A stretch of DNA of 64,000 bases from Burkholderiaceae bacterium (GTDB taxonomy: Bacteria; Pseudomonadota; Gammaproteobacteria; Burkholderiales; Burkholderiaceae_B): positions 248,001 through 312,000 of the forward strand of contig JAGOAJ010000001.1 of assembly GCA_017983955.1 (NCBI GenBank), in the 5' to 3' direction. Positions 1-64,000 of this stretch are shown here, one piece after another; within the stretch, counting starts at the first letter, position 1, and each line of letters starts with the position of its first letter. Below the pieces are notes generated by a model. That model saw nothing but the letters and a program-made list of their open reading frames with translations, had not been told where the DNA came from and did not search any database. The translations under genes were made by a program, and so were the position numbers.

Positions 1-1394
1 GCAAAATCAAGGATTTCATCGTCTGATTGACAACTAGCACCCGGTAAAATTTCGCTCTGGTAATAATGTGCTAAAGCCGTTTGCTGCAGAATGGATCTGG
101 TCAGCTTAACGCCACGAATCAAAACCTTTTGATCTTGCTCTTCCGACAAATAGTTTGGCTGAACGATGGGCGAAGCCAAGGGGTCTGTGCTCTGAATCTG
201 GACATACCCCCGACTTTTTGGACGATGCTGCCATACCCCTGCTGTCATTCCTGGATACTCATCCAACTGGCCCACGTAACCATCTCTATAGCTAGCAGGA
301 GTGAACACACCTTGTAGGTCTGGACTAGTCAAGCTAGGATCTGATTTCGCAAAAAAATGGACTAACGATGGGCTCAGACCAAGGATACTGGGCTTGCGTA
401 GCACCCACTTTATAACTTCCCCAGCTAACTTAACCCCTTTGACAAGCTCGTTCATCGTGTCAGTATTACGAACCTTTACTGCCATGCGCACCGAATAGTG
501 GTCACTCAGATTGCTACCTACGCCGGGCAGGTCCTTAACAACCTCAATACCCATCTTCCTAAGGTGCGCTGCGTCGCCGACTCCTGATAGCTGTAATAAC
601 TTAGGGGTGTTGATGGCACCCGCTGAAATAATCACTTCTTTATTTGCATGAACTGTTTTTATGGAGTTCGGACTCGCTGGAGAAAAGTACCGGACACCAA
701 TCGCATTTTTTCCCTTAAAAATCACTTGACTGGCCTGAGCATTCGTTTTGATAGTAAGGTTTTTATCCCCTTTGCTTGGCTGCAGGAAAACCTTGGCGGT
801 GCTCATCCGTCGGCCCTTGTGAATCGTTCTCTGAAAAAAGCCTACGCCCTCTTGGCTATCCCCGTTGTAATCAGGATTCTTAACCATCCCATACTCTTGG
901 GCAGCTTCAATGAAAGCATCACATAAAGGATGTTTCCAATCAATATCCGACACCGGCAGCTCACCACTACGCCCCCGATAACGATCATCACCCCCTACCC
1001 TTCTTTCCATCGACTTGAAGTAGGGCAGCACCTGCTCGTAGCCCCACCCTTCATTTCCAAGACTTTCCCAATGGTCGTAGTCAGACGACAGCCCCCGGTT
1101 GTAGACCAGGCCATTAATCGCGGTAGACCCACCCAAGGTCCGACCTTGGGGAATAGGTATGCTACGGCTGTTGGTCAAGGTATTGGGCATCGTATGAAAT
1201 TGCCACGCATACCTTTCGTCAAAAATCACCTTGATAAAACCAGCTGGGATATGTAAAAAAGGATGGCGATCAGCAGGGCCTGCCTCTAATAAGCACACAC
1301 TATGACCATGAGCGCTTAAGCGGTTAGCCAGAATAGAGCCTGCTGCACCCGATCCAACTATTACATAGTCGTATGTCTCTGTACTGTGGTTCAT
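1..1394 (-). CDS. GMC-family FAD oxidoreductase (choline/alcohol dehydrogenase-like), 3' end cut by window edge
   Basis: The minus strand is open from an ATG at 1394 to base 1 (464 codons read by hand, no stop), so the gene is cut by the window and not frameshifted. An N-terminal FAD-binding motif GSGAAGS lies at residues 14-20, the GMC signature around GGST at 88-91, and the second GMC signature (GAINTPKLLQLSG) near residue 260. The catalytic His/Asn of this family sit near residues 460-540 and fall outside the window. GGA lies eight bases before the start. It follows the aldehyde dehydrogenase gene by 29 bases on the same strand, so an alcohol-to-aldehyde-to-acid pair is plausible (inference). 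The family is certain; the substrate is unknown. Confidence 0.9.
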   Translation of the reverse strand, partial: MNHSTETYDYVIVGSGAAGSILANRLSAHGHSVCLLEAGPADRHPFLHIPAGFIKVIFDERYAWQFHTMPNTLTNSRSIPIPQGRTLGGSTAINGLVYNRGLSSDYDHWESLGNEGWGYEQVLPYFKSMERRVGGDDRYRGRSGELPVSDIDWKHPLCDAFIEAAQEYGMVKNPDYNGDSQEGVGFFQRTIHKGRRMSTAKVFLQPSKGDKNLTIKTNAQASQVIFKGKNAIGVRYFSPASPNSIKTVHANKEVIISAGAINTPKLLQLSGVGDAAHLRKMGIEVVKDLPGVGSNLSDHYSVRMAVKVRNTDTMNELVKGVKLAGEVIKWVLRKPSILGLSPSLVHFFAKSDPSLTSPDLQGVFTPASYRDGYVGQLDEYPGMTAGVWQHRPKSRGYVQIQSTDPLASPIVQPNYLSEEQDQKVLIRGVKLTRSILQQTALAHYYQSEILPGASCQSDDEILDF

Positions 1395-1423
1395 GTTTTT
1401 TCCGAATAGAAAAGTGCAACGCG

Positions 1424-2896
1424 CTAAATAACCAATCCGTTTTGGCTTCTGGCCGCCAGGCAGGCGTACTTGATCTCAAGGAACTCATCGATGCCATATT
1501 TTGAACCTTCCCTGCCCACGCCAGACTCTTTCATACCACCAAACGGTCCCACCTCGTTTGAGACCATGCTTGTATTAATGCCAACAACACCGTACTCCAG
1601 CGCATCCATTAGCCGCCATGTTCGATCTTGGCTTTCCGTATAAAAATAAGCAGCTAACCCAGATTCATTTGTATTGGCCAGCACCACCACTTCGGCCTCT
1701 GATTTGAAGCTGAAAATGCTAACAACGGGGCCAAATATCTCTTCTGTGGCAAGGTCCATTTCCTGGGTAATTCCACTAAGCACTGTTGGCGGATAAATTA
1801 AACTGCCCTCTTCTAACACTCCGACTTCCAATAGTTTCCGCGCACCCTTATCAACTGCGTCATTAACCAGTCGAGCTACTTTATCAACGGCCTTTTGATT
1901 GATCAGAGGTCCAATAGTCACATCCCGATCCAATCCACTCCCAGTCTTGAGAGCGCGGACCTCGGTAAGCAATTTCTCAGTAAATCTTGCAGCAATCGAT
2001 TCATGCAAATAGATTCGATTTGCACAGACACAGGTTTGGCCTGCATTACGAAATTTGGATGTCATCAACCCTTGCACTGCACTGTCTAGATCCGCGTCCT
2101 CAAACACAATAAACGGTGCATTCCCGCCCAGCTCCAATGAGAGTTTTTTCACATTAGATGCACTTTGTTGCATTAGCAGCTTGCCCGTTTCCGTGGATCC
2201 GGTAAAGGTCAACTTCCGCACTTTTGGGTTACTGGTAAGTTCCCGGCCGATCTCCGTTGGCAAACCAGTGACTACGTTCAATACACCAGCCGGCAAGCCG
2301 GCCTCCTCGGCAAGGAATGCTAGTGCCAAGGCAGTGTATGGAGTGAGCTCAGATGGCTTGAGGACAACCGTGCAACCGGATGCCAAGGCGGGGGTGACCT
2401 TACGTGTTACCAAAGCAGAGGGAAAATTCCAGGCGATTAATGCAGCGCATACGCCCACGGGTTGCTTAATTGCCAGCATGCGCTGGTCAGAACGCGTAGT
2501 CGGTAAATAATCACCATAAACCCGTTTGGCCTCTTCACCAAACCACTCAACAAAGGAAAGCGCATAACTCAATTCCCCCTTAGCTTCCGCAAGGGGCTTG
2601 CCCTGTTCTAATGTCAGGATCATTGCTAAATCATCCGCGTTTGCTTCTATCAGCCCCTGCCATTTTTTTAAGATTGCGCCTCGTTCCTTCCCGGTCTTTG
2701 CCCTCCATGCTGGAAGCGCGCGTTCAGCCGCTTCAATAGCGCGACGGGTCTCTGTAGCGCCAAGGTCTGGAATAGTGCCCAAAACTCTGCTATCAAAAGG
2801 ATTTTTAACTTGTAATGTCCCTTTGTCATCAGCATCTCGCCAATGGCCATCAATTAATGCCTGTTGCCTAAAAAGAGATGGGTTTTTCAGCTTCAT
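1424..2896 (-). CDS. gabD: NAD(P)-dependent aldehyde dehydrogenase, succinate-semialdehyde dehydrogenase (GabD) type
   Basis: This protein of about 490 residues oxidises an aldehyde to the acid with NAD(P). It has the family's LELGGNAPF segment with the general-base Glu and the GQTCVCANR segment with the catalytic Cys; the double Cys and surrounding residues are typical of GabD. I chose the ATG at 2896 because GGAACGGA precedes it and the protein then begins as GabD proteins do; an in-frame TTG at 2914 would add six residues. It is first in a minus-strand pair with the GMC oxidoreductase and diverges from a LysR gene. A second GabD-type enzyme lies at 22313-23788; the two differ throughout, so they are not recent copies. 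Succinate semialdehyde as the real substrate is inference. Confidence 0.88.
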   Translation of the reverse strand: MKLKNPSLFRQQALIDGHWRDADDKGTLQVKNPFDSRVLGTIPDLGATETRRAIEAAERALPAWRAKTGKERGAILKKWQGLIEANADDLAMILTLEQGKPLAEAKGELSYALSFVEWFGEEAKRVYGDYLPTTRSDQRMLAIKQPVGVCAALIAWNFPSALVTRKVTPALASGCTVVLKPSELTPYTALALAFLAEEAGLPAGVLNVVTGLPTEIGRELTSNPKVRKLTFTGSTETGKLLMQQSASNVKKLSLELGGNAPFIVFEDADLDSAVQGLMTSKFRNAGQTCVCANRIYLHESIAARFTEKLLTEVRALKTGSGLDRDVTIGPLINQKAVDKVARLVNDAVDKGARKLLEVGVLEEGSLIYPPTVLSGITQEMDLATEEIFGPVVSIFSFKSEAEVVVLANTNESGLAAYFYTESQDRTWRLMDALEYGVVGINTSMVSNEVGPFGGMKESGVGREGSKYGIDEFLEIKYACLAARSQNGLVI

Positions 2897-3001
2897 GTCG
2901 TTATTCCGTTCCAAAAGGCGCTATCAATATATGCCTGGGGTTTATTTGAGAATTAGTCTAACAATCGCCGTAGAGATGCCAAAGTTATAATTTATGACGC
3001 C

Positions 3002-3022
3002 GCCATCGCTAAATACGATGGC
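3002..3022. promoter_or_regulatory. Inverted repeat with T-N11-A core, candidate LysR operator
   Basis: Perfect 7-base arms GCCATCG and CGATGGC are separated by seven bases, between the divergent aldehyde dehydrogenase and LysR genes. The repeat contains T-N11-A (T3006, A3018), the usual core of LysR-type binding sites. It lies 40 bases before the chosen LysR start, a position that suits autoregulation. Its use as an operator is inference. Confidence 0.5.
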
Positions 3023-3061
3023 TAGATCATGGATTCAACCATCTCAACTTGGAGTTACAAC

Positions 3062-3955
3062 ATGCTCTTGGACCCAACATCACTCCGTCTATACATAAGC
3101 GTGTTGGAAGAAGGCACCATCGCTGCAGCTGCAGAACGGGAGCATATTGCAGCCGCGGCGATCAGCAAACGAATCAGTGAGTTGGAAAGCACGCTGAAAA
3201 CCACGTTACTGGTTAGAACCAACAAAGGAATTTCACCGACTAGTGCTGGCCTAGCCTTATCTGAGATGGCCCGGCGGGTACTGTACGAGTTAGAGGACAT
3301 TTCTTTGCAAATGCGGGAGTACACCACTGGTGTACGAGGCTTTATACGTGTATTCGCCAATATTTCTGCGATCAATCAATTCCTGCCAGAGGACATTCGT
3401 TCTTTCACTCGCCTTTATCCGAACGTCCAGGTTGTTCTTGAGGAAAGTATCAGTTCATCTATCGTGAAATCAGTACAGGAAAACTCAGCTGATATTGGCA
3501 TATTCTCTAGTTTTTTTACGGAGCATAATATTGAGATTCTTCCTTACCGACGCGACAGCCTAGCGCTAATCGCCCCATTAGGCCACCCCATCCTTAGCGC
3601 AAAAAAACCTATTTTTCCACAAGCACTCGATTACGAATTTATTGGAATGCATGCTGGAAGTGCTATCAACTCAATTATTACAACGGCAGCAAACGAACTC
3701 CACAAATCGTTCACGATGAAGGTGCGGGTCACCGGTTTCGACTCGCTGTGCTTCATGGTCAATTCAGACTTAGGTCTGGGCGTTCTACCACTGGCGCTAG
3801 CTCAGCGCTACGAAAAAATATTTAATATCGGTATCATTCCTTTGCAAGAACCATGGGCTCAAAGGCATTTAAATATCTGTATTCGCTCTCGCGACGCCTT
3901 GTCCACGGCCTCTAAATTATTTATTGATCACCTGCAGACAAAAAGCCCGGCATAG
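3062..3955 (+). CDS. LysR-family transcriptional regulator
   Basis: A 297-residue DNA-binding regulator. An N-terminal helix-turn-helix (residues about 5-64, with AAAAISKRISELE as the recognition region) is followed by the periplasmic-binding-protein-like effector domain, which ends in the LGLGVLPLALA segment usual in LysR proteins. The ATG at 3062 has GGAG seven bases upstream and gives the normal LysR N-terminus; an ATG at 3029 would add eleven residues without a clear ribosome site. It diverges from the aldehyde dehydrogenase/GMC pair, the classical LysR arrangement, so those genes are the likely targets. It could also act on the plus-strand operon starting at 4134. The effector is unknown. 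Confidence 0.9.
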   Translation: MLLDPTSLRLYISVLEEGTIAAAAEREHIAAAAISKRISELESTLKTTLLVRTNKGISPTSAGLALSEMARRVLYELEDISLQMREYTTGVRGFIRVFANISAINQFLPEDIRSFTRLYPNVQVVLEESISSSIVKSVQENSADIGIFSSFFTEHNIEILPYRRDSLALIAPLGHPILSAKKPIFPQALDYEFIGMHAGSAINSIITTAANELHKSFTMKVRVTGFDSLCFMVNSDLGLGVLPLALAQRYEKIFNIGIIPLQEPWAQRHLNICIRSRDALSTASKLFIDHLQTKSPA

Positions 3956-4061
3956 AAAGCCTGGTTTCAGCTCTCCTCAGCGCCCTTCTCTCTCGATTTG
4001 CTTATCCAGCGCATGGTAAACCCTTATATGCCTTTCGCTCAAAAAGAACATATCATTGATC

Positions 4062-4071
4062 TGTGATCACA
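4062..4071. promoter_or_regulatory. Perfect 10-base palindrome TGTGATCACA upstream of the SDR-E1-E2 operon
   Basis: The palindrome lies 63 bases before the first gene of the operon, directly after TTGATC, which resembles a -35 box. Short symmetric sites of this kind are used by GntR/FCD regulators, and the operon encodes one (7857-8555). No matching -10 box could be assigned and no second copy of the site was noticed, so the assignment is tentative. Confidence 0.35.
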
Positions 4072-4133
4072 AATATTAGATCTAGGCGGATGTTCGCACA
4101 TCTAGAAAATTGCACTCCAACGAAGAAGAAATA

Positions 4134-4904
4134 ATGAGCGACACGCTATTCAATGTAAAGAAGAAGGTAGTAGTAATCACTGGAGCTGCGGGAGGTATCG
4201 GCGAGGTTATAGCCTGCGCCTTTGCCAAAGCCGGAGCACACTTAGCACTATTGGATCTTCCAGGTAAGAAACTGGACGCCCTTGAGGCTTCCCTTAAGGC
4301 CCAGGGAAGTTCAGTGTTAGCCCTTCCGGCCCAAGTTGAGAGCCTGGCTTCATGCACATCAGCCATAAAGCAAATATCCGACCACTTCGGATCTATTGAT
4401 ATTCTAGTTAACGGAGCAGGCGTTAACACGCGGATGCGTCCCGAACTTTACTCAGAAGAGGTGTGGGACCACATCATCGATGTCAATCTTAAGGGTACGT
4501 TTCATATGTGCCAGGCAGCCTATCCGTTTATGAAAGCGCAGGCGCACGGGAAAATAATAAATATTGGCTCAATTATGGCGATTGCTTCCAATGCCGTGAC
4601 TCCTGTTTATTCAGCCAGTAAGGCAGCTGTACATCAATTGACCAAGTCGCTTGCTTGCGCCTGGGCACAAGACGGGATCAACGTCAATGTGATTCATCCT
4701 GGCTGGATCGATACGGCTCTTTCCCGGCAAGCGCGCATTGATATTCCCGGCCACGCCGAGCGCGTTGCTGCTACTACTCCTATGGGCCGTTGGGGCGAAC
4801 CTGAAGACTTGGTGGGCTCCATCCTATTTCTGGCTAGCGCCGCGTCTGACTTTGTCAACGGAGCCAGCTTGGTCGTTGACGGCGGCGTGACCGCCCACAT
4901 CTAA
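4134..4904 (+). CDS. SDR-family NAD(P)-dependent oxidoreductase
   Basis: A 256-residue short-chain dehydrogenase, first gene of the operon. The cofactor motif TGAAGGIG lies at residues 16-23, NGAGV (the family's NNAG position) follows, and the catalytic pair is Y159/K163 in YSASK; the protein ends with the usual VDGG stretch. The ATG at 4134 follows purine-rich GAAGAAGAAA; an upstream in-frame TTG at 4110 is less likely. The next gene, the E1 component, starts 22 bases downstream. In that setting it probably interconverts an alcohol and a ketone to make the substrate of the E1/E2 complex, as diol dehydrogenases do for acetoin dehydrogenase (inference). The substrate is unknown. Confidence 0.9.
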   Translation: MSDTLFNVKKKVVVITGAAGGIGEVIACAFAKAGAHLALLDLPGKKLDALEASLKAQGSSVLALPAQVESLASCTSAIKQISDHFGSIDILVNGAGVNTRMRPELYSEEVWDHIIDVNLKGTFHMCQAAYPFMKAQAHGKIINIGSIMAIASNAVTPVYSASKAAVHQLTKSLACAWAQDGINVNVIHPGWIDTALSRQARIDIPGHAERVAATTPMGRWGEPEDLVGSILFLASAASDFVNGASLVVDGGVTAHI

Positions 4905-4926
4905 ATTCCTGAAGTTCGGAGACAAC

Positions 4927-7098
4927 ATGCAGTTCATTGACATCGCCAGCAAGACCCCTGTAAAACAACTCATCGTTGAAGAGAAAGATTGGAAGCTGTT
5001 AGGAAAAGATGACGCTATACGGCTAGTCACCCTTTTTCTTGTGGCCAGACGTTTTGAAGAAAAAATCCTACATCTCGACAAGCTTAACTGCGTCCATGGA
5101 CCGGCACACTCCAGCATCGGACAGGAAGGTGGGGCAGCTGGCTGTATTGCAGCGCTTCCAGGCAGCACCCTCATCAATGGTACGCATCGCGCCCATCACC
5201 AATGTATTGCGAAAGCCATTAATGCGTTATACGAAATAGATTTCAATCCATTGGAAAATGGCCTGACAGCACGTATGACAAAAGAGATCAAGGCCATGAT
5301 GCACGAGATCTTGGGCTTACGAGATGGATGGACAGGTGGACGCGGCGGATCCATGCATTTACGCAATGCCGAATTAGGGATTATGGGAACCAACGCTATC
5401 GTAGCCGGTGGATTGCCTATTGCGTGCGGCCATGCTTTCGCGGAAAAACATACGTCAAACAACGACATTATGGTGAGTTTTTTCGGCGACGGTGCGCTAC
5501 ATCAAGGAGCAACTCACGAAGCCATGAACTTGGCTGCGCTCTATAAGCTCCCAATGATTTTCTTTCTTGAGAACAACAAGTATGCGGTGTCAATGAGCGT
5601 GGAGCAATCAACGTTTGAGACTGAACTTTTGACGCGTCCTCAAGCTCACGGAATCGAAGCGATCAAAGTTGATGGCATGAATCCATTTGCAGTATGGTTG
5701 GCTACCCGCTGGGCCGCCGACCATATTAAGACACAGAACCGCCCGGTGTTCATCCTTGCTGAAGTCTATCGCTATTACCACCAAAGCTCATCCATCCCTG
5801 GCAGCGCATTTGGTTACCGTAGTAAAGAAGAAGAAAAAGAATGGCAGCAACGCGACCCTTGGCTTTTTATCAATAAAGAACTGCCCGCGCGCAATATATT
5901 AAGTACTGAAGAACTGCAGCAGCTTGATAACGTTGTTAGTGATGCAATAAACAGTGCATACAGCTCCTGCATTGACGGTAAGGGATCTGGGGCCTCGATC
6001 AAGGTCGAACTATGGCCTGACCCAAGCACTGTCGATAATCATTTGACCAGTGACATGAGCGAGTTCGACGGTATTTCCTTTTCTGAGTACGAGGACTTTG
6101 CAGAAGAGGACATGGAGTCAATTACCTATATTGAAGCCATCGCTAAGACGGTCGGTGCTCGTATGCAAGAGGACGACTCGATATATGTGTTTGGAGAAGA
6201 TGTTGCCAACATGGGCGGAGGCACAGTCGGAGCAACTCGCGGCTTAACGAGTCGCTTTGCTGATCGACTGATCAATACTCCAATTACAGAGAATGGCTTT
6301 TGTGGGTTGGCTACTGGTGCGGCGCTATCTGGACTAAGACCCATTGTTGAGTTGATGTACAGCGACTTCGCTTTGGTTGCTGGCGACCAATTGCTAAATC
6401 AGGCAGGGAAGATTAGACATTTGTTCAACGGTACTGCTTCAGTGCCTTTGACTTTACGTGCTCGGATTCCTGGTTTAGAAGGATATGGCTCTCAGCATTC
6501 GATGGACCCAGCCGCTATTTTTGCATTATTTCCTGGTTGGAAAATCATCGCCCCATCCAACGCGTTCGACTATGTCGGCCTGATGAACTCGGCGCTACGC
6601 TGCAACGATCCAGTGCTCGTCATAGAACCCCAAGAGCTGCACAAGCAAGCCAAGCTGGTGCCTAAAGGTTTAGATTATTACATCCCTATCGGCAAAGCAA
6701 AGCGAGTACGCGAAGGTGATGACATCACCTTACTGACGACTCTAACCATGGTTGATGCATGTTGTGTTGCTGTCGAAAAACGTGGAGTCAGTGCGGATGT
6801 TATTGATCTTAGGACTCTTTCCCAGCGCGACATCGACTACGACACTATCGGTAAGTCTGTAATGAAAACCGGGCGTGTAGCAATCATCGAACAAACCACG
6901 CGAGGCACTAGCATTGGCGCCTTTATAGCTGATGAGATACAACGTCGATTTTTTGACTATCTAGACCAACCTGTTAAGCGCGTCACGGGCAAATGGGCTC
7001 CTCCTGTGGTTTCGAAAGAGTTAGAAAAAGCAGCACTGGCCAGCTCAAACGATATAGATGCCATGATTTCCGAACTGTTAAATGACAGTGGCCTGTAA
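4927..7098 (+). CDS. Fused alpha-beta E1 component of a thiamine-diphosphate 2-oxo-acid/acetoin-type dehydrogenase
   Basis: A 723-residue fusion of the two E1 subunits that are usually separate. Residues about 25-370 form the alpha part, with HGPAHSSIGQE, HRAHH and the thiamine-diphosphate motif GDG (187-189) to NN (216-217). The beta part starts near residue 399 (ITYIEAI) with FGEDV and ITENGFCGLATGAA. E1 decarboxylates or cleaves the substrate and passes an acyl group to the lipoyl arm of E2, encoded at 8567. CGGAG precedes the start by six bases. Acetoin, pyruvate and branched-chain 2-oxo-acid dehydrogenases share these features; the neighbouring SDRs and importer favour an acetoin-like catabolic enzyme over a central-metabolism one (inference). 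Confidence 0.88.
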   Translation: MQFIDIASKTPVKQLIVEEKDWKLLGKDDAIRLVTLFLVARRFEEKILHLDKLNCVHGPAHSSIGQEGGAAGCIAALPGSTLINGTHRAHHQCIAKAINALYEIDFNPLENGLTARMTKEIKAMMHEILGLRDGWTGGRGGSMHLRNAELGIMGTNAIVAGGLPIACGHAFAEKHTSNNDIMVSFFGDGALHQGATHEAMNLAALYKLPMIFFLENNKYAVSMSVEQSTFETELLTRPQAHGIEAIKVDGMNPFAVWLATRWAADHIKTQNRPVFILAEVYRYYHQSSSIPGSAFGYRSKEEEKEWQQRDPWLFINKELPARNILSTEELQQLDNVVSDAINSAYSSCIDGKGSGASIKVELWPDPSTVDNHLTSDMSEFDGISFSEYEDFAEEDMESITYIEAIAKTVGARMQEDDSIYVFGEDVANMGGGTVGATRGLTSRFADRLINTPITENGFCGLATGAALSGLRPIVELMYSDFALVAGDQLLNQAGKIRHLFNGTASVPLTLRARIPGLEGYGSQHSMDPAAIFALFPGWKIIAPSNAFDYVGLMNSALRCNDPVLVIEPQELHKQAKLVPKGLDYYIPIGKAKRVREGDDITLLTTLTMVDACCVAVEKRGVSADVIDLRTLSQRDIDYDTIGKSVMKTGRVAIIEQTTRGTSIGAFIADEIQRRFFDYLDQPVKRVTGKWAPPVVSKELEKAALASSNDIDAMISELLNDSGL

Positions 7099-7117
7099 CG
7101 TGATTTTAAGGTAAAGA

Positions 7118-7843
7118 ATGATGCCCTACTCTTTAAGCGGTAAACACATACTAATTACAGGCGCAGCTGGAGGAATTGGTAGCGCATCAGCAAGGGTCTG
7201 CGCAGAACTTGGCGCTCATCTTATTCTTGCTGACAAAACCGAACCTTTAGATATCTTCAACGAGCTAATGTCACAGGGAAGGCCTGTGACAATGCTTGCA
7301 TTTGACGTCGCCGATCGAGCCCAAGTGGAAGCCGCCATTGATAGCATCCCCCGTCTAGACGGTGTTATCGCCAACGCCGGATACTGTCCATGGGATGACT
7401 GGAATGATGCAAACTGGGACGAAGTCCTAAAGCTGGTAATGGACGTGAATCTTATAGGTGTCATTCACCTAATGCGTCCCGTCCTTAAAAAAATGAGCGC
7501 TCAAAAATCAGGCCATGTCGTGCTGGTCTCATCCGTGGCCGCACGCATGGGCGGGTTGATGGCTAGCCCACATTATGTCGCAGCTAAAGGGGGCGTTAGC
7601 GCCCTAGTCAAATGGCTCGCCCGCAAAGCAGCGCCCGAAGGGGTTCTGGTGAACTGCGTAGCTCCGGGGGCAACCGACACGCCAATGACCCAGTCACAAA
7701 CAGTAGACGTCTCCAGTATTCCTCTGCGACGACAAGCACATGCGCAAGAAATTGCACTTCCAATCGCCTTTTTATGTTCTGACGCTGCTAGCTATATATG
7801 CGGTGCCACTCTGGATGTAAATGGTGGCGTGTATATGAACTAA
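7118..7843 (+). CDS. SDR-family NAD(P)-dependent oxidoreductase, second copy in operon
   Basis: A 241-residue short-chain dehydrogenase. TGAAGGIG lies at residues 14-21, NAG at 86-88, the Ser pair in LVSSVAAR and the catalytic Y153/K157 in YVAAK. AAGG precedes the start by seven bases; a second ATG follows immediately and could also be used. It sits between the E1 and the GntR genes with short spacers. Its sequence differs clearly from the first SDR (4134), so the two probably act on different substrates or stereoisomers of one pathway (inference). The substrate is unknown. Confidence 0.9.
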   Translation: MMPYSLSGKHILITGAAGGIGSASARVCAELGAHLILADKTEPLDIFNELMSQGRPVTMLAFDVADRAQVEAAIDSIPRLDGVIANAGYCPWDDWNDANWDEVLKLVMDVNLIGVIHLMRPVLKKMSAQKSGHVVLVSSVAARMGGLMASPHYVAAKGGVSALVKWLARKAAPEGVLVNCVAPGATDTPMTQSQTVDVSSIPLRRQAHAQEIALPIAFLCSDAASYICGATLDVNGGVYMN

Positions 7844-7856
7844 GCAAAGGACTGCC

Positions 7857-8555
7857 ATGGACTCTCTATTAGTTGGGCATCTAAAAAAGCAGGAACGAAT
7901 AACGGTAGCAGATCAAATATATACCGATATCCGTCAGCTTCTTATGTCGGGGACGTTGCCTCCCGGTGAAAAAATAACACTAAGAGGATTAGCTAAGGTA
8001 CTAGAGACCAGCCCTATGCCTGTACGAGAGGCCGTGAATAAACTCGTTGCAGAAGGGGCGCTGGAAATGCTACCTAACAGAACTTTGTGCGTACCTAAAC
8101 CAACGCTAAGCAAGTTTAAGGAAATTGTCAGGATCAGATGCTGCCTTGAGGGATTTGCTGCTGCAGAAGCAAGCAAAATCATTCTTGATGAAACCATCGA
8201 AAAAATCGAGGCATATGCCTATGAGTTCGATCAACTAGGCCATGAGCTAAATATTGACACAGCAAAAACAATAGAGGCAAACCGCAAGCTCCACTTTTGT
8301 CTTTATGAGGCAGCGCAAATGCCACTGCTTTTGGGAATGATTGAAAATATCTGGCTGCAGATCTCGCCTCTGTTTTCCTTAAGTATGAGTAGTGAATTAA
8401 GGAAGTCGGGGACATGGGAATCATTTAGGCATCACGACAGCTTGTTGGAAGCACTAAAAGATCGAAATACCGAAAAAGTAAGAAAAGCAATTATCGCGGA
8501 TATATCGGACGCGGCTCTATTCATTGAAAAAACCGGTAATTTGCCAAATACATAG
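7857..8555 (+). CDS. GntR-family transcriptional regulator (FCD type)
   Basis: A 232-residue regulator. An N-terminal winged helix (about residues 15-80, containing LRGLAKVLETSPMPVREAVNKL, the family's recognition region) is followed by an all-helical FCD ligand-binding domain with ANRKLHFCLYEAA, an Asn/His segment of the metal/ligand site type. AAAGGA lies before the start. It lies inside the operon between the second SDR and E2, so it is probably autoregulated and controls the whole unit from the promoter before 4134, where a palindrome TGTGATCACA is present. The ligand is likely the imported substrate or a product of the pathway (inference). Confidence 0.9.
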   Translation: MDSLLVGHLKKQERITVADQIYTDIRQLLMSGTLPPGEKITLRGLAKVLETSPMPVREAVNKLVAEGALEMLPNRTLCVPKPTLSKFKEIVRIRCCLEGFAAAEASKIILDETIEKIEAYAYEFDQLGHELNIDTAKTIEANRKLHFCLYEAAQMPLLLGMIENIWLQISPLFSLSMSSELRKSGTWESFRHHDSLLEALKDRNTEKVRKAIIADISDAALFIEKTGNLPNT

Positions 8556-8566
8556 CTGAGAAACAA

Positions 8567-9751
8567 ATGGAAATTGATATTTTAATGCCATCTATTGGCG
8601 CCGGAACTACTCAAGGCAAGATTCTTCAGTGGCATGTGAAGCCGGGCGATAACATTACTGCAGGTGATCTTTTAGCGGAGATCGAAACTGATAAGGCCGT
8701 CATCGAGCTAGAAGCCATCGACGACGGCATCTTAAGCCGAATCATAGTCGACGCTGGCGACCTGGATGTCCCGGTAGCCTCCGTTATTGCCAAGCTTGAG
8801 CAGGAAGGGGAATCGCCAAAAGAAAAAGATGTGCCTGCACAAGACACTGCGAAAAACCCTCCTAAATCCATCCCCACCGTCTCGTCACGCGTCTTTTCAA
8901 GCCCAGCAGCAAGGAATATAGCTAGGAACTTCGGAATTGATATTGCCGATGTTCCAGGATCGGGTCCTAACGGACGGATAGTGAAATTTGACGTGCAAAC
9001 CTATGTCGCAACGAAAGCACCTTTGGACGTACCCAAAGAGCGGCCTCAACCCGTTGCAGCAAGTCAAGCGACTGATGCAAATTCAACACCACATAGCAAT
9101 ATTAGAAAAACAATAGCTAAACGTCTAACTGAGTCGAAACGAGAAGCCCCACACTTTTATTTGACGGTCTCTTGTCAGATGGATGGACTACTAAAGCTTC
9201 GATCAGAACTGAATGATAGATCGGCAATTAAGTTTTCTATTAATGACCTTTTGCTATATGTAATTTCCCGTGCATTCAAAAGACACCCGAAAATCAACAC
9301 CATCTGGACTGATGATGCTCTTATTCAACGGCAAGGATTTGATATTAATGTAGCTGTTTCTACAGAGGCTGGATTAATCACTCCAGTTTTAAAAGACAGC
9401 GATAAAAAATCCCTAGGAGAGATTGCTGCGGAAACTCGAGAGCTTATTGGTTTGGCCAAAGAGGGAAAATTAAAGCCTGACCAATATGAAGGAGGCGGCC
9501 TTACTGTTTCGAATTTAGGAATGTATGGAATTTCGAATTTCTACGCCATTATTAATCCTCCTCAAGCAGCCATCCTTGCAGTCAGTGCTGTTGAAAAGAA
9601 GCCCATTGTTGTTGACGATCAAATTGTGATAGGCCAATTAATTAATATCAGTCTTTCGGCAGATCACAGAACAATAGATGGAGCTGTAGGCGCGCTCTTT
9701 CTTAATCAAATAAAAAGCCTCATTGAAAACCCAATAGAACTTATTATTTAA
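8567..9751 (+). CDS. Dihydrolipoamide acyltransferase (E2) of the 2-oxo-acid/acetoin-type dehydrogenase complex
   Basis: A 394-residue E2 that receives the acyl group from E1 and transfers it to coenzyme A. Domains in order: one lipoyl domain (1-78) with the lipoylated Lys43 in ETDKA; a linker; the peripheral E1/E3-binding domain (108-146, SPAARNIARNFGI); a second linker; and the catalytic domain ending in ADHRTIDG with His367 and Asp371 as the active-site pair. It starts 11 bases after the GntR gene and is followed by the importer's binding protein. No E3 (dihydrolipoamide dehydrogenase) gene is in the operon, so E3 would have to be shared with another complex (inference). Confidence 0.9.
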   Translation: MEIDILMPSIGAGTTQGKILQWHVKPGDNITAGDLLAEIETDKAVIELEAIDDGILSRIIVDAGDLDVPVASVIAKLEQEGESPKEKDVPAQDTAKNPPKSIPTVSSRVFSSPAARNIARNFGIDIADVPGSGPNGRIVKFDVQTYVATKAPLDVPKERPQPVAASQATDANSTPHSNIRKTIAKRLTESKREAPHFYLTVSCQMDGLLKLRSELNDRSAIKFSINDLLLYVISRAFKRHPKINTIWTDDALIQRQGFDINVAVSTEAGLITPVLKDSDKKSLGEIAAETRELIGLAKEGKLKPDQYEGGGLTVSNLGMYGISNFYAIINPPQAAILAVSAVEKKPIVVDDQIVIGQLINISLSADHRTIDGAVGALFLNQIKSLIENPIELII

Positions 9752-9768
9752 AAACTCAGGAGATAATT

Positions 9769-10965
9769 ATGTATAACAAGAAAACCATAGCTAAAGCTCT
9801 TACAGCGCTCAGTTTTATTAGCGTCCTAGCGCCTGCTCTTGCTGCAGAAGAAATTAAAATTGGGTACAACAGCGATATGTCAGCCACAGGATCGGCCGAC
9901 TTCGGTGTTTCAGCCCTGGCCGGAGCTCGTCAGGCCGTAGAGGAAATTAATGCCGCCGGTGGCGTGTTGGGTAAACAACTACGGGTCATAGCACGTGATG
10001 ACGTAGGCTCCCCTCCCAAAGCGATTCAAAACACTAACGAACTGGTAAACAACGAGCATGTCAGTGCAATGCTGGGGGGAGTTAATTCAGGCAATATGCT
10101 AGCGTGGCTTCATATTGTTCAACAAAAGAAAGTTCCGACCATCTCACCATCTGCAACGGCTACAGACATCACCAATCGCTACGCCAAGCAACCACCAAAC
10201 TATATCTTCCGGGTTTCTATGCGGGATCTGGATCAGATTACGTTATTAGGAGCTTATGCAGCCAAAGCAACAAAAAATCAAAAAGTTGCCATTATTGCGG
10301 ATACAACAGGTTATGGCCAACAAGGCGCTAAAGACGCCACCGCTGTTCTTGCATTACATGGGATCACTGCTGTTGCGAACGAAAAGTTTGGTCCAAGTGA
10401 CACAGATATGAGCTCGCAGTTGAACAAAATCCGTAGCTCAGGTGCCGACACGCTGATTGTCTATGCCTTGGCAGATGCTAATGCCCATGTCATGCGTAGC
10501 TTGGAAAAAATTGATTATTCACCCACCACTTTAGGCTCATGGGCAAACCTAAGCTCACCCTTCCTGCGTATAGCTGGTCCTGAACTCGCAAAAAAGATGA
10601 TTTTCTCAGCCTCAATTACTGAGGATTCGACAGAAACATCACGCAAACTTTACGATACCATTTTAGAAAAAAATGGCTCGTTACCTACCTATGTGTTTGC
10701 TGCTCATGCCTATGACTCGATAAAGTTACTAGCTGCTGCAATGCAAGAGGCCAACAGCACAGACGGTGAGCAAGTACAGGCAGCGCTTGAAAACCTAAAA
10801 AGCGTACAAGGCGTGATCAAAACCTATGACATGCCATTTACTAAAGAAAATCACGAAGCCCTGTCTTATAAAGACTTTCGTTTAGTACGCTGGGAAAATG
10901 GCAAAGTGGTATCCGTCGATGATGAAATCACGCAAGCCTTCAAACCAGAAGACTTAAAGCAATAA
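9769..10965 (+). CDS. Branched-chain-type ABC transporter substrate-binding protein
   Basis: A 398-residue periplasmic binding protein with a signal peptide (KK near the N-terminus, hydrophobic stretch, cleavage likely after ALAAE near residue 26). The mature part starts with EEIKIGYNSDMSATG and has the AGGVLGKQLRVIARDD segment typical of the LivJ-like family (peripheral binding protein type 6). AGGAG precedes the start. It is followed by two permeases and two ATPase domains, forming a complete importer. Members of this family bind amino acids, but also aromatic and short carboxylic acids and amides; here the dehydrogenase neighbours suggest a non-amino-acid carbon source (inference). Confidence 0.9.
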   Translation: MYNKKTIAKALTALSFISVLAPALAAEEIKIGYNSDMSATGSADFGVSALAGARQAVEEINAAGGVLGKQLRVIARDDVGSPPKAIQNTNELVNNEHVSAMLGGVNSGNMLAWLHIVQQKKVPTISPSATATDITNRYAKQPPNYIFRVSMRDLDQITLLGAYAAKATKNQKVAIIADTTGYGQQGAKDATAVLALHGITAVANEKFGPSDTDMSSQLNKIRSSGADTLIVYALADANAHVMRSLEKIDYSPTTLGSWANLSSPFLRIAGPELAKKMIFSASITEDSTETSRKLYDTILEKNGSLPTYVFAAHAYDSIKLLAAAMQEANSTDGEQVQAALENLKSVQGVIKTYDMPFTKENHEALSYKDFRLVRWENGKVVSVDDEITQAFKPEDLKQ

Positions 10966-10993
10966 AACCAAACTATCGGGTTTTATTACGCCT

Positions 10994-11019
10994 GCTGTGC
11001 CGGAATGATCTGGCACAGC
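10994..11019 (+). other. Stem-loop between binding-protein and permease genes
   Basis: Perfect 8-base arms GCTGTGCC and GGCACAGC flank a 10-base loop. No T-run follows, so it is not a standard terminator. The usual role of such hairpins after a binding-protein gene is to protect the upstream mRNA 3' end so the binding protein is made in excess of the membrane parts (inference). The second importer has a similar hairpin at the same position. Confidence 0.55.
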
Positions 11020-11049
11020 GATACTACATACAGCTTCAGGAACTTACAC

Positions 11050-11964
11050 ATGGGAATTATACAAGCCATATTTAGTGGTTTGGCAATGGGGAGTGTATAT
11101 GCGCTTATCGCGTTTAGTTTCAGCATTACCTACACCACCACAAAAACCTTCAATTTCGGGCAGGGCGCATTTATCGCTTTATCAGGTTTAGTGGGTGTAA
11201 GTGCCGTTATGTTCTTTAGCCAAGGACAATTTTTTGGTTTTCCTTCGCCTGCAGACGTTTCATGGAAATCCTATCTATTTGCGATTGTAGTAAGCGCAAC
11301 CCTACTCAGCTTGCTCGGCTATATCCTTTACCACACGGCCATCAAACACTTCGTCGGCGAGCAAGGTTTGTCATGGGTAATGAGTACGATCGGCTTCGGT
11401 ATCCTAGTTCAAAACGTTGCCCTTATGCTTTGGGGGCCAGCACCAATTGCGTTAAGTTCACCTCTGGGCGACGGCGTCATAAAAATTTTTGGAGCTGGCA
11501 TAAGACCACAAGAAATTCTTATTTTTGGTGTGACTTTAGTTCTTATGGTTGTGTTCGACTGGGCACTCCACGCCACCAAAATGGGTAAAGCCATTCGTGC
11601 TGTCGCTTTCAGTAAAAACACTGCCAGCTTAATGGGCATCAATGCCAACGTTGTTGCCGTTGGCGTATTTATCCTTAGTTCATCACTCGCAGCTATGGCA
11701 GGTATTTTAGTAGCGCCAGTATCCACCGCATCTGTTTTTGTGGGCACACTGCTAGCGCTCAAAGCCTTCTCAGCAGCTATCTTAGGCGGATTGGAGAACC
11801 CTCGAGGCTGTATTTTCGGAGGGTTTCTGATTGGAATCATGGAGTCCATGATTGGCCTGTGGTATTCAAACCTGCGAGAGATAGCGGTATTTGCGGTCAT
11901 TATATTGGTGCTGTATTTCCGCCCTGCTGGATTGTTAGGAAAAGTTCAGGTAGAAAAAGTATGA
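11050..11964 (+). CDS. Branched-chain-type ABC transporter permease (LivH-like)
   Basis: A 304-residue inner-membrane permease with about eight hydrophobic segments. It begins GIIQAIFSGLAMGSVYALIAF, the normal LivH start, and carries the FGQGAFIALSG and AAILGGLENPRG segments of the family. The ATG at 11050 has AGGA eight to nine bases upstream; an earlier in-frame start at 11005 lies inside the intergenic hairpin and is unlikely. Its stop overlaps the start of the next gene by four bases (ATGA), so the two permeases are probably translationally coupled. Confidence 0.9.
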   Translation: MGIIQAIFSGLAMGSVYALIAFSFSITYTTTKTFNFGQGAFIALSGLVGVSAVMFFSQGQFFGFPSPADVSWKSYLFAIVVSATLLSLLGYILYHTAIKHFVGEQGLSWVMSTIGFGILVQNVALMLWGPAPIALSSPLGDGVIKIFGAGIRPQEILIFGVTLVLMVVFDWALHATKMGKAIRAVAFSKNTASLMGINANVVAVGVFILSSSLAAMAGILVAPVSTASVFVGTLLALKAFSAAILGGLENPRGCIFGGFLIGIMESMIGLWYSNLREIAVFAVIILVLYFRPAGLLGKVQVEKV

Positions 11965-13730
11965 AAAAAAACACAATTATTCTTCCTGTATGTATCGCAG
12001 CATTATTCATCGCACTCGCATACTCCGGCGTGAACGATTTCTATTTATTGATCCTATTCAATATTGGCGTTTACCACATCGCCGCTTCTGGGTTCAATAT
12101 TCTGGTTGGCCAAGCTGGACAAAAGTCGCTGGGACATGCTGGCTTGTTCGGCGTCGGAGCCTATACCGCCGCCTTATTGACTGTAAATTATCAAGTAAAT
12201 CCCTGGATCGCGTTATTACTCGCTGCGGTAGTGTCTGCTATTTTTGGTTTGTTAATTGCTATCCCCGCCCTGCGTGTTAAAGGTCCAAGTCTGGCGATGG
12301 TGACGATTGCTTTCGGACTATTAATTGAAAAAATCGCCACTGAATGGACGGACGTTTTTCGTGGACAAGAGGGTTTGTATGGAATAACTCCCTTAGAACT
12401 ATTTGGCAACCCTCTTTCCAGCCAGCAATGGGTTGTTGTGGTCGTTTTACTGGGCTTGTTCTTAAACATCACATTTAACCTGCTATTAAATGGTCGGTTC
12501 GGCCGTGGTTTTGCTGCGGTATGCACTTCCGAAATAGCTGCTGAAAGTGTGGGAATTAGCGTACTGCGCTTTAAGATTCTCGCCTTTATTATCAGTGCCA
12601 TTACCTGCGGTATCGCTGGCGCACTGGTTGCCCAACAAAATCAATACATCAACTCAGATTTCGTTAACTTTAATCTCTCAGTTTTTCTGTTGGTACTTGT
12701 CTTGTTTGGCGGAAAGTCACCCACTGGTTCCTTTCTGGGGGCTGTGACTCTAACCTTGATTGACGCATTCCTTGCTCGTTGGCCGGAAATACAGCATTTT
12801 GCTTACGGCGCCATTCTTCTATTCGCCCTATACGTCATGCCAGAAGGCCTTTCTGGTATGTTCAAAGCTTTCAAGCCAAAACGAAAAAAGGGTCTATCTG
12901 CAGGGTCAAAAATCCCAACCGATTTATGGCTTACTCATTCAAACGGCTCTTACAACAAAGCTACTGATCAGCCGTTATTAGAGGTACGCGGTCTCAATAA
13001 AGCCTTTGGGGGGGTTATCCCAACCAACAATGTCTCGTTCGCTTTAGAGAAAGGCACGATCACATCGTTAATAGGACCCAATGGGGCGGGCAAAACCACC
13101 ACCCTGAACCTGTTGTCAGGATTAATCCAAGCTGATTCTGGACAAATATTGTTTCATGGACAGGCCATTAATGGCTTGTCAGCAAACAGCATTGCCCGTA
13201 GCGGTCTAGGACGAACTTTTCAGAACCTAAAACTTTTCGAAGGTTTGACAGCTCTGGAAAATGTAATGGTTGGACTATACCGAACTCAGAAATCAAACTT
13301 TTTCGCTAACCTACTAGGCTTGCCATCCAGCTTCAAGGAAGAAGCGCAAATTCGGGACAAGGCCCATTCTATTCTGCGTTTCCTGGAGCTTGATCATTAT
13401 GCCGACGAGCAAGCAACTAGCCTACCTTATGGCTTGCAACGTCGTCTTGAGATTGCACGCGCAGCAGCAGCCAGACCAGAACTATTGCTTTTGGATGAGC
13501 CTGCCGCGGGACTAAACCCCAATGAAACAGAGGAACTGACAGCACTAATTAGTAAGCTAAAAGATGTCGGCTTTACTATTTTGCTAATTGAACATCATAT
13601 GGAGTTAGTCATGACACTTTCTGATCATATCGTTGTGCTCGATTATGGACTGAAAATTGCCTCTGGCTTACCTGACGAAATACAAAGCAACCCGCGAGTT
13701 ATTGAAGCCTACCTTGGCGTTGCCGCATAG
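11961..13730 (+). CDS. Fused branched-chain-type ABC permease (LivM-like) and ATPase (LivG-like)
   Basis: A 589-residue fusion. Residues 1 to about 300 are a LivM-type permease with many membrane segments and GQKSLGHAGLFGVGAYTAA; a polar linker with KPKRKKG follows; the LivG-type ATPase starts near residue 337 and has Walker A GPNGAGKTT (about 372), signature PYGLQRRLEIARA and Walker B LLLDEPAAGLNP. The start is the ATG at 11961, which overlaps the previous stop; a longer reading from 11859 lies inside the upstream gene. The fusion fixes permease and ATPase in one chain. The second importer in this window (17.6-22.2 kb) keeps them separate. Confidence 0.9.
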   Translation: MKKNTIILPVCIAALFIALAYSGVNDFYLLILFNIGVYHIAASGFNILVGQAGQKSLGHAGLFGVGAYTAALLTVNYQVNPWIALLLAAVVSAIFGLLIAIPALRVKGPSLAMVTIAFGLLIEKIATEWTDVFRGQEGLYGITPLELFGNPLSSQQWVVVVVLLGLFLNITFNLLLNGRFGRGFAAVCTSEIAAESVGISVLRFKILAFIISAITCGIAGALVAQQNQYINSDFVNFNLSVFLLVLVLFGGKSPTGSFLGAVTLTLIDAFLARWPEIQHFAYGAILLFALYVMPEGLSGMFKAFKPKRKKGLSAGSKIPTDLWLTHSNGSYNKATDQPLLEVRGLNKAFGGVIPTNNVSFALEKGTITSLIGPNGAGKTTTLNLLSGLIQADSGQILFHGQAINGLSANSIARSGLGRTFQNLKLFEGLTALENVMVGLYRTQKSNFFANLLGLPSSFKEEAQIRDKAHSILRFLELDHYADEQATSLPYGLQRRLEIARAAAARPELLLLDEPAAGLNPNETEELTALISKLKDVGFTILLIEHHMELVMTLSDHIVVLDYGLKIASGLPDEIQSNPRVIEAYLGVAA

Positions 13731-13739
13731 GAAAACGTG

Positions 13740-14462
13740 ATGAGTCATTTACTTGAAGTACGAAACCTATCCGTAAGCTATGGCGCAATAGAAGCATTGA
13801 AAGGCGTCTCCCTGCATGTACAGGATAATGAGATCGTGACGTTGATCGGTGGGAATGGCGCAGGGAAAAGCACTTTGATGCGTGCTTTATCCGGGATCGA
13901 GACAGCGAAAGGCGACATTCTTTTTAAAGGACAAGATCTGCGTCCTATACGTGCCCATAAGCGTGTTTCATACGGAATCGCCCATGTCCCCGAGGGTAGA
14001 CAGGTTTTTCCTGACCAGACTGTTCACGATAACCTAATGATTGGGGCTTTTACTCGTAAGGACGCAAAAGCACAACTACAAAAAGAAATTGATTACTTTT
14101 TTTCATTGTTTCCACGACTGGGCGAACGACGTAATCAGATGGCCGGTACCTTGTCAGGCGGTGAGCAACAAATGCTTGCTATCTGCCGAGCCTTGATGAG
14201 CCGCCCAAAGCTGTTGATGCTTGATGAGCCTTCCCTGGGGCTGGCACCTATCATTGTTTCCGAGGTCTTTAATATTATTCAAGGCCTCAGAAAAGACGGT
14301 GTGACAGTGCTCTTGGTGGAACAAATGGCTAATCAGGCGTTAGCAATCTCAGATCGCGCCTATGTTCTGGAAGTTGGTTCAATCATGATGGAAGGCAGTG
14401 GTGCTGAATTACTGAAAAGTGAAAAAATACAGGAAGCTTATTTGGGAAAGAGGAAAAACTAA
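13740..14462 (+). CDS. Branched-chain-type ABC transporter ATPase (LivF-like)
   Basis: A 240-residue ATPase with Walker A GGNGAGKST, the Q-loop region GIAHVPEGRQVFPDQTV typical of LivF, signature LSGGEQQMLAICRAL and Walker B LMLDEPSLGLAP. It is the last gene of the operon that starts at 4134. The ATG at 13740 is preceded by AGGA; a GTG three bases upstream is in frame. It pairs with the ATPase domain of the fused protein to complete the importer. Which substrate moves is unknown. Confidence 0.9.
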   Translation: MSHLLEVRNLSVSYGAIEALKGVSLHVQDNEIVTLIGGNGAGKSTLMRALSGIETAKGDILFKGQDLRPIRAHKRVSYGIAHVPEGRQVFPDQTVHDNLMIGAFTRKDAKAQLQKEIDYFFSLFPRLGERRNQMAGTLSGGEQQMLAICRALMSRPKLLMLDEPSLGLAPIIVSEVFNIIQGLRKDGVTVLLVEQMANQALAISDRAYVLEVGSIMMEGSGAELLKSEKIQEAYLGKRKN

Positions 14463-14508
14463 AAAACACGGCCTAGCCCTTACGGCCTTGAAGTCCAGGG
14501 AGTATTCT

Positions 14509-15735
14509 GTGATCATGGACTCCCTGATTTCGGCCTCTGCGCGCGCTCTTGCCGCTGGCGATGCGCTTGGCGCTCTAAAGCGGGTCGCACTGCGTGACGA
14601 TCCGCCAGCGTTGGCCTTACGCGGCATTGCCATGGCTCAACTTGGCGACTACCAGCGCGCCCGTGAGCTCCTACAGCGCGCTGGCCGCGGTTTTGGCACC
14701 CACGAAGAATTGGCGCGTGCTCGCTGCATCGTCGCCGAGGCCGAAATAGCACTAGCCATTCGCGACATCGCCAGCTCACCGCGCTGGCTGGCGACAGCTT
14801 TAGCCACGCTCGAAGCACACTCCGATCACGCCAACGTACTGCTGGCCCGTATAATCACGGCACGCAGATTCTTACTAATTGGCCATCTCGACAACGCCAA
14901 AGCGACACTGGCGTTACTTGATATGCACAGCTTGCCACCCTCACTTGCCGCCGCTGCTGAGCTGATTACAGCAGAGCTGGCTTTGCGTTCGCTACATATT
15001 GAATTAGCACAGTCGGCGTTCGCTCGCGCACACAAAGCAGCAGCCCGCGCAGGCGTCCCTGCACTTGTGGCCGAAGTGATCGAGGCACAAACAACACTTG
15101 AACGCCCCGCTGCTAGACGCCTTTTCAGCGATGGCGATCAGAAGCTGCGCCTTGATGAAGTGGCAGCTCTGTTAGCCAGCGACACATTGGTAGTCGACGC
15201 CTGCCGTCACGGGATAGGCATGGGCACCACGTGGCAACCGCTAACACGTCGGCCTGTGCTATTCGCCTTGGCACGAGCTCTCGCACAAGCATGGCCCGGC
15301 GATGCGGCCAGGGAATCCTTGATCGCATACGCGTTTCGTACTCACCACCCCAACGAGTCGAATAGAGCCCGCCTACGTGTGGAAATCGGCCGTCTGCGCG
15401 CGCTGATCACCCCATTAGCGCAAATTGAAGCCACTGCACGGGGCTTTATTCTAAAGCCGCTTAACGAGTATCCCGTTGCTGTGCTGGTACCGCCCATAGA
15501 CGGTAAGCTAGCATCTCTGATAGCGTTACTTTCCGACGGAACGGCCTGGTCGACGTCATCCTTGGCACTAGCTTTGGGAAGCAGCCAACGTACAGTCCAG
15601 CGGGCGCTAGTCGAGCTGGAAGCTTCAGGACTAGCCCGCTCTAGTGGGCAAGCCAGGATGCGCCGGTGGCTAGCACCCCCGTTGACAAAATTCGCGACAA
15701 TCTTGTTACTCCCACCTGCGCTCACTAAGGAATAA
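14509..15735 (+). CDS. TPR protein with two winged-helix domains, putative transcriptional regulator
   Basis: A protein of about 408 residues, from a GTG at 14509 with GGGAG upstream, or an ATG at 14515. The first half is Ala/Leu-rich helical repeats of TPR type (RGIAMAQLGDYQRARELLQRA). The middle resembles the OmpR/BTAD-type winged helix (RLRVEIGRLRALI, then EATARGFILKP). The C-terminus is a second, MarR/IclR-like winged helix (SSLALALGSSQRTVQRALVELEASGL). The two DNA-binding folds are my reading of the pattern and need a profile search. By eye its GC content is higher than that of both neighbours, which may mean separate acquisition. The beta-propeller gene starts 46 bases downstream, so the two form a unit; function unknown. 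Confidence 0.65.
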   Translation: MIMDSLISASARALAAGDALGALKRVALRDDPPALALRGIAMAQLGDYQRARELLQRAGRGFGTHEELARARCIVAEAEIALAIRDIASSPRWLATALATLEAHSDHANVLLARIITARRFLLIGHLDNAKATLALLDMHSLPPSLAAAAELITAELALRSLHIELAQSAFARAHKAAARAGVPALVAEVIEAQTTLERPAARRLFSDGDQKLRLDEVAALLASDTLVVDACRHGIGMGTTWQPLTRRPVLFALARALAQAWPGDAARESLIAYAFRTHHPNESNRARLRVEIGRLRALITPLAQIEATARGFILKPLNEYPVAVLVPPIDGKLASLIALLSDGTAWSTSSLALALGSSQRTVQRALVELEASGLARSSGQARMRRWLAPPLTKFATILLLPPALTKE

Positions 15736-15781
15736 AGTGGTTTTACCGCGCCAATTTCAGGCGCACTATCAGGAGCCAGAA

Positions 15782-16456
15782 ATGACCCAACAGACAATCA
15801 CACACCCATCACCAGCAATGGCGAGTACAGCCGAAATCGTGCGCGAATATGGCCCTTTCCAAGGTGCCAACCAAATTCACGGGGTGACCTTTGACGGTCA
15901 ACACGTCTGGGCCGCGACAGGCTCCAGACTGATCGCCTTCAATCCCCAAAGCGGCCAGGTGACACACACGCTCGATCGCGCCTGCGATGCAGGCACAGCC
16001 TTCGACGGCACCTACCTATATCAGATCGCCGAGGAACGTATCGACAAAATCGACCCCGCTAACAATAAGGTGGTCGCCTCCATCCCGGCGCCAGGTCACG
16101 GGAACGACTCTGGGCTTACCTGGGCCGAAGGCAGTCTGTGGGTGGGTCAATACCGCGACCGCAAGATCCATCAAATTGATCCAGATACCGGCGCAATTAT
16201 CCGCACCATAACATCCAACCGCTTCGTGACCGGCGTGACCTGGGTAGACGATGAACTATGGCACGGGACGTGGGAAGGCGATGAAAGCGATATCCGCCGT
16301 ATCGACTCGGAGACCGGCGCCGTGCTTGAGCGGCTGGAAATGCCGCACGGCGTTAGCGTCAGCGGACTAGAGTCCGACGGCGCGAACATGTTCTACTGCG
16401 GCGGCGGAAGCAGCGGAAAGGTACGCGCCGTGCGACGTCCGAATAGAGTCAGCTAA
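15782..16456 (+). CDS. Small beta-propeller protein of the Vgb/glutamine cyclotransferase-like type
   Basis: A 224-residue protein made of repeated blades (GVTFDGQHVWAA, GLTWAEGSLWVG, GVTWVDDELWHG, each followed by an IDPxTGxII-like strand). There is no signal peptide, so it should be cytoplasmic. AGGAG precedes the ATG at 15782 by seven bases; a start at 15737 is less likely. It is the second gene of a pair with the TPR/winged-helix regulator, and its stop overlaps the convergent iron-dependent dehydrogenase gene by four bases. It could bind a small ligand for the regulator, or be a lactonase-like enzyme; neither can be shown from the sequence. Confidence 0.7.
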   Translation: MTQQTITHPSPAMASTAEIVREYGPFQGANQIHGVTFDGQHVWAATGSRLIAFNPQSGQVTHTLDRACDAGTAFDGTYLYQIAEERIDKIDPANNKVVASIPAPGHGNDSGLTWAEGSLWVGQYRDRKIHQIDPDTGAIIRTITSNRFVTGVTWVDDELWHGTWEGDESDIRRIDSETGAVLERLEMPHGVSVSGLESDGANMFYCGGGSSGKVRAVRRPNRVS

Positions 16457-17607
16457 TAAGCAGCGGAGTAAATTGCATAGGCATCTTCTTCATCCACCTT
16501 ACGCGGGTTGTTGCCTAATAAACGGGTCTGCTTCATGGCATCCTGAGCCATAACGCGCAAATCCTTTTGTTCAACCCCAACATCACGCAATCGACATTCA
16601 ATCCCGGCTGACTCCGACAGACTCGCCAGATACTTAATGAGACTTTCTGTTTTTGCTTCATCACTTCCAGTGCCGTTGGGCAAAATCACATCAGCAAGCT
16701 CTGCATACTGGGTCGCTGCAGCCGGTGCATTGAAACGCAGTACGTGCGGTAGGACTAAAGCATTAGACAAGCCATGCGGCACATGAAAGATGCCCCCTAT
16801 TGGATAGGCTAGCGCATGCACCGCCGCCACTGGCGAATTCGCAAAGGCCTGCCCTGCCAACATCGCACCAAGCAACATCGCCTCGCGTGCAGCAATGTCA
16901 TTTCCATCTTCGCAGGCGCGCAGCAGATTGCCAGACAATAAACCCAGCGCTTGAATGGACAGCATGTCGGATAAAGGGTTCTTAAGGTGTTTACTGGTGT
17001 AGGATTCAATGGCATGAACCATGGCGTCTATACCAGTAGCCGCTGTGGCCGCCCTAGGCAACCCCAAGGTCAGCTCGGCATCCAGAATCGCCAGATCAGC
17101 ATAAAGTGTCGGTGAGACTACGCCCGTTTTGGTCGTCTTCCCAGTCGTGACTATAGACACTGGGGTTACCTCTGAACCCGTCCCTGCTGTGGTGGGGATT
17201 TGTACCAAAGGCAAGCGGCGGCCCTGGACATTACCTATGCCATACATGTCCGTTAATGGTTGATCCGACCCCACTAAAATGGCCAATAGTTTGGCCACAT
17301 CCATGGAAGAGCCACCACCTAACCCCACTACTATCTGGGCTTTACCAGCACGTGCGCTATCCGCAGCGGCCAGGATAATGTGCTCTGGGGGGTCGGCAAT
17401 TACATCATCGATTACTTGAACCTGAAAGCCAGCACTTTTAAGACTGGCCAAAGCCTGATCCAGTATGCCGCTTTGATGCAAAAAGTGATCGGTGACCAAG
17501 CACAAGCGGGTTTCAGAGAAATGTTCGCGTAGCAGTGGCCCCAGCCGTTTGGTGGCCCCTGTTTCGACGACCACACTGGGAACGGTACGAAACTGAAAAG
17601 TAGACAT
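16453..17607 (-). CDS. Iron-dependent (type III) alcohol dehydrogenase, candidate 4-hydroxybutyrate dehydrogenase
   Basis: A 384-residue NAD(P)-dependent dehydrogenase. The cofactor motif GGGSSMDVAK lies at 97-106, TTAGTGSEVTP at 139-149, and all four metal ligands of the family are present: Asp194, His198, His264 and His278. Its start overlaps the stop of the upstream ATPase (TAATG). It is last in the operon GabD-type dehydrogenase, importer, this gene. Type III dehydrogenases include 4-hydroxybutyrate dehydrogenase, which makes succinate semialdehyde, the substrate of GabD; the pairing therefore suggests 4-hydroxybutyrate or a related hydroxy acid or diol (inference). Confidence 0.9.
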   Translation of the reverse strand: MSTFQFRTVPSVVVETGATKRLGPLLREHFSETRLCLVTDHFLHQSGILDQALASLKSAGFQVQVIDDVIADPPEHIILAAADSARAGKAQIVVGLGGGSSMDVAKLLAILVGSDQPLTDMYGIGNVQGRRLPLVQIPTTAGTGSEVTPVSIVTTGKTTKTGVVSPTLYADLAILDAELTLGLPRAATAATGIDAMVHAIESYTSKHLKNPLSDMLSIQALGLLSGNLLRACEDGNDIAAREAMLLGAMLAGQAFANSPVAAVHALAYPIGGIFHVPHGLSNALVLPHVLRFNAPAAATQYAELADVILPNGTGSDEAKTESLIKYLASLSESAGIECRLRDVGVEQKDLRVMAQDAMKQTRLLGNNPRKVDEEDAYAIYSAAY

Positions 17608-18275
17608 TATTGCTCCTTAGATGTGGCACTGTGATCAGCAGTCATCTCACCGCGATCCATACGATATATTTCATCCAATACATTACCAGCATGCTGCAGG
17701 TCGGCGCCCGACAACAAAGCACTAAAGCCTTCTTGACGCAGCTCCCCCACGACATCAGCGATGCGCTTTGAAAGTGCCGGTGCGACACCTTCAAACGGCT
17801 CATCCAGCAAAACCAGTTTTTGTGCTGTCATCAAGGCACGACCGATAGCAACCAGCTTTTGCTGCCCACCAGACAATTGCATAGCGCGTCGCGGCCCGAA
17901 CTGTATCAATTCGGGAATAATGGTATAGACACGCTTAAGGCGCACTTCAACATCCTTAGTCCCCAAGGCCCATGCAGGGGCACAGAGATTTTCGTAAACA
18001 CTAAGGTCTGGAATCAAGCGCCTATCTTCGGGGGCATAACCTATTCCCAGGCTGGTGCGCTTATAGGCAGGCAAACTAATCAGATCCTGGTCATGAAACA
18101 GCATGCTGCCTGCAGTTGGTTTCAACAAACCCATGATGGTGCGCATCAAGGTGGTCTTACCGGCACCATTACGGCCGGTTAAGCCGACTATTTGCCCTTG
18201 CCCCACAGCAATGTTCACTTTACGCAGGATACTGGTGGGACCTATGCTGACGTCCAATTGGCGAATATCAAGCAT
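17607..18275 (-). CDS. Branched-chain-type ABC transporter ATPase (LivF-like), second importer
   Basis: A 222-residue ATPase with Walker A GRNGAGKTT, GIGYAPEDRRLIPDLSV, signature LSGGQQKLVAIGRAL and Walker B LVLLDEPFEGVAP. The ATG at 18275 has AGGAG upstream and overlaps the end of the LivG-like gene by eight bases; a longer frame to 18365 lies inside that gene. It is short for the family because the C-terminal tail is reduced. It belongs with the permeases at 19.0-20.9 kb. Confidence 0.9.
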   Translation of the reverse strand: MLDIRQLDVSIGPTSILRKVNIAVGQGQIVGLTGRNGAGKTTLMRTIMGLLKPTAGSMLFHDQDLISLPAYKRTSLGIGYAPEDRRLIPDLSVYENLCAPAWALGTKDVEVRLKRVYTIIPELIQFGPRRAMQLSGGQQKLVAIGRALMTAQKLVLLDEPFEGVAPALSKRIADVVGELRQEGFSALLSGADLQHAGNVLDEIYRMDRGEMTADHSATSKEQ

Positions 18276-19014
18276 TGCTTTCTCCTGGGGTCTGTTTCTG
18301 TAGTGGTTCTCCGATAATGTACTCTCGGACTTTGGCATCCAGCAAAACCTCGTCGGGAGTACCACTAGCTATGACTGTGCCATCATAAAAAGCCAGAACC
18401 CTGTCGCTATAACGCCGCACAATATCCATATCGTGCTCGACAAATAGCACCGTGACACCGGCATCACGCACCACAGCCATGACACGATCCATTACAGTAA
18501 ACTTTTCATCGCTGGCAACCCCACTGGTGGGTTCATCCAGCAACAAAACTTTAGGGCTGGCTACCATAGCCAAGGCAATGTCCAGCAATTTTCGTACACC
18601 CTCGGGTAAAGTGCCCGCAATGGACAGCGCAAAATCAGACAGACCAAATTGCTTAAGCATTTCATCAGCGCGGCTTAACGGTTGACCAGCAACATTAAGA
18701 GCGATCTCAACGTTCTCCAGTGCGCTCAATGAGGTAAACAGCTGGGGGATCTGGAATGATCTTGCTATTCCCAGCCGCGTAATATCACGCGGCTCGCGAC
18801 CTGTAATATCCTGAGAGTCAAACACTATGGCACCCTGGTCCGGCTTCAAATATCCCGTCAACATATTTACAAATGTAGTTTTACCTGCACCATTGGTGCC
18901 TATCAAACCCGACACCGTCTGTGGAAAAATATCAATCGTGATGTCGCGTGCAGCAAACACTGCACCAAACTGTTTATGTAAACCGCGGGCAGATATAAGT
19001 GGTGTTGTATTCAC
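18268..19014 (-). CDS. Branched-chain-type ABC transporter ATPase (LivG-like), second importer
   Basis: A 248-residue ATPase with Walker A GTNGAGKTT, Walker B VLLLDEPTSGVAS and the switch His in VLFVEHDMDIV. The signature (TLPEGVRKLLDIALAM) departs from the usual LSGG, as LivG proteins of this group often do. The start is a GTG at 19014 that overlaps the stop of the permease gene by four bases; the frame continues upstream but inside that gene. Part of the importer operon regulated with the GabD-type enzyme. Confidence 0.88.
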   Translation of the reverse strand: MNTTPLISARGLHKQFGAVFAARDITIDIFPQTVSGLIGTNGAGKTTFVNMLTGYLKPDQGAIVFDSQDITGREPRDITRLGIARSFQIPQLFTSLSALENVEIALNVAGQPLSRADEMLKQFGLSDFALSIAGTLPEGVRKLLDIALAMVASPKVLLLDEPTSGVASDEKFTVMDRVMAVVRDAGVTVLFVEHDMDIVRRYSDRVLAFYDGTVIASGTPDEVLLDAKVREYIIGEPLQKQTPGESNA

Positions 19015-19994
19015 AGCTTGCCCTCCGGAGCATGGGCGACCGCCCCGGTACGCTGCCTTTCTATATAACGTTGGGCAATGCTGATTAAGCCGCCAGGCAA
19101 AAACACGATCAGCGCAAGCATGCTGGCGCCCATGACGATCTGCCACATATTAGGAGCGTATTGATACGCCAAAGAACGAATCAGTTCCAGGACCAACGCA
19201 CCAAGAAAAGGCGCATAAGCATTACGAGTTCCACCCAGAACCGCAATAAACACGAACTCGCCCGATGTGGTCCAGAAAGCCATATCCGGATCTACGTGGC
19301 CTATGCTAAATGCAGACAGTCCCCCACCCAGACCCGCTAAGGCTGCTGCCAGAACATAGCTTAAATGGATATTACGCCGGGCTGACGTACCCAAATATTC
19401 GACACGAATTTCATTGTCTTTGATCGCTGGACCTAATCGACCTGGCCCAGACTTTAAATAACGCTGTACAAGCCAAACGGCCAAACCGCACAAGACTGCC
19501 GTCGCAATAAATAAACCCACCCGGGATAGACGATCATCAAACAAACCCCATAAAAACTTTGATGAAAGAACGTTGAAACCATCGCTCCCTCCAAGTACCG
19601 GGTTGCGTATCAACAATCCATAAAGAATCATTGATAGAGCCAAACTAAGCATGGCGAAAAAGATATCGCGATAACGAGCCAGCAGGAAACCCAATACCCA
19701 CGCAATAGCGGCAGACACAATAATGGCCAACGCCAGCAAGGAAAGAAAATCGCTCCAGCGCAGATAAGTCATCGACATGCCGACGGTATAAGCGCCTACG
19801 CAATAAAACAGGCCTTGCCCAAAGGAAGCCAAACCTGAACGCAATAAAAGCACAACGCCTAGCGCCACCAATCCCTTTGCAAGAGCCACGGCGATCAGGA
19901 ACTGCCATTGGGAAAACACCAAACCAGCTACCAGCAATAGTCCCGTTATTAGCACAGCGACCAAAGCGCCAGGATAAGTTTTTATATGGCTCAT
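19011..19994 (-). CDS. Branched-chain-type ABC transporter permease (LivM-like), second importer
   Basis: A 327-residue membrane protein with about nine hydrophobic segments and the LivM hallmarks RSGLASFGQGLFYCVGAYT, LARYRDIFFAMLSLALSMILYG and FIAVLGGTRNAYAPFLGA. It starts four bases inside the end of the LivH-like gene (ATGA) and overlaps the next gene by four bases (GTGA), so the operon is tightly coupled. Confidence 0.9.
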   Translation of the reverse strand: MSHIKTYPGALVAVLITGLLLVAGLVFSQWQFLIAVALAKGLVALGVVLLLRSGLASFGQGLFYCVGAYTVGMSMTYLRWSDFLSLLALAIIVSAAIAWVLGFLLARYRDIFFAMLSLALSMILYGLLIRNPVLGGSDGFNVLSSKFLWGLFDDRLSRVGLFIATAVLCGLAVWLVQRYLKSGPGRLGPAIKDNEIRVEYLGTSARRNIHLSYVLAAALAGLGGGLSAFSIGHVDPDMAFWTTSGEFVFIAVLGGTRNAYAPFLGALVLELIRSLAYQYAPNMWQIVMGASMLALIVFLPGGLISIAQRYIERQRTGAVAHAPEGKL

Positions 19995-20887
19995 ATTTTT
20001 CTAGGCTCCACAGCTGCAAATAGCCCTTTGGGACGGACAGCTAAAACAATGGCCATAACGGCATAGATGGAAAACAGCTCTACCTCGGGGAAATAGTGCA
20101 CAGCAAAGGAACGAACCAGCCCCACAATGACGGCACCCAAAGCCGCACCGGGCAAGGAACCCAGTCCGCCTATGACCACCACGGCAAATGCCAGAACAAT
20201 GACATCCACACCCATACCCGGCGCCACAGAGATAGTCGGAGCCGTAAGTGCTCCGCCCAGGGCCGCCAAAATCGCACCTACGATAAAGGTGAGCAAAAAA
20301 TAACGTTGTACGTTAATACCTATGGCCAAACTAATTTCGCGATCATGTATGACGGAGCGCAGCAATCGACCATAGCGGGAATACTTAAGAAACAGAGTTA
20401 GCGCAATACCCGAAACCAAGGCTGCAATAACAATTAGAAAACTATAGTTCGGATAAGAAAGCGGACCTACAGTAAAGCTTCCCATCAAACCATAAGGCTG
20501 GGCGGCAACATAAGGTTCTACGCCCCAGAATAGCTTCACTGCGTCTTCCAGAATCAGGAAAATCGCATAAGTAATTAAAAGCAAAACAACCGGATCTTCA
20601 CGATAAAAATGGCGCAGCACGCCATATTCAATCAATATGCCTAAGACTACGCCTGACACCACAGCGGCAATAATCAATAGCACGTAGCTGAAATACGGTG
20701 CATTGCCTGCTGCAAACCATTGGCCCACCAGCGTAACTGCGGTATAGGCACCTATGGTGTACAAGCTGCCATGAGCCATATTAAGAATTTTCATGACACC
20801 ATAGATTAGCGTTAAGCCGACGGCCACCAAAAACAGCCAAGCGGCGTACATAACCCCATCAATCAAAGCAGCGGGCAACAAAGACAT
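19991..20887 (-). CDS. Branched-chain-type ABC transporter permease (LivH-like), second importer
   Basis: A 298-residue membrane protein starting with the LivH-type LIDGVMYAAWLFLVAVGLTLIYG region and containing NMAHGSLYTIGAYTA and VVIGGLGSLPGAALGA. AGGAAAT precedes the start. It follows the binding-protein gene after 78 bases that include a hairpin. It forms the membrane channel with the LivM-like protein. Confidence 0.9.
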   Translation of the reverse strand: MSLLPAALIDGVMYAAWLFLVAVGLTLIYGVMKILNMAHGSLYTIGAYTAVTLVGQWFAAGNAPYFSYVLLIIAAVVSGVVLGILIEYGVLRHFYREDPVVLLLITYAIFLILEDAVKLFWGVEPYVAAQPYGLMGSFTVGPLSYPNYSFLIVIAALVSGIALTLFLKYSRYGRLLRSVIHDREISLAIGINVQRYFLLTFIVGAILAALGGALTAPTISVAPGMGVDVIVLAFAVVVIGGLGSLPGAALGAVIVGLVRSFAVHYFPEVELFSIYAVMAIVLAVRPKGLFAAVEPRKI

Positions 20888-20921
20888 AAAATTTCCTGAT
20901 ACAGGTACGAAAGCTAGATGC

Positions 20922-20950
20922 GTGCCGAGCCTTTACGATAAGCTCGGCAC
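20922..20950 (-). other. Stem-loop between binding-protein and permease genes, second importer
   Basis: Perfect 9-base arms GTGCCGAGC and GCTCGGCAC flank an 11-base loop. No T-run follows on the minus strand. It sits at the same place in the operon as the hairpin at 10994-11019, so a role in raising binding-protein mRNA over the downstream genes is likely (inference). Confidence 0.55.
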
Positions 20951-20965
20951 ACAAGACGTTTCCAG

Positions 20966-22249
20966 TTAGTGTTTTAGACCGCCCTTAATCCAATCTTCCG
21001 ACTTGATGCCCTCTGGTGGGTTAACTTCCTCTGCGGCGTAATTACGCACGTCGACGTAGGTAATCTTGCCGTCCTGATTTTTAACCGTTCCAAACGCTGA
21101 ACCCTGAGTTGCCTGATGGCCCTTGCCCAGATTCATTGCTACCTGCCCGGAAGGCGAATCAAATGCCAGGTTTTCAAAGGCGGCGATGATCTGATCAGTA
21201 CTTGGAGACTTGCCGCCATTGGCCTCTTGTGCCTTTTCATAGGCGGCTTTTACACCCAGTATGCTTTGCGCCATCTTGTAGGACGGGTAGCTTGGGTCAG
21301 CATTGAATTTCTGACGATAGGTAGTGCGCAACCAGGTGTTCAGTTCAGTATCTGGTGCAAAAGCGCCATGAGAACCACGAGCGCCTATCAATGTGCCATC
21401 GGGAATCTGATTGTCAGGTCTATGCGTTGCCGTTTCGCCTGCAGTCAGCACAGTCAAGGATTTTTGCAGCAGTCCCCTGGCTTGGGCCTGGACGATAAAA
21501 CCTTCCAGATCGCCTCCCCAGAAACTTGAGTGCAGGACATCTGGACTGGCCGCCATAATGGAGGAAATTTCCGCATTATATTGACCCGCTCCCAATTTGG
21601 GCATTTGCGAAGTTGTTAGCTTCACATCAGGCTTAAGCTGCTTCAGGGTGCCTTCAAAGTCACTCCAGGCATCCTGCCCCCACGCATAGTTTTGATTGAT
21701 ACCAGCATAAGTGACTGTATCCGGCTTACGCTCCAGCACATAACGTGCGGCGGCAACGTTATCCATCGTTGCATGGGCCACTGGACGGAAAACGTACTTG
21801 TACGAGTTATCTTCGAAGATACGTGGCGTCCCGCAATCGAACAAGACAGTTAACTTGTTCATTTCTTCGGCCACTGGAGCAACTGCCAAGCAGTTACCCG
21901 AGGATGTATAACCGATGATCATATCAATATCAGACTGTTGAGCCAGATTACGATACTCCGTAACCTGTTTGGACGTGCTGCCATTCTCGTCCAAGTAAAC
22001 GAGCTCTAGGGGTGCGCCACCAAAGCCTGACGTGGTATATGGTGCGGGTGCCTTGCCTGCATTAAGTTGCTCGGCCAAGAGTTCAGCAGCCTGACGAGCA
22101 GGAACGCCAAACGGCCCTGCCGCAGCCCCTGACATAAAGGTCACTACGCCAATTTTTATAGGTTTGGCTGTTTGCGCATAAACCGTGGAGCCCAGTGACA
22201 TTGCGGCAACAGCCAACGCGACAGGTAGAACTTTTAATTTGGTAGACAT
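20966..22249 (-). CDS. Branched-chain-type ABC transporter substrate-binding protein, second importer
   Basis: A 427-residue periplasmic binding protein. A signal peptide ends at VYAQTA near residue 26; the mature protein opens with KPIKIGVVTFMSGAAAGPFG and has LELVYLDENGSTSKQ, as expected for LivJ-like proteins. The ATG at 22249 has GGAG upstream; a longer frame to 22306 lacks support. It lies 63 bases after the GabD-type gene and starts the transporter part of the operon. It shares little beyond the family pattern with the binding protein at 9769, so the two importers probably differ in substrate. Confidence 0.9.
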   Translation of the reverse strand: MSTKLKVLPVALAVAAMSLGSTVYAQTAKPIKIGVVTFMSGAAAGPFGVPARQAAELLAEQLNAGKAPAPYTTSGFGGAPLELVYLDENGSTSKQVTEYRNLAQQSDIDMIIGYTSSGNCLAVAPVAEEMNKLTVLFDCGTPRIFEDNSYKYVFRPVAHATMDNVAAARYVLERKPDTVTYAGINQNYAWGQDAWSDFEGTLKQLKPDVKLTTSQMPKLGAGQYNAEISSIMAASPDVLHSSFWGGDLEGFIVQAQARGLLQKSLTVLTAGETATHRPDNQIPDGTLIGARGSHGAFAPDTELNTWLRTTYRQKFNADPSYPSYKMAQSILGVKAAYEKAQEANGGKSPSTDQIIAAFENLAFDSPSGQVAMNLGKGHQATQGSAFGTVKNQDGKITYVDVRNYAAEEVNPPEGIKSEDWIKGGLKH

Positions 22250-22312
22250 CTGTATCACTCCTTTAAGTAATGTCATTCTTATAACTACTGTCAAGCTTGA
22301 AAACACAGGTCG

Positions 22313-23788
22313 TCAGACCTGAAAACACAGGTATTTAATTTCCAGATATTCATCAAGACCATAGTGCGATCCCTCGCGTCCCAGGCCAGATTGCTTCACC
22401 CCGCCAAACGGACTAACTTCATTAGAAATCAAGCCCGTATTCAGTCCAACCATGCCATATTCCAATGCTTCGCCAACACGCCAGGCCCGAGATTGATCAC
22501 GCGTATATAAGTAAGCGGCCAAACCATAATCCGTGTCGTTGGCCAGCGCTATGGCATGGGCATCGGTAGTAAAGCGAAATATGGGCGCGACAGGACCGAA
22601 GACCTCCTCTGCGGCAACCCTCATCGTAGGGTCGGCATTGGCCAACACCGTGGGTTCAAAGAATGTTCCGCCTAATGCATGTAATTGGCCGCCGCAAAGC
22701 AGTTTGGCGCCTTTACTTAAGGCATCAGCAATCATGGCTTGTGCATGAGTGACGGCATCCTGGTCAATTAGGGGACCAAGCTCAGTCCCCGGCTCCAGCC
22801 CATCGCCAACGCGCAGTTGCTGAGTCGCGCGCGTAAACTTTTCAACAAACAAATCATAGATACCGTCTTGAACCAGAAACCGGTTAGCGCAAACGCAGGT
22901 TTGACCGCTGTTACGGTATTTCGACGCGATGGCTCCCTGTACTGCGGCATCAATGTCGGCATCATCAAATACGATGAAAGGAGCGTTACCGCCCAGCTCT
23001 AGCGAGAGGCGTTTGATGGTTGGGGCACACTGCTGATACAACAGGCGCCCCACTTCGGTAGATCCCGTAAACGACAGTTTGCGGACCACAGGACTACTAG
23101 TCAGGACTTTTCCAATTTCAACTGCATTACCAGTCACGACCTGCAAAACACCAGCTGGTATCCCCGCACGTTCGGCCAGAACAGCCAATGCCAGCGCCGT
23201 TAACGGGGTCTGTTCCGCGGGCTTGATGATAATGCTGCAACCAGCCGCCAATGCAGGCGCTGCTTTACGGGTAATCATGGCGGCGGGAAAATTCCACGGT
23301 GTAATTGCCGCGCAAACGCCCACAGGCTGCTTAATGGCAACCAAGCGCTTGTCGGCGGCAACCGGTGGAATCACATCCCCATAGGCACGCTTGCCTTCTT
23401 CGGCAAACCATTGAATAAACGAAGCGGCGTAGGCAATTTCGCCCCGGGACTCGCCTAACGATTTGCCCTGCTCTGTGGTCATCAACAGTGCAAGGTCTTC
23501 CGTATTGTCAATAATTTGCTGAAACCATCGCTGCAAATGCAATGCCCGGTCTTTTGCAGTTAACTGCTGCCAAGCGGCTTGAGCCCTGGCTGAATCTGTA
23601 ATTGCCTGTTCGACTTGAGCGACTGAAAGCGTGGCAACCTGAGCCAGCAACTTGCCATTCGCCGGGTTGTACACCTTAAATCGTTCTTTTGACGCCCCAG
23701 CGGTCCAGCCCGAAGCTAAATAAGCGTCAACTCGAAGTAAGGCTGCATCTTGCAAACCAGGTATTATTGCGATAATATCGTTCGACAT
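22313..23788 (-). CDS. gabD: NAD(P)-dependent succinate-semialdehyde dehydrogenase (GabD) type aldehyde dehydrogenase
   Basis: A 491-residue aldehyde dehydrogenase with LELGGNAPF (general-base Glu) and GQTCVCANR (catalytic Cys), both typical of GabD. The ATG at 23788 is preferred; a GTG at 23797 would add three residues. It is first in an operon with a branched-chain-type importer and ends with an iron-dependent alcohol dehydrogenase. Together the two enzymes could take 4-hydroxybutyrate through succinate semialdehyde to succinate, feeding the TCA cycle (inference). The divergent IclR gene is its probable regulator. Confidence 0.9.
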   Translation of the reverse strand: MSNDIIAIIPGLQDAALLRVDAYLASGWTAGASKERFKVYNPANGKLLAQVATLSVAQVEQAITDSARAQAAWQQLTAKDRALHLQRWFQQIIDNTEDLALLMTTEQGKSLGESRGEIAYAASFIQWFAEEGKRAYGDVIPPVAADKRLVAIKQPVGVCAAITPWNFPAAMITRKAAPALAAGCSIIIKPAEQTPLTALALAVLAERAGIPAGVLQVVTGNAVEIGKVLTSSPVVRKLSFTGSTEVGRLLYQQCAPTIKRLSLELGGNAPFIVFDDADIDAAVQGAIASKYRNSGQTCVCANRFLVQDGIYDLFVEKFTRATQQLRVGDGLEPGTELGPLIDQDAVTHAQAMIADALSKGAKLLCGGQLHALGGTFFEPTVLANADPTMRVAAEEVFGPVAPIFRFTTDAHAIALANDTDYGLAAYLYTRDQSRAWRVGEALEYGMVGLNTGLISNEVSPFGGVKQSGLGREGSHYGLDEYLEIKYLCFQV

Positions 23789-23942
23789 ACTGAACACACT
23801 TCTTTATATTGAATTAAGTCCATAATATCGACCTGAATTCAAGCGGTCAATGTTTCAACACGGGGGTTATCCCTAGGCGAAAATAGCACTGCAACAGATT
23901 TATAAGCGTCATCATGCCGCTTCTACCACCACTGGAGTCTTA
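23789..23942. promoter_or_regulatory. Divergent promoter region between gabD operon and iclR-type gene
   Basis: The 154 bases between the two divergent starts must hold both promoters. A TGAATTCA palindrome lies at 23834-23841, flanked by GACC (23830) and GGTC (23845), which are not symmetric about the same centre. IclR regulators bind imperfect palindromes of this size, but the call is weak. No clear -35/-10 pair could be assigned. Confidence 0.3.
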
Positions 23943-24731
23943 GTGCCGATATCAAAACCTGCCGCCCCTGCTGTTGCTAGAGCCGCCGCAATACTTGACG
24001 AAATTGCTGCATCGTCTACTCCCTTATCCTTGGCAGAACTGACTCAGAAGCTTCAGCTACCCAAAAGCACCTTGCATGGCTTATGCAGCACGCTGGCCCA
24101 GCTAAATCTAATTACGCGGCTGGATAGCGGACAAATGACCTTGGGCCCCCATTTGGTAACTTGGGCTAATGCATTTTTAGCCAGAATTGATATCACCCAG
24201 GAGTTTTTCGCCTCTTGGGATGACATGAAAGTATTGCCGGAAGAAACCATAACGCTATCAATACGAGACGGCACCGAAGTCGTCTATGTAGCTTGCCGCA
24301 ATGGTGCACGGCCCTTAGGCGTAACATTTCGCACCGGAATGCGCCTACCTTGTATCTACACTGCTACTGGCAAAGCCATGCTAAGCACGCTGCCTAACGA
24401 AACAATACGCAAACTATTAGCCGACACCGACGACAAACCGTGGCCCACCCCGTTGACCTCAAAAGGCCCTCGCAATATTTCACAACTTATCGAAGAAATT
24501 GCCCTTGTGCGGGAAAGAGGCTATTCAATCGATCAGGAAGAGCTACGCGAAGGCATGCACTGTTTCGGAGCTCCGGTCTTTGACTCAGTGAGTCCAGAAG
24601 CGGTAGCTGGGGTTGCTGTCAGCATACGTTCACATGAGGTTGATGCTGCATTGCAAAAAAAGGCAGGCAAAGCCATGCAAAAGCTGGCAAATCGTTTGTC
24701 ACAGCGGCTGGGATCAACGTTGCGAGCTTAG
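23943..24731 (+). CDS. IclR-family transcriptional regulator
   Basis: A 262-residue regulator starting at a GTG with GGAG upstream. The N-terminal winged helix spans about residues 10-70 (LSLAELTQKLQLPKSTLHGL). The IclR effector domain follows, with LPCIYTATGKAMLS and ERGYSIDQEELREGMHCFGAPVF, the family's ligand-domain signature. It diverges from the gabD-importer-dehydrogenase operon and is its likely regulator (inference). It converges with the DUF421 gene downstream with 25 bases between them. Confidence 0.92.
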   Translation: MPISKPAAPAVARAAAILDEIAASSTPLSLAELTQKLQLPKSTLHGLCSTLAQLNLITRLDSGQMTLGPHLVTWANAFLARIDITQEFFASWDDMKVLPEETITLSIRDGTEVVYVACRNGARPLGVTFRTGMRLPCIYTATGKAMLSTLPNETIRKLLADTDDKPWPTPLTSKGPRNISQLIEEIALVRERGYSIDQEELREGMHCFGAPVFDSVSPEAVAGVAVSIRSHEVDAALQKKAGKAMQKLANRLSQRLGSTLRA

Positions 24732-24756
24732 ACGCGCCTTCATAGCCTAAACGATA

Positions 24757-25245
24757 TCAGCCCTTGACCTTTAATACGCTAATACTGCCTTCGGACTCCA
24801 TGTAGGCCCTGTGCACTTCTCTTAAATCGCCTATGCCCTGTTGGCGCAACTCGCTCATGAGCTCGTCTCTAGTCACATATTCCCGGCGCATGCCCCTGCG
24901 TTGCAGCACGCCATCCTTGACCAAGCACACCCGTCCCGGCTCAAACAAGCGATCAACTGCCGGCCAAAAATAACAAGCGCGATCCACGGCTACGCTCCAT
25001 AAAACCAAGGTTCCGACTAGCACCATACCTTCTGCCACGCTGTTGTATTGGGCAGACATGGCGTTTTGAGCTGCATCAGCAATCAACACGACCACCAGTA
25101 TGTCTGCCGAGCCTACGGAGCCAAAGTCCCGCCGCCCAGCCATCCGCAACAAAATGAAGATAAACCAATACATCAAACTACCGCGTAGCATCAGCTCCCA
25201 GGGCGACACGATAAAAACAAAAAGCTCATCCCATTTGATGCTCAT
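24757..25245 (-). CDS. YetF/DUF421-family membrane protein
   Basis: A 162-residue inner-membrane protein. Three hydrophobic segments at the N-terminus (around WELMLRGSLMYWFIFILL, SADILVVVLIADAAQNAM and AEGMVLVGTLVLWSV) are followed by a cytoplasmic domain with LVKDGVLQRRGMRREYVTRDELMSELRQQGI, the DUF421 pattern. The ATG at 25245 has AAGGA eight bases upstream; an extension to 25320 is not supported. It is a single gene between convergent iclR and the divergent toxin-antitoxin pair. The biochemical role of the family is not established. Confidence 0.85.
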   Translation of the reverse strand: MSIKWDELFVFIVSPWELMLRGSLMYWFIFILLRMAGRRDFGSVGSADILVVVLIADAAQNAMSAQYNSVAEGMVLVGTLVLWSVAVDRACYFWPAVDRLFEPGRVCLVKDGVLQRRGMRREYVTRDELMSELRQQGIGDLREVHRAYMESEGSISVLKVKG

Positions 25246-25370
25246 GGCATTGTCCTTAGGTAGCCAGAAGCTAATAGCAAGCAACTTATATGCCTGTATA
25301 AGACAGCGGTTGTAGGTCATACTTCACCGAGCTTGTGGTATCTACTTTCCCACATATAAGTCACACGCTG

Positions 25371-25406
25371 TATACTTCAATTGACGAAGCAACAAACCTC
25401 AATTGA
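25371..25406 (+). promoter_or_regulatory. Promoter -10 box and twin TCAATTGA palindromes of the toxin-antitoxin operon
   Basis: TATACT (25371-25376) is a good -10 box; TTCCCA 18 bases upstream is a weak -35. Two identical palindromes TCAATTGA at 25377-25384 and 25399-25406 are spaced 22 bases centre to centre, two helical turns, and end ten bases before the antitoxin start. Twin same-face operators just downstream of the -10 box fit autorepression by the antitoxin or the complex (inference). Confidence 0.6.
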
Positions 25407-25416
25407 AGGTTAAGTC

Positions 25417-25875
25417 ATGAAAATACTACCCACAGTCAAACAACGCCATGCCAGCCAAGCGGCCGTTTCTTTCTGGAATCTGGCCCACGCCCGCTCTCAC
25501 CTAAGCGAAGGTCAACGCATCACATCCATCCTAGATGGCTTTGATGTAGCTTGGGCTGTGGCCGCCAAATCCACGTTTGGCATGTCACCCACTCATGTAG
25601 GGCGCTTGTTGAATCTATCCCTTTCAACCTTCGAGCGGCGCAAGAAAGACGAAAAGCCTCTTGATAGCGTAGCGTCGGAAAGATTGGACAGGCTAGCCGC
25701 TGTCGCCATTCAGGCAGAAGAAGTCTTCGAGGACAAAGACGAAGCAGCACGCTGGATGGCAACACCCAACGACGCCCTCTCAGGCGACAGTCCTGTCATG
25801 CTGTGCGAAACCGAAATAGGCGCCAAACAAGTTCGTCGCGTCCTGAATGCCTTGGAATGGGGTGGGGTTGTCTAA
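25417..25875 (+). CDS. Antitoxin of RES-Xre type (MbcA/ParS/Xre family)
   Basis: A 152-residue antitoxin. A helical Xre-like DNA-binding part (about 30-85; MSPTHVGRLLNLSLSTFERR) is followed by the toxin-binding MbcA/ParS domain (DUF2384), here AAVAIQAEEVFEDKDEAARWM, and ends in VRRVLNALEWGGVV, the family's C-terminal segment that fills the toxin's active site. AAGGT lies before the start. The stop overlaps the toxin start (TAATG). It should neutralise the toxin and repress its own promoter at the twin palindromes upstream (inference). Confidence 0.9.
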   Translation: MKILPTVKQRHASQAAVSFWNLAHARSHLSEGQRITSILDGFDVAWAVAAKSTFGMSPTHVGRLLNLSLSTFERRKKDEKPLDSVASERLDRLAAVAIQAEEVFEDKDEAARWMATPNDALSGDSPVMLCETEIGAKQVRRVLNALEWGGVV

Positions 25876-26351
25876 TGCGGGCTTGGCGTGTGGCGAAAGC
25901 CAAACGGGCCACAGACCTATCAGGCCAGGGCGCTGCACTTGAAGGTGGGCGCTGGAATGATATGGATATACCCGCCTTGTATATGGGCTTATCGCCCGCA
26001 ATTTGCTGCCTGGAAACCTTTGTACATGCAAATTCCAGGCCATCGTTCCCACTAAAAATCACCTGCTTTGAATTGCCTGATGATGCTGCGCTGTATTTAC
26101 AACCAGACCCTGAAAGCTTGCCCTTGGGCTGGTCGTCTTTGCCGGCAGATAGAGCCAGCATGCAGTTCGGTACGGATTGGTTGAAATCGGGCAGCCATTT
26201 AGGTTTGATTATCCCTTCCGCAGTTCTTCCGCTAGAACATAATGTAGTGCTTAACCCCACTCACCCTGCCATCAAGCAGGTAAAAATCGTTGCTATTTAC
26301 GATTTCGCCTACGACGAGCGCATGTTTACACGGCGTACTGAATCGCTGTAA
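25875..26351 (+). CDS. RES-domain toxin (NAD-degrading type)
   Basis: A 158-residue RES toxin. The three residues that name the family are present: Arg26 in GGRWN, Glu47 in CLETF and Ser115 in PSAVLP, the last followed by EHNVVLNP. Established RES toxins degrade NAD+ and stop growth. The true start is the ATG at 25875, one base inside the antitoxin stop; the frame continues upstream within the antitoxin gene but has no ribosome site there. All key residues are intact, so the toxin is probably active. Confidence 0.92.
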   Translation: MRAWRVAKAKRATDLSGQGAALEGGRWNDMDIPALYMGLSPAICCLETFVHANSRPSFPLKITCFELPDDAALYLQPDPESLPLGWSSLPADRASMQFGTDWLKSGSHLGLIIPSAVLPLEHNVVLNPTHPAIKQVKIVAIYDFAYDERMFTRRTESL

Positions 26352-26352
26352 A

Positions 26353-28155
26353 TCAGCCATGCCCTGGAAATGGCGCCTGATCCCACCACCATGAACACGC
26401 GGCCAACACGGTTTGCATTTGTACGCTATGGGCCAAGACAAATTCATCACCACTGATAGTTTCATCGGGGAATTCAGTCACTAGTGTAATACCGGGTTCC
26501 TGGGTGGCGACTTCGGTGGCGGTATATGGCACTCCGTTAAGTACCTGAAAAGGGATGGTGCCGCCGTAACGTTGATAGCTTTCCATTTGCTGGGTGTTAT
26601 AAGCCATCAGTTCCGGGTTGTTTGCCAGGTCTTGCGTGATGTGTTGCAGCAGTGCCAAGGCTCTTGTACGCCAAACGGCTTTGTAGCGCAATATCAGAAA
26701 GAACCCTTTAGGGATGCTCCATAGCTCAAAGCCGCGCGGCAAATACCCTGTGCAAGGCCGTGTCCATTCGTGGGCGGGGTAGCCATGCAAATTCAGATGC
26801 AATTGCGCCTGACTAAGCGTAAAGGCATGGTTCCTGGCCTCGCGCTCAAACCATGGCGCGTGCTCGCGATATTCCAGATCATCGCCCAGGGCGGTATAGC
26901 GAGCAGCATGCTGCATGTGCGTGGGGTTGGTCGCACACAAGGTTGCCTGCAAGGCATAGCCATCCGGATTTTCCAATGGTAGCAGGGCAAAGTGGGCACC
27001 CGCTTGCGTGCTTAATTGCTGGGCGGCACGTAGCGCGCCCACCACACCCGATGTTTCGTTAGCGTGCTGGGCGCCACTAATTACTACGGCAGGCCTGGCA
27101 CCCTGGATATAGACACCATTTACTGCACGACCTTGGGCAGAGTTAAAGGCGAAGTGCAAGCCCTTGAAACTTTGCAGGGCCTTGGCAATTGCCAACGGGG
27201 ATAATGCAGTTTGGGTTTGGTCCAACAAAGGTTCTGCGATCTGGATAGATTGTTGATCCACCGTCATGGCCAGCGGTCCCGAGACATGCCTAGCACCTGA
27301 TCCGGCCGGGACCAGCGCTACCTTAAGCTGTATAGGCCCCTGATTGTCCAAGCGTATATCTGGAATAATCTGACCAGGCTGCAAACCACGGCTGCCGGGC
27401 TCACGTCCCGAGTAATGTTGAAAATACTCCAGCAAGGAAAAGTATATTTCTTCATGCATGGCTTCTGTGGTGCTGATGGTTTCGTGCCCATAGGCCAACT
27501 TTTGCTCTATGCCGGGCAGGTTCAAGGTAATGGTGAGTCGGTCAAAATAGGGTTCGCGTCGGCCCCAGTCATAGGCCGCAACTGCGCTTATTACAGCCTG
27601 ATACGCCTGTTCATAATCAGCCGCTATGGGCTGGCTAGACAGCTGCCCATGCTGAGTAACCCGCAGCCAGGCCGATGGCGTATAAACGGTTTGCCCTAAA
27701 AAGTCGTCTTTCAATACATTGGGCGCAAATACCTGGTGTTCTTCGGTATGTTGGGCAAATTTCAGGGTGACGGCATACATAGTCTGCGATCCAGCATCAG
27801 TGGCCTGGGCAAAGGTGATACTGGCGTCGGGAAACAAGTCGGGTAAGGGATAGGCTTCAAGTAGAAATCGGTTTTCCACACAGGCAGTATGACGCGGGTA
27901 CACAATATGTGCAGACTGCAGTCCCCTGCCCTGGACTTGTTCCAGAAAAAAGCACACTAAAGGCTTATAGGCACTGTGCACTCTGGCGTGAACCCCACGC
28001 TGCTCAAGTTCAGCCATCATGGTTAGACGTTTGTCCCTGCCCTCGAACAGCCAGATGTCGACGCTAGCGCCTTTGTAATTTGCCGCATTGAACTGCTGCA
28101 TCAGGCTATCGGCAGTACGCACTAAGGTCAGGTCGCACAAAAGCTGCTGGCTCAT
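26353..28155 (-). CDS. Peptidase M14 (zinc carboxypeptidase) family protein
   Basis: A 600-residue protein with an M14 catalytic core in its second half: His364 and Glu367 in HANE as zinc ligands, the NPDGY segment near 396-400, and His457 in NLHGYPAHEW as the third ligand; TEFPDE near the end is a candidate for the catalytic Glu. The N-terminal half has no recognised domain. There is no signal peptide, so it should be cytoplasmic. AGGTAG precedes the start. It follows the peptide-type permease by 13 bases and so probably trims the imported peptide or amide (inference). It converges with the RES toxin gene with one base between the stops. Confidence 0.85.
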   Translation of the reverse strand: MSQQLLCDLTLVRTADSLMQQFNAANYKGASVDIWLFEGRDKRLTMMAELEQRGVHARVHSAYKPLVCFFLEQVQGRGLQSAHIVYPRHTACVENRFLLEAYPLPDLFPDASITFAQATDAGSQTMYAVTLKFAQHTEEHQVFAPNVLKDDFLGQTVYTPSAWLRVTQHGQLSSQPIAADYEQAYQAVISAVAAYDWGRREPYFDRLTITLNLPGIEQKLAYGHETISTTEAMHEEIYFSLLEYFQHYSGREPGSRGLQPGQIIPDIRLDNQGPIQLKVALVPAGSGARHVSGPLAMTVDQQSIQIAEPLLDQTQTALSPLAIAKALQSFKGLHFAFNSAQGRAVNGVYIQGARPAVVISGAQHANETSGVVGALRAAQQLSTQAGAHFALLPLENPDGYALQATLCATNPTHMQHAARYTALGDDLEYREHAPWFEREARNHAFTLSQAQLHLNLHGYPAHEWTRPCTGYLPRGFELWSIPKGFFLILRYKAVWRTRALALLQHITQDLANNPELMAYNTQQMESYQRYGGTIPFQVLNGVPYTATEVATQEPGITLVTEFPDETISGDEFVLAHSVQMQTVLAACSWWWDQAPFPGHG

Positions 28156-28168
28156 AAATATCTACCTG

Positions 28169-29032
28169 TCAGGTTCGTCCTGCGGGGTCTAGCTTGTCAC
28201 GTGACCAGTCGGCCAGTAAGTTCAAGCCCAACACGGTAAGCATAATTGCCAGGCCAGGAAATACGCTGATCCACCACGCGGTTTGCAAATAGGTGCGGCC
28301 ATCAGCCAGCATACCGCCCCAACTAGGGATCAAAGGGTCCACACCCAGTCCTAAGAAAGTCAGGCTGCTTTCCAGCAGTATGTTATTACCCACGTTCAAA
28401 GCCATCAAAATAACGACAGGCCCCATCAGATTGGGTAGAAAATGATGCCAGATCTGGGCCCAGTCACGCACGCCAAAGGCACGGGCTGCCTGGATGAACT
28501 CGCGTTCGCGCAACTCTATAACCTGGGCCCTGACCAAGCGCGCGTATTGCACCCATTGCGCCAGTATCATGAAGATAATCAAGTTGGTGACGCTACCACC
28601 GACTATGGAAATAAAGGTAATGGCGATCAGTATGAATGGTAGGGCCAGTTGTACGTCCACACAGCGCATCAGCAAGGTTTCCCAGATGCCCCGATAAAAC
28701 CCTGCCACCAAACCGATAAACACCCCTAGCACGACGGCCCCCAGCACCGACAGCACACCGACCACCAAGGAAATACGCCCGCCCACAATGACGCGAGCCA
28801 AGACGTCGCGCCCCAATGGGTCTGTGCCAAGAATATGGGACCAGGTGGTAAAGGGACGTATCAGGCGAGCCGATAAGTCCATGGTTTCGCCGCCACCAGG
28901 AAATAGCCACCATGAAAACAACACCGCCAGCACCATGCCGCCGGTAAACAGTATTCCCAAGCTTAGTTCTAGGCTGTAGCGACGCCGCCGGGCAACAACC
29001 GGTACGCTAGCCGTGCTAGTGATGTTTTCCAT
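28169..29032 (-). CDS. Peptide-type ABC transporter permease (DppC/OppC-like)
   Basis: A 287-residue membrane protein. A cytoplasmic N-terminal tail with RRRR and the first membrane segment are followed by HILGTDPLGRDVLARVIVGGRIS, typical of DppC-like permeases, and the EAA loop ARAFGVRDWAQIWHHFLPN. Its start overlaps the stop of the partner permease (TAATG). It pairs with that permease to form the channel of a nickel/peptide-family importer. Confidence 0.92.
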   Translation of the reverse strand: MENITSTASVPVVARRRRYSLELSLGILFTGGMVLAVLFSWWLFPGGGETMDLSARLIRPFTTWSHILGTDPLGRDVLARVIVGGRISLVVGVLSVLGAVVLGVFIGLVAGFYRGIWETLLMRCVDVQLALPFILIAITFISIVGGSVTNLIIFMILAQWVQYARLVRAQVIELREREFIQAARAFGVRDWAQIWHHFLPNLMGPVVILMALNVGNNILLESSLTFLGLGVDPLIPSWGGMLADGRTYLQTAWWISVFPGLAIMLTVLGLNLLADWSRDKLDPAGRT

Positions 29033-29955
29033 TATTTGATCCGTATGCGCGGGTCAACTAGGCCATACGCAATATCAACCAGTAAATTCGCGACCACAAT
29101 CAGCAAGGCCAACACCGTTACCGTGGCCTGCAAGACGGGATAATCGCGTCCGGATATGGCCTCAAAGGCCAGGGTACCCAGGCCAGGCCAGTTAAATACG
29201 CGCTCGACCACCACAATGCCGCCGATCAGACTGCCAAACTGCAGACCGATAAAGGTTATGACGGGAATAGCGCAGTTACGCAAGGCATGCTTGTACAACA
29301 CCGTGCGTTCTTTAAGGCCTTTACTGCGCAGCACCATGATGTATTGCGTGGATAAGGTTTCCAGCATAGAGGTGCGCACCAATCGCAAGGTGGTGGCCGA
29401 CAGGATTATTCCCATGGTGACGGCAGGCAGCACCACGCTATCTATGCCTTGCATGCCCGATGGCGGAAAAATGGGAAACACGATGGCAAACAGCAACACC
29501 AACATAATCGCCAGCCAGAAGTTCGGGAAAGACAACCCGATCAGGGAAAAGATACGTATCAGCTGATCCGACCATTTACCCTTATGTACGGCCGCGTGTA
29601 TACCCAAAGGAATGGAGACGACCAATGAAAATATCAATGAACAGAGTGTTAGCCATAAGGTAGCCGGGAGTGCGCTTGCAATCAGACCGCCTACGGACGC
29701 ACCACCCAAAAAGCTGCGGCCAAACTCACCTACCGCCAGCCCCGAAATAAACTGCCAGTACTGCAACAAGAAAGGCTGATTCAGGCCTAGCGATTCACGG
29801 ATATTTTCCAGATCCTGCTCGGTCACGCTGCCCGCCCCCTGAGCCAGCATCATGGCAGGGTCGCCAGTCAGCCGAACGGCATAGGACACCAGCAAAGTCA
29901 CTATCAAGATAACAAATAGAGCCTGCAAAAAGCGTTTAATCAGAAAACCAGTCAT
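29032..29955 (-). CDS. Peptide-type ABC transporter permease (DppB/OppB-like)
   Basis: A 307-residue membrane protein starting FLIKRFLQALFVILIVTLLVS and containing SLGLNQPFLLQYWQFISGL, the DppB signature region, and the EAA loop RSKGLKERTVLYKHALRN. No strong ribosome site is seen before the ATG. It is downstream of the binding protein by 18 bases and overlaps the next permease. Confidence 0.92.
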   Translation of the reverse strand: MTGFLIKRFLQALFVILIVTLLVSYAVRLTGDPAMMLAQGAGSVTEQDLENIRESLGLNQPFLLQYWQFISGLAVGEFGRSFLGGASVGGLIASALPATLWLTLCSLIFSLVVSIPLGIHAAVHKGKWSDQLIRIFSLIGLSFPNFWLAIMLVLLFAIVFPIFPPSGMQGIDSVVLPAVTMGIILSATTLRLVRTSMLETLSTQYIMVLRSKGLKERTVLYKHALRNCAIPVITFIGLQFGSLIGGIVVVERVFNWPGLGTLAFEAISGRDYPVLQATVTVLALLIVVANLLVDIAYGLVDPRIRIK

Positions 29956-29973
29956 GATGAGCCACTTTTATGT

Positions 29974-31497
29974 TTATTCGATGCTGGCCTTGGTAAAACG
30001 GAAACGTCCATCGGCCGGAATCTCCAGGTCTTTGACCCGCTTGTTCACGCCAAAGACTGCCTTGATGCTATACAGCGGCATTTCCAGCGCCTGATCCTGC
30101 ACGTACAGCGCCACATCGCGCAATATGGTCAGACGCTTGTCCTGATCATAAATACTACGCTGTTCTTCCAGCATGGCATCCAGTTTTTTATCTTTGTCAT
30201 AAGGATTCCATTTCTCGCCCGAGTGATACATGGAATAGGCGGTGTTGTCGTAGTCAAACGTCCATCCGCCCCACAAGTTTTGCCACATATTGCCGGTTTT
30301 CCCGTTGGGGATAATGTCGTTTAGCAATACGCTGGTTTCATAACCTTTGACGGTGGGTTTCAAGCCCACGCTTTGGAAGTAGGCCCCAACCGCCTGTACC
30401 ACTTCACGGAAGTTGGCGTCACTGCCGCGGAAATCTATCTGTACGGGACTGCCCGGCTTGACGCCAGCTTCAGCCAGCATGGCTTTGGCCTTGGCGGGAT
30501 CATAGGGAAGCGGCTTCATGGCCGGGTCGTAGCCAAAAGACAGCTTGCCCTGGAAGCTGGCTACCGGCGTGGCATAGCCCAGCAGTATTTGTTTAATGAT
30601 GGCGTCGCGATCTACCGCCATGGTCAGCGCCTTACGCACTTCTTTGTTCGCGGTAATGCCATCGCGGGTGTTGTAGCGTAAGGCAGCCGTCGTGGGACCA
30701 TCTATGGCCACCACGTTAAGGTCGGCGTGGTCATTAATGACCGGGGTCATGCTAAGCGGTATATTGGCCGCCACATCCAGCCTGCCTGCCAGTAGTTCAG
30801 AGGCTTGGGTAGATGGCTCTGTGATATAGCGGTAAACAAGCTTGTCCAGTTTAGGCGCGCCGTCCCAGTAGTCTGGGTTACGTTCCAGGGTCAGGCTGAT
30901 CTTGGGTTGGTAATCCACATACTTGAACGGACCCGTGCCTACCGGATGGGTATTGAAATAGTCATCGCCCTTTTCCTGGATGTACTTGGGCGGGACTATC
31001 ATGGCGCCGTAGCCAGCTAGCTTGGTCAACAGTACCGGATCAGGACGTCCCAACATGAAATCGACGGTGTAATCATCAACGATCTTGACTTCTTTGATGG
31101 CGTCATAATTAGATTGCTGTGGACCTTTCTTACCTTCGGGCCCTAACAAGCGATCAAACGTAAACTTAACAGCTGCTGCATTAAACGGTTCGCCATTGTG
31201 AAAAGCCACACCTTTGCGTAGCGTAAAGCGTATACGACTGTTGTCATCCAGCATTTCCCAAGCCGTCGCCAAGCCAGGCACCAGTTTCATGTCCACGCCA
31301 CGCATAGTCAGGCCATCGTAGATTTGACTGCCTACGCTGCCCCAGGTGACCAAAAAGGTATCAATGGGATCGAAACTTCCTGGGTCGCCCGGCGCCACCG
31401 GCGCAACCGTTAAGGTGCCCGCCGCCATAGCCACCGGGGCATTGAAGGCGGCAAAGGTCAGGCAGACTGCTAACGCAATAGGTTTAACAGAAATCAT
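29974..31497 (-). CDS. Peptide-type (family 5) ABC transporter substrate-binding protein
   Basis: A 507-residue periplasmic protein with a signal peptide ending in PVAMAAGT near residue 26. The family-5 pattern is clear: VPGLATAWEMLDDN, LRKGVAFHNGEPFNAAAVKFTFDRL and VGTGPFKYVDY. AAGGAG precedes the start by seven bases. It feeds the two permeases downstream. Family 5 proteins bind peptides, nickel, sugars or opines; the M14 peptidase at the end of the operon favours a peptide or an N-acyl amino acid (inference). Confidence 0.92.
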   Translation of the reverse strand: MISVKPIALAVCLTFAAFNAPVAMAAGTLTVAPVAPGDPGSFDPIDTFLVTWGSVGSQIYDGLTMRGVDMKLVPGLATAWEMLDDNSRIRFTLRKGVAFHNGEPFNAAAVKFTFDRLLGPEGKKGPQQSNYDAIKEVKIVDDYTVDFMLGRPDPVLLTKLAGYGAMIVPPKYIQEKGDDYFNTHPVGTGPFKYVDYQPKISLTLERNPDYWDGAPKLDKLVYRYITEPSTQASELLAGRLDVAANIPLSMTPVINDHADLNVVAIDGPTTAALRYNTRDGITANKEVRKALTMAVDRDAIIKQILLGYATPVASFQGKLSFGYDPAMKPLPYDPAKAKAMLAEAGVKPGSPVQIDFRGSDANFREVVQAVGAYFQSVGLKPTVKGYETSVLLNDIIPNGKTGNMWQNLWGGWTFDYDNTAYSMYHSGEKWNPYDKDKKLDAMLEEQRSIYDQDKRLTILRDVALYVQDQALEMPLYSIKAVFGVNKRVKDLEIPADGRFRFTKASIE

Positions 31498-31538
31498 GGA
31501 TGTTCTCCTTGTGCACAGCTAAATAGTCGGACAGCAAA

Positions 31539-33386
31539 TTACGCGGTTTCACTGGCCACCCAGTGCCCAGGCGCGACTTCAAACAATGGATGAATAACAG
31601 GCATATCGTCAACACTACGTACCACGCTGGGAATATCGCCGACGATCAGATCGGTATCGATATGTCGGCCCGGTATCGCCACAGGCACAGCCGACAACAA
31701 AGTCCGGGTATAGGAATGACGCGGTGACTCGAATACCGCCTGGCGTGACCCTAGCTCGACCAACTGCCCTAAATACAAGACAGCGACACGGTGACTGATT
31801 TTTTCGACTACGGCCATGTCATGGGTGATGAACAAATAAGCCAGGCCACGTTGTTGTTGCAAGCCCATCAGCAAATCCACAATCTGGGCCTGTGTGGAAA
31901 CATCCAGCGCCGATACAGACTCATCAGCAATAATCAGTTTAGGATCGCAAGCCAGCGCACGCGCAATGCAAATACGCTGACGCTGTCCACCGGAAAACTC
32001 ATGGGGATAACGGGCGGCGTGTTCAGGCTTTAGTCCTACATCCAGCAATAACTGCGCCACGCGTTCTTTGATGGCTTGCTTGTCGGACAGAATGTTGTGC
32101 GTAACTATGGGTTCAGCAATACTGAATTCTATTGTTTTGCGTGGATCCAGCGAGGCATAAGGGTCTTGAAAAACATATTGAATATCGCGTTTCAACCGGC
32201 GTTGGTCTGCTTTGGACATTTTGAAAATATCCTGACCATTAAAAAACACGGCACCTGAACTGGCTACCACCAGCTGTTGGATAGACTTGCCCACCGTGGT
32301 TTTTCCACTGCCGGATTCCCCGACCAGCGCCAGGGTTTCGCCAGGGTATAAATTAAAACTGACCTGCTCCACGGCATGTACCCGGTAGGTGGTGCGGCCG
32401 AAAAAGTTATGGGCCACATCAAAGCGGGTAGACAAGTTCTCAACCCGTAATACTGGAGTGTCGCCTTTGACAGTGTCCTGCAGGCTTTCTGACCCTATGG
32501 TTTCCAGTTCACCGTTATCCAAAAAATGCACTACAGGCGTGCGCTTGGGCAAGGCCAATCCCCGCATCTGACCCAAACGCGGCACAGCAGCCAATAGCGC
32601 TTTTGTATACGGCTGGCTGGGCTGCTGAAAAATATCCTGGACTGTGCCTTGTTCTACCTTGCGCCCTTTCCACATGACAACCACATCCTGAGCGATTTCA
32701 GCCACCACACCCATATCGTGGGTGATAAAAATGACGGCAGTGCCAAAGTCTTGCTGCAACTCGCGGATCAGGTTAAGGATTTGCGCCTGTATGGTGACAT
32801 CCAGTGCTGTGGTGGGTTCGTCGGCGATCAATAGCTTAGGACGACACGACAATGCCATGGCTATCATGACCCGCTGACGCATGCCACCCGATAACTGATG
32901 TGGGTAACGATCAAGCATTTTCCCGGCATCAGGCATGCGAACCTTTTCCAACATAGCCAAGGCTGCTTGACGAGCTTGTGGGGAAGTCATTTGCTGATGC
33001 AAAATCAGCGCTTCCATGATTTGCGAACCTATAGTGAAGACCGGATCCAGAGAGGTCATAGGTTCTTGGAAAATCATGGAGATTTCATTGCCGCGCAGGC
33101 GGCGCATGGTAGCGTCGTCTGCCTTGGCCAGATCCTGGCGGTCCTGCCCCGTGCCAAACAACATCTGCCCGGACACGATACGCCCTGACGTGTAGTCCAA
33201 CAGGCGCATCAGCGCCATGGAAGTCACTGATTTACCCGAACCGGATTCGCCAACGATGGCCAGCGTCTGGCCCGCTTTGATGCTGAAACTAAGCTGGTCA
33301 ACAGCACGGAACACGCCCGCCGCTGTCGGAAACTCTATGCTCAGATCCTTGACTTCAAGCAATACATCGGAAGATTGATAGTCCAT
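31539..33386 (-). CDS. Two-domain peptide-type ABC transporter ATPase (DppD-DppF fusion, GsiA-like)
   Basis: A 615-residue protein with two complete nucleotide-binding domains. Domain 1 has Walker [25 protein letters not shown] and [10 protein letters not shown]; domain 2 (from about residue 315) has [24 protein letters not shown] and [10 protein letters not shown], where Glu-Ser replaces the usual Glu-Pro. Each domain ends with the oligopeptide C-terminal region. It is the first gene of the importer operon and starts 146 bases downstream of the second pelB on the same strand, so its promoter should lie in 33387-33532; I could not assign one. Confidence 0.92.
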
Positions 33387-33532
33387 GCCAATAGCACCTT
33401 AGTTTGGCTGTGTCGGCTTGCATTTTTCTAATAATAGCAGCTTGGTGCATGAATTTGGTCATCAAATTAAGTGCCATCAAGTTCATTAAATGACAATCAA
33501 TGTGAGCACCGTGTCGTATGCGCTGCCACGGC

Positions 33533-36500
33533 CTAAAACACCATTCGATACGACAGACCTATTTGGTTTACACGTTGGCCACTCCCCTTTCCCGCGGACT
33601 CATGTAAAAAGAAAATTCTCAAGTAATCCCCCCCAAGCACAGATCCCCCTATGCCCAGGTTGACTCTAGGCCCCCAACCAGCGTTGCTGTCATGCACATA
33701 ACCGACACTTATGAAGGGCCGCCAACCACGTGAATATATATTGGCGTCGGCTGTTCCAAAACCCACCATCGCACCAAACTGATTGTAATTTTGCGGCATG
33801 AATTCGGATGCTAAGGGAGCGACTCCAAGTGGCAGAAGGGCTTCCATCGAAGAGATAGTGTTATTACTTCTCGAAAAAACTCCCTGCGCACCAATCAGGC
33901 GAACATTCCAATCTGGATAAGAGTTTCGAATACGGTAACCAAGCTCTTGGGTAAATTGATAGCCATGTCCCAAATAGGTTCGACCCTGCGCATGAAAACG
34001 GTCGGCTTCGGCAGTGACTAGTGCAAACCAGCGCGACTCAGGGGTCCAGGCCAAGCCTATCTGGGCGGTATCTTTAGTGGCGCCCACTCGCATATGCGAC
34101 GTCAAATCGGTGAGTTGATTCACACCCAGAGTAAAGCTGGTCGTCAATGGCCCTATGAGATTGAACTTACCACGTACTTTTGCGGTATAGAACGACTTCA
34201 CCGCCTTACGATGTCCCAGCGTTAAAGACAGGTCATGATCTATCGTCGTGTCGCGCAGAGTAATGTTCAACTCCCTATCATGGGCGGGTACCCACGCTAA
34301 CTGGTCAGTATCCGTGCGCTGATTCCGCTGTATAGCCTCGACAGTCAAACCCAAACGACTGGTTAGCTTAAACCCGCCAACTAGCGTGCTTTCGACATAG
34401 GGCAAGGTGTCGGAAGTTGCATTCATCACACTGACACCCACACCAGGCCTGTCACGCAGCAATGTGTCGACCATGACCTGATGAGTATCACTGTTATCAG
34501 GTGCGCCTTCGGCGGCGGCATACGCCACAGTTTCGGCTTCGCTAGTACGACCAGTCTGCATCAATGCAGCGATGCGGCTACCTGTCGAAATAGGCCTCTG
34601 ACGGTTATCAAGTAACCGTTCTAGCGTTTCCTTGTCCTTATCAATCAACGCCAGTGTGATCTCGGCATTCACAGGGCGCAACAAATCGTCGAGATACTCC
34701 CTAGCCAACCAAGCACGCGCCAAGTCATAATGCTCACCGCTGATCGCCCAGGCCAACGCCACCTCTTTGGTGGCAGCGCTAATTACGTCGCGGCGTGTAT
34801 ACGGCGACTGCGACTCATGACCGATCACCTCATCAAGCTTGAGCAAGCCCGCACGGTCTCCCAGCAAGGAGTTAGCCACAACGTATTCTTCAGAGTTACG
34901 ACTATCCTGCTTCAGTAGATCAATCAACAGACTGCGCGAAATATCACCATTGGTGAATATCTGACTTAATGCCACCCGCGCCACGCGTAGATCAACGCGC
35001 TCTGTACGATCCAACGACGCCTTCGTGTTATTAGCTGTCACGTTGCCATCTGCGGGAATCGTTTGATCAAGCTGCCCTGAAGCCGTTTTTATTTGCAGAA
35101 GACGCCACGCCTGCCGGCGAACTCCCCACGCGAAGTCACTATTCCCAGCCCTTTCCTCTGCAGAGGCCAACACCATAAGCCACAAAGGATCTTCAGCCGA
35201 TTGATAGCGCTGTTGGCGTAGATATACAACAGCCCTTGCTGCATTACCCAGTCGCAACTCACCGGCTGCAAAAGCGCCCCAATAGGATGGCTTTATTTTC
35301 GCGGTAGACCGCCATTTTTGTAAGGCAGCGTTGAGCTCACCATCAGTTCCATACCCGACTAGCGCCCACAGATATAAAACCTTAATATCGTCGTACACGT
35401 CCGGTGCGCCTACCGCAGCCCTTAAGTCAGCCAGGGCATCAGCCCCATTGTGCATGTGAAGATGATACTGTGCGCGAACCGCCAACGATCTACCTGAACG
35501 TTCAAACAGCGTACGCTGATCGGGTGTCATCGCATTTAGCAGCGTCCGAATACGAGGCCAGGCGCGCGCTTCGACATAATATTGAAGAGCCGACCTGAAA
35601 GCCTCTTGTGAGTCGTTCTGTTGGAACTGTAATTCCGCCATGCGCGCTGCATCGATCGGATAAGCTTGATAAAAATCGGTAATGGAATATAGATCAGAGT
35701 CATTCGACTGTCCGGTGGCCAGCAAATGCTGATGAGCAAAGTTGGCATCCTCATTGCTTTGCGCATGGCGTGCAAGTTCAGCATATAAACGCCAATAAGG
35801 GGCTGACTCGGGGCTGTCATCTATCTGGTTACGAGCCTCACGCAGTGTTTTTATGGCGTCAGACAAGTGCCCCTGCTTATACTTAACGCTGGCAATTTTG
35901 GCCACATAGCTTGGGTTGGAAGGAGACCTGTCGGCGGCATGAATAAGAGCAGCAAGAAAAGCCTGGTCATTATCAAGTTGCGGCGCAAGCTCTAGAACCT
36001 TGGCCCAAGCCTCATCATCGCCCGAAAGCCTGGCATACTGCAGCCAATATTTCAGGGCTGTTTCCGGATGATTATTCCATGTCGCCACCTGGGCTAAGCG
36101 TTGCGTCCACACCATCGGATTGAACTGGCGATCAAGTGCTTCTTTTGCAAGTTTCTCGGCTTCATCCAGTTGCTTGCCTTCCAAGAAGGCCTGGAAGGCA
36201 AGATCAAAGTCACTATTTTCTACTGCCGCTACGTTGGCTACCTTGTCATCAGTATTTGTCGTATTGGTCGCAACCCGTTGAACCATGCCAGCCAAACCGA
36301 CAGGTCTGAAGTTCACATAGCCTACTGCGCCGCTGTAATCCGAATAATAGGCGTTACGGTGGGTTTGATCAGAATAAGTAATTAGATCTTGCGCAAGGTC
36401 ACCTGCTTGACGAGCCTTTTCTGTAAACCAGGTCAGCTTGGGATATGCGCTACCCTTGCTAATCTGACTTACCTGTAACAGGTTCACCAGTTCGCGAGCA

Positions 36501-37321
36501 TAGCGACTCACTAGATCATGACGATTTACCTGTCTCGCCAGCTTAAGCATATAAACTAACGTTTCATGATCTTTCACCAACTCACCTAGACGCTGTTCAC
36601 CTTCTTCACAGGCACTAACAGCCCGATTTCCTGATTCAAGCACCTTTAGTGCGTTAATAAAATAATGCCGTTTGTTGTCCAATGTTTTTTCCATATTGGA
36701 CGCGGCAAAATAAGCTAGGGCAGCTTCGTCGTAATTCTCATTAGCGAAAGCAGTCGCCGCCAGTTTTTCATACCACTGTGTCGCATTGTCGCTATCTGCT
36801 ACTGCTAGTTTTTTATAAAAACTACTAGTAAGGTCATCATCACCCACCAGGCGTGCCTTTTCCGCCAACGAGCGCATTACAGAAACACTCCACTCGTACT
36901 GTGACGTTTTTTCCAGTGCCTTTAAAAATATCGCAATGCCGTCAATCCTACGAAGATCTCCCGACGGATATTGGTATGCCATTTGTTCGGTAGCGCCCAC
37001 TTCCAGCAGCAAACCTTGCTGAAGGATGGTTTTATTGCCCGTGTCCAAGTGCGCTAGCCTATCGGCAATCAAAAGAGCCGACTCCCATCGATGCAGTTTC
37101 ACATAGTGTGTACCAAGCAAGCTAAGGTACTCGGGTGAGTCTGGCTTAAGGCGTAACCAGGCTTCCAGATAGGCGGCAGACAACTCGGACGGTGGCTGCA
37201 GCGCAAGGCTTTGAGTTTGTTCCCGATCCCGTTGATAAGCGGTGGATAATGCCGCCATAACCCCAACCGCGATGAGAATGGAAAGCCATAACGGGCATAG
37301 TTGTTCTCGGAGCTTATTCAC
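33533..37321 (-). CDS. pelB: Second PelB: outer-membrane Pel export porin with shorter TPR region
   Basis: A 1262-residue paralogue of the pelB at 45323, starting at GTG with AAGGTGG upstream. It has an N-terminal membrane segment (about 11-28), a long TPR region, and a C-terminal beta-barrel of about 320 residues ending in YRMVF, the terminal Phe expected for an outer-membrane barrel. Compared with the other copy it lacks two in-frame blocks: residues about 281-653 and 804-877 of that copy. Its length is near that of the known Pseudomonas PelB (about 1190). The frame, membrane anchor and barrel are intact, so it is probably functional. It overlaps a pelA remnant by eight bases, as the true pelA and pelB do. 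Confidence 0.88.
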   Translation of the reverse strand: MNKLREQLCPLWLSILIAVGVMAALSTAYQRDREQTQSLALQPPSELSAAYLEAWLRLKPDSPEYLSLLGTHYVKLHRWESALLIADRLAHLDTGNKTILQQGLLLEVGATEQMAYQYPSGDLRRIDGIAIFLKALEKTSQYEWSVSVMRSLAEKARLVGDDDLTSSFYKKLAVADSDNATQWYEKLAATAFANENYDEAALAYFAASNMEKTLDNKRHYFINALKVLESGNRAVSACEEGEQRLGELVKDHETLVYMLKLARQVNRHDLVSRYARELVNLLQVSQISKGSAYPKLTWFTEKARQAGDLAQDLITYSDQTHRNAYYSDYSGAVGYVNFRPVGLAGMVQRVATNTTNTDDKVANVAAVENSDFDLAFQAFLEGKQLDEAEKLAKEALDRQFNPMVWTQRLAQVATWNNHPETALKYWLQYARLSGDDEAWAKVLELAPQLDNDQAFLAALIHAADRSPSNPSYVAKIASVKYKQGHLSDAIKTLREARNQIDDSPESAPYWRLYAELARHAQSNEDANFAHQHLLATGQSNDSDLYSITDFYQAYPIDAARMAELQFQQNDSQEAFRSALQYYVEARAWPRIRTLLNAMTPDQRTLFERSGRSLAVRAQYHLHMHNGADALADLRAAVGAPDVYDDIKVLYLWALVGYGTDGELNAALQKWRSTAKIKPSYWGAFAAGELRLGNAARAVVYLRQQRYQSAEDPLWLMVLASAEERAGNSDFAWGVRRQAWRLLQIKTASGQLDQTIPADGNVTANNTKASLDRTERVDLRVARVALSQIFTNGDISRSLLIDLLKQDSRNSEEYVVANSLLGDRAGLLKLDEVIGHESQSPYTRRDVISAATKEVALAWAISGEHYDLARAWLAREYLDDLLRPVNAEITLALIDKDKETLERLLDNRQRPISTGSRIAALMQTGRTSEAETVAYAAAEGAPDNSDTHQVMVDTLLRDRPGVGVSVMNATSDTLPYVESTLVGGFKLTSRLGLTVEAIQRNQRTDTDQLAWVPAHDRELNITLRDTTIDHDLSLTLGHRKAVKSFYTAKVRGKFNLIGPLTTSFTLGVNQLTDLTSHMRVGATKDTAQIGLAWTPESRWFALVTAEADRFHAQGRTYLGHGYQFTQELGYRIRNSYPDWNVRLIGAQGVFSRSNNTISSMEALLPLGVAPLASEFMPQNYNQFGAMVGFGTADANIYSRGWRPFISVGYVHDSNAGWGPRVNLGIGGSVLGGDYLRIFFLHESAGKGSGQRVNQIGLSYRMVF

Positions 37322-37470
37322 AATCCACCTTGATTGAGTGATAAGAAACAGATTGGGTCGCCTTGCCGCTTACCTTTAACGTCATGGCCCCTGTTTTTCC
37401 AACCGTACCAACGGACTGGCTCAAACCGAATTGATTAAAAGCGGCACTTCGCATGCCTTGAGTGTCTGGC
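37314..37470 (-). pseudogene. pelA remnant: middle and C-terminal pieces joined by an internal deletion
   Basis: The reading frame holds TQGMRSAAFNQFG, which matches residues 366-378 of PelA, and then directly SVGTVGKTGAMTL to the C-terminus, matching PelA 916-948. About 540 codons between the pieces and everything before residue 366 are missing. The frame stays open upstream into the galE 3' end only by chance. The eight-base overlap between its stop and the pelB start is kept, which may still help couple translation of the second pelB (inference). It encodes no useful domain. Confidence 0.8.
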
Positions 37471-37483
37471 CCGCCTAGAATTG

Positions 37484-38503
37484 CTAGGGAATTCCAGTCT
37501 TCATGGCAAGCTGCCACCGCCACGCATCCTCGCACATGGTATTGATGTTCTTACTGGCTTGCCACCCAAGCTTTTGCTTGGCCAACCTAGTATCCGCCCA
37601 GCATGCGGCGATATCTCCAGGACGACGGGCAACCACTTTATAATCAACGATTTTTTGACTGGCTTGCTCGAAGGCCCGCACCATATCCAGTACTGAATAC
37701 CCCTGCCCCGTGCCCAGGTTTACGGTAAGCAGATCCTGTTGCGTCTGTTCACAATAGCGTAGAGCTGCAACATGCCCTTGTGCCAGATCCATCACGTGGA
37801 TATAGTCTCGCACCCCAGTACCATCCGCTGTGTCGTAATCATCACCGAATATTTTCAATGTGGCCTGCTGGCCAATCGCGACTTGTGCCACGTAGGGCAT
37901 AAGATTGTTAGGCACCCCTTCTGGGGACTCGCCGATTAACGCACTGGGATGGGCACCCACCGGATTAAAATAACGTAGACGCGCAATACGCCAACCAGTT
38001 TCTGCCTTATACAGATTTTCCAGAATGTCTTCTACTACCAGTTTGGAGTGACCATAGGGATTGGTCGCCGAGCGTGGGTGCAGTTCAGTGAGTGGCAGTT
38101 CCTGTGGGTCTCCATACACCGTAGCTGATGATGAAAAAACAAAGGTATAGACCTTGGCCTGCTGCATGGCCTTCAGTAATTGAACACTGCCATTGACGTT
38201 ATTATCATAATAGTCCAACGGCTTCTGGGTGGATTCCCCCACTGCCTTCAGGCCTGCAAAATGCAGCACCGCTGTAATTTTATGCGCCTGGAAAGTCGCT
38301 TTCAGCGCACCAGCGTCACGGATATCTGCCTGAATAAATCCAGGCGCAACGCCGGTGATCTGTTCAATACGCTGCAGCACGGTAAATCTGCTATTACATA
38401 GATTATCCAGAATCAATACCCTGTAACCCGCCTGCTGCAGGGCAACGGTAGTATGACTGCCGATAAAACCGGCACCTCCGGTAACCAATATCGCTGAGGT
38501 CAT
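37484..38503 (-). CDS. galE: UDP-glucose/UDP-N-acetylglucosamine 4-epimerase
   Basis: A 339-residue SDR-type epimerase with GGAGFIGSH (9-17), the Ser-rich SSSATVYG (124-131) and catalytic Tyr150/Lys154 in YGHSK. At the position of E. coli Tyr299 it has Cys301 (GDIAACWAD). In E. coli GalE the Tyr-to-Cys change, and in human GALE the natural Cys, allow UDP-N-acetylated sugars, so this enzyme probably makes UDP-GalNAc, the precursor of Pel, like PelX of other Pel loci (inference). AGGA precedes the start. It follows the stand-alone hydrolase gene by 16 bases; the pelA remnant starts right after its stop. The C-terminus is complete. Confidence 0.92.
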   Translation of the reverse strand: MTSAILVTGGAGFIGSHTTVALQQAGYRVLILDNLCNSRFTVLQRIEQITGVAPGFIQADIRDAGALKATFQAHKITAVLHFAGLKAVGESTQKPLDYYDNNVNGSVQLLKAMQQAKVYTFVFSSSATVYGDPQELPLTELHPRSATNPYGHSKLVVEDILENLYKAETGWRIARLRYFNPVGAHPSALIGESPEGVPNNLMPYVAQVAIGQQATLKIFGDDYDTADGTGVRDYIHVMDLAQGHVAALRYCEQTQQDLLTVNLGTGQGYSVLDMVRAFEQASQKIVDYKVVARRPGDIAACWADTRLAKQKLGWQASKNINTMCEDAWRWQLAMKTGIP

Positions 38504-38519
38504 AAACCAATCCTAATTA

Positions 38520-39401
38520 TTAATCACTTGCTGCTTCATTTATTCTCTGTAAATGGCCATCCCCTACATACGGTACTAGGCCCAATGCCCTGATACGCTG
38601 TATGGTATCTAAGGAGCATTTAGTATCCGTTGGTGGACAGTAGTCAATAGCAATAACTGGCAAATTATATTTTTCCTTTACTATTTCCACCTGATCCATT
38701 AGCCATGCTCGATCTTTACTGGGTACATCAATGTATTTACCAGTCAATTCACTCCAGCCTTTAAAAAGCGACTCGAATGCGACCCCAGACACTTGATTGT
38801 GCACTGCGGGCAATAGCTCGAAGCCTCGATTTAATATTATGGTAGCGTCTGGAAAATGACGATTTATTGCTCGTATTACATTGATCAGTCCTTGCCGATT
38901 TTTTTGTTGTTTTTTTTCACTTTTAAAAACCAATTGATATGAATCCAGCGTATCAAGAAAAAATCCGCTATAGCCTTGTTTCCATAAGGGTGAGATTACA
39001 TGCTTTACGAAAAATGATGGCCAACCGGGAGCTGACTGATCAATAATATCCGAGCGCCATTCTACATTTTCCCCAACAATCCACGACTTCGGAATAGATG
39101 AATAATAAGCTCGTGAACTCTCAACCTCGCCAACACTAACATAAGCGATCCAACGCGTTTTATAGTCTGCCGGACCAGGCGGGACAAATCCGCTAGCCGG
39201 CTCTAAAACCGCGAAATCGAACTTGCTTAGTTGTTCCAGCTCTGGAATTTCACCATAGTAAAAAACAATGCTGTTTGGAGTTACTATTGTAATGGCAGAA
39301 ACTCCTCCAAAATAAAATGTCGTCATTAATCCGAACAGCATACCTAATCGATAGCGTAATCCTAGGCTTTGGAAAAAACTCAATATCAAGGACAGTGTCA
39401 T
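38520..39401 (-). CDS. Stand-alone PelA-type glycoside hydrolase (GH114/GH166-like endo-alpha-1,4-galactosaminidase)
   Basis: A 293-residue protein: a membrane segment at about 18-36, then a TIM-barrel hydrolase domain related to the PelA N-terminal domain (FYYGEI, ISPLWKQGYSGFF, LPVIAIDYC all recur there). It keeps the likely acidic residues Asp150 and Asp153 (LDTLDSY), Glu210 (FESLF) and the loop YVSVGEVES (87-95). PelA in this window lacks most of these. Known enzymes of this type cleave alpha-1,4-linked galactosamine polymers. It lies between pelG and galE with gaps of four and 16 bases, inside the pel operon, and should act in the periplasm from a membrane anchor (inference). Confidence 0.85.
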   Translation of the reverse strand: MTLSLILSFFQSLGLRYRLGMLFGLMTTFYFGGVSAITIVTPNSIVFYYGEIPELEQLSKFDFAVLEPASGFVPPGPADYKTRWIAYVSVGEVESSRAYYSSIPKSWIVGENVEWRSDIIDQSAPGWPSFFVKHVISPLWKQGYSGFFLDTLDSYQLVFKSEKKQQKNRQGLINVIRAINRHFPDATIILNRGFELLPAVHNQVSGVAFESLFKGWSELTGKYIDVPSKDRAWLMDQVEIVKEKYNLPVIAIDYCPPTDTKCSLDTIQRIRALGLVPYVGDGHLQRINEAASD

Positions 39402-39405
39402 ATAT

Positions 39406-40782
39406 TCAGGCGCTCTTTTGCAGCATATAAGTTTCGTACTCTAGTGTCTCGAAGCGATGATCTAGTAAATAAGTGCCTAACAATACAACTAACAGTAGTG
39501 CCCCTGCGAATCCATATCCATAGGTATCTGGCCCCAGATATAAGGTAATCCAGGTAAACGCACCGTTAAGAACAACAAAAACAGTAGTTAAAATCAAGAC
39601 AATGCGACGGCTATCCAGATAGAAAAAGAAATTAAGAATGCCTAGAAATAGCACTTGTAGGCTAGCCGCAATAACATCAATCTCTAGTAAAGGCAGGTAA
39701 AGCGTTGAAATGCCGATAAGACGCAAAAGCTTGTCGCCAAATGCGAAAATCAACAAAATCACAACGGCCTGAATCTTTAGGACCTCATACAGGCCTGTCC
39801 TGGCGCTACGCACCATCCTATCTCGGATCTCGCGTATATCATCAAGCGTTCCGCCTGTTCGGATAGCGCTGTAAAAGCCAGCATAGTGTTTGATAAAGTC
39901 AGTTTCAAGACGTAATAGAAAAACAGCCAGTCCAGGAATAATGCATAAATATGCAATAAACACTGGAATATCATAAATAACGGAAGCACGTAATGGACCG
40001 ATAACAGTCTGCCCTGTGGCCGAAAACCAAAACATGAATTTATCCAACCACACACCTAAATTGAATAACAGACCTACAAAAATCAGGCTGGGGTATGCGA
40101 AACGTTGGTCGAACACTTCCCAGGAAATATAATTCTCCGAGTAGTAGTGATGATGAATCAAATTAACCAGAATTGCTAATAACACCAAATGGCCAAAAAC
40201 GAACCCTCCTAACAAGCCTTCCAAGCCAAAACTATTCAATAAAACGGCAAAAAAAACGGTTACTGAATAACCAACAAAAAAGGCGATAAGGATAATTTTA
40301 TATTGTTTGATGCTTGCAAGAAAAATGACACCGATCCAGACATTACTAATAATGACGAAGCCCATCATCATTAACATCCGGTATGGAATAGATTCGTGCT
40401 TGAACAAGGTGATGGCCAGGATAAGCCCTAACAAGCCAGTGGCAACAGTGGTTACTACCGTTACTGCGTTGTAGCTGGGCATCACGCGTTTAGGCCGACG
40501 CTGGAACAACCTGTCAGAGATAAATCGGGTAAACGATAGCTGAACCGCACCCGTAACAATCAAACTAGCCGCAATCAAGTAGGTTACCGACACCTGGAAC
40601 TGCACAATACGGATCGGCGGATCCACCATCGGCAGGCTTATTAGACCTATTAGTAAAATTCCAACGATGGACAGAATCAGTGGGCCGGCGCTGTTGATCC
40701 CCGCATAAAAATATGCCCACAGGGTGCTGCTAAAACTATCGCGTCGCAGTATCTTGCGTAACTCAAAACCCATGCCCGCCAT
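39406..40782 (-). CDS. pelG: PelG, Wzx-like inner-membrane protein of Pel export
   Basis: A 458-residue membrane protein with about 12 hydrophobic segments, starting MAGMGFELRKILRRDSFSS, the conserved PelG N-terminus. AGGAGG stands six bases before the start, and the stop of pelF is next to it. PelG is required for polymerisation and transport of Pel across the inner membrane with PelD, PelE and PelF. No anomaly was seen. Confidence 0.95.
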   Translation of the reverse strand: MAGMGFELRKILRRDSFSSTLWAYFYAGINSAGPLILSIVGILLIGLISLPMVDPPIRIVQFQVSVTYLIAASLIVTGAVQLSFTRFISDRLFQRRPKRVMPSYNAVTVVTTVATGLLGLILAITLFKHESIPYRMLMMMGFVIISNVWIGVIFLASIKQYKIILIAFFVGYSVTVFFAVLLNSFGLEGLLGGFVFGHLVLLAILVNLIHHHYYSENYISWEVFDQRFAYPSLIFVGLLFNLGVWLDKFMFWFSATGQTVIGPLRASVIYDIPVFIAYLCIIPGLAVFLLRLETDFIKHYAGFYSAIRTGGTLDDIREIRDRMVRSARTGLYEVLKIQAVVILLIFAFGDKLLRLIGISTLYLPLLEIDVIAASLQVLFLGILNFFFYLDSRRIVLILTTVFVVLNGAFTWITLYLGPDTYGYGFAGALLLVVLLGTYLLDHRFETLEYETYMLQKSA

Positions 40783-40783
40783 A

Positions 40784-42334
40784 CTAGCCTCCTTTCACGA
40801 TAGCATCTGCTCGGCTGATCAGCAGCTTTTGGTAGAGGTCGCGATACTTGTCCTCCATCAGGGAATCTGTGTAGTAACGTTCAACCCTTGCGATACCAGC
40901 CTGCTGAGCGGCCAGCCACTTTACTGGCTGCTCAAGCAACTCGAGCATTGCCTGAGCAAGTAATTCAGGGTTGGCAATTTGAACTACCGATCCAGCATAT
41001 CCCAAGGCGCGATCAGCATCGTCCTGGCCTTCAACTAGTTGGCGGCATGACCCCACATCAGTGGTCACCACCGGGACGCCTGCGGCAAACGCCTCTAGTA
41101 CAACCAACGGCAAAGCCTCACTGATCGAGCTAAGCGCAACCAAACCGACCTGAGGCAGCAGCTCATCAATCTTTCTAAATCCGAGGAACCTCAGGTTATC
41201 CTCTACGCCCAAGCTGTTGACTAGTTCTCTGCACTCACGAACATATTCTGGATCCTCAGTTTCGGGGCCAACTATCCAGCCTTGCAGCGCTGGCAATTTG
41301 CGGCTGGCAACAAAGATAGCTCGAATGAACGTTTTAATATCCTTGATGGGAACGACCCGTCCAATAAGAGCAACCACCAGCGGTGGCTCGACTGGCCGCA
41401 GATCCCTTAGCGGAATAAAACGACTGATATTAATACCATTAGGAATATTGCGGGTCTTAGCTTCGACAGCGCCATCGCGAATCTGACGTAAGCGATTGCC
41501 TTCATATAAGGACACAATATCATCGGCTGCTTCGTAGCAAATCCGACCCATAGTCTCGAAAAAACGCACCCATAAGTCCTGAAAATAACCAACCTGTGAA
41601 ATATCTTTCTCAAACATCCCACGATTATCTCGAATCCATTGACTCTGTAGAAGATCGATCTTGCGCTCTTTTGTGTAGATTCCGTGTTCAGAGACCAACA
41701 ACGGCTGATCTGTACGAAAACGCAGTAAGGCCCCAAGAAATCCGGCATATCCAGTAGAAATACTGTGATACAGCTTGACTGGTATCATATTTTCAGCAAT
41801 TTTCGCTAGCTGCCATAATGGCTTATGCATGATACGTATTGTCCAAAAATAATCTGTGAACGACGGATCAGTGCAGTACATTTCATAATGCTCAGTAATA
41901 AAATCCCATGAGCACTTGCTATGCAAGAACTGCTGTTCACTGATGTCGCCACCCTCGGCCAACATAGGTATCACTTCACGCATTAATCTTCCAATTGCAT
42001 CCGGGTTTTTATTTTTACGCAATTCGTCATGCATTTTCGCAACACGCTCGAAAGCCTGCTTATTGCCGTCACTGCTTTGTACCCGAATCGGTAATGTAGA
42101 TTCGTGAATGAAATGCTCTTCAAAATGAATCACATTGTCAGGTAACTCGAAACGTGGTTTCCCATAATCCTGCCGCCGACTGCCTATAAATACCACCGCG
42201 AAAGTAGTTTCGGGAAATGCCAGTATCATTTGGTTGACCCATGCCGACACCCCGCCCGAGACATACGGAAATGTCCCCTCAAGCAACAAAGCGATGTCAG
42301 CCGACGGAGCCTGACGATTCAAGTTGATATTCAT
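40784..42334 (-). CDS. pelF: PelF, cytoplasmic Pel glycosyltransferase (GT4)
   Basis: A 516-residue retaining glycosyltransferase. The N-terminus ADIALLLEGTFPYVSGGVSAWVNQ is the PelF hallmark; the C-terminal half has GRVVPIKDIKTFIRA and SEALPLVVLEAFAAGVPVV, with the E-x7-E pair of family GT4. The ATG at 42334 overlaps the pelE stop (ATGA); a TTG 12 bases upstream is less likely. It polymerises Pel from UDP-sugar, which the GalE at 37484 probably supplies. Confidence 0.95.
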   Translation of the reverse strand: MNINLNRQAPSADIALLLEGTFPYVSGGVSAWVNQMILAFPETTFAVVFIGSRRQDYGKPRFELPDNVIHFEEHFIHESTLPIRVQSSDGNKQAFERVAKMHDELRKNKNPDAIGRLMREVIPMLAEGGDISEQQFLHSKCSWDFITEHYEMYCTDPSFTDYFWTIRIMHKPLWQLAKIAENMIPVKLYHSISTGYAGFLGALLRFRTDQPLLVSEHGIYTKERKIDLLQSQWIRDNRGMFEKDISQVGYFQDLWVRFFETMGRICYEAADDIVSLYEGNRLRQIRDGAVEAKTRNIPNGINISRFIPLRDLRPVEPPLVVALIGRVVPIKDIKTFIRAIFVASRKLPALQGWIVGPETEDPEYVRECRELVNSLGVEDNLRFLGFRKIDELLPQVGLVALSSISEALPLVVLEAFAAGVPVVTTDVGSCRQLVEGQDDADRALGYAGSVVQIANPELLAQAMLELLEQPVKWLAAQQAGIARVERYYTDSLMEDKYRDLYQKLLISRADAIVKGG

Positions 42335-43338
42335 TTGGCAGACCAATAGCGCACACTAGGCTGGAGTAAGGGGGACGTAGTGCTGTTGCTTAGGGGAATC
42401 AGCATTTTTCCTATTCGGCCAAAGTCACGCTGCAGAAAAGCCACTTCAGCCAGCCATGGCAGCAATCGGTCAGCAGGAAAACTATGATATTGAGCATTGC
42501 GGAAGAATTCTTCTGCCTGGTCCGGTTTATTTCTTAGAAGAGCACAGCGCCCAAGCAAATACCACATAGCCGCATTTTTTGTACGATGTTCCAAAGCTTC
42601 ATGGGCGTAATGTTCAACACGCTCCAGGGTATAGCTATGAACCTCGCCCTCGACCAGATGCTGATAGATCAGTTCCCAGTACAACTCAGCCAAACGACTG
42701 TTGACCTCATTTTTCTCGGCTGACGTCACCGCATCTGTCAATTTCTCCTGGGCCAGAAAAATTCTTTTCATGATGGCCTTTTCAGCGCTGTCGACTACCC
42801 CGTAAGCCAACAAACGAATTTCCTCATAGGGATCAGTTAACAGTTTGCGTAGCATCCCGTCCGTAATATGCGTAGGCAACGACTGCACAGCAACCATGGC
42901 AGCCATCCTATCTTCTGTAGAACCATCGGAATTTGCCAACCGAGCACGCAGACGCGCCCCACCGCCATGGGTTACGCGCGACACTAAGTAGGTAACAAAC
43001 TTGGGATTTTGAACCAAGGTCGAATCAGCCAGCTTATTGACTGAAGGAAACGCCATCGCCACGAGTATGATGCTTAAAAAAAGTATCTGTCCGGCAACCG
43101 GCAAAAACAAACACACCGCAAAAACATGAATAAAGATGCCGCTGTGCGGTCCTCGGTAACGCCGTAACAAGACACTCGAAGTAAACAACGCCATCATTAG
43201 TGCAGCCAATACCTGCCAAGCAAAAAATACAAGAATGGGGTCGATAGCACCTGTAGGCTGAAAGAATACGCGGATGGCAAGCCCCTGAGTTGCCAAGGCC
43301 AGTAAACCAACCGTAAACGAATACAGTAATCTAATCAT
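42331..43338 (-). CDS. pelE: PelE, inner-membrane Pel synthesis protein
   Basis: A 335-residue protein with three hydrophobic segments at the N-terminus and a TPR-like helical C-terminal half (HALEHRTKNAAMWYLLGRCALLRNKPDQAEEFF). The start could be the ATG at 43338 or a GTG at 43347 that overlaps the pelD stop by eight bases; neither has a strong ribosome site. It is placed between pelD and pelF as in all pel operons. PelE links PelD to the glycosyltransferase in the inner-membrane complex. Confidence 0.92.
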   Translation of the reverse strand: MIRLLYSFTVGLLALATQGLAIRVFFQPTGAIDPILVFFAWQVLAALMMALFTSSVLLRRYRGPHSGIFIHVFAVCLFLPVAGQILFLSIILVAMAFPSVNKLADSTLVQNPKFVTYLVSRVTHGGGARLRARLANSDGSTEDRMAAMVAVQSLPTHITDGMLRKLLTDPYEEIRLLAYGVVDSAEKAIMKRIFLAQEKLTDAVTSAEKNEVNSRLAELYWELIYQHLVEGEVHSYTLERVEHYAHEALEHRTKNAAMWYLLGRCALLRNKPDQAEEFFRNAQYHSFPADRLLPWLAEVAFLQRDFGRIGKMLIPLSNSTTSPLLQPSVRYWSAK

Positions 43339-43339
43339 G

Positions 43340-44707
43340 CTAGCCACACCGTTCTAGTAACGTTTTAAGCCCAAGGCCAGGGCTATCGGCATTAATGCTA
43401 CCGCTATGCACCGCAACACGTGCTTGCACCAGACCCGTGTCAAACTGCGACTTAAGGCTATTTTCGAGTCGCAGCAAATACCCATCAATACCAGACTCAT
43501 TGGTAAGAGGCATAAGTATCACAACTATTTGTGTCTCATCGGTGCTGAATACCCACCGCAAGTCCAAAGTGCGGTGCTGACGCACAACTTGATCGAATAA
43601 TGAGTCTGCGATGGTTCTGCGCGGAAAAACTAGGGCAACCAACGACGATTGCACGCCACTTACCTGTTGCATATGCGCCAAACGCCCCACCTCCAGCGCA
43701 AAGTCATAGGGACACTGAGGCACGATTTGTTGAACAGGCTTGACGATCTCCTGCTGCTCGATACCATCGGCATAATAATTAAGTAGCACAAGCAATAACT
43801 GCAGATTATCGAAACTTAGGGACAAGAACGGCATATGGCGCACCACTAACACCCCTTTCAAATGCCCTGACGAGCTTGTGATAGGAACACACGCCAAATA
43901 TGCGCTTTCTTCCGCGTCTATATTGCGTAAATGTGCCAGAGCCTTTTTTTCGATACATTCCTTCAATAAGGGATCATTTGTATTAAGCTCGAAGTGTTCT
44001 CCAACCCAGGCAATTCCCCGGGGGGAAAATTGATTATCTGTAAGCGAGAAAATCGATGCAATATCAATTTGGCAACTTAGCGCTGCAAACTCCAGCACCA
44101 CTTGTGCATTAGGTAAGGATTCATTTTTTAAGTTCGGTATCGACAAGTTACGTAAATAGCCAACCGCATCTCTCAAGGTAGAAGGTTTCGATAGCAGATC
44201 CTTTTCAAGGCGTTCGTGGGAAACACGCAATAAGTAGTGATTATTGGTGATGGATACCAACCGATCATTTAGATAATCATTAACGCTATGCAAACGATTA
44301 GCGCGGTTAGTCCAGACATCGCTGAAATGTCCTACTATGATCACCAGCGTTAAGCCACCCACAAAAAATATGGTGGGAAATACCGTAGCGCCGCCTTGGC
44401 TATAAAACACCAGCCAGGCAGCTGAAATACAAAAGCCCGCCAGTACGCCCAATATTGCACCATAACGGAGTGCAAAAACAGTAGGAACCAACCAAATCCA
44501 TGGGAAGCCAAGGCCCAACAGCAGTGGATCACCCGGGCGTATTAAATAGCAAAGTCCGGTGACGATCGCCATACCGATAATGACCTCGAGGACCGACGCC
44601 GGCCAACTAGCCGCTGGAGCAAACAAACGGCCATACCGTCCGACGTTGTCCTTAAAGTCAGATTTACGTTCTTTTGACGACTGCTGCTGTAAGCTAACCG
44701 ATTGCAC
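43340..44707 (-). CDS. pelD: PelD, c-di-GMP receptor of the Pel synthase
   Basis: A 455-residue inner-membrane protein: four membrane segments (about 40-125), a coiled-coil-like stretch, a GAF domain and a C-terminal degenerate GGDEF domain. The c-di-GMP-binding RxxD is kept as R379-T-L-D382, and Arg413 fits the third binding Arg by spacing (Pseudomonas PelD uses R367, D370 and R402). Pel production should therefore be switched on by c-di-GMP (inference from the conserved site). It starts with GTG directly after an AGGAGG that overlaps the pelC stop. Confidence 0.95.
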   Translation of the reverse strand: MQSVSLQQQSSKERKSDFKDNVGRYGRLFAPAASWPASVLEVIIGMAIVTGLCYLIRPGDPLLLGLGFPWIWLVPTVFALRYGAILGVLAGFCISAAWLVFYSQGGATVFPTIFFVGGLTLVIIVGHFSDVWTNRANRLHSVNDYLNDRLVSITNNHYLLRVSHERLEKDLLSKPSTLRDAVGYLRNLSIPNLKNESLPNAQVVLEFAALSCQIDIASIFSLTDNQFSPRGIAWVGEHFELNTNDPLLKECIEKKALAHLRNIDAEESAYLACVPITSSSGHLKGVLVVRHMPFLSLSFDNLQLLLVLLNYYADGIEQQEIVKPVQQIVPQCPYDFALEVGRLAHMQQVSGVQSSLVALVFPRRTIADSLFDQVVRQHRTLDLRWVFSTDETQIVVILMPLTNESGIDGYLLRLENSLKSQFDTGLVQARVAVHSGSINADSPGLGLKTLLERCG

Positions 44708-44716
44708 GGCCCCCTC

Positions 44717-45256
44717 CTATTGTGGAGCTAACGGAGATAACAATTGCCGAATAAGCGTTTGCCCCACCCCTGCCGCACTGGATCGGCTCCAACCGCTACG
44801 ACTGCCAGTAGCACTCCATACAACCGCACCGGAATTCAAGTCAATCAAATTAAAGGTCAGGCCAACAACTGGCTCACCATCTATCCCAACCTTGTAACGC
44901 CATTCCTGGACGGATCCGGTCAGAGCATAATTTGCGCCAGTCGTACGAGCCCAATCCAAGGTCTGAGTTCTGTTCTGATCAGAGGTATTGCCAATTAGTG
45001 CATTTGAGCTTTGATCTTGCTGGTAGCTATGCAATCCGGTAAACCCTTTTTGATGAAGAATGCTTTCAGCGATGCTCTGCGCGCGCAGGCCTGCATCTGG
45101 CGTTTCAGTGTAGTTAGCCATCGGCAGGACAGCCAGGCCATTCATATTGGCCAATGCCGGCGAATTACTGGCGTCTATCGTCGAGCATCCCGCCAAAACC
45201 GACAGCAATGCTGCGCTGCTCCATTTCAATGATTTACTGATATCAAGTGTTTTCAT
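44717..45256 (-). CDS. pelC: PelC, outer-membrane lipoprotein of Pel export
   Basis: A 179-residue lipoprotein with a lipobox LAGC (Cys24) and a mature domain containing GLAVLPMANYTETPDAGLRAQSI and the ALTGSVQEW segment. The ATG at 45256 has GGAG eight bases upstream; a longer frame to 45286 is not supported. PelC forms a ring at the periplasmic mouth of PelB. The spacer between pelB and this gene holds the left end of the duplicated segment. Confidence 0.95.
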   Translation of the reverse strand: MKTLDISKSLKWSSAALLSVLAGCSTIDASNSPALANMNGLAVLPMANYTETPDAGLRAQSIAESILHQKGFTGLHSYQQDQSSNALIGNTSDQNRTQTLDWARTTGANYALTGSVQEWRYKVGIDGEPVVGLTFNLIDLNSGAVVWSATGSRSGWSRSSAAGVGQTLIRQLLSPLAPQ

Positions 45257-45322
45257 GTTTTTGCTCCGATCTTCATTAAATGACAATCAATGTGGGCGCC
45301 GTGTCTTGTGCGCTGCCACGGC

Positions 45323-48300
45323 TTAAAACACCATTCGATACGACAAACCTATTTGATTTACACGCTGACTGGTCCCTTTTCCAGCAGACTCATGCACAAA
45401 GAAAACTCGTAAATGGTCACTCCCAAACACTGACCCTCCTATGCCCAGATTCACTCTAGGCCCCCAACCAGCATTGCTGTCATGCACATATCCAACATCC
45501 ATGAAAGGACGCCAGCCACGTGAATATGTATCAGCTTCGGTTGACCCCAAACCTATCATCACGCCATATTGATGATAATTTTGCTGCATGAATTCGGATG
45601 CAAAGGGAGTGACATCGGATGGCAGCAGGACTCCGAGTGAAGCGATGGTGTTGTCACTTGCTGAGTACACTCCTTGAGCACTAACCAAACGAACGCTCCA
45701 ATCAGGATAAGAACCGCGAATACGGTAACCAAACTGTTGCGTAAACTCATAGCCACGCCCTATATAGGTGCGATCCTGCTGTGCATGAAAACGATTGGCT
45801 TCGGCTGTAACTTGTCCAAACCAGCGCGACTCGGGGTTCCACGCCAAGCCTATCTGGGCAGTATCTTTGGTAGCGCCCACTTGCATATGAGACGACAAAT
45901 CGGTGAACTGATTGACGCCTAACGTGACGCTGGCCGTCAATGGCCCGGCGCGATTGAATTCACCATGTATTTTTGCGGTATAGAACGACTTCATCGCCTT
46001 GCGATACCCTACCGTTAACGACATGTCATGGTCCATCGTCGTGTCGCGCAAAGTAATGTTCAGTTCCCTATCATGGGCCGGTACCCACGCAAGCTCATCA
46101 ACATCAGAGGTACGCTGATTACGCTGCTTAGCCACAACAGCAAGACCCAGGCGACTGCTCAGCTTAAGGCCCCCGACCACCGTGGTTTCGACGTAGCGCA
46201 GCGAGTCAGAGACTGAATTGACCACATCCACGCCCACTGTGGGTCTATCACGCAGTACTGTTTCAACCATGGTTTGATGGATATCACTGTTGTCGGGCGC
46301 GCCTTCGGCGGCGGCATACGCCACGGTTTCGGCTTCGCTAGTACGACCAGCCTGTGTCAATGCAGCGATACGGCTACCTATAGAAATAGGCCTCTGACGG
46401 TTATCAAGTAACCGTCCTAGCGTTTCTTTGTCGTTGTCCGCCAAGGCCAGTGTGATCTCAGCATCTGCTGGCCGCAACAAACGGTTCACGTACTCCCTGG
46501 CCAACCAGGCGCGAGCCAAGTCATTATGCTCACCGCTAATCGCCCACGACAACACGACTTCTTTGGTCGCCGCACTGATCACATCACGGCGCCCATCAAG
46601 CGACTTTGCGTCATGCGCCATCACGTCGTCGAGTTTAGGCAAACCAGCCCTGTCTCCCAGTAAGGAGTTGGCTACAGCGAACTCTTCAGGGCCACGCCCG
46701 TCCTGTTTCAAGAGATCAATCAACAGACTTCGCGAAATATCGCCATTCGTGAATATCTGGCTTAATGTGACGCGCGCCCTGAGCAGGTCAAGGCGCTCTG
46801 CAGAGTCCAGACGATTACCCACTTTATTAGTTTTCGAGTTGTCATTCGCCACAATGACCTCATCAAGTTGCCTGGAGGCCGTTTTTGTTTGCAGAATATG
46901 CCACGCCTGCCGGCGAATTCCCCACGCCAGCTCAATACGGCCGGCCCCTTCCTCTGCATCAGCCAGTGCCATCAGCCACAAAGGATCATCAGCTGACTGA
47001 AATCGCTGTTGGCGTAGGTATATCACTGCCCTCGCCGCATTACCCAGTCGCAGTTCACCTGCGGCAAAAGCCCCCCAGTAGGATGGGTTGGTTTTTGCCG
47101 CAGAGCGCCATTTGTTCAAGGCTGCGTTCAGCTCGGCATCAGTTCCGAATTCAACTAAGGTCCATATATATAGACCCTTGATATCGTCGTCCGCGTCAGG
47201 TGCTCGTACAGCGCGTCGTAAGTCATCAAGCGCAGCATCCCAGCGCTGTGAGTGAAGATAGTATTGAGCACGAACCGCCAGCAACACACCTGAACGCTCG
47301 AACAACACAAGCTGCTCGGGTGTCAGGGCATTTAACAGTGTGCGAATACGTGGCCAGGCGCGTGCATCCACGTAATATTGCAACGACGCCCGTAAGGCCG
47401 CCTGGGACTCGTTCTGCTGGAATTGTGATTCTGCCATACGTGCCGCATCGATCGGATAGGCTCGATAAAAATCGGTAATAGAGTTCAGATCAGCATCATT
47501 CGACTGTCCGGTTGCCAGCAAATGTTCATAGGCAAAATTCGCGTCTTCATTGCTTTGCGCCCGGCCCGCAAGTTCAGCATACAGACGCCAATAAGGAGCA
47601 GACTCGGGACTATCACCTATCTGATGACGAACATCACGCAGTATTGTCAAGGCCTCAGACAAGTGTCCCTGCTTATATTCAAAGCTGGCAAAATGTGCTG
47701 CATAGGTGGGGTTGGCAGGATAAGCCGTCGACAAACTACGATAGGCATCCAGCGCGGCCTTATTGTTTCCCGATCGCTCTGCTAGCGCCGCGTAGCGCTC
47801 TAGCAGAGGCTGGTGATACACCCCCTTGGCCCGACTTTTAAGATAGGTCATGCCAGCTTGCGGTTGGCCTAACCGTTCATAGGTAGCGACGATCTGGTCG
47901 CGCAAGGCAAAATCATGCGGTGCCCTGTCAGAAGCGTGGATAAGGGCCGCAAGATAAGCCTGATCATTATTCAGCTGGGGCGCAAGCTCAAGCACATTGG
48001 CCCAAGCCTCATCACTGCCCGATATCCTTGCATACTGTAACCAGTACTTCAGCGCCGTTTCCGGGTGGTTATTCCATGTCGCTACCTGGGCTAACCGTTG
48101 CGTCCACACCTTCGGGTCAAGCTGACGATCAAGTGCTTCTTTGGCAAGCTTTTCAGCTTCGTTCAGTTGTTTGCTTTCCAGAAAGGCCTGGAAGGCAAGA
48201 TCAAAATCATTACTTTCCAGCAGGGTATTAGCTGACTGGTCGTCAGTGCTTGTTGTGTTGGTCGCGACCTGTTGAAGCATGCCCACCAGACCGGCAGGTC

Positions 48301-50332
48301 TGAGGTTCACATAGCCTACAGCGCCACTGTAATCCGAGTAATAGGCGTTACGGTGGCTTTGATCAGAATACGTGATTAAGTCTCGTGCATAACGCGACAT
48401 TAAATCGCGTCGGTTTGCCTGCCTAGCCAGATTGATCAGATAACGCAAAGTCTTGGGGTCTTGAGCAAGATTTCCCGCCCGCTTTTCTGCTTCCTGGCAC
48501 GCTTGAACAAGCTGGCCATTCGCAACAAATGCTTTTAACGCCGCCAGAAAATAAAATCGCTTTTCCTCAAGAACAGTAGCTGCATCCTGAGCCGCAAAAT
48601 AAGCCGTGCTTGCTTCTTCATAGGCTTGCTGGCCTAGCGCCATATTACCGATCTGCTCTTGCCACTTTGATGCATTACTTGCATCGACAACCGCCAACTT
48701 CTGGTAGTAATGCCCTACAAGATCATTGGCACCAGTTTCGCGTGCTTTTTGCGCAAGCCAGGTCATTTCCGGAATACCCCATTCGTACTGGCTAGTTTGC
48801 TCTAGTACCTTGATGAAGCGCGCCAACCCTTCGACACGCTGAGGATCATCGGGCTGGTATTTATAAGCCAGTTGCTCTGTGATAGTAGCCTCCAGCAAGA
48901 GCATGTCCTGACGCTCTTTGGTATCGCCTTGGTCTTTTATCGTTCTGGCAACTCGCAGCGCCGACTCCCAATGGCCTAGATTCTTATATTGCTCAAGTAG
49001 TACATACTGGCTAGCTAAGGGGTTTGTTGACGCCTGCTTGGGTTCTGGCTGAGTATGTGCCCATGCCGCCAGATAAGCCGCGTCATCCTCAAACTGGGGT
49101 GCTAGCGTTAATACATGCTTCCAAGCCTCTTCGTTACCCGACTCCTGGGCAACCAACAACCAATATTTGAATGCCTTTTCTGGATGACTATTCCACTGAG
49201 CCACTTCAGCCAGTCGACGCCCCCATACCAATGGATCAAGATGAGCATCCAGCGCTTTCTGCGCGATCGTCTCGGCGTCGTCGAGCTCATTGCTTTCAAT
49301 AAACGCCTTAAATATCAGCTCATATTCAGCCGATTTCTTTGCTTCTCGCCCATTTTCAACCGGAATTGCTCTGGTGCTGACCAGGTAACTACGAGCACCT
49401 GTAATATATGGCCAGGATTGTGCTTTCTGGGCACTGAACCCGGTCAACACTACAACCTTGGAATTTTCGCTACCCTGACTTAACTGAGCGCGTTTCACCA
49501 ATTCATGAGCATAGCGACTCACCAAATCGTTGCGGTTCACTTGCCGCGCCAACTTAAGCATATAAGCCAAGGTTTCACGATCGTTCACCAACTCACCTAG
49601 GCGTTGATCACCTTCTTCACAGGCGCGAGCAGCCTGATCGCCTGACTCAAGCGCCTTTAGCGCGCTAATAAAATACAACCGTTTGTCATCGACTGTTTTT
49701 GCTATATTGGACGCGGCAAAATAAGCTTGGGCAGCGTCGTAGTAATGCTGATTAGCCAAAGCAATCGCCGCCAGTTTTTTATGCCACTGTGTCGCATTGT
49801 CGCTATCCGCTATTGCTAGTTTTTTGTAATAGCTGCTTGTAAGGGCATCCTCACCCACTAGGCGTGCCTTTTCCGCCAATGAACGCATCACGGAAACATC
49901 CCATTCGTACTGCGACGTTTTTTCCAATATATTTAAGAAATTCGCAATTTCTGCAGGCCGACGCAGATCATCGGGCGAATATTGATACGCCATTTGTTCA
50001 GTGGCGGATAGTTCCAGCAGCAAACCTTGCTGCCGGATCGTTTGATCGTCCTTCCCTAACTGCCCAAGCCTATCGGCAACCAAAAGTGCAGACTCCCAAC
50101 GATGCAACTTTACATATTGTGTTCCAAGCAAATTAAGGTATTCGGGAGAGTCTGGTTTAAGGCGTAGCCAGGCCTCCAGATAGGCAGCAGACAGCTCGGA
50201 CGGTGGTTGTAGTACTAGGCTTTGAGTTTGCTCGCCATCCCGTTGATAGGACGTAACTAAAGCCGCCACCACACCAAACCCGATAAGAATGGAAAGCCAC
50301 AAAGGGCATAATTGCTCGCGGTGCTTATTCAC
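45323..50332 (-). CDS. pelB: PelB, outer-membrane Pel export porin with an enlarged TPR scaffold
   Basis: A 1669-residue protein, long for PelB (about 1190 in Pseudomonas). It starts at GTG and overlaps pelA by eight bases. Order: N-terminal membrane segment (11-28), TPR scaffold to about residue 1340, and a C-terminal beta-barrel ending in YRMVF. Residues about 60-435 recur, diverged, at about 435-805, so the scaffold carries an internal tandem duplication of some 370 residues. PelB exports the polymer; its TPRs bind PelA and guide Pel. Extra TPRs could change the reach in the periplasm or the number of PelA molecules bound (inference). Confidence 0.93.
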   Translation of the reverse strand: MNKHREQLCPLWLSILIGFGVVAALVTSYQRDGEQTQSLVLQPPSELSAAYLEAWLRLKPDSPEYLNLLGTQYVKLHRWESALLVADRLGQLGKDDQTIRQQGLLLELSATEQMAYQYSPDDLRRPAEIANFLNILEKTSQYEWDVSVMRSLAEKARLVGEDALTSSYYKKLAIADSDNATQWHKKLAAIALANQHYYDAAQAYFAASNIAKTVDDKRLYFISALKALESGDQAARACEEGDQRLGELVNDRETLAYMLKLARQVNRNDLVSRYAHELVKRAQLSQGSENSKVVVLTGFSAQKAQSWPYITGARSYLVSTRAIPVENGREAKKSAEYELIFKAFIESNELDDAETIAQKALDAHLDPLVWGRRLAEVAQWNSHPEKAFKYWLLVAQESGNEEAWKHVLTLAPQFEDDAAYLAAWAHTQPEPKQASTNPLASQYVLLEQYKNLGHWESALRVARTIKDQGDTKERQDMLLLEATITEQLAYKYQPDDPQRVEGLARFIKVLEQTSQYEWGIPEMTWLAQKARETGANDLVGHYYQKLAVVDASNASKWQEQIGNMALGQQAYEEASTAYFAAQDAATVLEEKRFYFLAALKAFVANGQLVQACQEAEKRAGNLAQDPKTLRYLINLARQANRRDLMSRYARDLITYSDQSHRNAYYSDYSGAVGYVNLRPAGLVGMLQQVATNTTSTDDQSANTLLESNDFDLAFQAFLESKQLNEAEKLAKEALDRQLDPKVWTQRLAQVATWNNHPETALKYWLQYARISGSDEAWANVLELAPQLNNDQAYLAALIHASDRAPHDFALRDQIVATYERLGQPQAGMTYLKSRAKGVYHQPLLERYAALAERSGNNKAALDAYRSLSTAYPANPTYAAHFASFEYKQGHLSEALTILRDVRHQIGDSPESAPYWRLYAELAGRAQSNEDANFAYEHLLATGQSNDADLNSITDFYRAYPIDAARMAESQFQQNESQAALRASLQYYVDARAWPRIRTLLNALTPEQLVLFERSGVLLAVRAQYYLHSQRWDAALDDLRRAVRAPDADDDIKGLYIWTLVEFGTDAELNAALNKWRSAAKTNPSYWGAFAAGELRLGNAARAVIYLRQQRFQSADDPLWLMALADAEEGAGRIELAWGIRRQAWHILQTKTASRQLDEVIVANDNSKTNKVGNRLDSAERLDLLRARVTLSQIFTNGDISRSLLIDLLKQDGRGPEEFAVANSLLGDRAGLPKLDDVMAHDAKSLDGRRDVISAATKEVVLSWAISGEHNDLARAWLAREYVNRLLRPADAEITLALADNDKETLGRLLDNRQRPISIGSRIAALTQAGRTSEAETVAYAAAEGAPDNSDIHQTMVETVLRDRPTVGVDVVNSVSDSLRYVETTVVGGLKLSSRLGLAVVAKQRNQRTSDVDELAWVPAHDRELNITLRDTTMDHDMSLTVGYRKAMKSFYTAKIHGEFNRAGPLTASVTLGVNQFTDLSSHMQVGATKDTAQIGLAWNPESRWFGQVTAEANRFHAQQDRTYIGRGYEFTQQFGYRIRGSYPDWSVRLVSAQGVYSASDNTIASLGVLLPSDVTPFASEFMQQNYHQYGVMIGLGSTEADTYSRGWRPFMDVGYVHDSNAGWGPRVNLGIGGSVFGSDHLRVFFVHESAGKGTSQRVNQIGLSYRMVF
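47920..50155 (-). repeat. Internal tandem duplication in pelB (two modules of about 370 codons)
   Basis: Module 1 (residues about 60-435) and module 2 (about 435-805) align in order: HRWESALL with GHWESALR, EKTSQYEW with EQTSQYEW, LARQVNRNDLVSRYA with LARQANRRDLMSRYA, and LDPLVWGRRLAEVAQWNSHPE with the LDPKVWTQRLAQVATWNNHPE region. The offset is 370-376 residues throughout. The two modules have diverged considerably. The second pelB at 33533 has only one module. Confidence 0.85.
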
Positions 50333-53171
50333 AGTTCACCTTGATAGAGTGATAGGAAACAGATTGAGTCGCTTGACCGCTGACATTCAACGTCATGGCT
50401 CCTGTCTTGCCTACCGTACCGGCAGATTTGCCATTAATGCTGGCACGACAGTTCATGGCATCGGCAAGCTGAACAAATGGCTTGTAATAACCACCTAACT
50501 CGAACTCCATTCCTGTACCAGTACGCTGAAAATTACGTACAAAACCAGAAGCCTGAGCGATATATGGCGTAACCCCAACAGTCTGTGGCGTCATGATGAA
50601 CGAGGCTTGATTACCCCCCATGTGAATATACAAACCGCCAGGACCGGGCAAATAGCCTGACACACCAGATGCCGTGGACAAATCAGGTATCCCTGCCCCT
50701 GGCCAACGCAATTGGCGAAGGTTCGCACCAGAACGCACCATCCAACGATTTCCGTCTCGAGCGACTGCAACATGACGCCAATCAAGAGCACGGTTTATAT
50801 ATTCAGTGGTGTAGATTGGGAAAACCGGCTGTTTCAGGGCTGCATTGAACACCGCATGCAGTGCCTTTAAAGAGGCAGCCTTGGTGCCCGAGTAAAAATG
50901 ATAGTAAATATTGACCGGTTTAAAGCGTATAGGCGTATCGGTTAGCGCGAATGTCTCGAGTACACTTTGAAAGCCATAAAATGGTCCCATCCAATCATTG
51001 GTATAAACGTTTTCGTTCATTACGCCGGCATACACCTGGTACTCGTCAGGACGATTCCCTTTGGCCACACCATATGGACTGATATTGGTCCAGCTATTCC
51101 TGGCTTTTGTAATGGTGGTATTGCCACCGTTAATATTGAGCGCACCGACTTTTCCCACATGCCTTAATGCTATTTTTGGTGCTGCGGCATCACCTGACCA
51201 CAAAACTGCCAAAACGGACTTGCCTGTGGGGGCCAAGCGTTGAGTTATATAGTCGATAGACCCCTGTATCTCTCGGTTTATGTTGAATTTGTAATTGGGA
51301 ATATCCAAGGAGAACGCTCCAGTCCCAGCCCATTCAGGGTTAAATTGATCCCCTATTTTTTCACCCGTTATCTCGTTGATTTGGGACAAGTAAAACGGGT
51401 GAGAATAAGTATGGCTTCCAATCTCGACATTCGGCAGAGAAAATATTTTTCGCGCAATCGGCTCAAGTCGGGGCGCAAGCTCAGAATGCAATCCACCTGG
51501 CCCGATCTCACCTTCGATCACGGATACCAGCATAGGGATCTGATACTTCGTAAAGACTTCGTTATACAGAATTTGCCCACTATATTGCTGTGTAGCACCA
51601 GAAAACTCCCCACGAGACGCAAAACCATCGCCATCCACATGGGTAAACATCAAACGGCGGCCATTCTCGGAGGTTAAGTCCGGTACCGGCATATCGGGCA
51701 GTGCTAAGGCTTTCCTAAGAAATTTGATGGGGTGAATTGCCCAGCGATTTTGCTCGATGGCATCCAAATACAAGACCGTGTTACCAGCTAACACATAGCC
51801 CCCCCAGGGGGTCAGTGCCGCCGCATCATATAGATAGTCGCCAGCTTTCAAACGCAGCAAGGGTTGTCCATTCGAGTCAGCTCGTACTGCCTGAGCCTCG
51901 CGTATGTCGGGTGCAGGCATGATCTCGAATCCCATCATGGGATCCTTGCTGACAATCTGAAGGGGGCTATTCAACGGTGGTTTACCAGTAACCACTTCGA
52001 GGTTAAGAGCGCGGGCTACCTGGGTATCTAGAGGAAAACCGAACTGATTAAAAAAGGCGACCCGCATGCCTTGGCTTATTTGCCCCAATACCCATTGCCG
52101 CCACGCCCTCGAATTATTTACCGTACGATCGATAGCAACCACTATTCCAGCATAACGGTCATTGCTGATACCGCTAGGCAACGCTTGATTAATATCAGCG
52201 TACTGAATGTCGTAGCCCAAGTAATTCAAAGGCATCGCTATACTGCGAGCCCCCATGGTCTCGTCCAGCGGCTGGTCACGATCTAGTGTCTGTACCAACA
52301 GAATTTTGCGAGGCATCACTTCAATGCGACCAACCCCGACAGCCCCCAGACCTGGCGTTGTCACAAAAGGAGTGACACCATCTGCCACAAGCTTAGCTGC
52401 CACTTCACGACGGCACGCCTGATTACCAACGGTGCAGTAGTCTATGGCAACCACCGGCAACGCTGTCTGTGTTTGAATCTGCTTGATTTGCTGTAGGGTA
52501 CTAGTCCGCACTGCATCCGGTACGACTGCCAGAAAACTGCCATAACCACGACTCTGTTGATATAAGGAGTCGACCACCACCGCATATAAATTCTGGGCAT
52601 TCGCTTGTGCAACTGCCAAATGGTTGCGCAGCATTAGTTGCGCTTGAGGGTATTGACTATGAATTGCCTTGATTGCTTGATCAAGCCTTTCATCAAAGGG
52701 CGTAACTTTTTCGCTGACAGCCGTTCCGTCGTCAAGCAAGAACCCCTGATAGCCCTTTTCCCATAAAGGACTTATTTTCTGGCTTATAAATGTATTGATA
52801 TCTTCAGATTTACTGGTCAGTCCTTGAAGATCGACACGCGCAAACCAGGCGGTATGCGGCGCAAGATCCGTCTGGGGCAAAGCAGCCACAGCCGGATCGA
52901 TTACCACTGCGTCAAACGCCTGTAATTCGTCGACTGGCAAATCGCCGCGATAATAAAATGCCACATTTGGTGAGGCTGTTGGGCTTGCACTAGTCATAGC
53001 CGCACGAGCCTGGCCATTGCCCTGCCATGAAATCAACGCCAGCATTGCAACAGCAAACAAGCGAAGCACCCATAAGAGATGTATGGGGTTCTGGCTATGA
53101 GCTAACGACGGGCATACTAGGCACGCCGAACCCAATTCGCTTTTTTTATCGGGGCGTTGATACCACATCAT
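50325..53171 (-). CDS. pelA: PelA, periplasmic Pel deacetylase with a degenerate hydrolase domain
   Basis: A 948-residue protein. A membrane/signal segment lies at about 31-50; the hydrolase-like domain spans 68-285; the deacetylase (CE4-like) has Asp513/Asp515 in THVDGDG and His587/His591 in GSHTYSHP; a C-terminal beta-rich domain ends in HSIKVNCE. Compared with the stand-alone hydrolase at 38520, the hydrolase domain has Asp201 for Glu210, Thr150 for Asp153 and lacks the VGEVES loop. In Pseudomonas PelA a Glu at this position (E218) is needed for hydrolase activity, so hydrolysis is probably weak or lost while deacetylation is intact (inference). The ATG at 53171 is followed by a second ATG; ribosome site weak. 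Confidence 0.93.
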   Translation of the reverse strand: MMWYQRPDKKSELGSACLVCPSLAHSQNPIHLLWVLRLFAVAMLALISWQGNGQARAAMTSASPTASPNVAFYYRGDLPVDELQAFDAVVIDPAVAALPQTDLAPHTAWFARVDLQGLTSKSEDINTFISQKISPLWEKGYQGFLLDDGTAVSEKVTPFDERLDQAIKAIHSQYPQAQLMLRNHLAVAQANAQNLYAVVVDSLYQQSRGYGSFLAVVPDAVRTSTLQQIKQIQTQTALPVVAIDYCTVGNQACRREVAAKLVADGVTPFVTTPGLGAVGVGRIEVMPRKILLVQTLDRDQPLDETMGARSIAMPLNYLGYDIQYADINQALPSGISNDRYAGIVVAIDRTVNNSRAWRQWVLGQISQGMRVAFFNQFGFPLDTQVARALNLEVVTGKPPLNSPLQIVSKDPMMGFEIMPAPDIREAQAVRADSNGQPLLRLKAGDYLYDAAALTPWGGYVLAGNTVLYLDAIEQNRWAIHPIKFLRKALALPDMPVPDLTSENGRRLMFTHVDGDGFASRGEFSGATQQYSGQILYNEVFTKYQIPMLVSVIEGEIGPGGLHSELAPRLEPIARKIFSLPNVEIGSHTYSHPFYLSQINEITGEKIGDQFNPEWAGTGAFSLDIPNYKFNINREIQGSIDYITQRLAPTGKSVLAVLWSGDAAAPKIALRHVGKVGALNINGGNTTITKARNSWTNISPYGVAKGNRPDEYQVYAGVMNENVYTNDWMGPFYGFQSVLETFALTDTPIRFKPVNIYYHFYSGTKAASLKALHAVFNAALKQPVFPIYTTEYINRALDWRHVAVARDGNRWMVRSGANLRQLRWPGAGIPDLSTASGVSGYLPGPGGLYIHMGGNQASFIMTPQTVGVTPYIAQASGFVRNFQRTGTGMEFELGGYYKPFVQLADAMNCRASINGKSAGTVGKTGAMTLNVSGQATQSVSYHSIKVNCE

Positions 53172-53519
53172 AATATTGATTGCTCAAGTTACGACGGATG
53201 TGCCTTTATTGCGGACGCAATATCATTTACATCGATTTTTTGTTCCGCAAAGCCGAACACCGCATCTTTGTTGTTTGCTCATGCTTCGAGCGACTGGTTC
53301 GCTACGTAAAATCATTGCGCTACTTATAAAAAATTTGCTACGCCGATTCTGAAACACTAATCAACAAGATATAAAAAACGTTGTAATTGAATGTGGATTT
53401 GATACTGAGATAAGCTGCTTAGCTCGTATGGACAAAGTATGTCACAAAATACAGAGCATAATTACGACTATTCGTAACAAACAATACGAAAATTTTTTAG
53501 ACTGTTGCAAAGAGTCGAG
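53172..53519. promoter_or_regulatory. AT-rich intergenic region upstream of the pel operon
   Basis: These 348 bases without a gene separate the GH114 gene from pelA and should contain the pel promoter. A perfect inverted repeat TTACGA-CTAT-TCGTAA lies at 53462-53477, close to the GH114 stop. On the minus strand TTGTTT, 18 bases, TATGCT could be a weak promoter overlapping that repeat. No FleQ-like box or convincing terminator was recognised. Confidence 0.4.
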
Positions 53520-54416
53520 CTAGTAATCGACACAGTCCAGGCGAAATTTATCATTGAGCTGTATAGGAAGCACCAGGGTGTGGATGCCAATTTCCCGTGA
53601 GTCAGCACAAAGCGTTACAAGCGCCTTCGAACCCTTACGATAAGCGTCCGCATATTCAGCATTGAACACCGGCTTACCCTGCTTGATAAATACCTTGTAG
53701 GCACCGCATTCGGTGTACTCGTGACACTGCTCGTTGACTGCAAAATCAAAGTCAGCCACCAAGTCTGCCAGCTGATCAACATTATTTTTCAAACCAATAG
53801 CTAAACCCAAGCCATGGGCTTGGGCCGCAAGGAAGCGGTTGTAATCTAGTTGTGTGTAATGAGTTAACGGCAAGCCGCTGCTGTTGGTATACGCATCGAC
53901 ATTATCTGGTTCGACGCCGTTACAGCCCTTCTGCGCGGCAAGCGTTAGGCGCTCCTGCATTATCCGTCGCACATTGGCGGAGCGTGTATCCAACCATCGT
54001 TCACCAGCCCATTCATCCAGGCTTCGTCCCATATCTGCTGGTTGAAACTGGTGGAAGTCCTCTCGCCAGTCCTCGGAACTTCCGGCCGAGAAATAACAAA
54101 CTACTTTTTTCCCTGCCGCCTGCAACGCTTGAATGACATCGACTGATGTGTCGGCCAGATCGATATCGTAGACAGTTGCGGCATGGGACGTATTCAGGTC
54201 GCCACTTAACTGCCATTGCCACGTATCAATTAGCCTGGGCCGCCAATGTGATGAAGATGGTAGTGATACTGTTTCACCGGCATTTACGGAAAAACTACTG
54301 GCGCCGGCCAGCACCAATAAAAGAACTGATAAGAAGGACCCAGGTCGTCGCCAATGGATAATGGGTTTTAGGTGTATTCCCCATACGCTTGTGCTGACAA
54401 CCCAAGTACATTCCAA
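53520..54416 (-). CDS. GH114 endo-alpha-1,4-polygalactosaminidase, secreted
   Basis: A 298-residue protein with an N-terminal hydrophobic signal (SFLSVLLLVLAGASSFSVNA, about 27-46) and a GH114 domain: VVCYFSAGSSEDWR, WLDTRSANVRRIM, GCNGVEPDNVDAYTNSSG, YNRFLAAQAHGLGLAIGLKNN and DFAVNEQCHEYTECGAY are all family landmarks. It starts at a TTG with AGGGG six bases upstream; no in-frame ATG lies before the signal. Known members cleave alpha-1,4-polygalactosamine, the backbone type of Pel. Its place just upstream of the pel operon, same strand, suggests a role in trimming or release of Pel (inference). Confidence 0.88.
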   Translation of the reverse strand: MECTWVVSTSVWGIHLKPIIHWRRPGSFLSVLLLVLAGASSFSVNAGETVSLPSSSHWRPRLIDTWQWQLSGDLNTSHAATVYDIDLADTSVDVIQALQAAGKKVVCYFSAGSSEDWREDFHQFQPADMGRSLDEWAGERWLDTRSANVRRIMQERLTLAAQKGCNGVEPDNVDAYTNSSGLPLTHYTQLDYNRFLAAQAHGLGLAIGLKNNVDQLADLVADFDFAVNEQCHEYTECGAYKVFIKQGKPVFNAEYADAYRKGSKALVTLCADSREIGIHTLVLPIQLNDKFRLDCVDY

Positions 54417-54473
54417 TTTGAGCCCCTGATGGTTATTACATCAACGGTACCGCACAGAGTAAATTTACAGAGG

Positions 54474-55028
54474 TTACAGTAAGCCCATTTGCAGGCGAGC
54501 TGGCTCGCTGATCATTTCACGGCTCCAGGGTGGATCCCAGACCAAATCAACCACGACCTCGTCGACACCATGTATGGACAGCAGCTTGTCGCGTGCTTCG
54601 TCCGCAATCATGGGGCCCATGCCACATCCAGGCGCGGTCAAGGTCATATCCATTTCGATACGGAAATGTTCTTCACCCAGATCAACGATATCGCACTTGT
54701 ATACCAGACCCAAGTTAACAATATCTACCGGTATTTCGGGATCGAAGCAGGTTGCCAATAAGTCCCAGGCGGCGTCTTCGACCGCCTGAGCGGTCATGGG
54801 ACCATCAGGTATATGCTTGATGGCCTCGATGACTTCCATACCCAGCGCATCGCCGTCTATGCCTTCAACACGGTACAGATTGCCTTCAACCATGACGGTA
54901 TAGCTACCACCCAGCTGCTGGGTGATGACAGCAGTACAGCCCTCTTCGATGGTGACTGCCGACCCGTAAGGTACAGTGACTGCTGGGCAATCCCGGTTAA
55001 CTACTACTTCTTTGCGTTCATAGCTCAT
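54474..55028 (-). CDS. sufT: SufT, MIP18-family iron-sulfur maturation protein
   Basis: A 184-residue protein. The C-terminal DUF59/MIP18 domain has the landmarks CFDPEIPVDIVNLGLVY and LTAPGCGMGPMIADEAR; the N-terminal part (ERKEVVVNRDCPAVTVPYG) is the SufT-specific extension. It is the last gene of the suf operon, ten bases after sufU. SufT aids maturation of iron-sulfur proteins when demand is high. Confidence 0.93.
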   Translation of the reverse strand: MSYERKEVVVNRDCPAVTVPYGSAVTIEEGCTAVITQQLGGSYTVMVEGNLYRVEGIDGDALGMEVIEAIKHIPDGPMTAQAVEDAAWDLLATCFDPEIPVDIVNLGLVYKCDIVDLGEEHFRIEMDMTLTAPGCGMGPMIADEARDKLLSIHGVDEVVVDLVWDPPWSREMISEPARLQMGLL

Positions 55029-55037
55029 GTGAGTCTC

Positions 55038-55496
55038 TTATTCGGTGCGTGCCGTTTCGCCAGCGGCTGTAATAGCGTTATGCAGGGTGTGCCATGCCAA
55101 GCTGGCACACTTTACCCGGGCGGGAAACTCGCGCACGCCTGACAGCACTTCCAGTTTGCCGAAATCCCGGCCTTCCGGGTGGGCATCGGTCAACATGGCG
55201 TGCATACCCTGAAATAGGTCTTCGACCTCGGCCAGTGTCTTGCCCTTGACGGCTTCTGTCATTAACGACGCCGACGCCGTAGATATTGCGCAACCTTGAC
55301 CAACGAAGCTGACCTTTTCCACGATGCCATCCTGAACCTGGGCATAGACGATCAGTTGATCGCCGCATAAAGGGTTATGGCCCTCGGCGCTGTGGCTGGC
55401 GTCTTCCATAGCGTGGAAGTTGCGCGGCTTGCGGTTGTGATCGAAAATCACTTCCTGGTAAAGTTCACGTAAATCGCCGTGTGGATCAACCATCAT
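55038..55496 (-). CDS. sufU: SufU, zinc-dependent sulfurtransferase partner of SufS
   Basis: A 152-residue protein with the SufU zinc ligands Cys44 and Asp46 (NPLCGD), Cys69 (GQGCAIS) and Cys130 (VKCASLAW). The insertion DLFQGMHAMLT between the second and third ligand separates SufU from IscU. It starts directly at the sufS stop (TAAATGATG). It accepts persulfide from SufS. Confidence 0.95.
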   Translation of the reverse strand: MMVDPHGDLRELYQEVIFDHNRKPRNFHAMEDASHSAEGHNPLCGDQLIVYAQVQDGIVEKVSFVGQGCAISTASASLMTEAVKGKTLAEVEDLFQGMHAMLTDAHPEGRDFGKLEVLSGVREFPARVKCASLAWHTLHNAITAAGETARTE

Positions 55497-56750
55497 TTAT
55501 TCCATCGTTCCGAACAGTTTCTGTGCCTTGCGCAAGCCTGCGATCAAGGCAGTAATATCTTCATGCGTATTATAAAGCGCTAGCGACGCCCTGGCCGTAC
55601 CCGGCACACCGAATCGTGTCATCAACGGCATCGCGCAATGGTGACCCGCGCGTATGGCAACACCTTCGGTATCCAGTATGGTGCCCAGATCATGCGGGTG
55701 TATGCCATGCACCAAGAACGACAATATGCCGGCCTTGTGGGACGCCTGACCGATAAGCCGCACGCCAGGTAAGGCCTGCAACTGTTCAGTGGCATCCAGC
55801 AACAAAGAGTGTTCCCAGGCGGCAATGGCATTAAGCCCTACCGTCTGCACATACGCAATAGCAGCATCCATGCCCACTACACCCGCGATATTCGGAGTAC
55901 CGGCCTCGAAACGCTGAGGAACATCGGCATAGGTGGTTTTCTCGAAGCTGACCGTATGTATCATGTCACCCCCGCCCTGCCAGGGCTGCATGTCTTTCAG
56001 GACATCGTAGCGCACATACAAAGCGCCTATGCCCGTAGGACCATACAACTTGTGGGCTGAAAAAACATAAAAGTCGCAATCCATGGCCTGTACATCGACC
56101 ACTTGATGGGCCACTGCTTGGGCACCATCCACCAACACCAAAGCACCCACTTCGTGAGCCAAACGGGTCATTTCGTGAACCGGATTCACAGTACCCAACG
56201 CATTGGACACATGAACCACAGCCACCAGCTTGGTGCGCGAGTTCAACAACGCGCGATAGCTGTCCATATCGAGTTCGCCGCTGTCGGTAACCGGCACCAC
56301 GCGCAGCACTGCGCCGGTTTGCTGGCACAACATTTGCCAAGGCACGATATTGGAGTGATGTTCCATGCCAGTAATGACGATTTCATCGCCTGGCTTAAGG
56401 TTGGCCTGCCCCCAGCTGAACGCCACCAAGTTGATACCTTCGGTGGTGCCACGTACAAAGACAATTTCTTCGCTACGCATGGCATTCAGAAAATGACGCA
56501 CGCGTTCACGGCCCTGCTCGTACAGATCTGTAGCGTGCTGCGACAAGCGGTGCACGCCCCTATGTATATTGGCGTTGGACTGCTGATAGAAGTCCGTTTC
56601 CGCCTGTATCACCGACTGCGGTTTCTGCGTGGTCGCCCCGTTATCCAGGTATACCAGCCGTCGTCCGCCCACTGGCCTGGCCAGGATGGGAAAATCGGCT
56701 ACACGGCTAGTCCAGGCGGCGCTGACTCGCGAGACTTCAGGCGCATTCAT
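55497..56750 (-). CDS. sufS: SufS, group II cysteine desulfurase
   Basis: A 417-residue PLP enzyme. Lys234 in SAHKLYGPTG binds PLP and Cys372 in RAGHHCAMP is the active cysteine on the short loop typical of SufS. NIHRGVH and TEGINLVA segments are also present. The start overlaps the sufD stop by four bases. It releases sulfur from cysteine for cluster assembly and hands it to SufU. Confidence 0.95.
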   Translation of the reverse strand: MNAPEVSRVSAAWTSRVADFPILARPVGGRRLVYLDNGATTQKPQSVIQAETDFYQQSNANIHRGVHRLSQHATDLYEQGRERVRHFLNAMRSEEIVFVRGTTEGINLVAFSWGQANLKPGDEIVITGMEHHSNIVPWQMLCQQTGAVLRVVPVTDSGELDMDSYRALLNSRTKLVAVVHVSNALGTVNPVHEMTRLAHEVGALVLVDGAQAVAHQVVDVQAMDCDFYVFSAHKLYGPTGIGALYVRYDVLKDMQPWQGGGDMIHTVSFEKTTYADVPQRFEAGTPNIAGVVGMDAAIAYVQTVGLNAIAAWEHSLLLDATEQLQALPGVRLIGQASHKAGILSFLVHGIHPHDLGTILDTEGVAIRAGHHCAMPLMTRFGVPGTARASLALYNTHEDITALIAGLRKAQKLFGTME

Positions 56751-58072
56751 GCATCAGCCCCTATGGTATGTGCATCAGGTAATAGTTCGCGTATGACGCT
56801 GGCAACGCGCTTGCGCAGGCTGTCAATTTCAATACGGGCAAGGCTTTCAGCAGCAAAGGCATAAATCAACACGTTGCGGGCGTTGTTTTCATCCAGGCCG
56901 CGCGAACGCAGGTAAAACAAGCTGTCTTCGTCCAGCTTACCCACCGTGGCGCCGTGCGCGCACTTTACGTCGTCAGCATAGATTTCCAGTTCAGGTCTGG
57001 CATCAGCACGTGCCAAGCGCGACAGCAACAGGCTGTCGGAACGCTGCACGGCATCTGTGCGGTCTGCGCCAGGCGCCACAAGTATGCGACCGCTGAATAC
57101 GCCCCTGCCCTGATCAGACAGTATGCCGCGATAGTACTCATGGCTGATGCCGTCTGGATGGCCGTGGCCTATGACGGTGTTGTGATCGACGTGACGACGT
57201 CCATCAACGTAGTACAAACCGTTTAGCAGAGTTTCGCAATGGGTGCCCGTAAAGTGGGTAGCAATGTCATTACGCGCCAAGCGGGCGCCAAATGACATGG
57301 AGTGCGATTTATAGACCGAACCCTTGCCCTGCTGAACATTGATGTCAGCCAGGTGAAACGCCTGATATGTTTCCTGCTGCAATTTCAAATGCGTGATATT
57401 GGCATCAGGATCAATCGTGGCACGTGTCACGGTATTGGTCAACGTGGTGCTATCGCCTACACCTACATAATGTTCGATGATGCTGGCTACAGAGCCCGTT
57501 TCAGCCACAATCAGGTTGCGCGGAAAGCTGGCGCCTTGCGTCGTGGTGGTGACAAACGCCAAGTGCACGGGTTCGTCCAGGGACACGCCACGCGCCAAGC
57601 TGATAAACCCGCCGTCAGTGGCCAGGGCCAGATTTAATGCTGCCGTGCTGGAACCGCTGCTTTCATCACCAAAAGCAGCTTGTATCTGCTCGGGGAAACG
57701 GGCTAGCGCCTGCGATAAAGGCAACACCTGTACGCCGGAAGGTAGCTCGCCAACGTCTGATAATTGTGTGGAAAAATGACCATCAACGAAAACCAGCCAG
57801 TGGCCAGCTTCGCCATGACGCATATGCTGCACAGCCTGAGCTGCCGCAACGTGATCGCTATCGGTCTGTTCAGTCGCAACAAACGCCTGCTGGCCCAAAG
57901 ACGCCAGCGATGTGTGATGCCAATTTTCCTGTTTAGTGACCGGCCAGCCTTCGGCGGTAAAACGGTCAAAGGCGCGCTGGCGCATAGGCGCCAACCAGGG
58001 CGCTGCGACCATGTCCAGCCCCTTGCTGCCCGCTCGAAAGCCAGCGACCCAGTCTGGTGCTGTTATTGTCAT
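56747..58072 (-). CDS. sufD: SufD, Fe-S scaffold subunit
   Basis: A 441-residue SufB/SufD-family protein. The C-terminal core has SHSMSFGARLARNDI, GLYYVDGRRHVDHNTVIGH and KCAHGATVGKLDEDSLFYLRSRGL, landmarks of SufD. The N-terminal half is variable as usual. Start overlaps the sufC stop by four bases. It works with SufB and SufC as the BC2D scaffold. Confidence 0.94.
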   Translation of the reverse strand: MTITAPDWVAGFRAGSKGLDMVAAPWLAPMRQRAFDRFTAEGWPVTKQENWHHTSLASLGQQAFVATEQTDSDHVAAAQAVQHMRHGEAGHWLVFVDGHFSTQLSDVGELPSGVQVLPLSQALARFPEQIQAAFGDESSGSSTAALNLALATDGGFISLARGVSLDEPVHLAFVTTTTQGASFPRNLIVAETGSVASIIEHYVGVGDSTTLTNTVTRATIDPDANITHLKLQQETYQAFHLADINVQQGKGSVYKSHSMSFGARLARNDIATHFTGTHCETLLNGLYYVDGRRHVDHNTVIGHGHPDGISHEYYRGILSDQGRGVFSGRILVAPGADRTDAVQRSDSLLLSRLARADARPELEIYADDVKCAHGATVGKLDEDSLFYLRSRGLDENNARNVLIYAFAAESLARIEIDSLRKRVASVIRELLPDAHTIGADA

Positions 58073-58860
58073 GCCCGCGCCCCTCCCAAATGACGGCGTA
58101 CTGGCGCCTTGGCGGCCGGAGCATCGTCAACCCAGGCGTAACCACGCTCTTCAAGTTCCAGCGCCAATTCACGGCCGCCAGAACGCACAATACGACCACC
58201 CGACAATACATGCACGAAATCCGGCACGATGTAGTCCAGCAAGCGCTGATAGTGAGTAATGACGATCAAGGCGCGTTCAGGTGAACGCAGGCGGTTGACG
58301 CCATCGGCCACGACTTTTAGCGCGTCAATATCCAGACCTGAATCAGTTTCGTCCAAGATGGCCAGCTTGGGTTCAAGCAAGGTCATTTGTAGAATTTCAT
58401 TGCGTTTCTTTTCGCCGCCGGAAAAACCTTCGTTAACGGAGCGATACAGGAATTCTTCCTTCATGCCCACGTTTTTCATTTCAGCTTTCACCAGCTTCAG
58501 AAAATCGATGGCGTCCAGTTCAGGTTCGCCACGATAGCGACGTATCGCGTTGACCGAAGCGCGCAAAAAATATGCGTTGGACACACCAGGAATTTCCAGA
58601 GGGTACTGAAACGCCATGAACAAGCCTGAACGGGCGCGATCTTCTATGGCCATTTCCAGCAGGTCCTGACCCATCCAGTCTACTGAACCGCTAGTGACAT
58701 TGAAACTTTCTCGGCCCGCCAGAACCTGCGACAAAGTGCTTTTACCCGAGCCGTTAGGGCCCATGATGGCATGCACTTCACCGGCATTGACTGTCAGGTT
58801 CAAACCCTTGAGTATTGCTTTTTCCTCGACTGAGGCATGTAGATCTTTGATCGTCAACAT
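58069..58860 (-). CDS. sufC: SufC, ATPase of the Fe-S scaffold
   Basis: A 263-residue ATPase with Walker A GPNGSGKST (34-42), FSGGEKKRNEILQM and ILDETDSGLDIDAL, where Glu-Thr replaces Glu-Pro as in all SufC. The last 15 residues (KAPVRRHLGGARA) form an extra basic tail. It lies 17 bases after sufB. Confidence 0.95.
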   Translation of the reverse strand: MLTIKDLHASVEEKAILKGLNLTVNAGEVHAIMGPNGSGKSTLSQVLAGRESFNVTSGSVDWMGQDLLEMAIEDRARSGLFMAFQYPLEIPGVSNAYFLRASVNAIRRYRGEPELDAIDFLKLVKAEMKNVGMKEEFLYRSVNEGFSGGEKKRNEILQMTLLEPKLAILDETDSGLDIDALKVVADGVNRLRSPERALIVITHYQRLLDYIVPDFVHVLSGGRIVRSGGRELALELEERGYAWVDDAPAAKAPVRRHLGGARA

Positions 58861-58877
58861 AATAACTAATTCCTTAT

Positions 58878-60326
58878 TTAACCGACGCTGCCTTCAAGAC
58901 TTACACCGAGCAGATTCTGTGCTTCGACGGCAAATTCCATGGGCAATTCTTTGAAAACTTCCTTGCAAAACCCGTTCACTATCATGGACACGGCGTCTTC
59001 GGCCGATAGGCCGCGCTGCATGGCGTAAAACAGCTGATCTTCGCCTATGCGCGATGCCGTGGCTTCGTGCTCGACGATGGCGCTAGGGTTTTGCACTTCT
59101 ATGGTAGGGAACGTATGGGCCGCACAACGCTTGCCTATCAGCAAGGAGTCACACTGCGTGTAATTGCGCGCGCCTTCGGCTTTGGGCGTAATACGCACCA
59201 GCCCACGATAAGCGTTGCTACCGTGGCCAGCCGAAATCCCCTTGGAGATAATGGTGCTGCGTGTATTTTTGCCTATATGTATCATTTTGGTGCCGGTATC
59301 GGCCTGCTGCCTGTGGTTGCTTAGGGCAACGGAGTAGAACTCGCCCACAGAATCATCGCCGCGCAAGATCACGCTAGGGTATTTCCAGGTGATAGATGAA
59401 CCGGTTTCCACCTGGGTCCACGAGATATGCGAACGCGCACCACGGCAATCGCCACGCTTGGTGACGAAGTTGTAAATACCGCCTACGCCGTCCTTGTCGC
59501 CAGGATACCAGTTTTGCACGGTCGAATACTTAATCTTTGCGTCATCCAAGGCGACCAATTCCACCACCGCGGCATGCAATTGGTTCTCATCGCGCATGGG
59601 CGCCGTACAGCCTTCCAGATAGCTGACCGACGCGCCTTCTTCGGCAATGATCAGCGTACGTTCAAACTGACCCGTGTCCCGAGCGTTAATACGAAAATAC
59701 GTGGACAGCTCCATGGGACAGCGCACGCCTTTCGGAATAAAGACGAACGATCCATCGGAAAACACAGCCGAATTCAGCGCTGCATAGTAGTTATCGCCGA
59801 TAGGTACTACAGTACCTAGGTACTGACGTATTAAATCAGGATATTCGCGCACGGCTTCCGAGAACGAACAGAAAATAACACCGACTTCAGACAGTTGCTT
59901 GCGAAAGGTCGTAGCTACCGATACCGAGTCAAATACGGCATCTACAGCCACGCCCGCCAAGCGAGCCCGCTCGTGCAAGGGCACGCCCAGCTTTTCGTAG
60001 GTACGCAACAGTTCGGGATCGACATCAGCCAAGCTTTGTGGGCCATCCGCCTTACTTTTGGGGGCCGAATAATAGCTAATGTCCTGAAAATCTATGGTAG
60101 GAAAGCTGACCTTGGCCCATTCGGGCAAGTCCATGGTTAGCCAGTGGCGATACGCCTTAAGCCGCCATTCCAGCATAAATTCCGGTTCATTCTTCGTGGC
60201 AGACAGAAAACGTATGGTGTCTTCCGTCAACCCTTTGGGGATGGTGTGAGATTCTATATCGGTGACAAAACCCGCTGTGTACTCGCGGTCAAGAAAAGAA
60301 TCCAGTTCGTGGGTGACAGTACTCAT
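58878..60326 (-). CDS. sufB: SufB, Fe-S scaffold subunit
   Basis: A 482-residue scaffold protein. [13 protein letters not shown] contains Cys392, which aligns with the cluster-ligand Cys405 of E. coli SufB, and [21 protein letters not shown] follows. [26 protein letters not shown] is also typical. The start overlaps the stop of the Rrf2 regulator (TAATG). It receives sulfur and builds the cluster. Confidence 0.96.
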
Positions 60327-60826
60327 TAGGAAAACTCCATGTCGTGCGATGTGCCGCGCTTGTCCTGGGTTTGATTTAGGGCCCCGGCGATATTTGGATA
60401 GAACTCGATAGGTTCAACGGTAAGAGGCGTAATCATATCGGCGATACTGACGTCCTCTAGGGTGCGTCGCACTATCGAGTTAATGCGTTCCCAGTTGGTG
60501 CGTATGGCGCAGCCCGGTTCGGCGCTGCACACCCCTGGTGTAGAGGTGCATTCGGTCAGCCCAAAGGGCTGGTCATCTAATGCGTCTATAATCTGTGCGA
60601 TATTAATTTCCGCAGCAGGACGGGCCAGCATATAGCCGCCCTTAGCACCCCTGCTGCTATTAACCAAGCCATGTTGACCTAGGGACTTCAGCACTTTGCT
60701 GACTGTTGGTTGCCCCAGTTTCAAGCTGTTGGCTAGTTCAGCCGCGCTAACTACGCGTGTTGGCTGGCCTGCCATGTGCGTAAGCACTAGCGTTCCATAG
60801 TCAATCAGCTTGCTGATACGCAGCAT
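60326..60826 (-). CDS. SUF-system regulator, Rrf2/IscR family
   Basis: A 166-residue regulator with a winged helix ([24 protein letters not shown]) and three cysteines, Cys93, Cys100 and Cys106, in the position of the IscR cluster ligands but with spacing six and five instead of five and five. It should sense Fe-S status and control this operon. The ATG at 60826 is preferred to a TTG two codons upstream. It is the first gene of the suf operon and sits 33 bases downstream of an inverted repeat that overlaps a sigma-70-like promoter. Confidence 0.92.
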
Positions 60827-60859
60827 GGTCAATAGATTCCCAGTAGTGGCGTTGAATAG

Positions 60860-60892
60860 CCATATAGTACTACTTCGGTCCTATATGGTCAA
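60860..60892 (-). promoter_or_regulatory. suf operon promoter with overlapping inverted-repeat operator
   Basis: Perfect 8-base arms CCATATAG (60860-60867) and CTATATGG (60881-60888) flank a 13-base spacer. On the minus strand a -35 box TTGACC (60892-60887) and a -10 box TACTAT (60869-60864), 17 bases apart, overlap the two arms. Binding there would block RNA polymerase, so this is probably the site of the Rrf2 regulator (inference). The -35 box overlaps the stop of the upstream exporter gene. The repeat does not follow the E. coli IscR type 1 consensus in detail. Confidence 0.7.
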
Positions 60893-62667
60893 TCCGCTGA
60901 AGACTGCTGCAAACGCCACATTCTGGCATATTGCCCGTCCTGGGCCAGCAAGCCACTATGCGTACCCCGCTCTAGTACCCTACCCTGATCCATCACCATG
61001 ATCTCATCAGCATCAACGATGGTAGATAGGCGGTGGGCAATAATCAGCGTGGTACGTTCCCTGGATATCTGAAGCAGCTCATCTTGGATAGCCCTTTCGG
61101 TGTGGCTATCTAAGGCGCTGGTGGCCTCATCAAATATTAATATGGGCGGGTTTTTCAGCAAAGTGCGGGCAATCGCCACCCTTTGCTTTTCGCCACCCGA
61201 AAGCTTAAGCCCACGTTCCCCCACCTGCGTCTGATAGCCCTCAGGGAGGCCCATGACAAAATCATGAATACTGGCAGCCCTGGCGGCAGCAATGATTTCT
61301 TCCTGCGTCGCCGTCGGGTCCCCGTAGGCAATATTGTACAGAATGCTGTCATTAAACAGTACCGTATCCTGGGGCACTATGCCTATGTGGTGACGTAGAC
61401 TGTCTTGGGTCACCTCACGTATATCCACACCATTGATCGTGACCTTTCCATTACCCACATCGTAGAATCTGAATAGCAGGCGCGACAGCGTAGATTTCCC
61501 TGCTCCCGACGCACCCACCACCGCCAGTGTTTTTCCGGCCGGTATAAAAAAGCTGACGTCGGACAATATCTGGCGGTTGGCTTCATAGCCAAAATCCACA
61601 TGCTCGAAGCCTATGCTGGCCGCCGTCGTATCCAGGACGACAGCCTGGTCGCTATCGGTGACTTCCTGGCTTTGCTCCAGTAATCCAAACATACGCTCCA
61701 TATCGGCCAAGGCATGCTTAATCTCGCGATATACAAAGCCCAGAAAGTTCAGCGGCGCATACAGCTGCGTCAGATAGGCCGACACCAACACCACATCACC
61801 CACGGTCATCGTTTTCTGCACAACGCCACTGGCGGATAGCCACAGTAAGGCAGTGACGCCAATGGTAATAATGGCACCCTGCCCCATATTCAGAAAATTC
61901 AACGACACCTGATTCTTTACCGCTGAGTCCACCCAGCGCCCCAAGTTTTTGTCGTAGCGATTGATCTCCCAGGCCTCGTTGCTGAAGTACTTGACGGTTT
62001 CGTAATTGAGCAAGGCATCGATAGCCCGGCTATTGGCCTGACTATCAAGTTCATTCATGCTGCGTCGGTAAACCATGCGCTTTTCAGTCACCACCAGGGT
62101 AAAAGTCACATAGGCCAGTATGGTGCCCAGGGTGACAATAGCGAATAAATAGTCGTAGCGCCACAGCAATATCGCCGTCACCATGCTGATTTCCAGCAAG
62201 GTAGGCAAAATATTGAACACCATGAAGTTCAGCAGAAAACCTATGCCCTTGGTGCCGCGCTCAATATCGCGACTAAGCCCCCCAGTATGCCGCTGCATGT
62301 GAAAGCGCAGTGACAACGCGAACAAATGCTGGAACAGCCTGGTCGCTATACGTTGTATAGACCCCTGGGTGACACGAGCAAACAAGGCGTCGCGCAGCTC
62401 GCCAAACACACTGGAGGCCAGACGGGCAAAGCCATAGCCCAGCAAAGCGGCCAGTGGCAAGGCCATTAGCGTGGCGGGCACACTTAATTGGTCGACTATA
62501 TCTTTAAGGTACAGCGGCAAAAGTACGCTGGCCATCTTGGCGGCCACCAAACATGCAATGGCGATGATCACACGCCATTTAAATTGCCACACATAGGGCA
62601 ACAGCGATTTTATAGTGTGCAAGTCATTGCGTGTAACCGCCGGACGCCGCTTAGTAACAGAAGTCAT
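60889..62667 (-). CDS. ATM1/HMT1-type ABC exporter
   Basis: A 592-residue half-transporter: six membrane segments in the first 330 residues, then an ATPase domain with GASGAGKST, LSGGEKQRVAIARTLLK and ILIFDEATSALDSHTE. RDIERGTKGIGFLLNFMVFNILPTLLEI and NYETVKYFSNE are landmarks of the ATM1 group, which export glutathione-bound sulfur or metal compounds. It lies directly upstream of the suf operon on the same strand; its last codons overlap the suf promoter. It may be linked to Fe-S metabolism or metal tolerance (inference). Confidence 0.92.
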   Translation of the reverse strand: MTSVTKRRPAVTRNDLHTIKSLLPYVWQFKWRVIIAIACLVAAKMASVLLPLYLKDIVDQLSVPATLMALPLAALLGYGFARLASSVFGELRDALFARVTQGSIQRIATRLFQHLFALSLRFHMQRHTGGLSRDIERGTKGIGFLLNFMVFNILPTLLEISMVTAILLWRYDYLFAIVTLGTILAYVTFTLVVTEKRMVYRRSMNELDSQANSRAIDALLNYETVKYFSNEAWEINRYDKNLGRWVDSAVKNQVSLNFLNMGQGAIITIGVTALLWLSASGVVQKTMTVGDVVLVSAYLTQLYAPLNFLGFVYREIKHALADMERMFGLLEQSQEVTDSDQAVVLDTTAASIGFEHVDFGYEANRQILSDVSFFIPAGKTLAVVGASGAGKSTLSRLLFRFYDVGNGKVTINGVDIREVTQDSLRHHIGIVPQDTVLFNDSILYNIAYGDPTATQEEIIAAARAASIHDFVMGLPEGYQTQVGERGLKLSGGEKQRVAIARTLLKNPPILIFDEATSALDSHTERAIQDELLQISRERTTLIIAHRLSTIVDADEIMVMDQGRVLERGTHSGLLAQDGQYARMWRLQQSSAD

Positions 62668-62734
62668 CAGTGCTTTTTATGATTCAAACAGCGAATACAA
62701 TAACACCGTATGACCTGCATCAACCGGAGTGTCC

Positions 62735-63265
62735 ATGGCGGTTTCACCATTAAGCTGCAATACCTTGCTTGCTCGCTGCGCCCAAGGCGACCAAGCAGCA
62801 TTTTTTCAGTTGTATCAACACGAAGCTCCCAGCATGCTGGCGTTGGCTACCCATATGCTAGGTAAACGCTTGGATGCTGAAAACCTGGTGCGCGACACCT
62901 TGATTCTGATCTGGAAAAACGCTGATGCCTGGGATGCCGACACGGGCACCGCACGCGCCTGGATACATAGCATCTTGCGCTACCGGGCCTTGCAGCGCCT
63001 GGCACAAGGTGGCCGCCAACAAGCAGCCAGCACGGCCAGGATGACCAACTTACAAAACAGCCAGGCTAGTGGACTGATGGCGGGCTCCGCGTTTTCCAGC
63101 ACCCTGGCCACCCTTGATGAAAGCCAGCGCCACCCGTTGCTGATGGCGTTTTATCAAGCCTGCACTTATCAGCAAATGGAGCTAGCACTACAGCAAAGCC
63201 CAACACAGCTTAGAAAAAATCTGCAGCTAGGCCTGTTGGAGCTTGCACCGGCGGTACTGGCATGA
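62735..63265 (+). CDS. ECF-type RNA polymerase sigma factor
   Basis: A 176-residue protein. The sigma-2 region (LLARCAQGDQAAFFQLYQHEAPSMLALATHMLG is the lead-in, then DAENLVRDTLILIWKNADAWD and ARAWIHSILRYRALQRL) is clear. The sigma-4 region near the end (YQQMELALQQSPTQLRKNL) is recognisable but departs from the usual helix-turn-helix. GGAG lies five bases before the ATG; a GTG two codons upstream overlaps that GGAG. It overlaps the anti-sigma gene by four bases (ATGA), the usual pairing. Confidence 0.85.
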   Translation: MAVSPLSCNTLLARCAQGDQAAFFQLYQHEAPSMLALATHMLGKRLDAENLVRDTLILIWKNADAWDADTGTARAWIHSILRYRALQRLAQGGRQQAASTARMTNLQNSQASGLMAGSAFSSTLATLDESQRHPLLMAFYQACTYQQMELALQQSPTQLRKNLQLGLLELAPAVLA

Positions 63266-64000
63266 CAGATCACACCACAGATCGCACCATGCTGATAGCC
63301 GAGTACACCCTGGGATTGCTGACCCCTACGGAAACTGCCCAGGCTCAACGCCTACTAGGCAGCGACCCACAAGCCGTCGTTGACGCGCTGAAATGGGAAC
63401 AGGCCTTTCTGGAGTTAACTGACCGCTTGGCGCCTGCCCAGCTGTCGGATTCGCTTTGGGAAGAAATTGCCCAGGCGTTAGGCATGGATGCAACCGCCAT
63501 TGCAGCCTATCCGCTACCTTTACGTCCCGAACAAACTGCTATCGACAACAGCCCGCCGGTGGACCTGCAGCAGGCTGCGCCATCCATCGCGCCTACGGTT
63601 GCAGCTGTTGCGCCTGCCATACTTACACCTGCAACAGCCCCCCAGGTTGCCACGCCTTTTGCATCGCCTACGCCAACGGTACCGGCTGCCAATGCATCTG
63701 AACCTGCACCAGCACCAATTGCGTCACCGCAAGTTAGCAGCAAGCCGTCCAAGCGACAGCAGGCCAACACCAAGAAGCCAGCTGACCAAACGGCTAGTAC
63801 CGGCTGGCGCCTGCAGCCCAAGCACATAGGCCTGGCGGCCGGGCTGCTGGCCATCGCTATATTGGCAAGTCGACTTATCCCAGGCACGCCAGCGGTACCA
63901 CCCATCACCATCCTAGAGGTTGCACCTACACTAGCCGCCATCCTGCAGGCTCCAGGACACAGCTCTACGCCAGGCTGGGTAGTGACCATGACGCCACATG
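63262..64000 (+). CDS. Anti-sigma factor (RskA-like), 3' end cut by window edge
   Basis: The frame is open from the ATG at 63262 to the window end (246 codons read by hand). The N-terminal domain (TMLIAEYTLGLLTPTETAQA to about residue 75, with ALKWEQAFLELTDRLAP) is the sigma-binding part of RskA/ChrR-like proteins. Residues about 95-170 are a long Pro/Ala/Thr-rich linker. One membrane segment follows (HIGLAAGLLAIAILASRLIP, near 188-207), and then the start of the periplasmic domain. It should hold the sigma factor inactive at the membrane until a signal releases it (inference from the family). Confidence 0.85.
   Translation, partial: MTDHTTDRTMLIAEYTLGLLTPTETAQAQRLLGSDPQAVVDALKWEQAFLELTDRLAPAQLSDSLWEEIAQALGMDATAIAAYPLPLRPEQTAIDNSPPVDLQQAAPSIAPTVAAVAPAILTPATAPQVATPFASPTPTVPAANASEPAPAPIASPQVSSKPSKRQQANTKKPADQTASTGWRLQPKHIGLAAGLLAIAILASRLIPGTPAVPPITILEVAPTLAAILQAPGHSSTPGWVVTMTPH

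Follow-up and report, generated by a model that had tools for sequence, protein, structure and literature searches.

We found that, in one clade of PelA proteins, the hydrolase domain fused to the deacetylase has a broken active site, and that a separate gene of the same genomes, usually located behind pelG, encodes a GH166 protein in which the site is intact. The preliminary description of the window (the whole stretch of 64,000 nucleotides analysed here) had suggested that pelA and this stand-alone gene divide the two activities of PelA, deacetylation and hydrolysis, between them. The comparison with relatives supports this split at the level of sequence patterns (48/48, 52/52 and 49/49, detailed below) and shows that it is not peculiar to the window genome but common to one PelA clade. 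Its observed basis consists of residues, a deletion, co-occurrence, a one-clade history, selection estimates and predicted folds; from these we infer that the PelA hydrolase would be dead, the stand-alone enzyme active and exported, and hydrolysis uncoupled from PelB. We consider it highly probable that, in the ancestor of the clade, a copy of the GH166 domain was established as a gene of its own in the pel operon, the PelA-fused domain lost its active site, and the free enzyme does the cutting.

The operon lies on the minus strand of the window, in the order pelA-B-C-D-E-F-G, the stand-alone gene and a galE-like gene. The pelA gene (50325..53171) encodes a protein of 948 residues (P0002), with a degraded hydrolase domain and a CE21 deacetylase. 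Behind it, the reading frame at 45323..50332 (1669 residues) is taken to be the export gene pelB, from its place, which homologues share in related loci, and from family features. A gene for a pelC-like lipoprotein follows (44717..45286; Pfam LpoB and synteny), then pelD (43340..44707; Pfam PelD_GGDEF), a frame at 42331..43347 with TPR matches under the cut-off that is, by synteny and general features, presumably pelE, the glycosyltransferase gene pelF (40784..42346; NCBIfam NF038011 PelF) and pelG (39406..40782; Pfam PF16933, 496 bits). The gene at 37484..38503, 16 bp behind the stand-alone gene, is presumably a galE-like epimerase gene, judging by its translation, and homologues of it are close to the stand-alone gene in several relatives. 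Downstream of it, also on the minus strand, is a second pelB-like gene (33533-37321; 1262 residues) whose product begins with nearly the same residues as PelB, and which looks like a recent duplication of pelB. Upstream of pelA, on the same strand, lies a GH114 gene (53520-54416; E 5e-62 against Aspergillus Ega3), possibly a third galactosaminidase of the locus; such a gene also lies upstream of pelA in locus L017 and, in L020/L112 (one genome), after the stand-alone gene.

The acids of hydrolysis are reported as D160 and E218 in P. aeruginosa PelA (PaPelA) and as D149 and E207 in PtPelA (PMC12022489), and PMC12054363 prints Glu223 for PaPelA. As D160 and E218 are 58 residues apart, D160 is the first Asp of the motif LDTLDS. 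According to the same report, alanine mutants of PtPelA D149 and E207 gave no biofilm disruption, the D160A E218A variant serves as hydrolase-inactive PaPelA, and full-length PelA homologues conserve the hydrolase active-site residues with minor differences only (PMC12022489).

The stand-alone gene (38520..39401, minus strand; P0001, 293 residues) starts 4 bp past the end of pelG and runs in the same direction. Residues 41-284 of its product matched the solved Pseudomonas PelA hydrolase (5tcb) with an E value of 4e-44 in phmmer, Pfam PF03537 matched with 73.6 bits, and identity to the PaPelA hydrolase over aligned columns was 34.9%. By alignment, the catalytic pair is D150 and E210, corresponding to PaPelA D160 and E218; indeed, the E218A chain 5tsy departs from 5tcb in the E210 column. 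Glu210, Asp153 and the VGEVES stretch are all present, as the preliminary description had stated. The AF2 model (pLDDT 86.3) found its best PDB match in 5tcb (TM 0.86 by target, rmsd 2.4) and is a TIM barrel with a β3 insertion, onto which the segment equivalent to PaPelA 97-140, 42 residues long, was mapped by sequence position. A membrane anchor had also been proposed for this protein. The hydrophobic helix is there, at residues 14-30, where the pLDDT of the model is <50, and in relatives L020 and L022 it ends in AWA; it might just as well be a Sec signal peptide that is cleaved off, so that the helix stands but the anchor is unproven. The stand-alone protein appears to be an intact-looking Pel cutter, with predicted hydrolase activity.

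The full-length PelA of the window matched PtPelA (9cgy) with an E value of 8e-127. Its N-terminal hydrolase-like domain (residues 66-292; 52296..52976, minus strand), however, matched the isolated hydrolase 5tcb with only 8e-9, against 4e-44 for the stand-alone protein, fell under the Pfam cut-off (22.2 versus 27 bits) and was 25.5% identical to the PaPelA hydrolase over aligned columns. Both phmmer and AF2 place it in GH166 with a barrel fold: the model (pLDDT 86.8) matched 9cgy with TM 0.81 and rmsd 3.4, and 5tcb with TM 0.74 and rmsd 4.8, by query, and the other 19 rows of the alignment behind it, all intact fused or stand-alone relatives and none another degraded domain, may pull it towards the intact fold. 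Structure prediction had been suggested as a check of the split, and at the level of the whole fold the models of both domains indeed match PelA structures in the PDB (5tcb, 9cgy).

The site itself differs. At and around the positions of the catalytic Asp and Glu, the PelA domain of the window has D147, which is the surviving Asp160 of PaPelA, D148, T150 and D201; numbering and alignment agree that D201 stands opposite Glu210 of the stand-alone protein, in the column of PaPelA E218, as first described. The substitution of Thr150 for Asp153 is likewise present, but concerns a neighbouring position, that of PaPelA D163, outside the catalytic pair. The missing VGEVES loop turned out to be part of a longer loss of about 32 residues; by our own mapping from sequence, the deleted segment would be the β3 insertion over the active site named in PMC12054363. 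The NRGF motif is gone as well, the place of NRGFE reading RNHLA. A swap of Glu to Asp with Asp147 present need not end all activity and, because this change alone could leave some, the wider pattern across relatives is a stronger argument than Asp201.

To place the window among relatives, the PelG profile PF16933 was sought in four draws with overlapping genomes, and was found in 12 of 268 genomes of the window's own family (11 above the cut-off), 43 of 399 in the order draw, 24 of 369 in the class draw and 34 of 398 in the phylum draw (30 above the cut-off). Ninety-four pel loci of up to 20 kb each were fetched, several of which were cut short where a contig ended and yielded no PelA. In the window and in 15 of the 94 loci, pelG is followed by a stand-alone gene belonging to the same clade, ten of these 15 loci being from the window's family and five from one other family of the order; the nearest relative of the window genome, G001, is of the same genus. 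We also scanned named genomes with the stand-alone alignment and took the best 80 of 423 relatives. Among these 80, the stand-alone gene lies behind pelG in Eoetvoesiella, Candidimonas, Paracandidimonas, Castellaniella, Pandoraea, Chromobacterium haemolyticum and many Trinickia and Paraburkholderia (by NCBI taxonomy, Eoetvoesiella belongs to Burkholderiales and Chromobacterium to Neisseriales). Also among these 80, nothing but intact fused domains was hit in the loci of Cupriavidus, Ralstonia and Caballeronia, nor in some of those of Paraburkholderia, Trinickia and Burkholderia. A whole-genome search covered 49 genomes from the 80 named loci and gave stretches from 36 of them. In most loci showing both genes, the stand-alone gene either comes straight after pelG or lies at most about 1.3 kb behind it. 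Pararobbsia alpina (L197, also L154) has it upstream of pelA, and the E218 position of its PelA is G.

We scored 110 of 139 fused domains for stand-alone context. All 48 PelA paired with a stand-alone gene (14 from the survey including the window, 34 from loci fetched later) have D160/E218 broken and none has the pair kept; among the 62 unpaired, 61 (47 from survey loci, 14 from named loci) keep it and one does not. The pelA and stand-alone genes share a contig in 43 of the 48 and are on different contigs in five (L196, L200, L205, L210, L227). The 29 unscored domains comprise 26 from named loci, two that are cut (L078, L192) and one duplicate (L154 = L197); D160 and E218 are present in 27 of them and broken in L192 and L154, both from genomes with a stand-alone gene. 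On the other side of the pairing, D160, D163, N199, R200 and E218 are present in 52/52 stand-alone proteins; when duplicates are included, 79 of 80 aligned stand-alone domains have D160, D163 and E218, the odd one being L108, a distant weak match. The median length of the segment equivalent to PaPelA 97-140 is 42 residues for stand-alone as well as intact domains, against 10 (6-17) for degraded PelA, where it is shortened in 49/49. The deacetylase half, in contrast, retains its base Asp, metal Asp and two metal His in 49/49 degraded PelA and its acid His in 48 (one gap); the His preceding the base, which has been proposed to activate it, is retained in 41 and replaced by Gln in 8, and differs in 8 of 61 intact PelA too. 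Since the deacetylase still has its base and metal residues, the decay affects the hydrolase half alone.

Both domains might instead be active and specialised, with PelA Asp147/Asp201 acting on another substrate or acetylation state and the stand-alone enzyme acting on Pel. This would fit the purifying selection on the PelA domain (median dN/dS 0.187 in 16 pairs) and the D160/D218 state in 10/10 readable PelA of the window's own family. Across the clade, however, the states in the 48 are D160/D218 (23), D160/P218 (7), D160/G218 (6), E160/D218 (4), D160/Q218 (2), A160/E218 (2), T160/E218 (2), D160/A218 (1) and D160/H218 (1), so that D, P, G, A, H, Q and E all occur at position 218, and D, E, A and T at position 160. 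Together with the lost 97-140 segment (49/49, 6-17 residues left) and the absence of NRGF from the degraded domains inspected, this leaves no common catalytic site in the degraded clade, and we regard specialisation as very unlikely. The variation at position 218 also weakens the idea of Glu-to-Asp as a conserved functional swap.

Some genomes allow the two arrangements to be seen side by side: G1403 and G1408 each have one operon with intact PelA (L126, L143) and one with degraded PelA and a stand-alone gene (L212, L211), the residues having been read in both operons; in G1381 and G1400, the intact second-operon copy was judged by profile match alone. The sole unpaired broken case is in Ralstonia sp. 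A12 (L198, 14886, minus strand), an orphan pelA with no adjacent pelB-G; its genome has, in addition, an intact fused PelA, and no stand-alone gene of this kind. A genome-wide check for the stand-alone gene in the 46 survey genomes with intact fused PelA found no other match in 44. The exceptions were G363, with weak partial matches (best E 3e-10), and G1008, with a strong one (305 residues, E 5e-63): a GH166 gene of stand-alone size (G1008:C1:2508172-2508921) that lies 0.37 Mb away from a pel operon whose fused PelA is intact, so that the presence of such a gene does not force decay. Weak matches of stand-alone size (E 1e-7 to 1e-13), which occurred in some of the 49 genomes searched whole, paired (G1373, G1378, G1390 and G1400, among others) and unpaired (G1411, G1414), are probably other GH114-type proteins. 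We rejected L058 (G533) as a case of the same kind, as it falls outside the stand-alone clade.

Candidimonas sp. SYP-B2681 (L022/G029; L113/G1368) has pelB-G and the stand-alone gene, but a pelA deacetylase did not turn up anywhere in its genome. In L045, pelA is read as two adjoining frames, one for the hydrolase and one for the deacetylase. Burkholderia sp. lig30 (L189/L226) has a rearranged pel locus with a frame of 484 residues containing a GH166 domain next to pelB; a search of this genome with P0002 did not find the deacetylase part.

To follow the history of the loss, we built a tree of the deacetylase part, with the trait's own columns excluded. All 48 paired PelA form one clade (SH-aLRT 100) inside Burkholderiaceae-type PelA and, since they provide one independent contrast, the association weighs as a single evolutionary event. 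The loss of the hydrolase site is thus one old event, retained thereafter without exception in the scored set. In the hydrolase-domain tree, the stand-alone genes share a group (100/97) with the fused domains of Paraburkholderia, Trinickia, Burkholderia and Caballeronia. They are not one clade there, as three fused Caballeronia-type domains fall among them, but the AU test did not reject their monophyly (p 0.442). The position of the degraded domains is unsure owing to long branches. An in-place duplication that would make stand-alone and degraded domains sisters is not favoured, given this grouping and the AU p of 0.064 when the two were constrained together.

The divergence of the degraded domains was about 1.4-1.5 times that of their own deacetylase at deacetylase distances >0.2, and 2.0-2.5 times below; the ratio was 1.0-1.4 at >0.2 and 1.8-2.1 below for the stand-alone genes, and 0.7-0.9 at >0.2 and 0.93 at 0.1-0.2 for the intact fused domains, whose one closest pair gave 2.1. 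Median dN/dS was 0.187 (0.10-0.38) for the degraded domain and 0.091 for its deacetylase in the same 16 close pairs, 0.129 for the stand-alone gene (16 pairs) and 0.101 for the intact hydrolase (14 pairs). Selection on the degraded PelA domain is, therefore, relaxed yet still purifying, which points to a retained structural or binding role. On account of its dN/dS and the open pelA frame, we rejected a decayed pseudogene.

The decay of the PelA domain could also be unrelated to the stand-alone gene, the operons simply losing hydrolysis. There is only one independent origin of the association, and the orphan degraded pelA of Ralstonia sp. A12 exists without a stand-alone gene of this kind. Against this, the catalytic residues are kept in 52/52 stand-alone proteins under a median dN/dS of 0.129 (16 pairs), and the scored set contains no pel operon with degraded PelA whose genome lacks the stand-alone gene. 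We give this explanation hardly any weight.

For the split, we propose the following course. In the ancestor of this betaproteobacterial PelA clade, a second copy of the hydrolase domain would have settled as a gene of its own towards the end of the pel operon, in most cases after pelG, having arisen either in place or from another operon. The deacetylase-fused domain would have lost one acid of the catalytic pair, together with NRGF and the stretch of about 32 residues that covers the site. In the resulting system, PelDEFG would make and move the polymer, PelA, carrying a pseudo-hydrolase domain, would deacetylate it and work with PelB, and the exported stand-alone GH166 enzyme, as the operon's Pel endo-alpha-1,4-N-acetylgalactosaminidase, would cut it, cutting being no longer physically tied to deacetylation in the PelA-PelB export complex. 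Since the PelA hydrolase of P. aeruginosa is reported to make secreted Pel (PMC9894940), that step would here fall to the stand-alone enzyme; in the E218A variant of PaPelA, a fall in secreted Pel and a rise in adherent biomass were reported (PMC9894940). A point against the explanation is the GH114 gene upstream of pelA in the window, which could also cut such polymers.

The stand-alone protein might, alternatively, be mainly a dispersal or self-clearing enzyme that acts on the finished extracellular matrix, rather than PelA's former biosynthetic cutter. In B. cereus, PelA_H is reported to limit biofilm, and the purified enzyme to disrupt formed biofilms (PMC7112168); Candidimonas sp. SYP-B2681 retains the gene with no pelA deacetylase found. 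However, the gene sits 4 bp behind pelG in the window and at or shortly after the end of pelG in most loci that show both, and it accompanies the loss of the PelA site, and we think dispersal as its main role rather unlikely. This reading is compatible with the split and differs from it only in the enzyme's place of action.

The arrangement resembles known systems in part. Like P. aeruginosa, the window has the order pelA-pelG, a full-length PelA and the deacetylase base and metal residues; unlike P. aeruginosa, where PelA does both reactions, it combines a degraded hydrolase site with a separate GH166 gene. A two-gene solution is already known from B. cereus, where hydrolase (PelA_H, BCE_5582) and deacetylase (PelA_DA) are encoded separately, galE flanks the operon, and PelA_H was reported active with Glu213 required (PMC7112168). 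The window shares with it the separate PelA_H gene, but not a PelA without any hydrolase domain, as its own retains the degraded one at residues 66-292; also, the B. cereus hydrolase gene is divergently transcribed (PMC7112168), whereas that of the window is co-directional behind pelG. In 10 of the 94 loci (L075, L086, L095, L096, L097, L099, L103, L106, L108 and L109), 8 of them outside the window's class, a hydrolase gene lies directly upstream of a deacetylase-only pelA; these loci, of the same phylum, likewise use two genes, but their PelA has no leftover domain and their hydrolases form a distant GH166 group. A looser parallel is PgaB/IcaB of PNAG systems, in which some deacetylases have a hydrolase domain and others do not (PMC7112194), with another polymer and other enzyme families. 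Searches of open-licence papers brought up no report of a Gram-negative PelA with a degraded hydrolase domain and a stand-alone hydrolase, and passages of PMC13254593 and PMC7112194 make no mention of such a pair.

From conservation, it was argued that both PelA activities could be essential in pel species (PMC12022489). The clade described here, found in Chromobacterium haemolyticum and in members of Alcaligenaceae, Pandoraea, Paraburkholderia and Trinickia, has a PelA barrel with no site and a separate cutter. Why Pel systems keep a hydrolase thereby becomes testable, as deletion of the cutter would leave PelA untouched, and the degraded barrel allows binding to be studied without cutting. 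With somewhat less than even confidence, we suggest that PelA in this clade is a pseudoenzyme fusion, in which the dead barrel would be selected as a Pel-binding or structural module feeding the deacetylase and PelB, and the amount, place and timing of the free cutter could be set separately. If this is true, the clade would be a natural experiment in which a Gram-negative Pel system has hydrolysis separated from both deacetylation and export.
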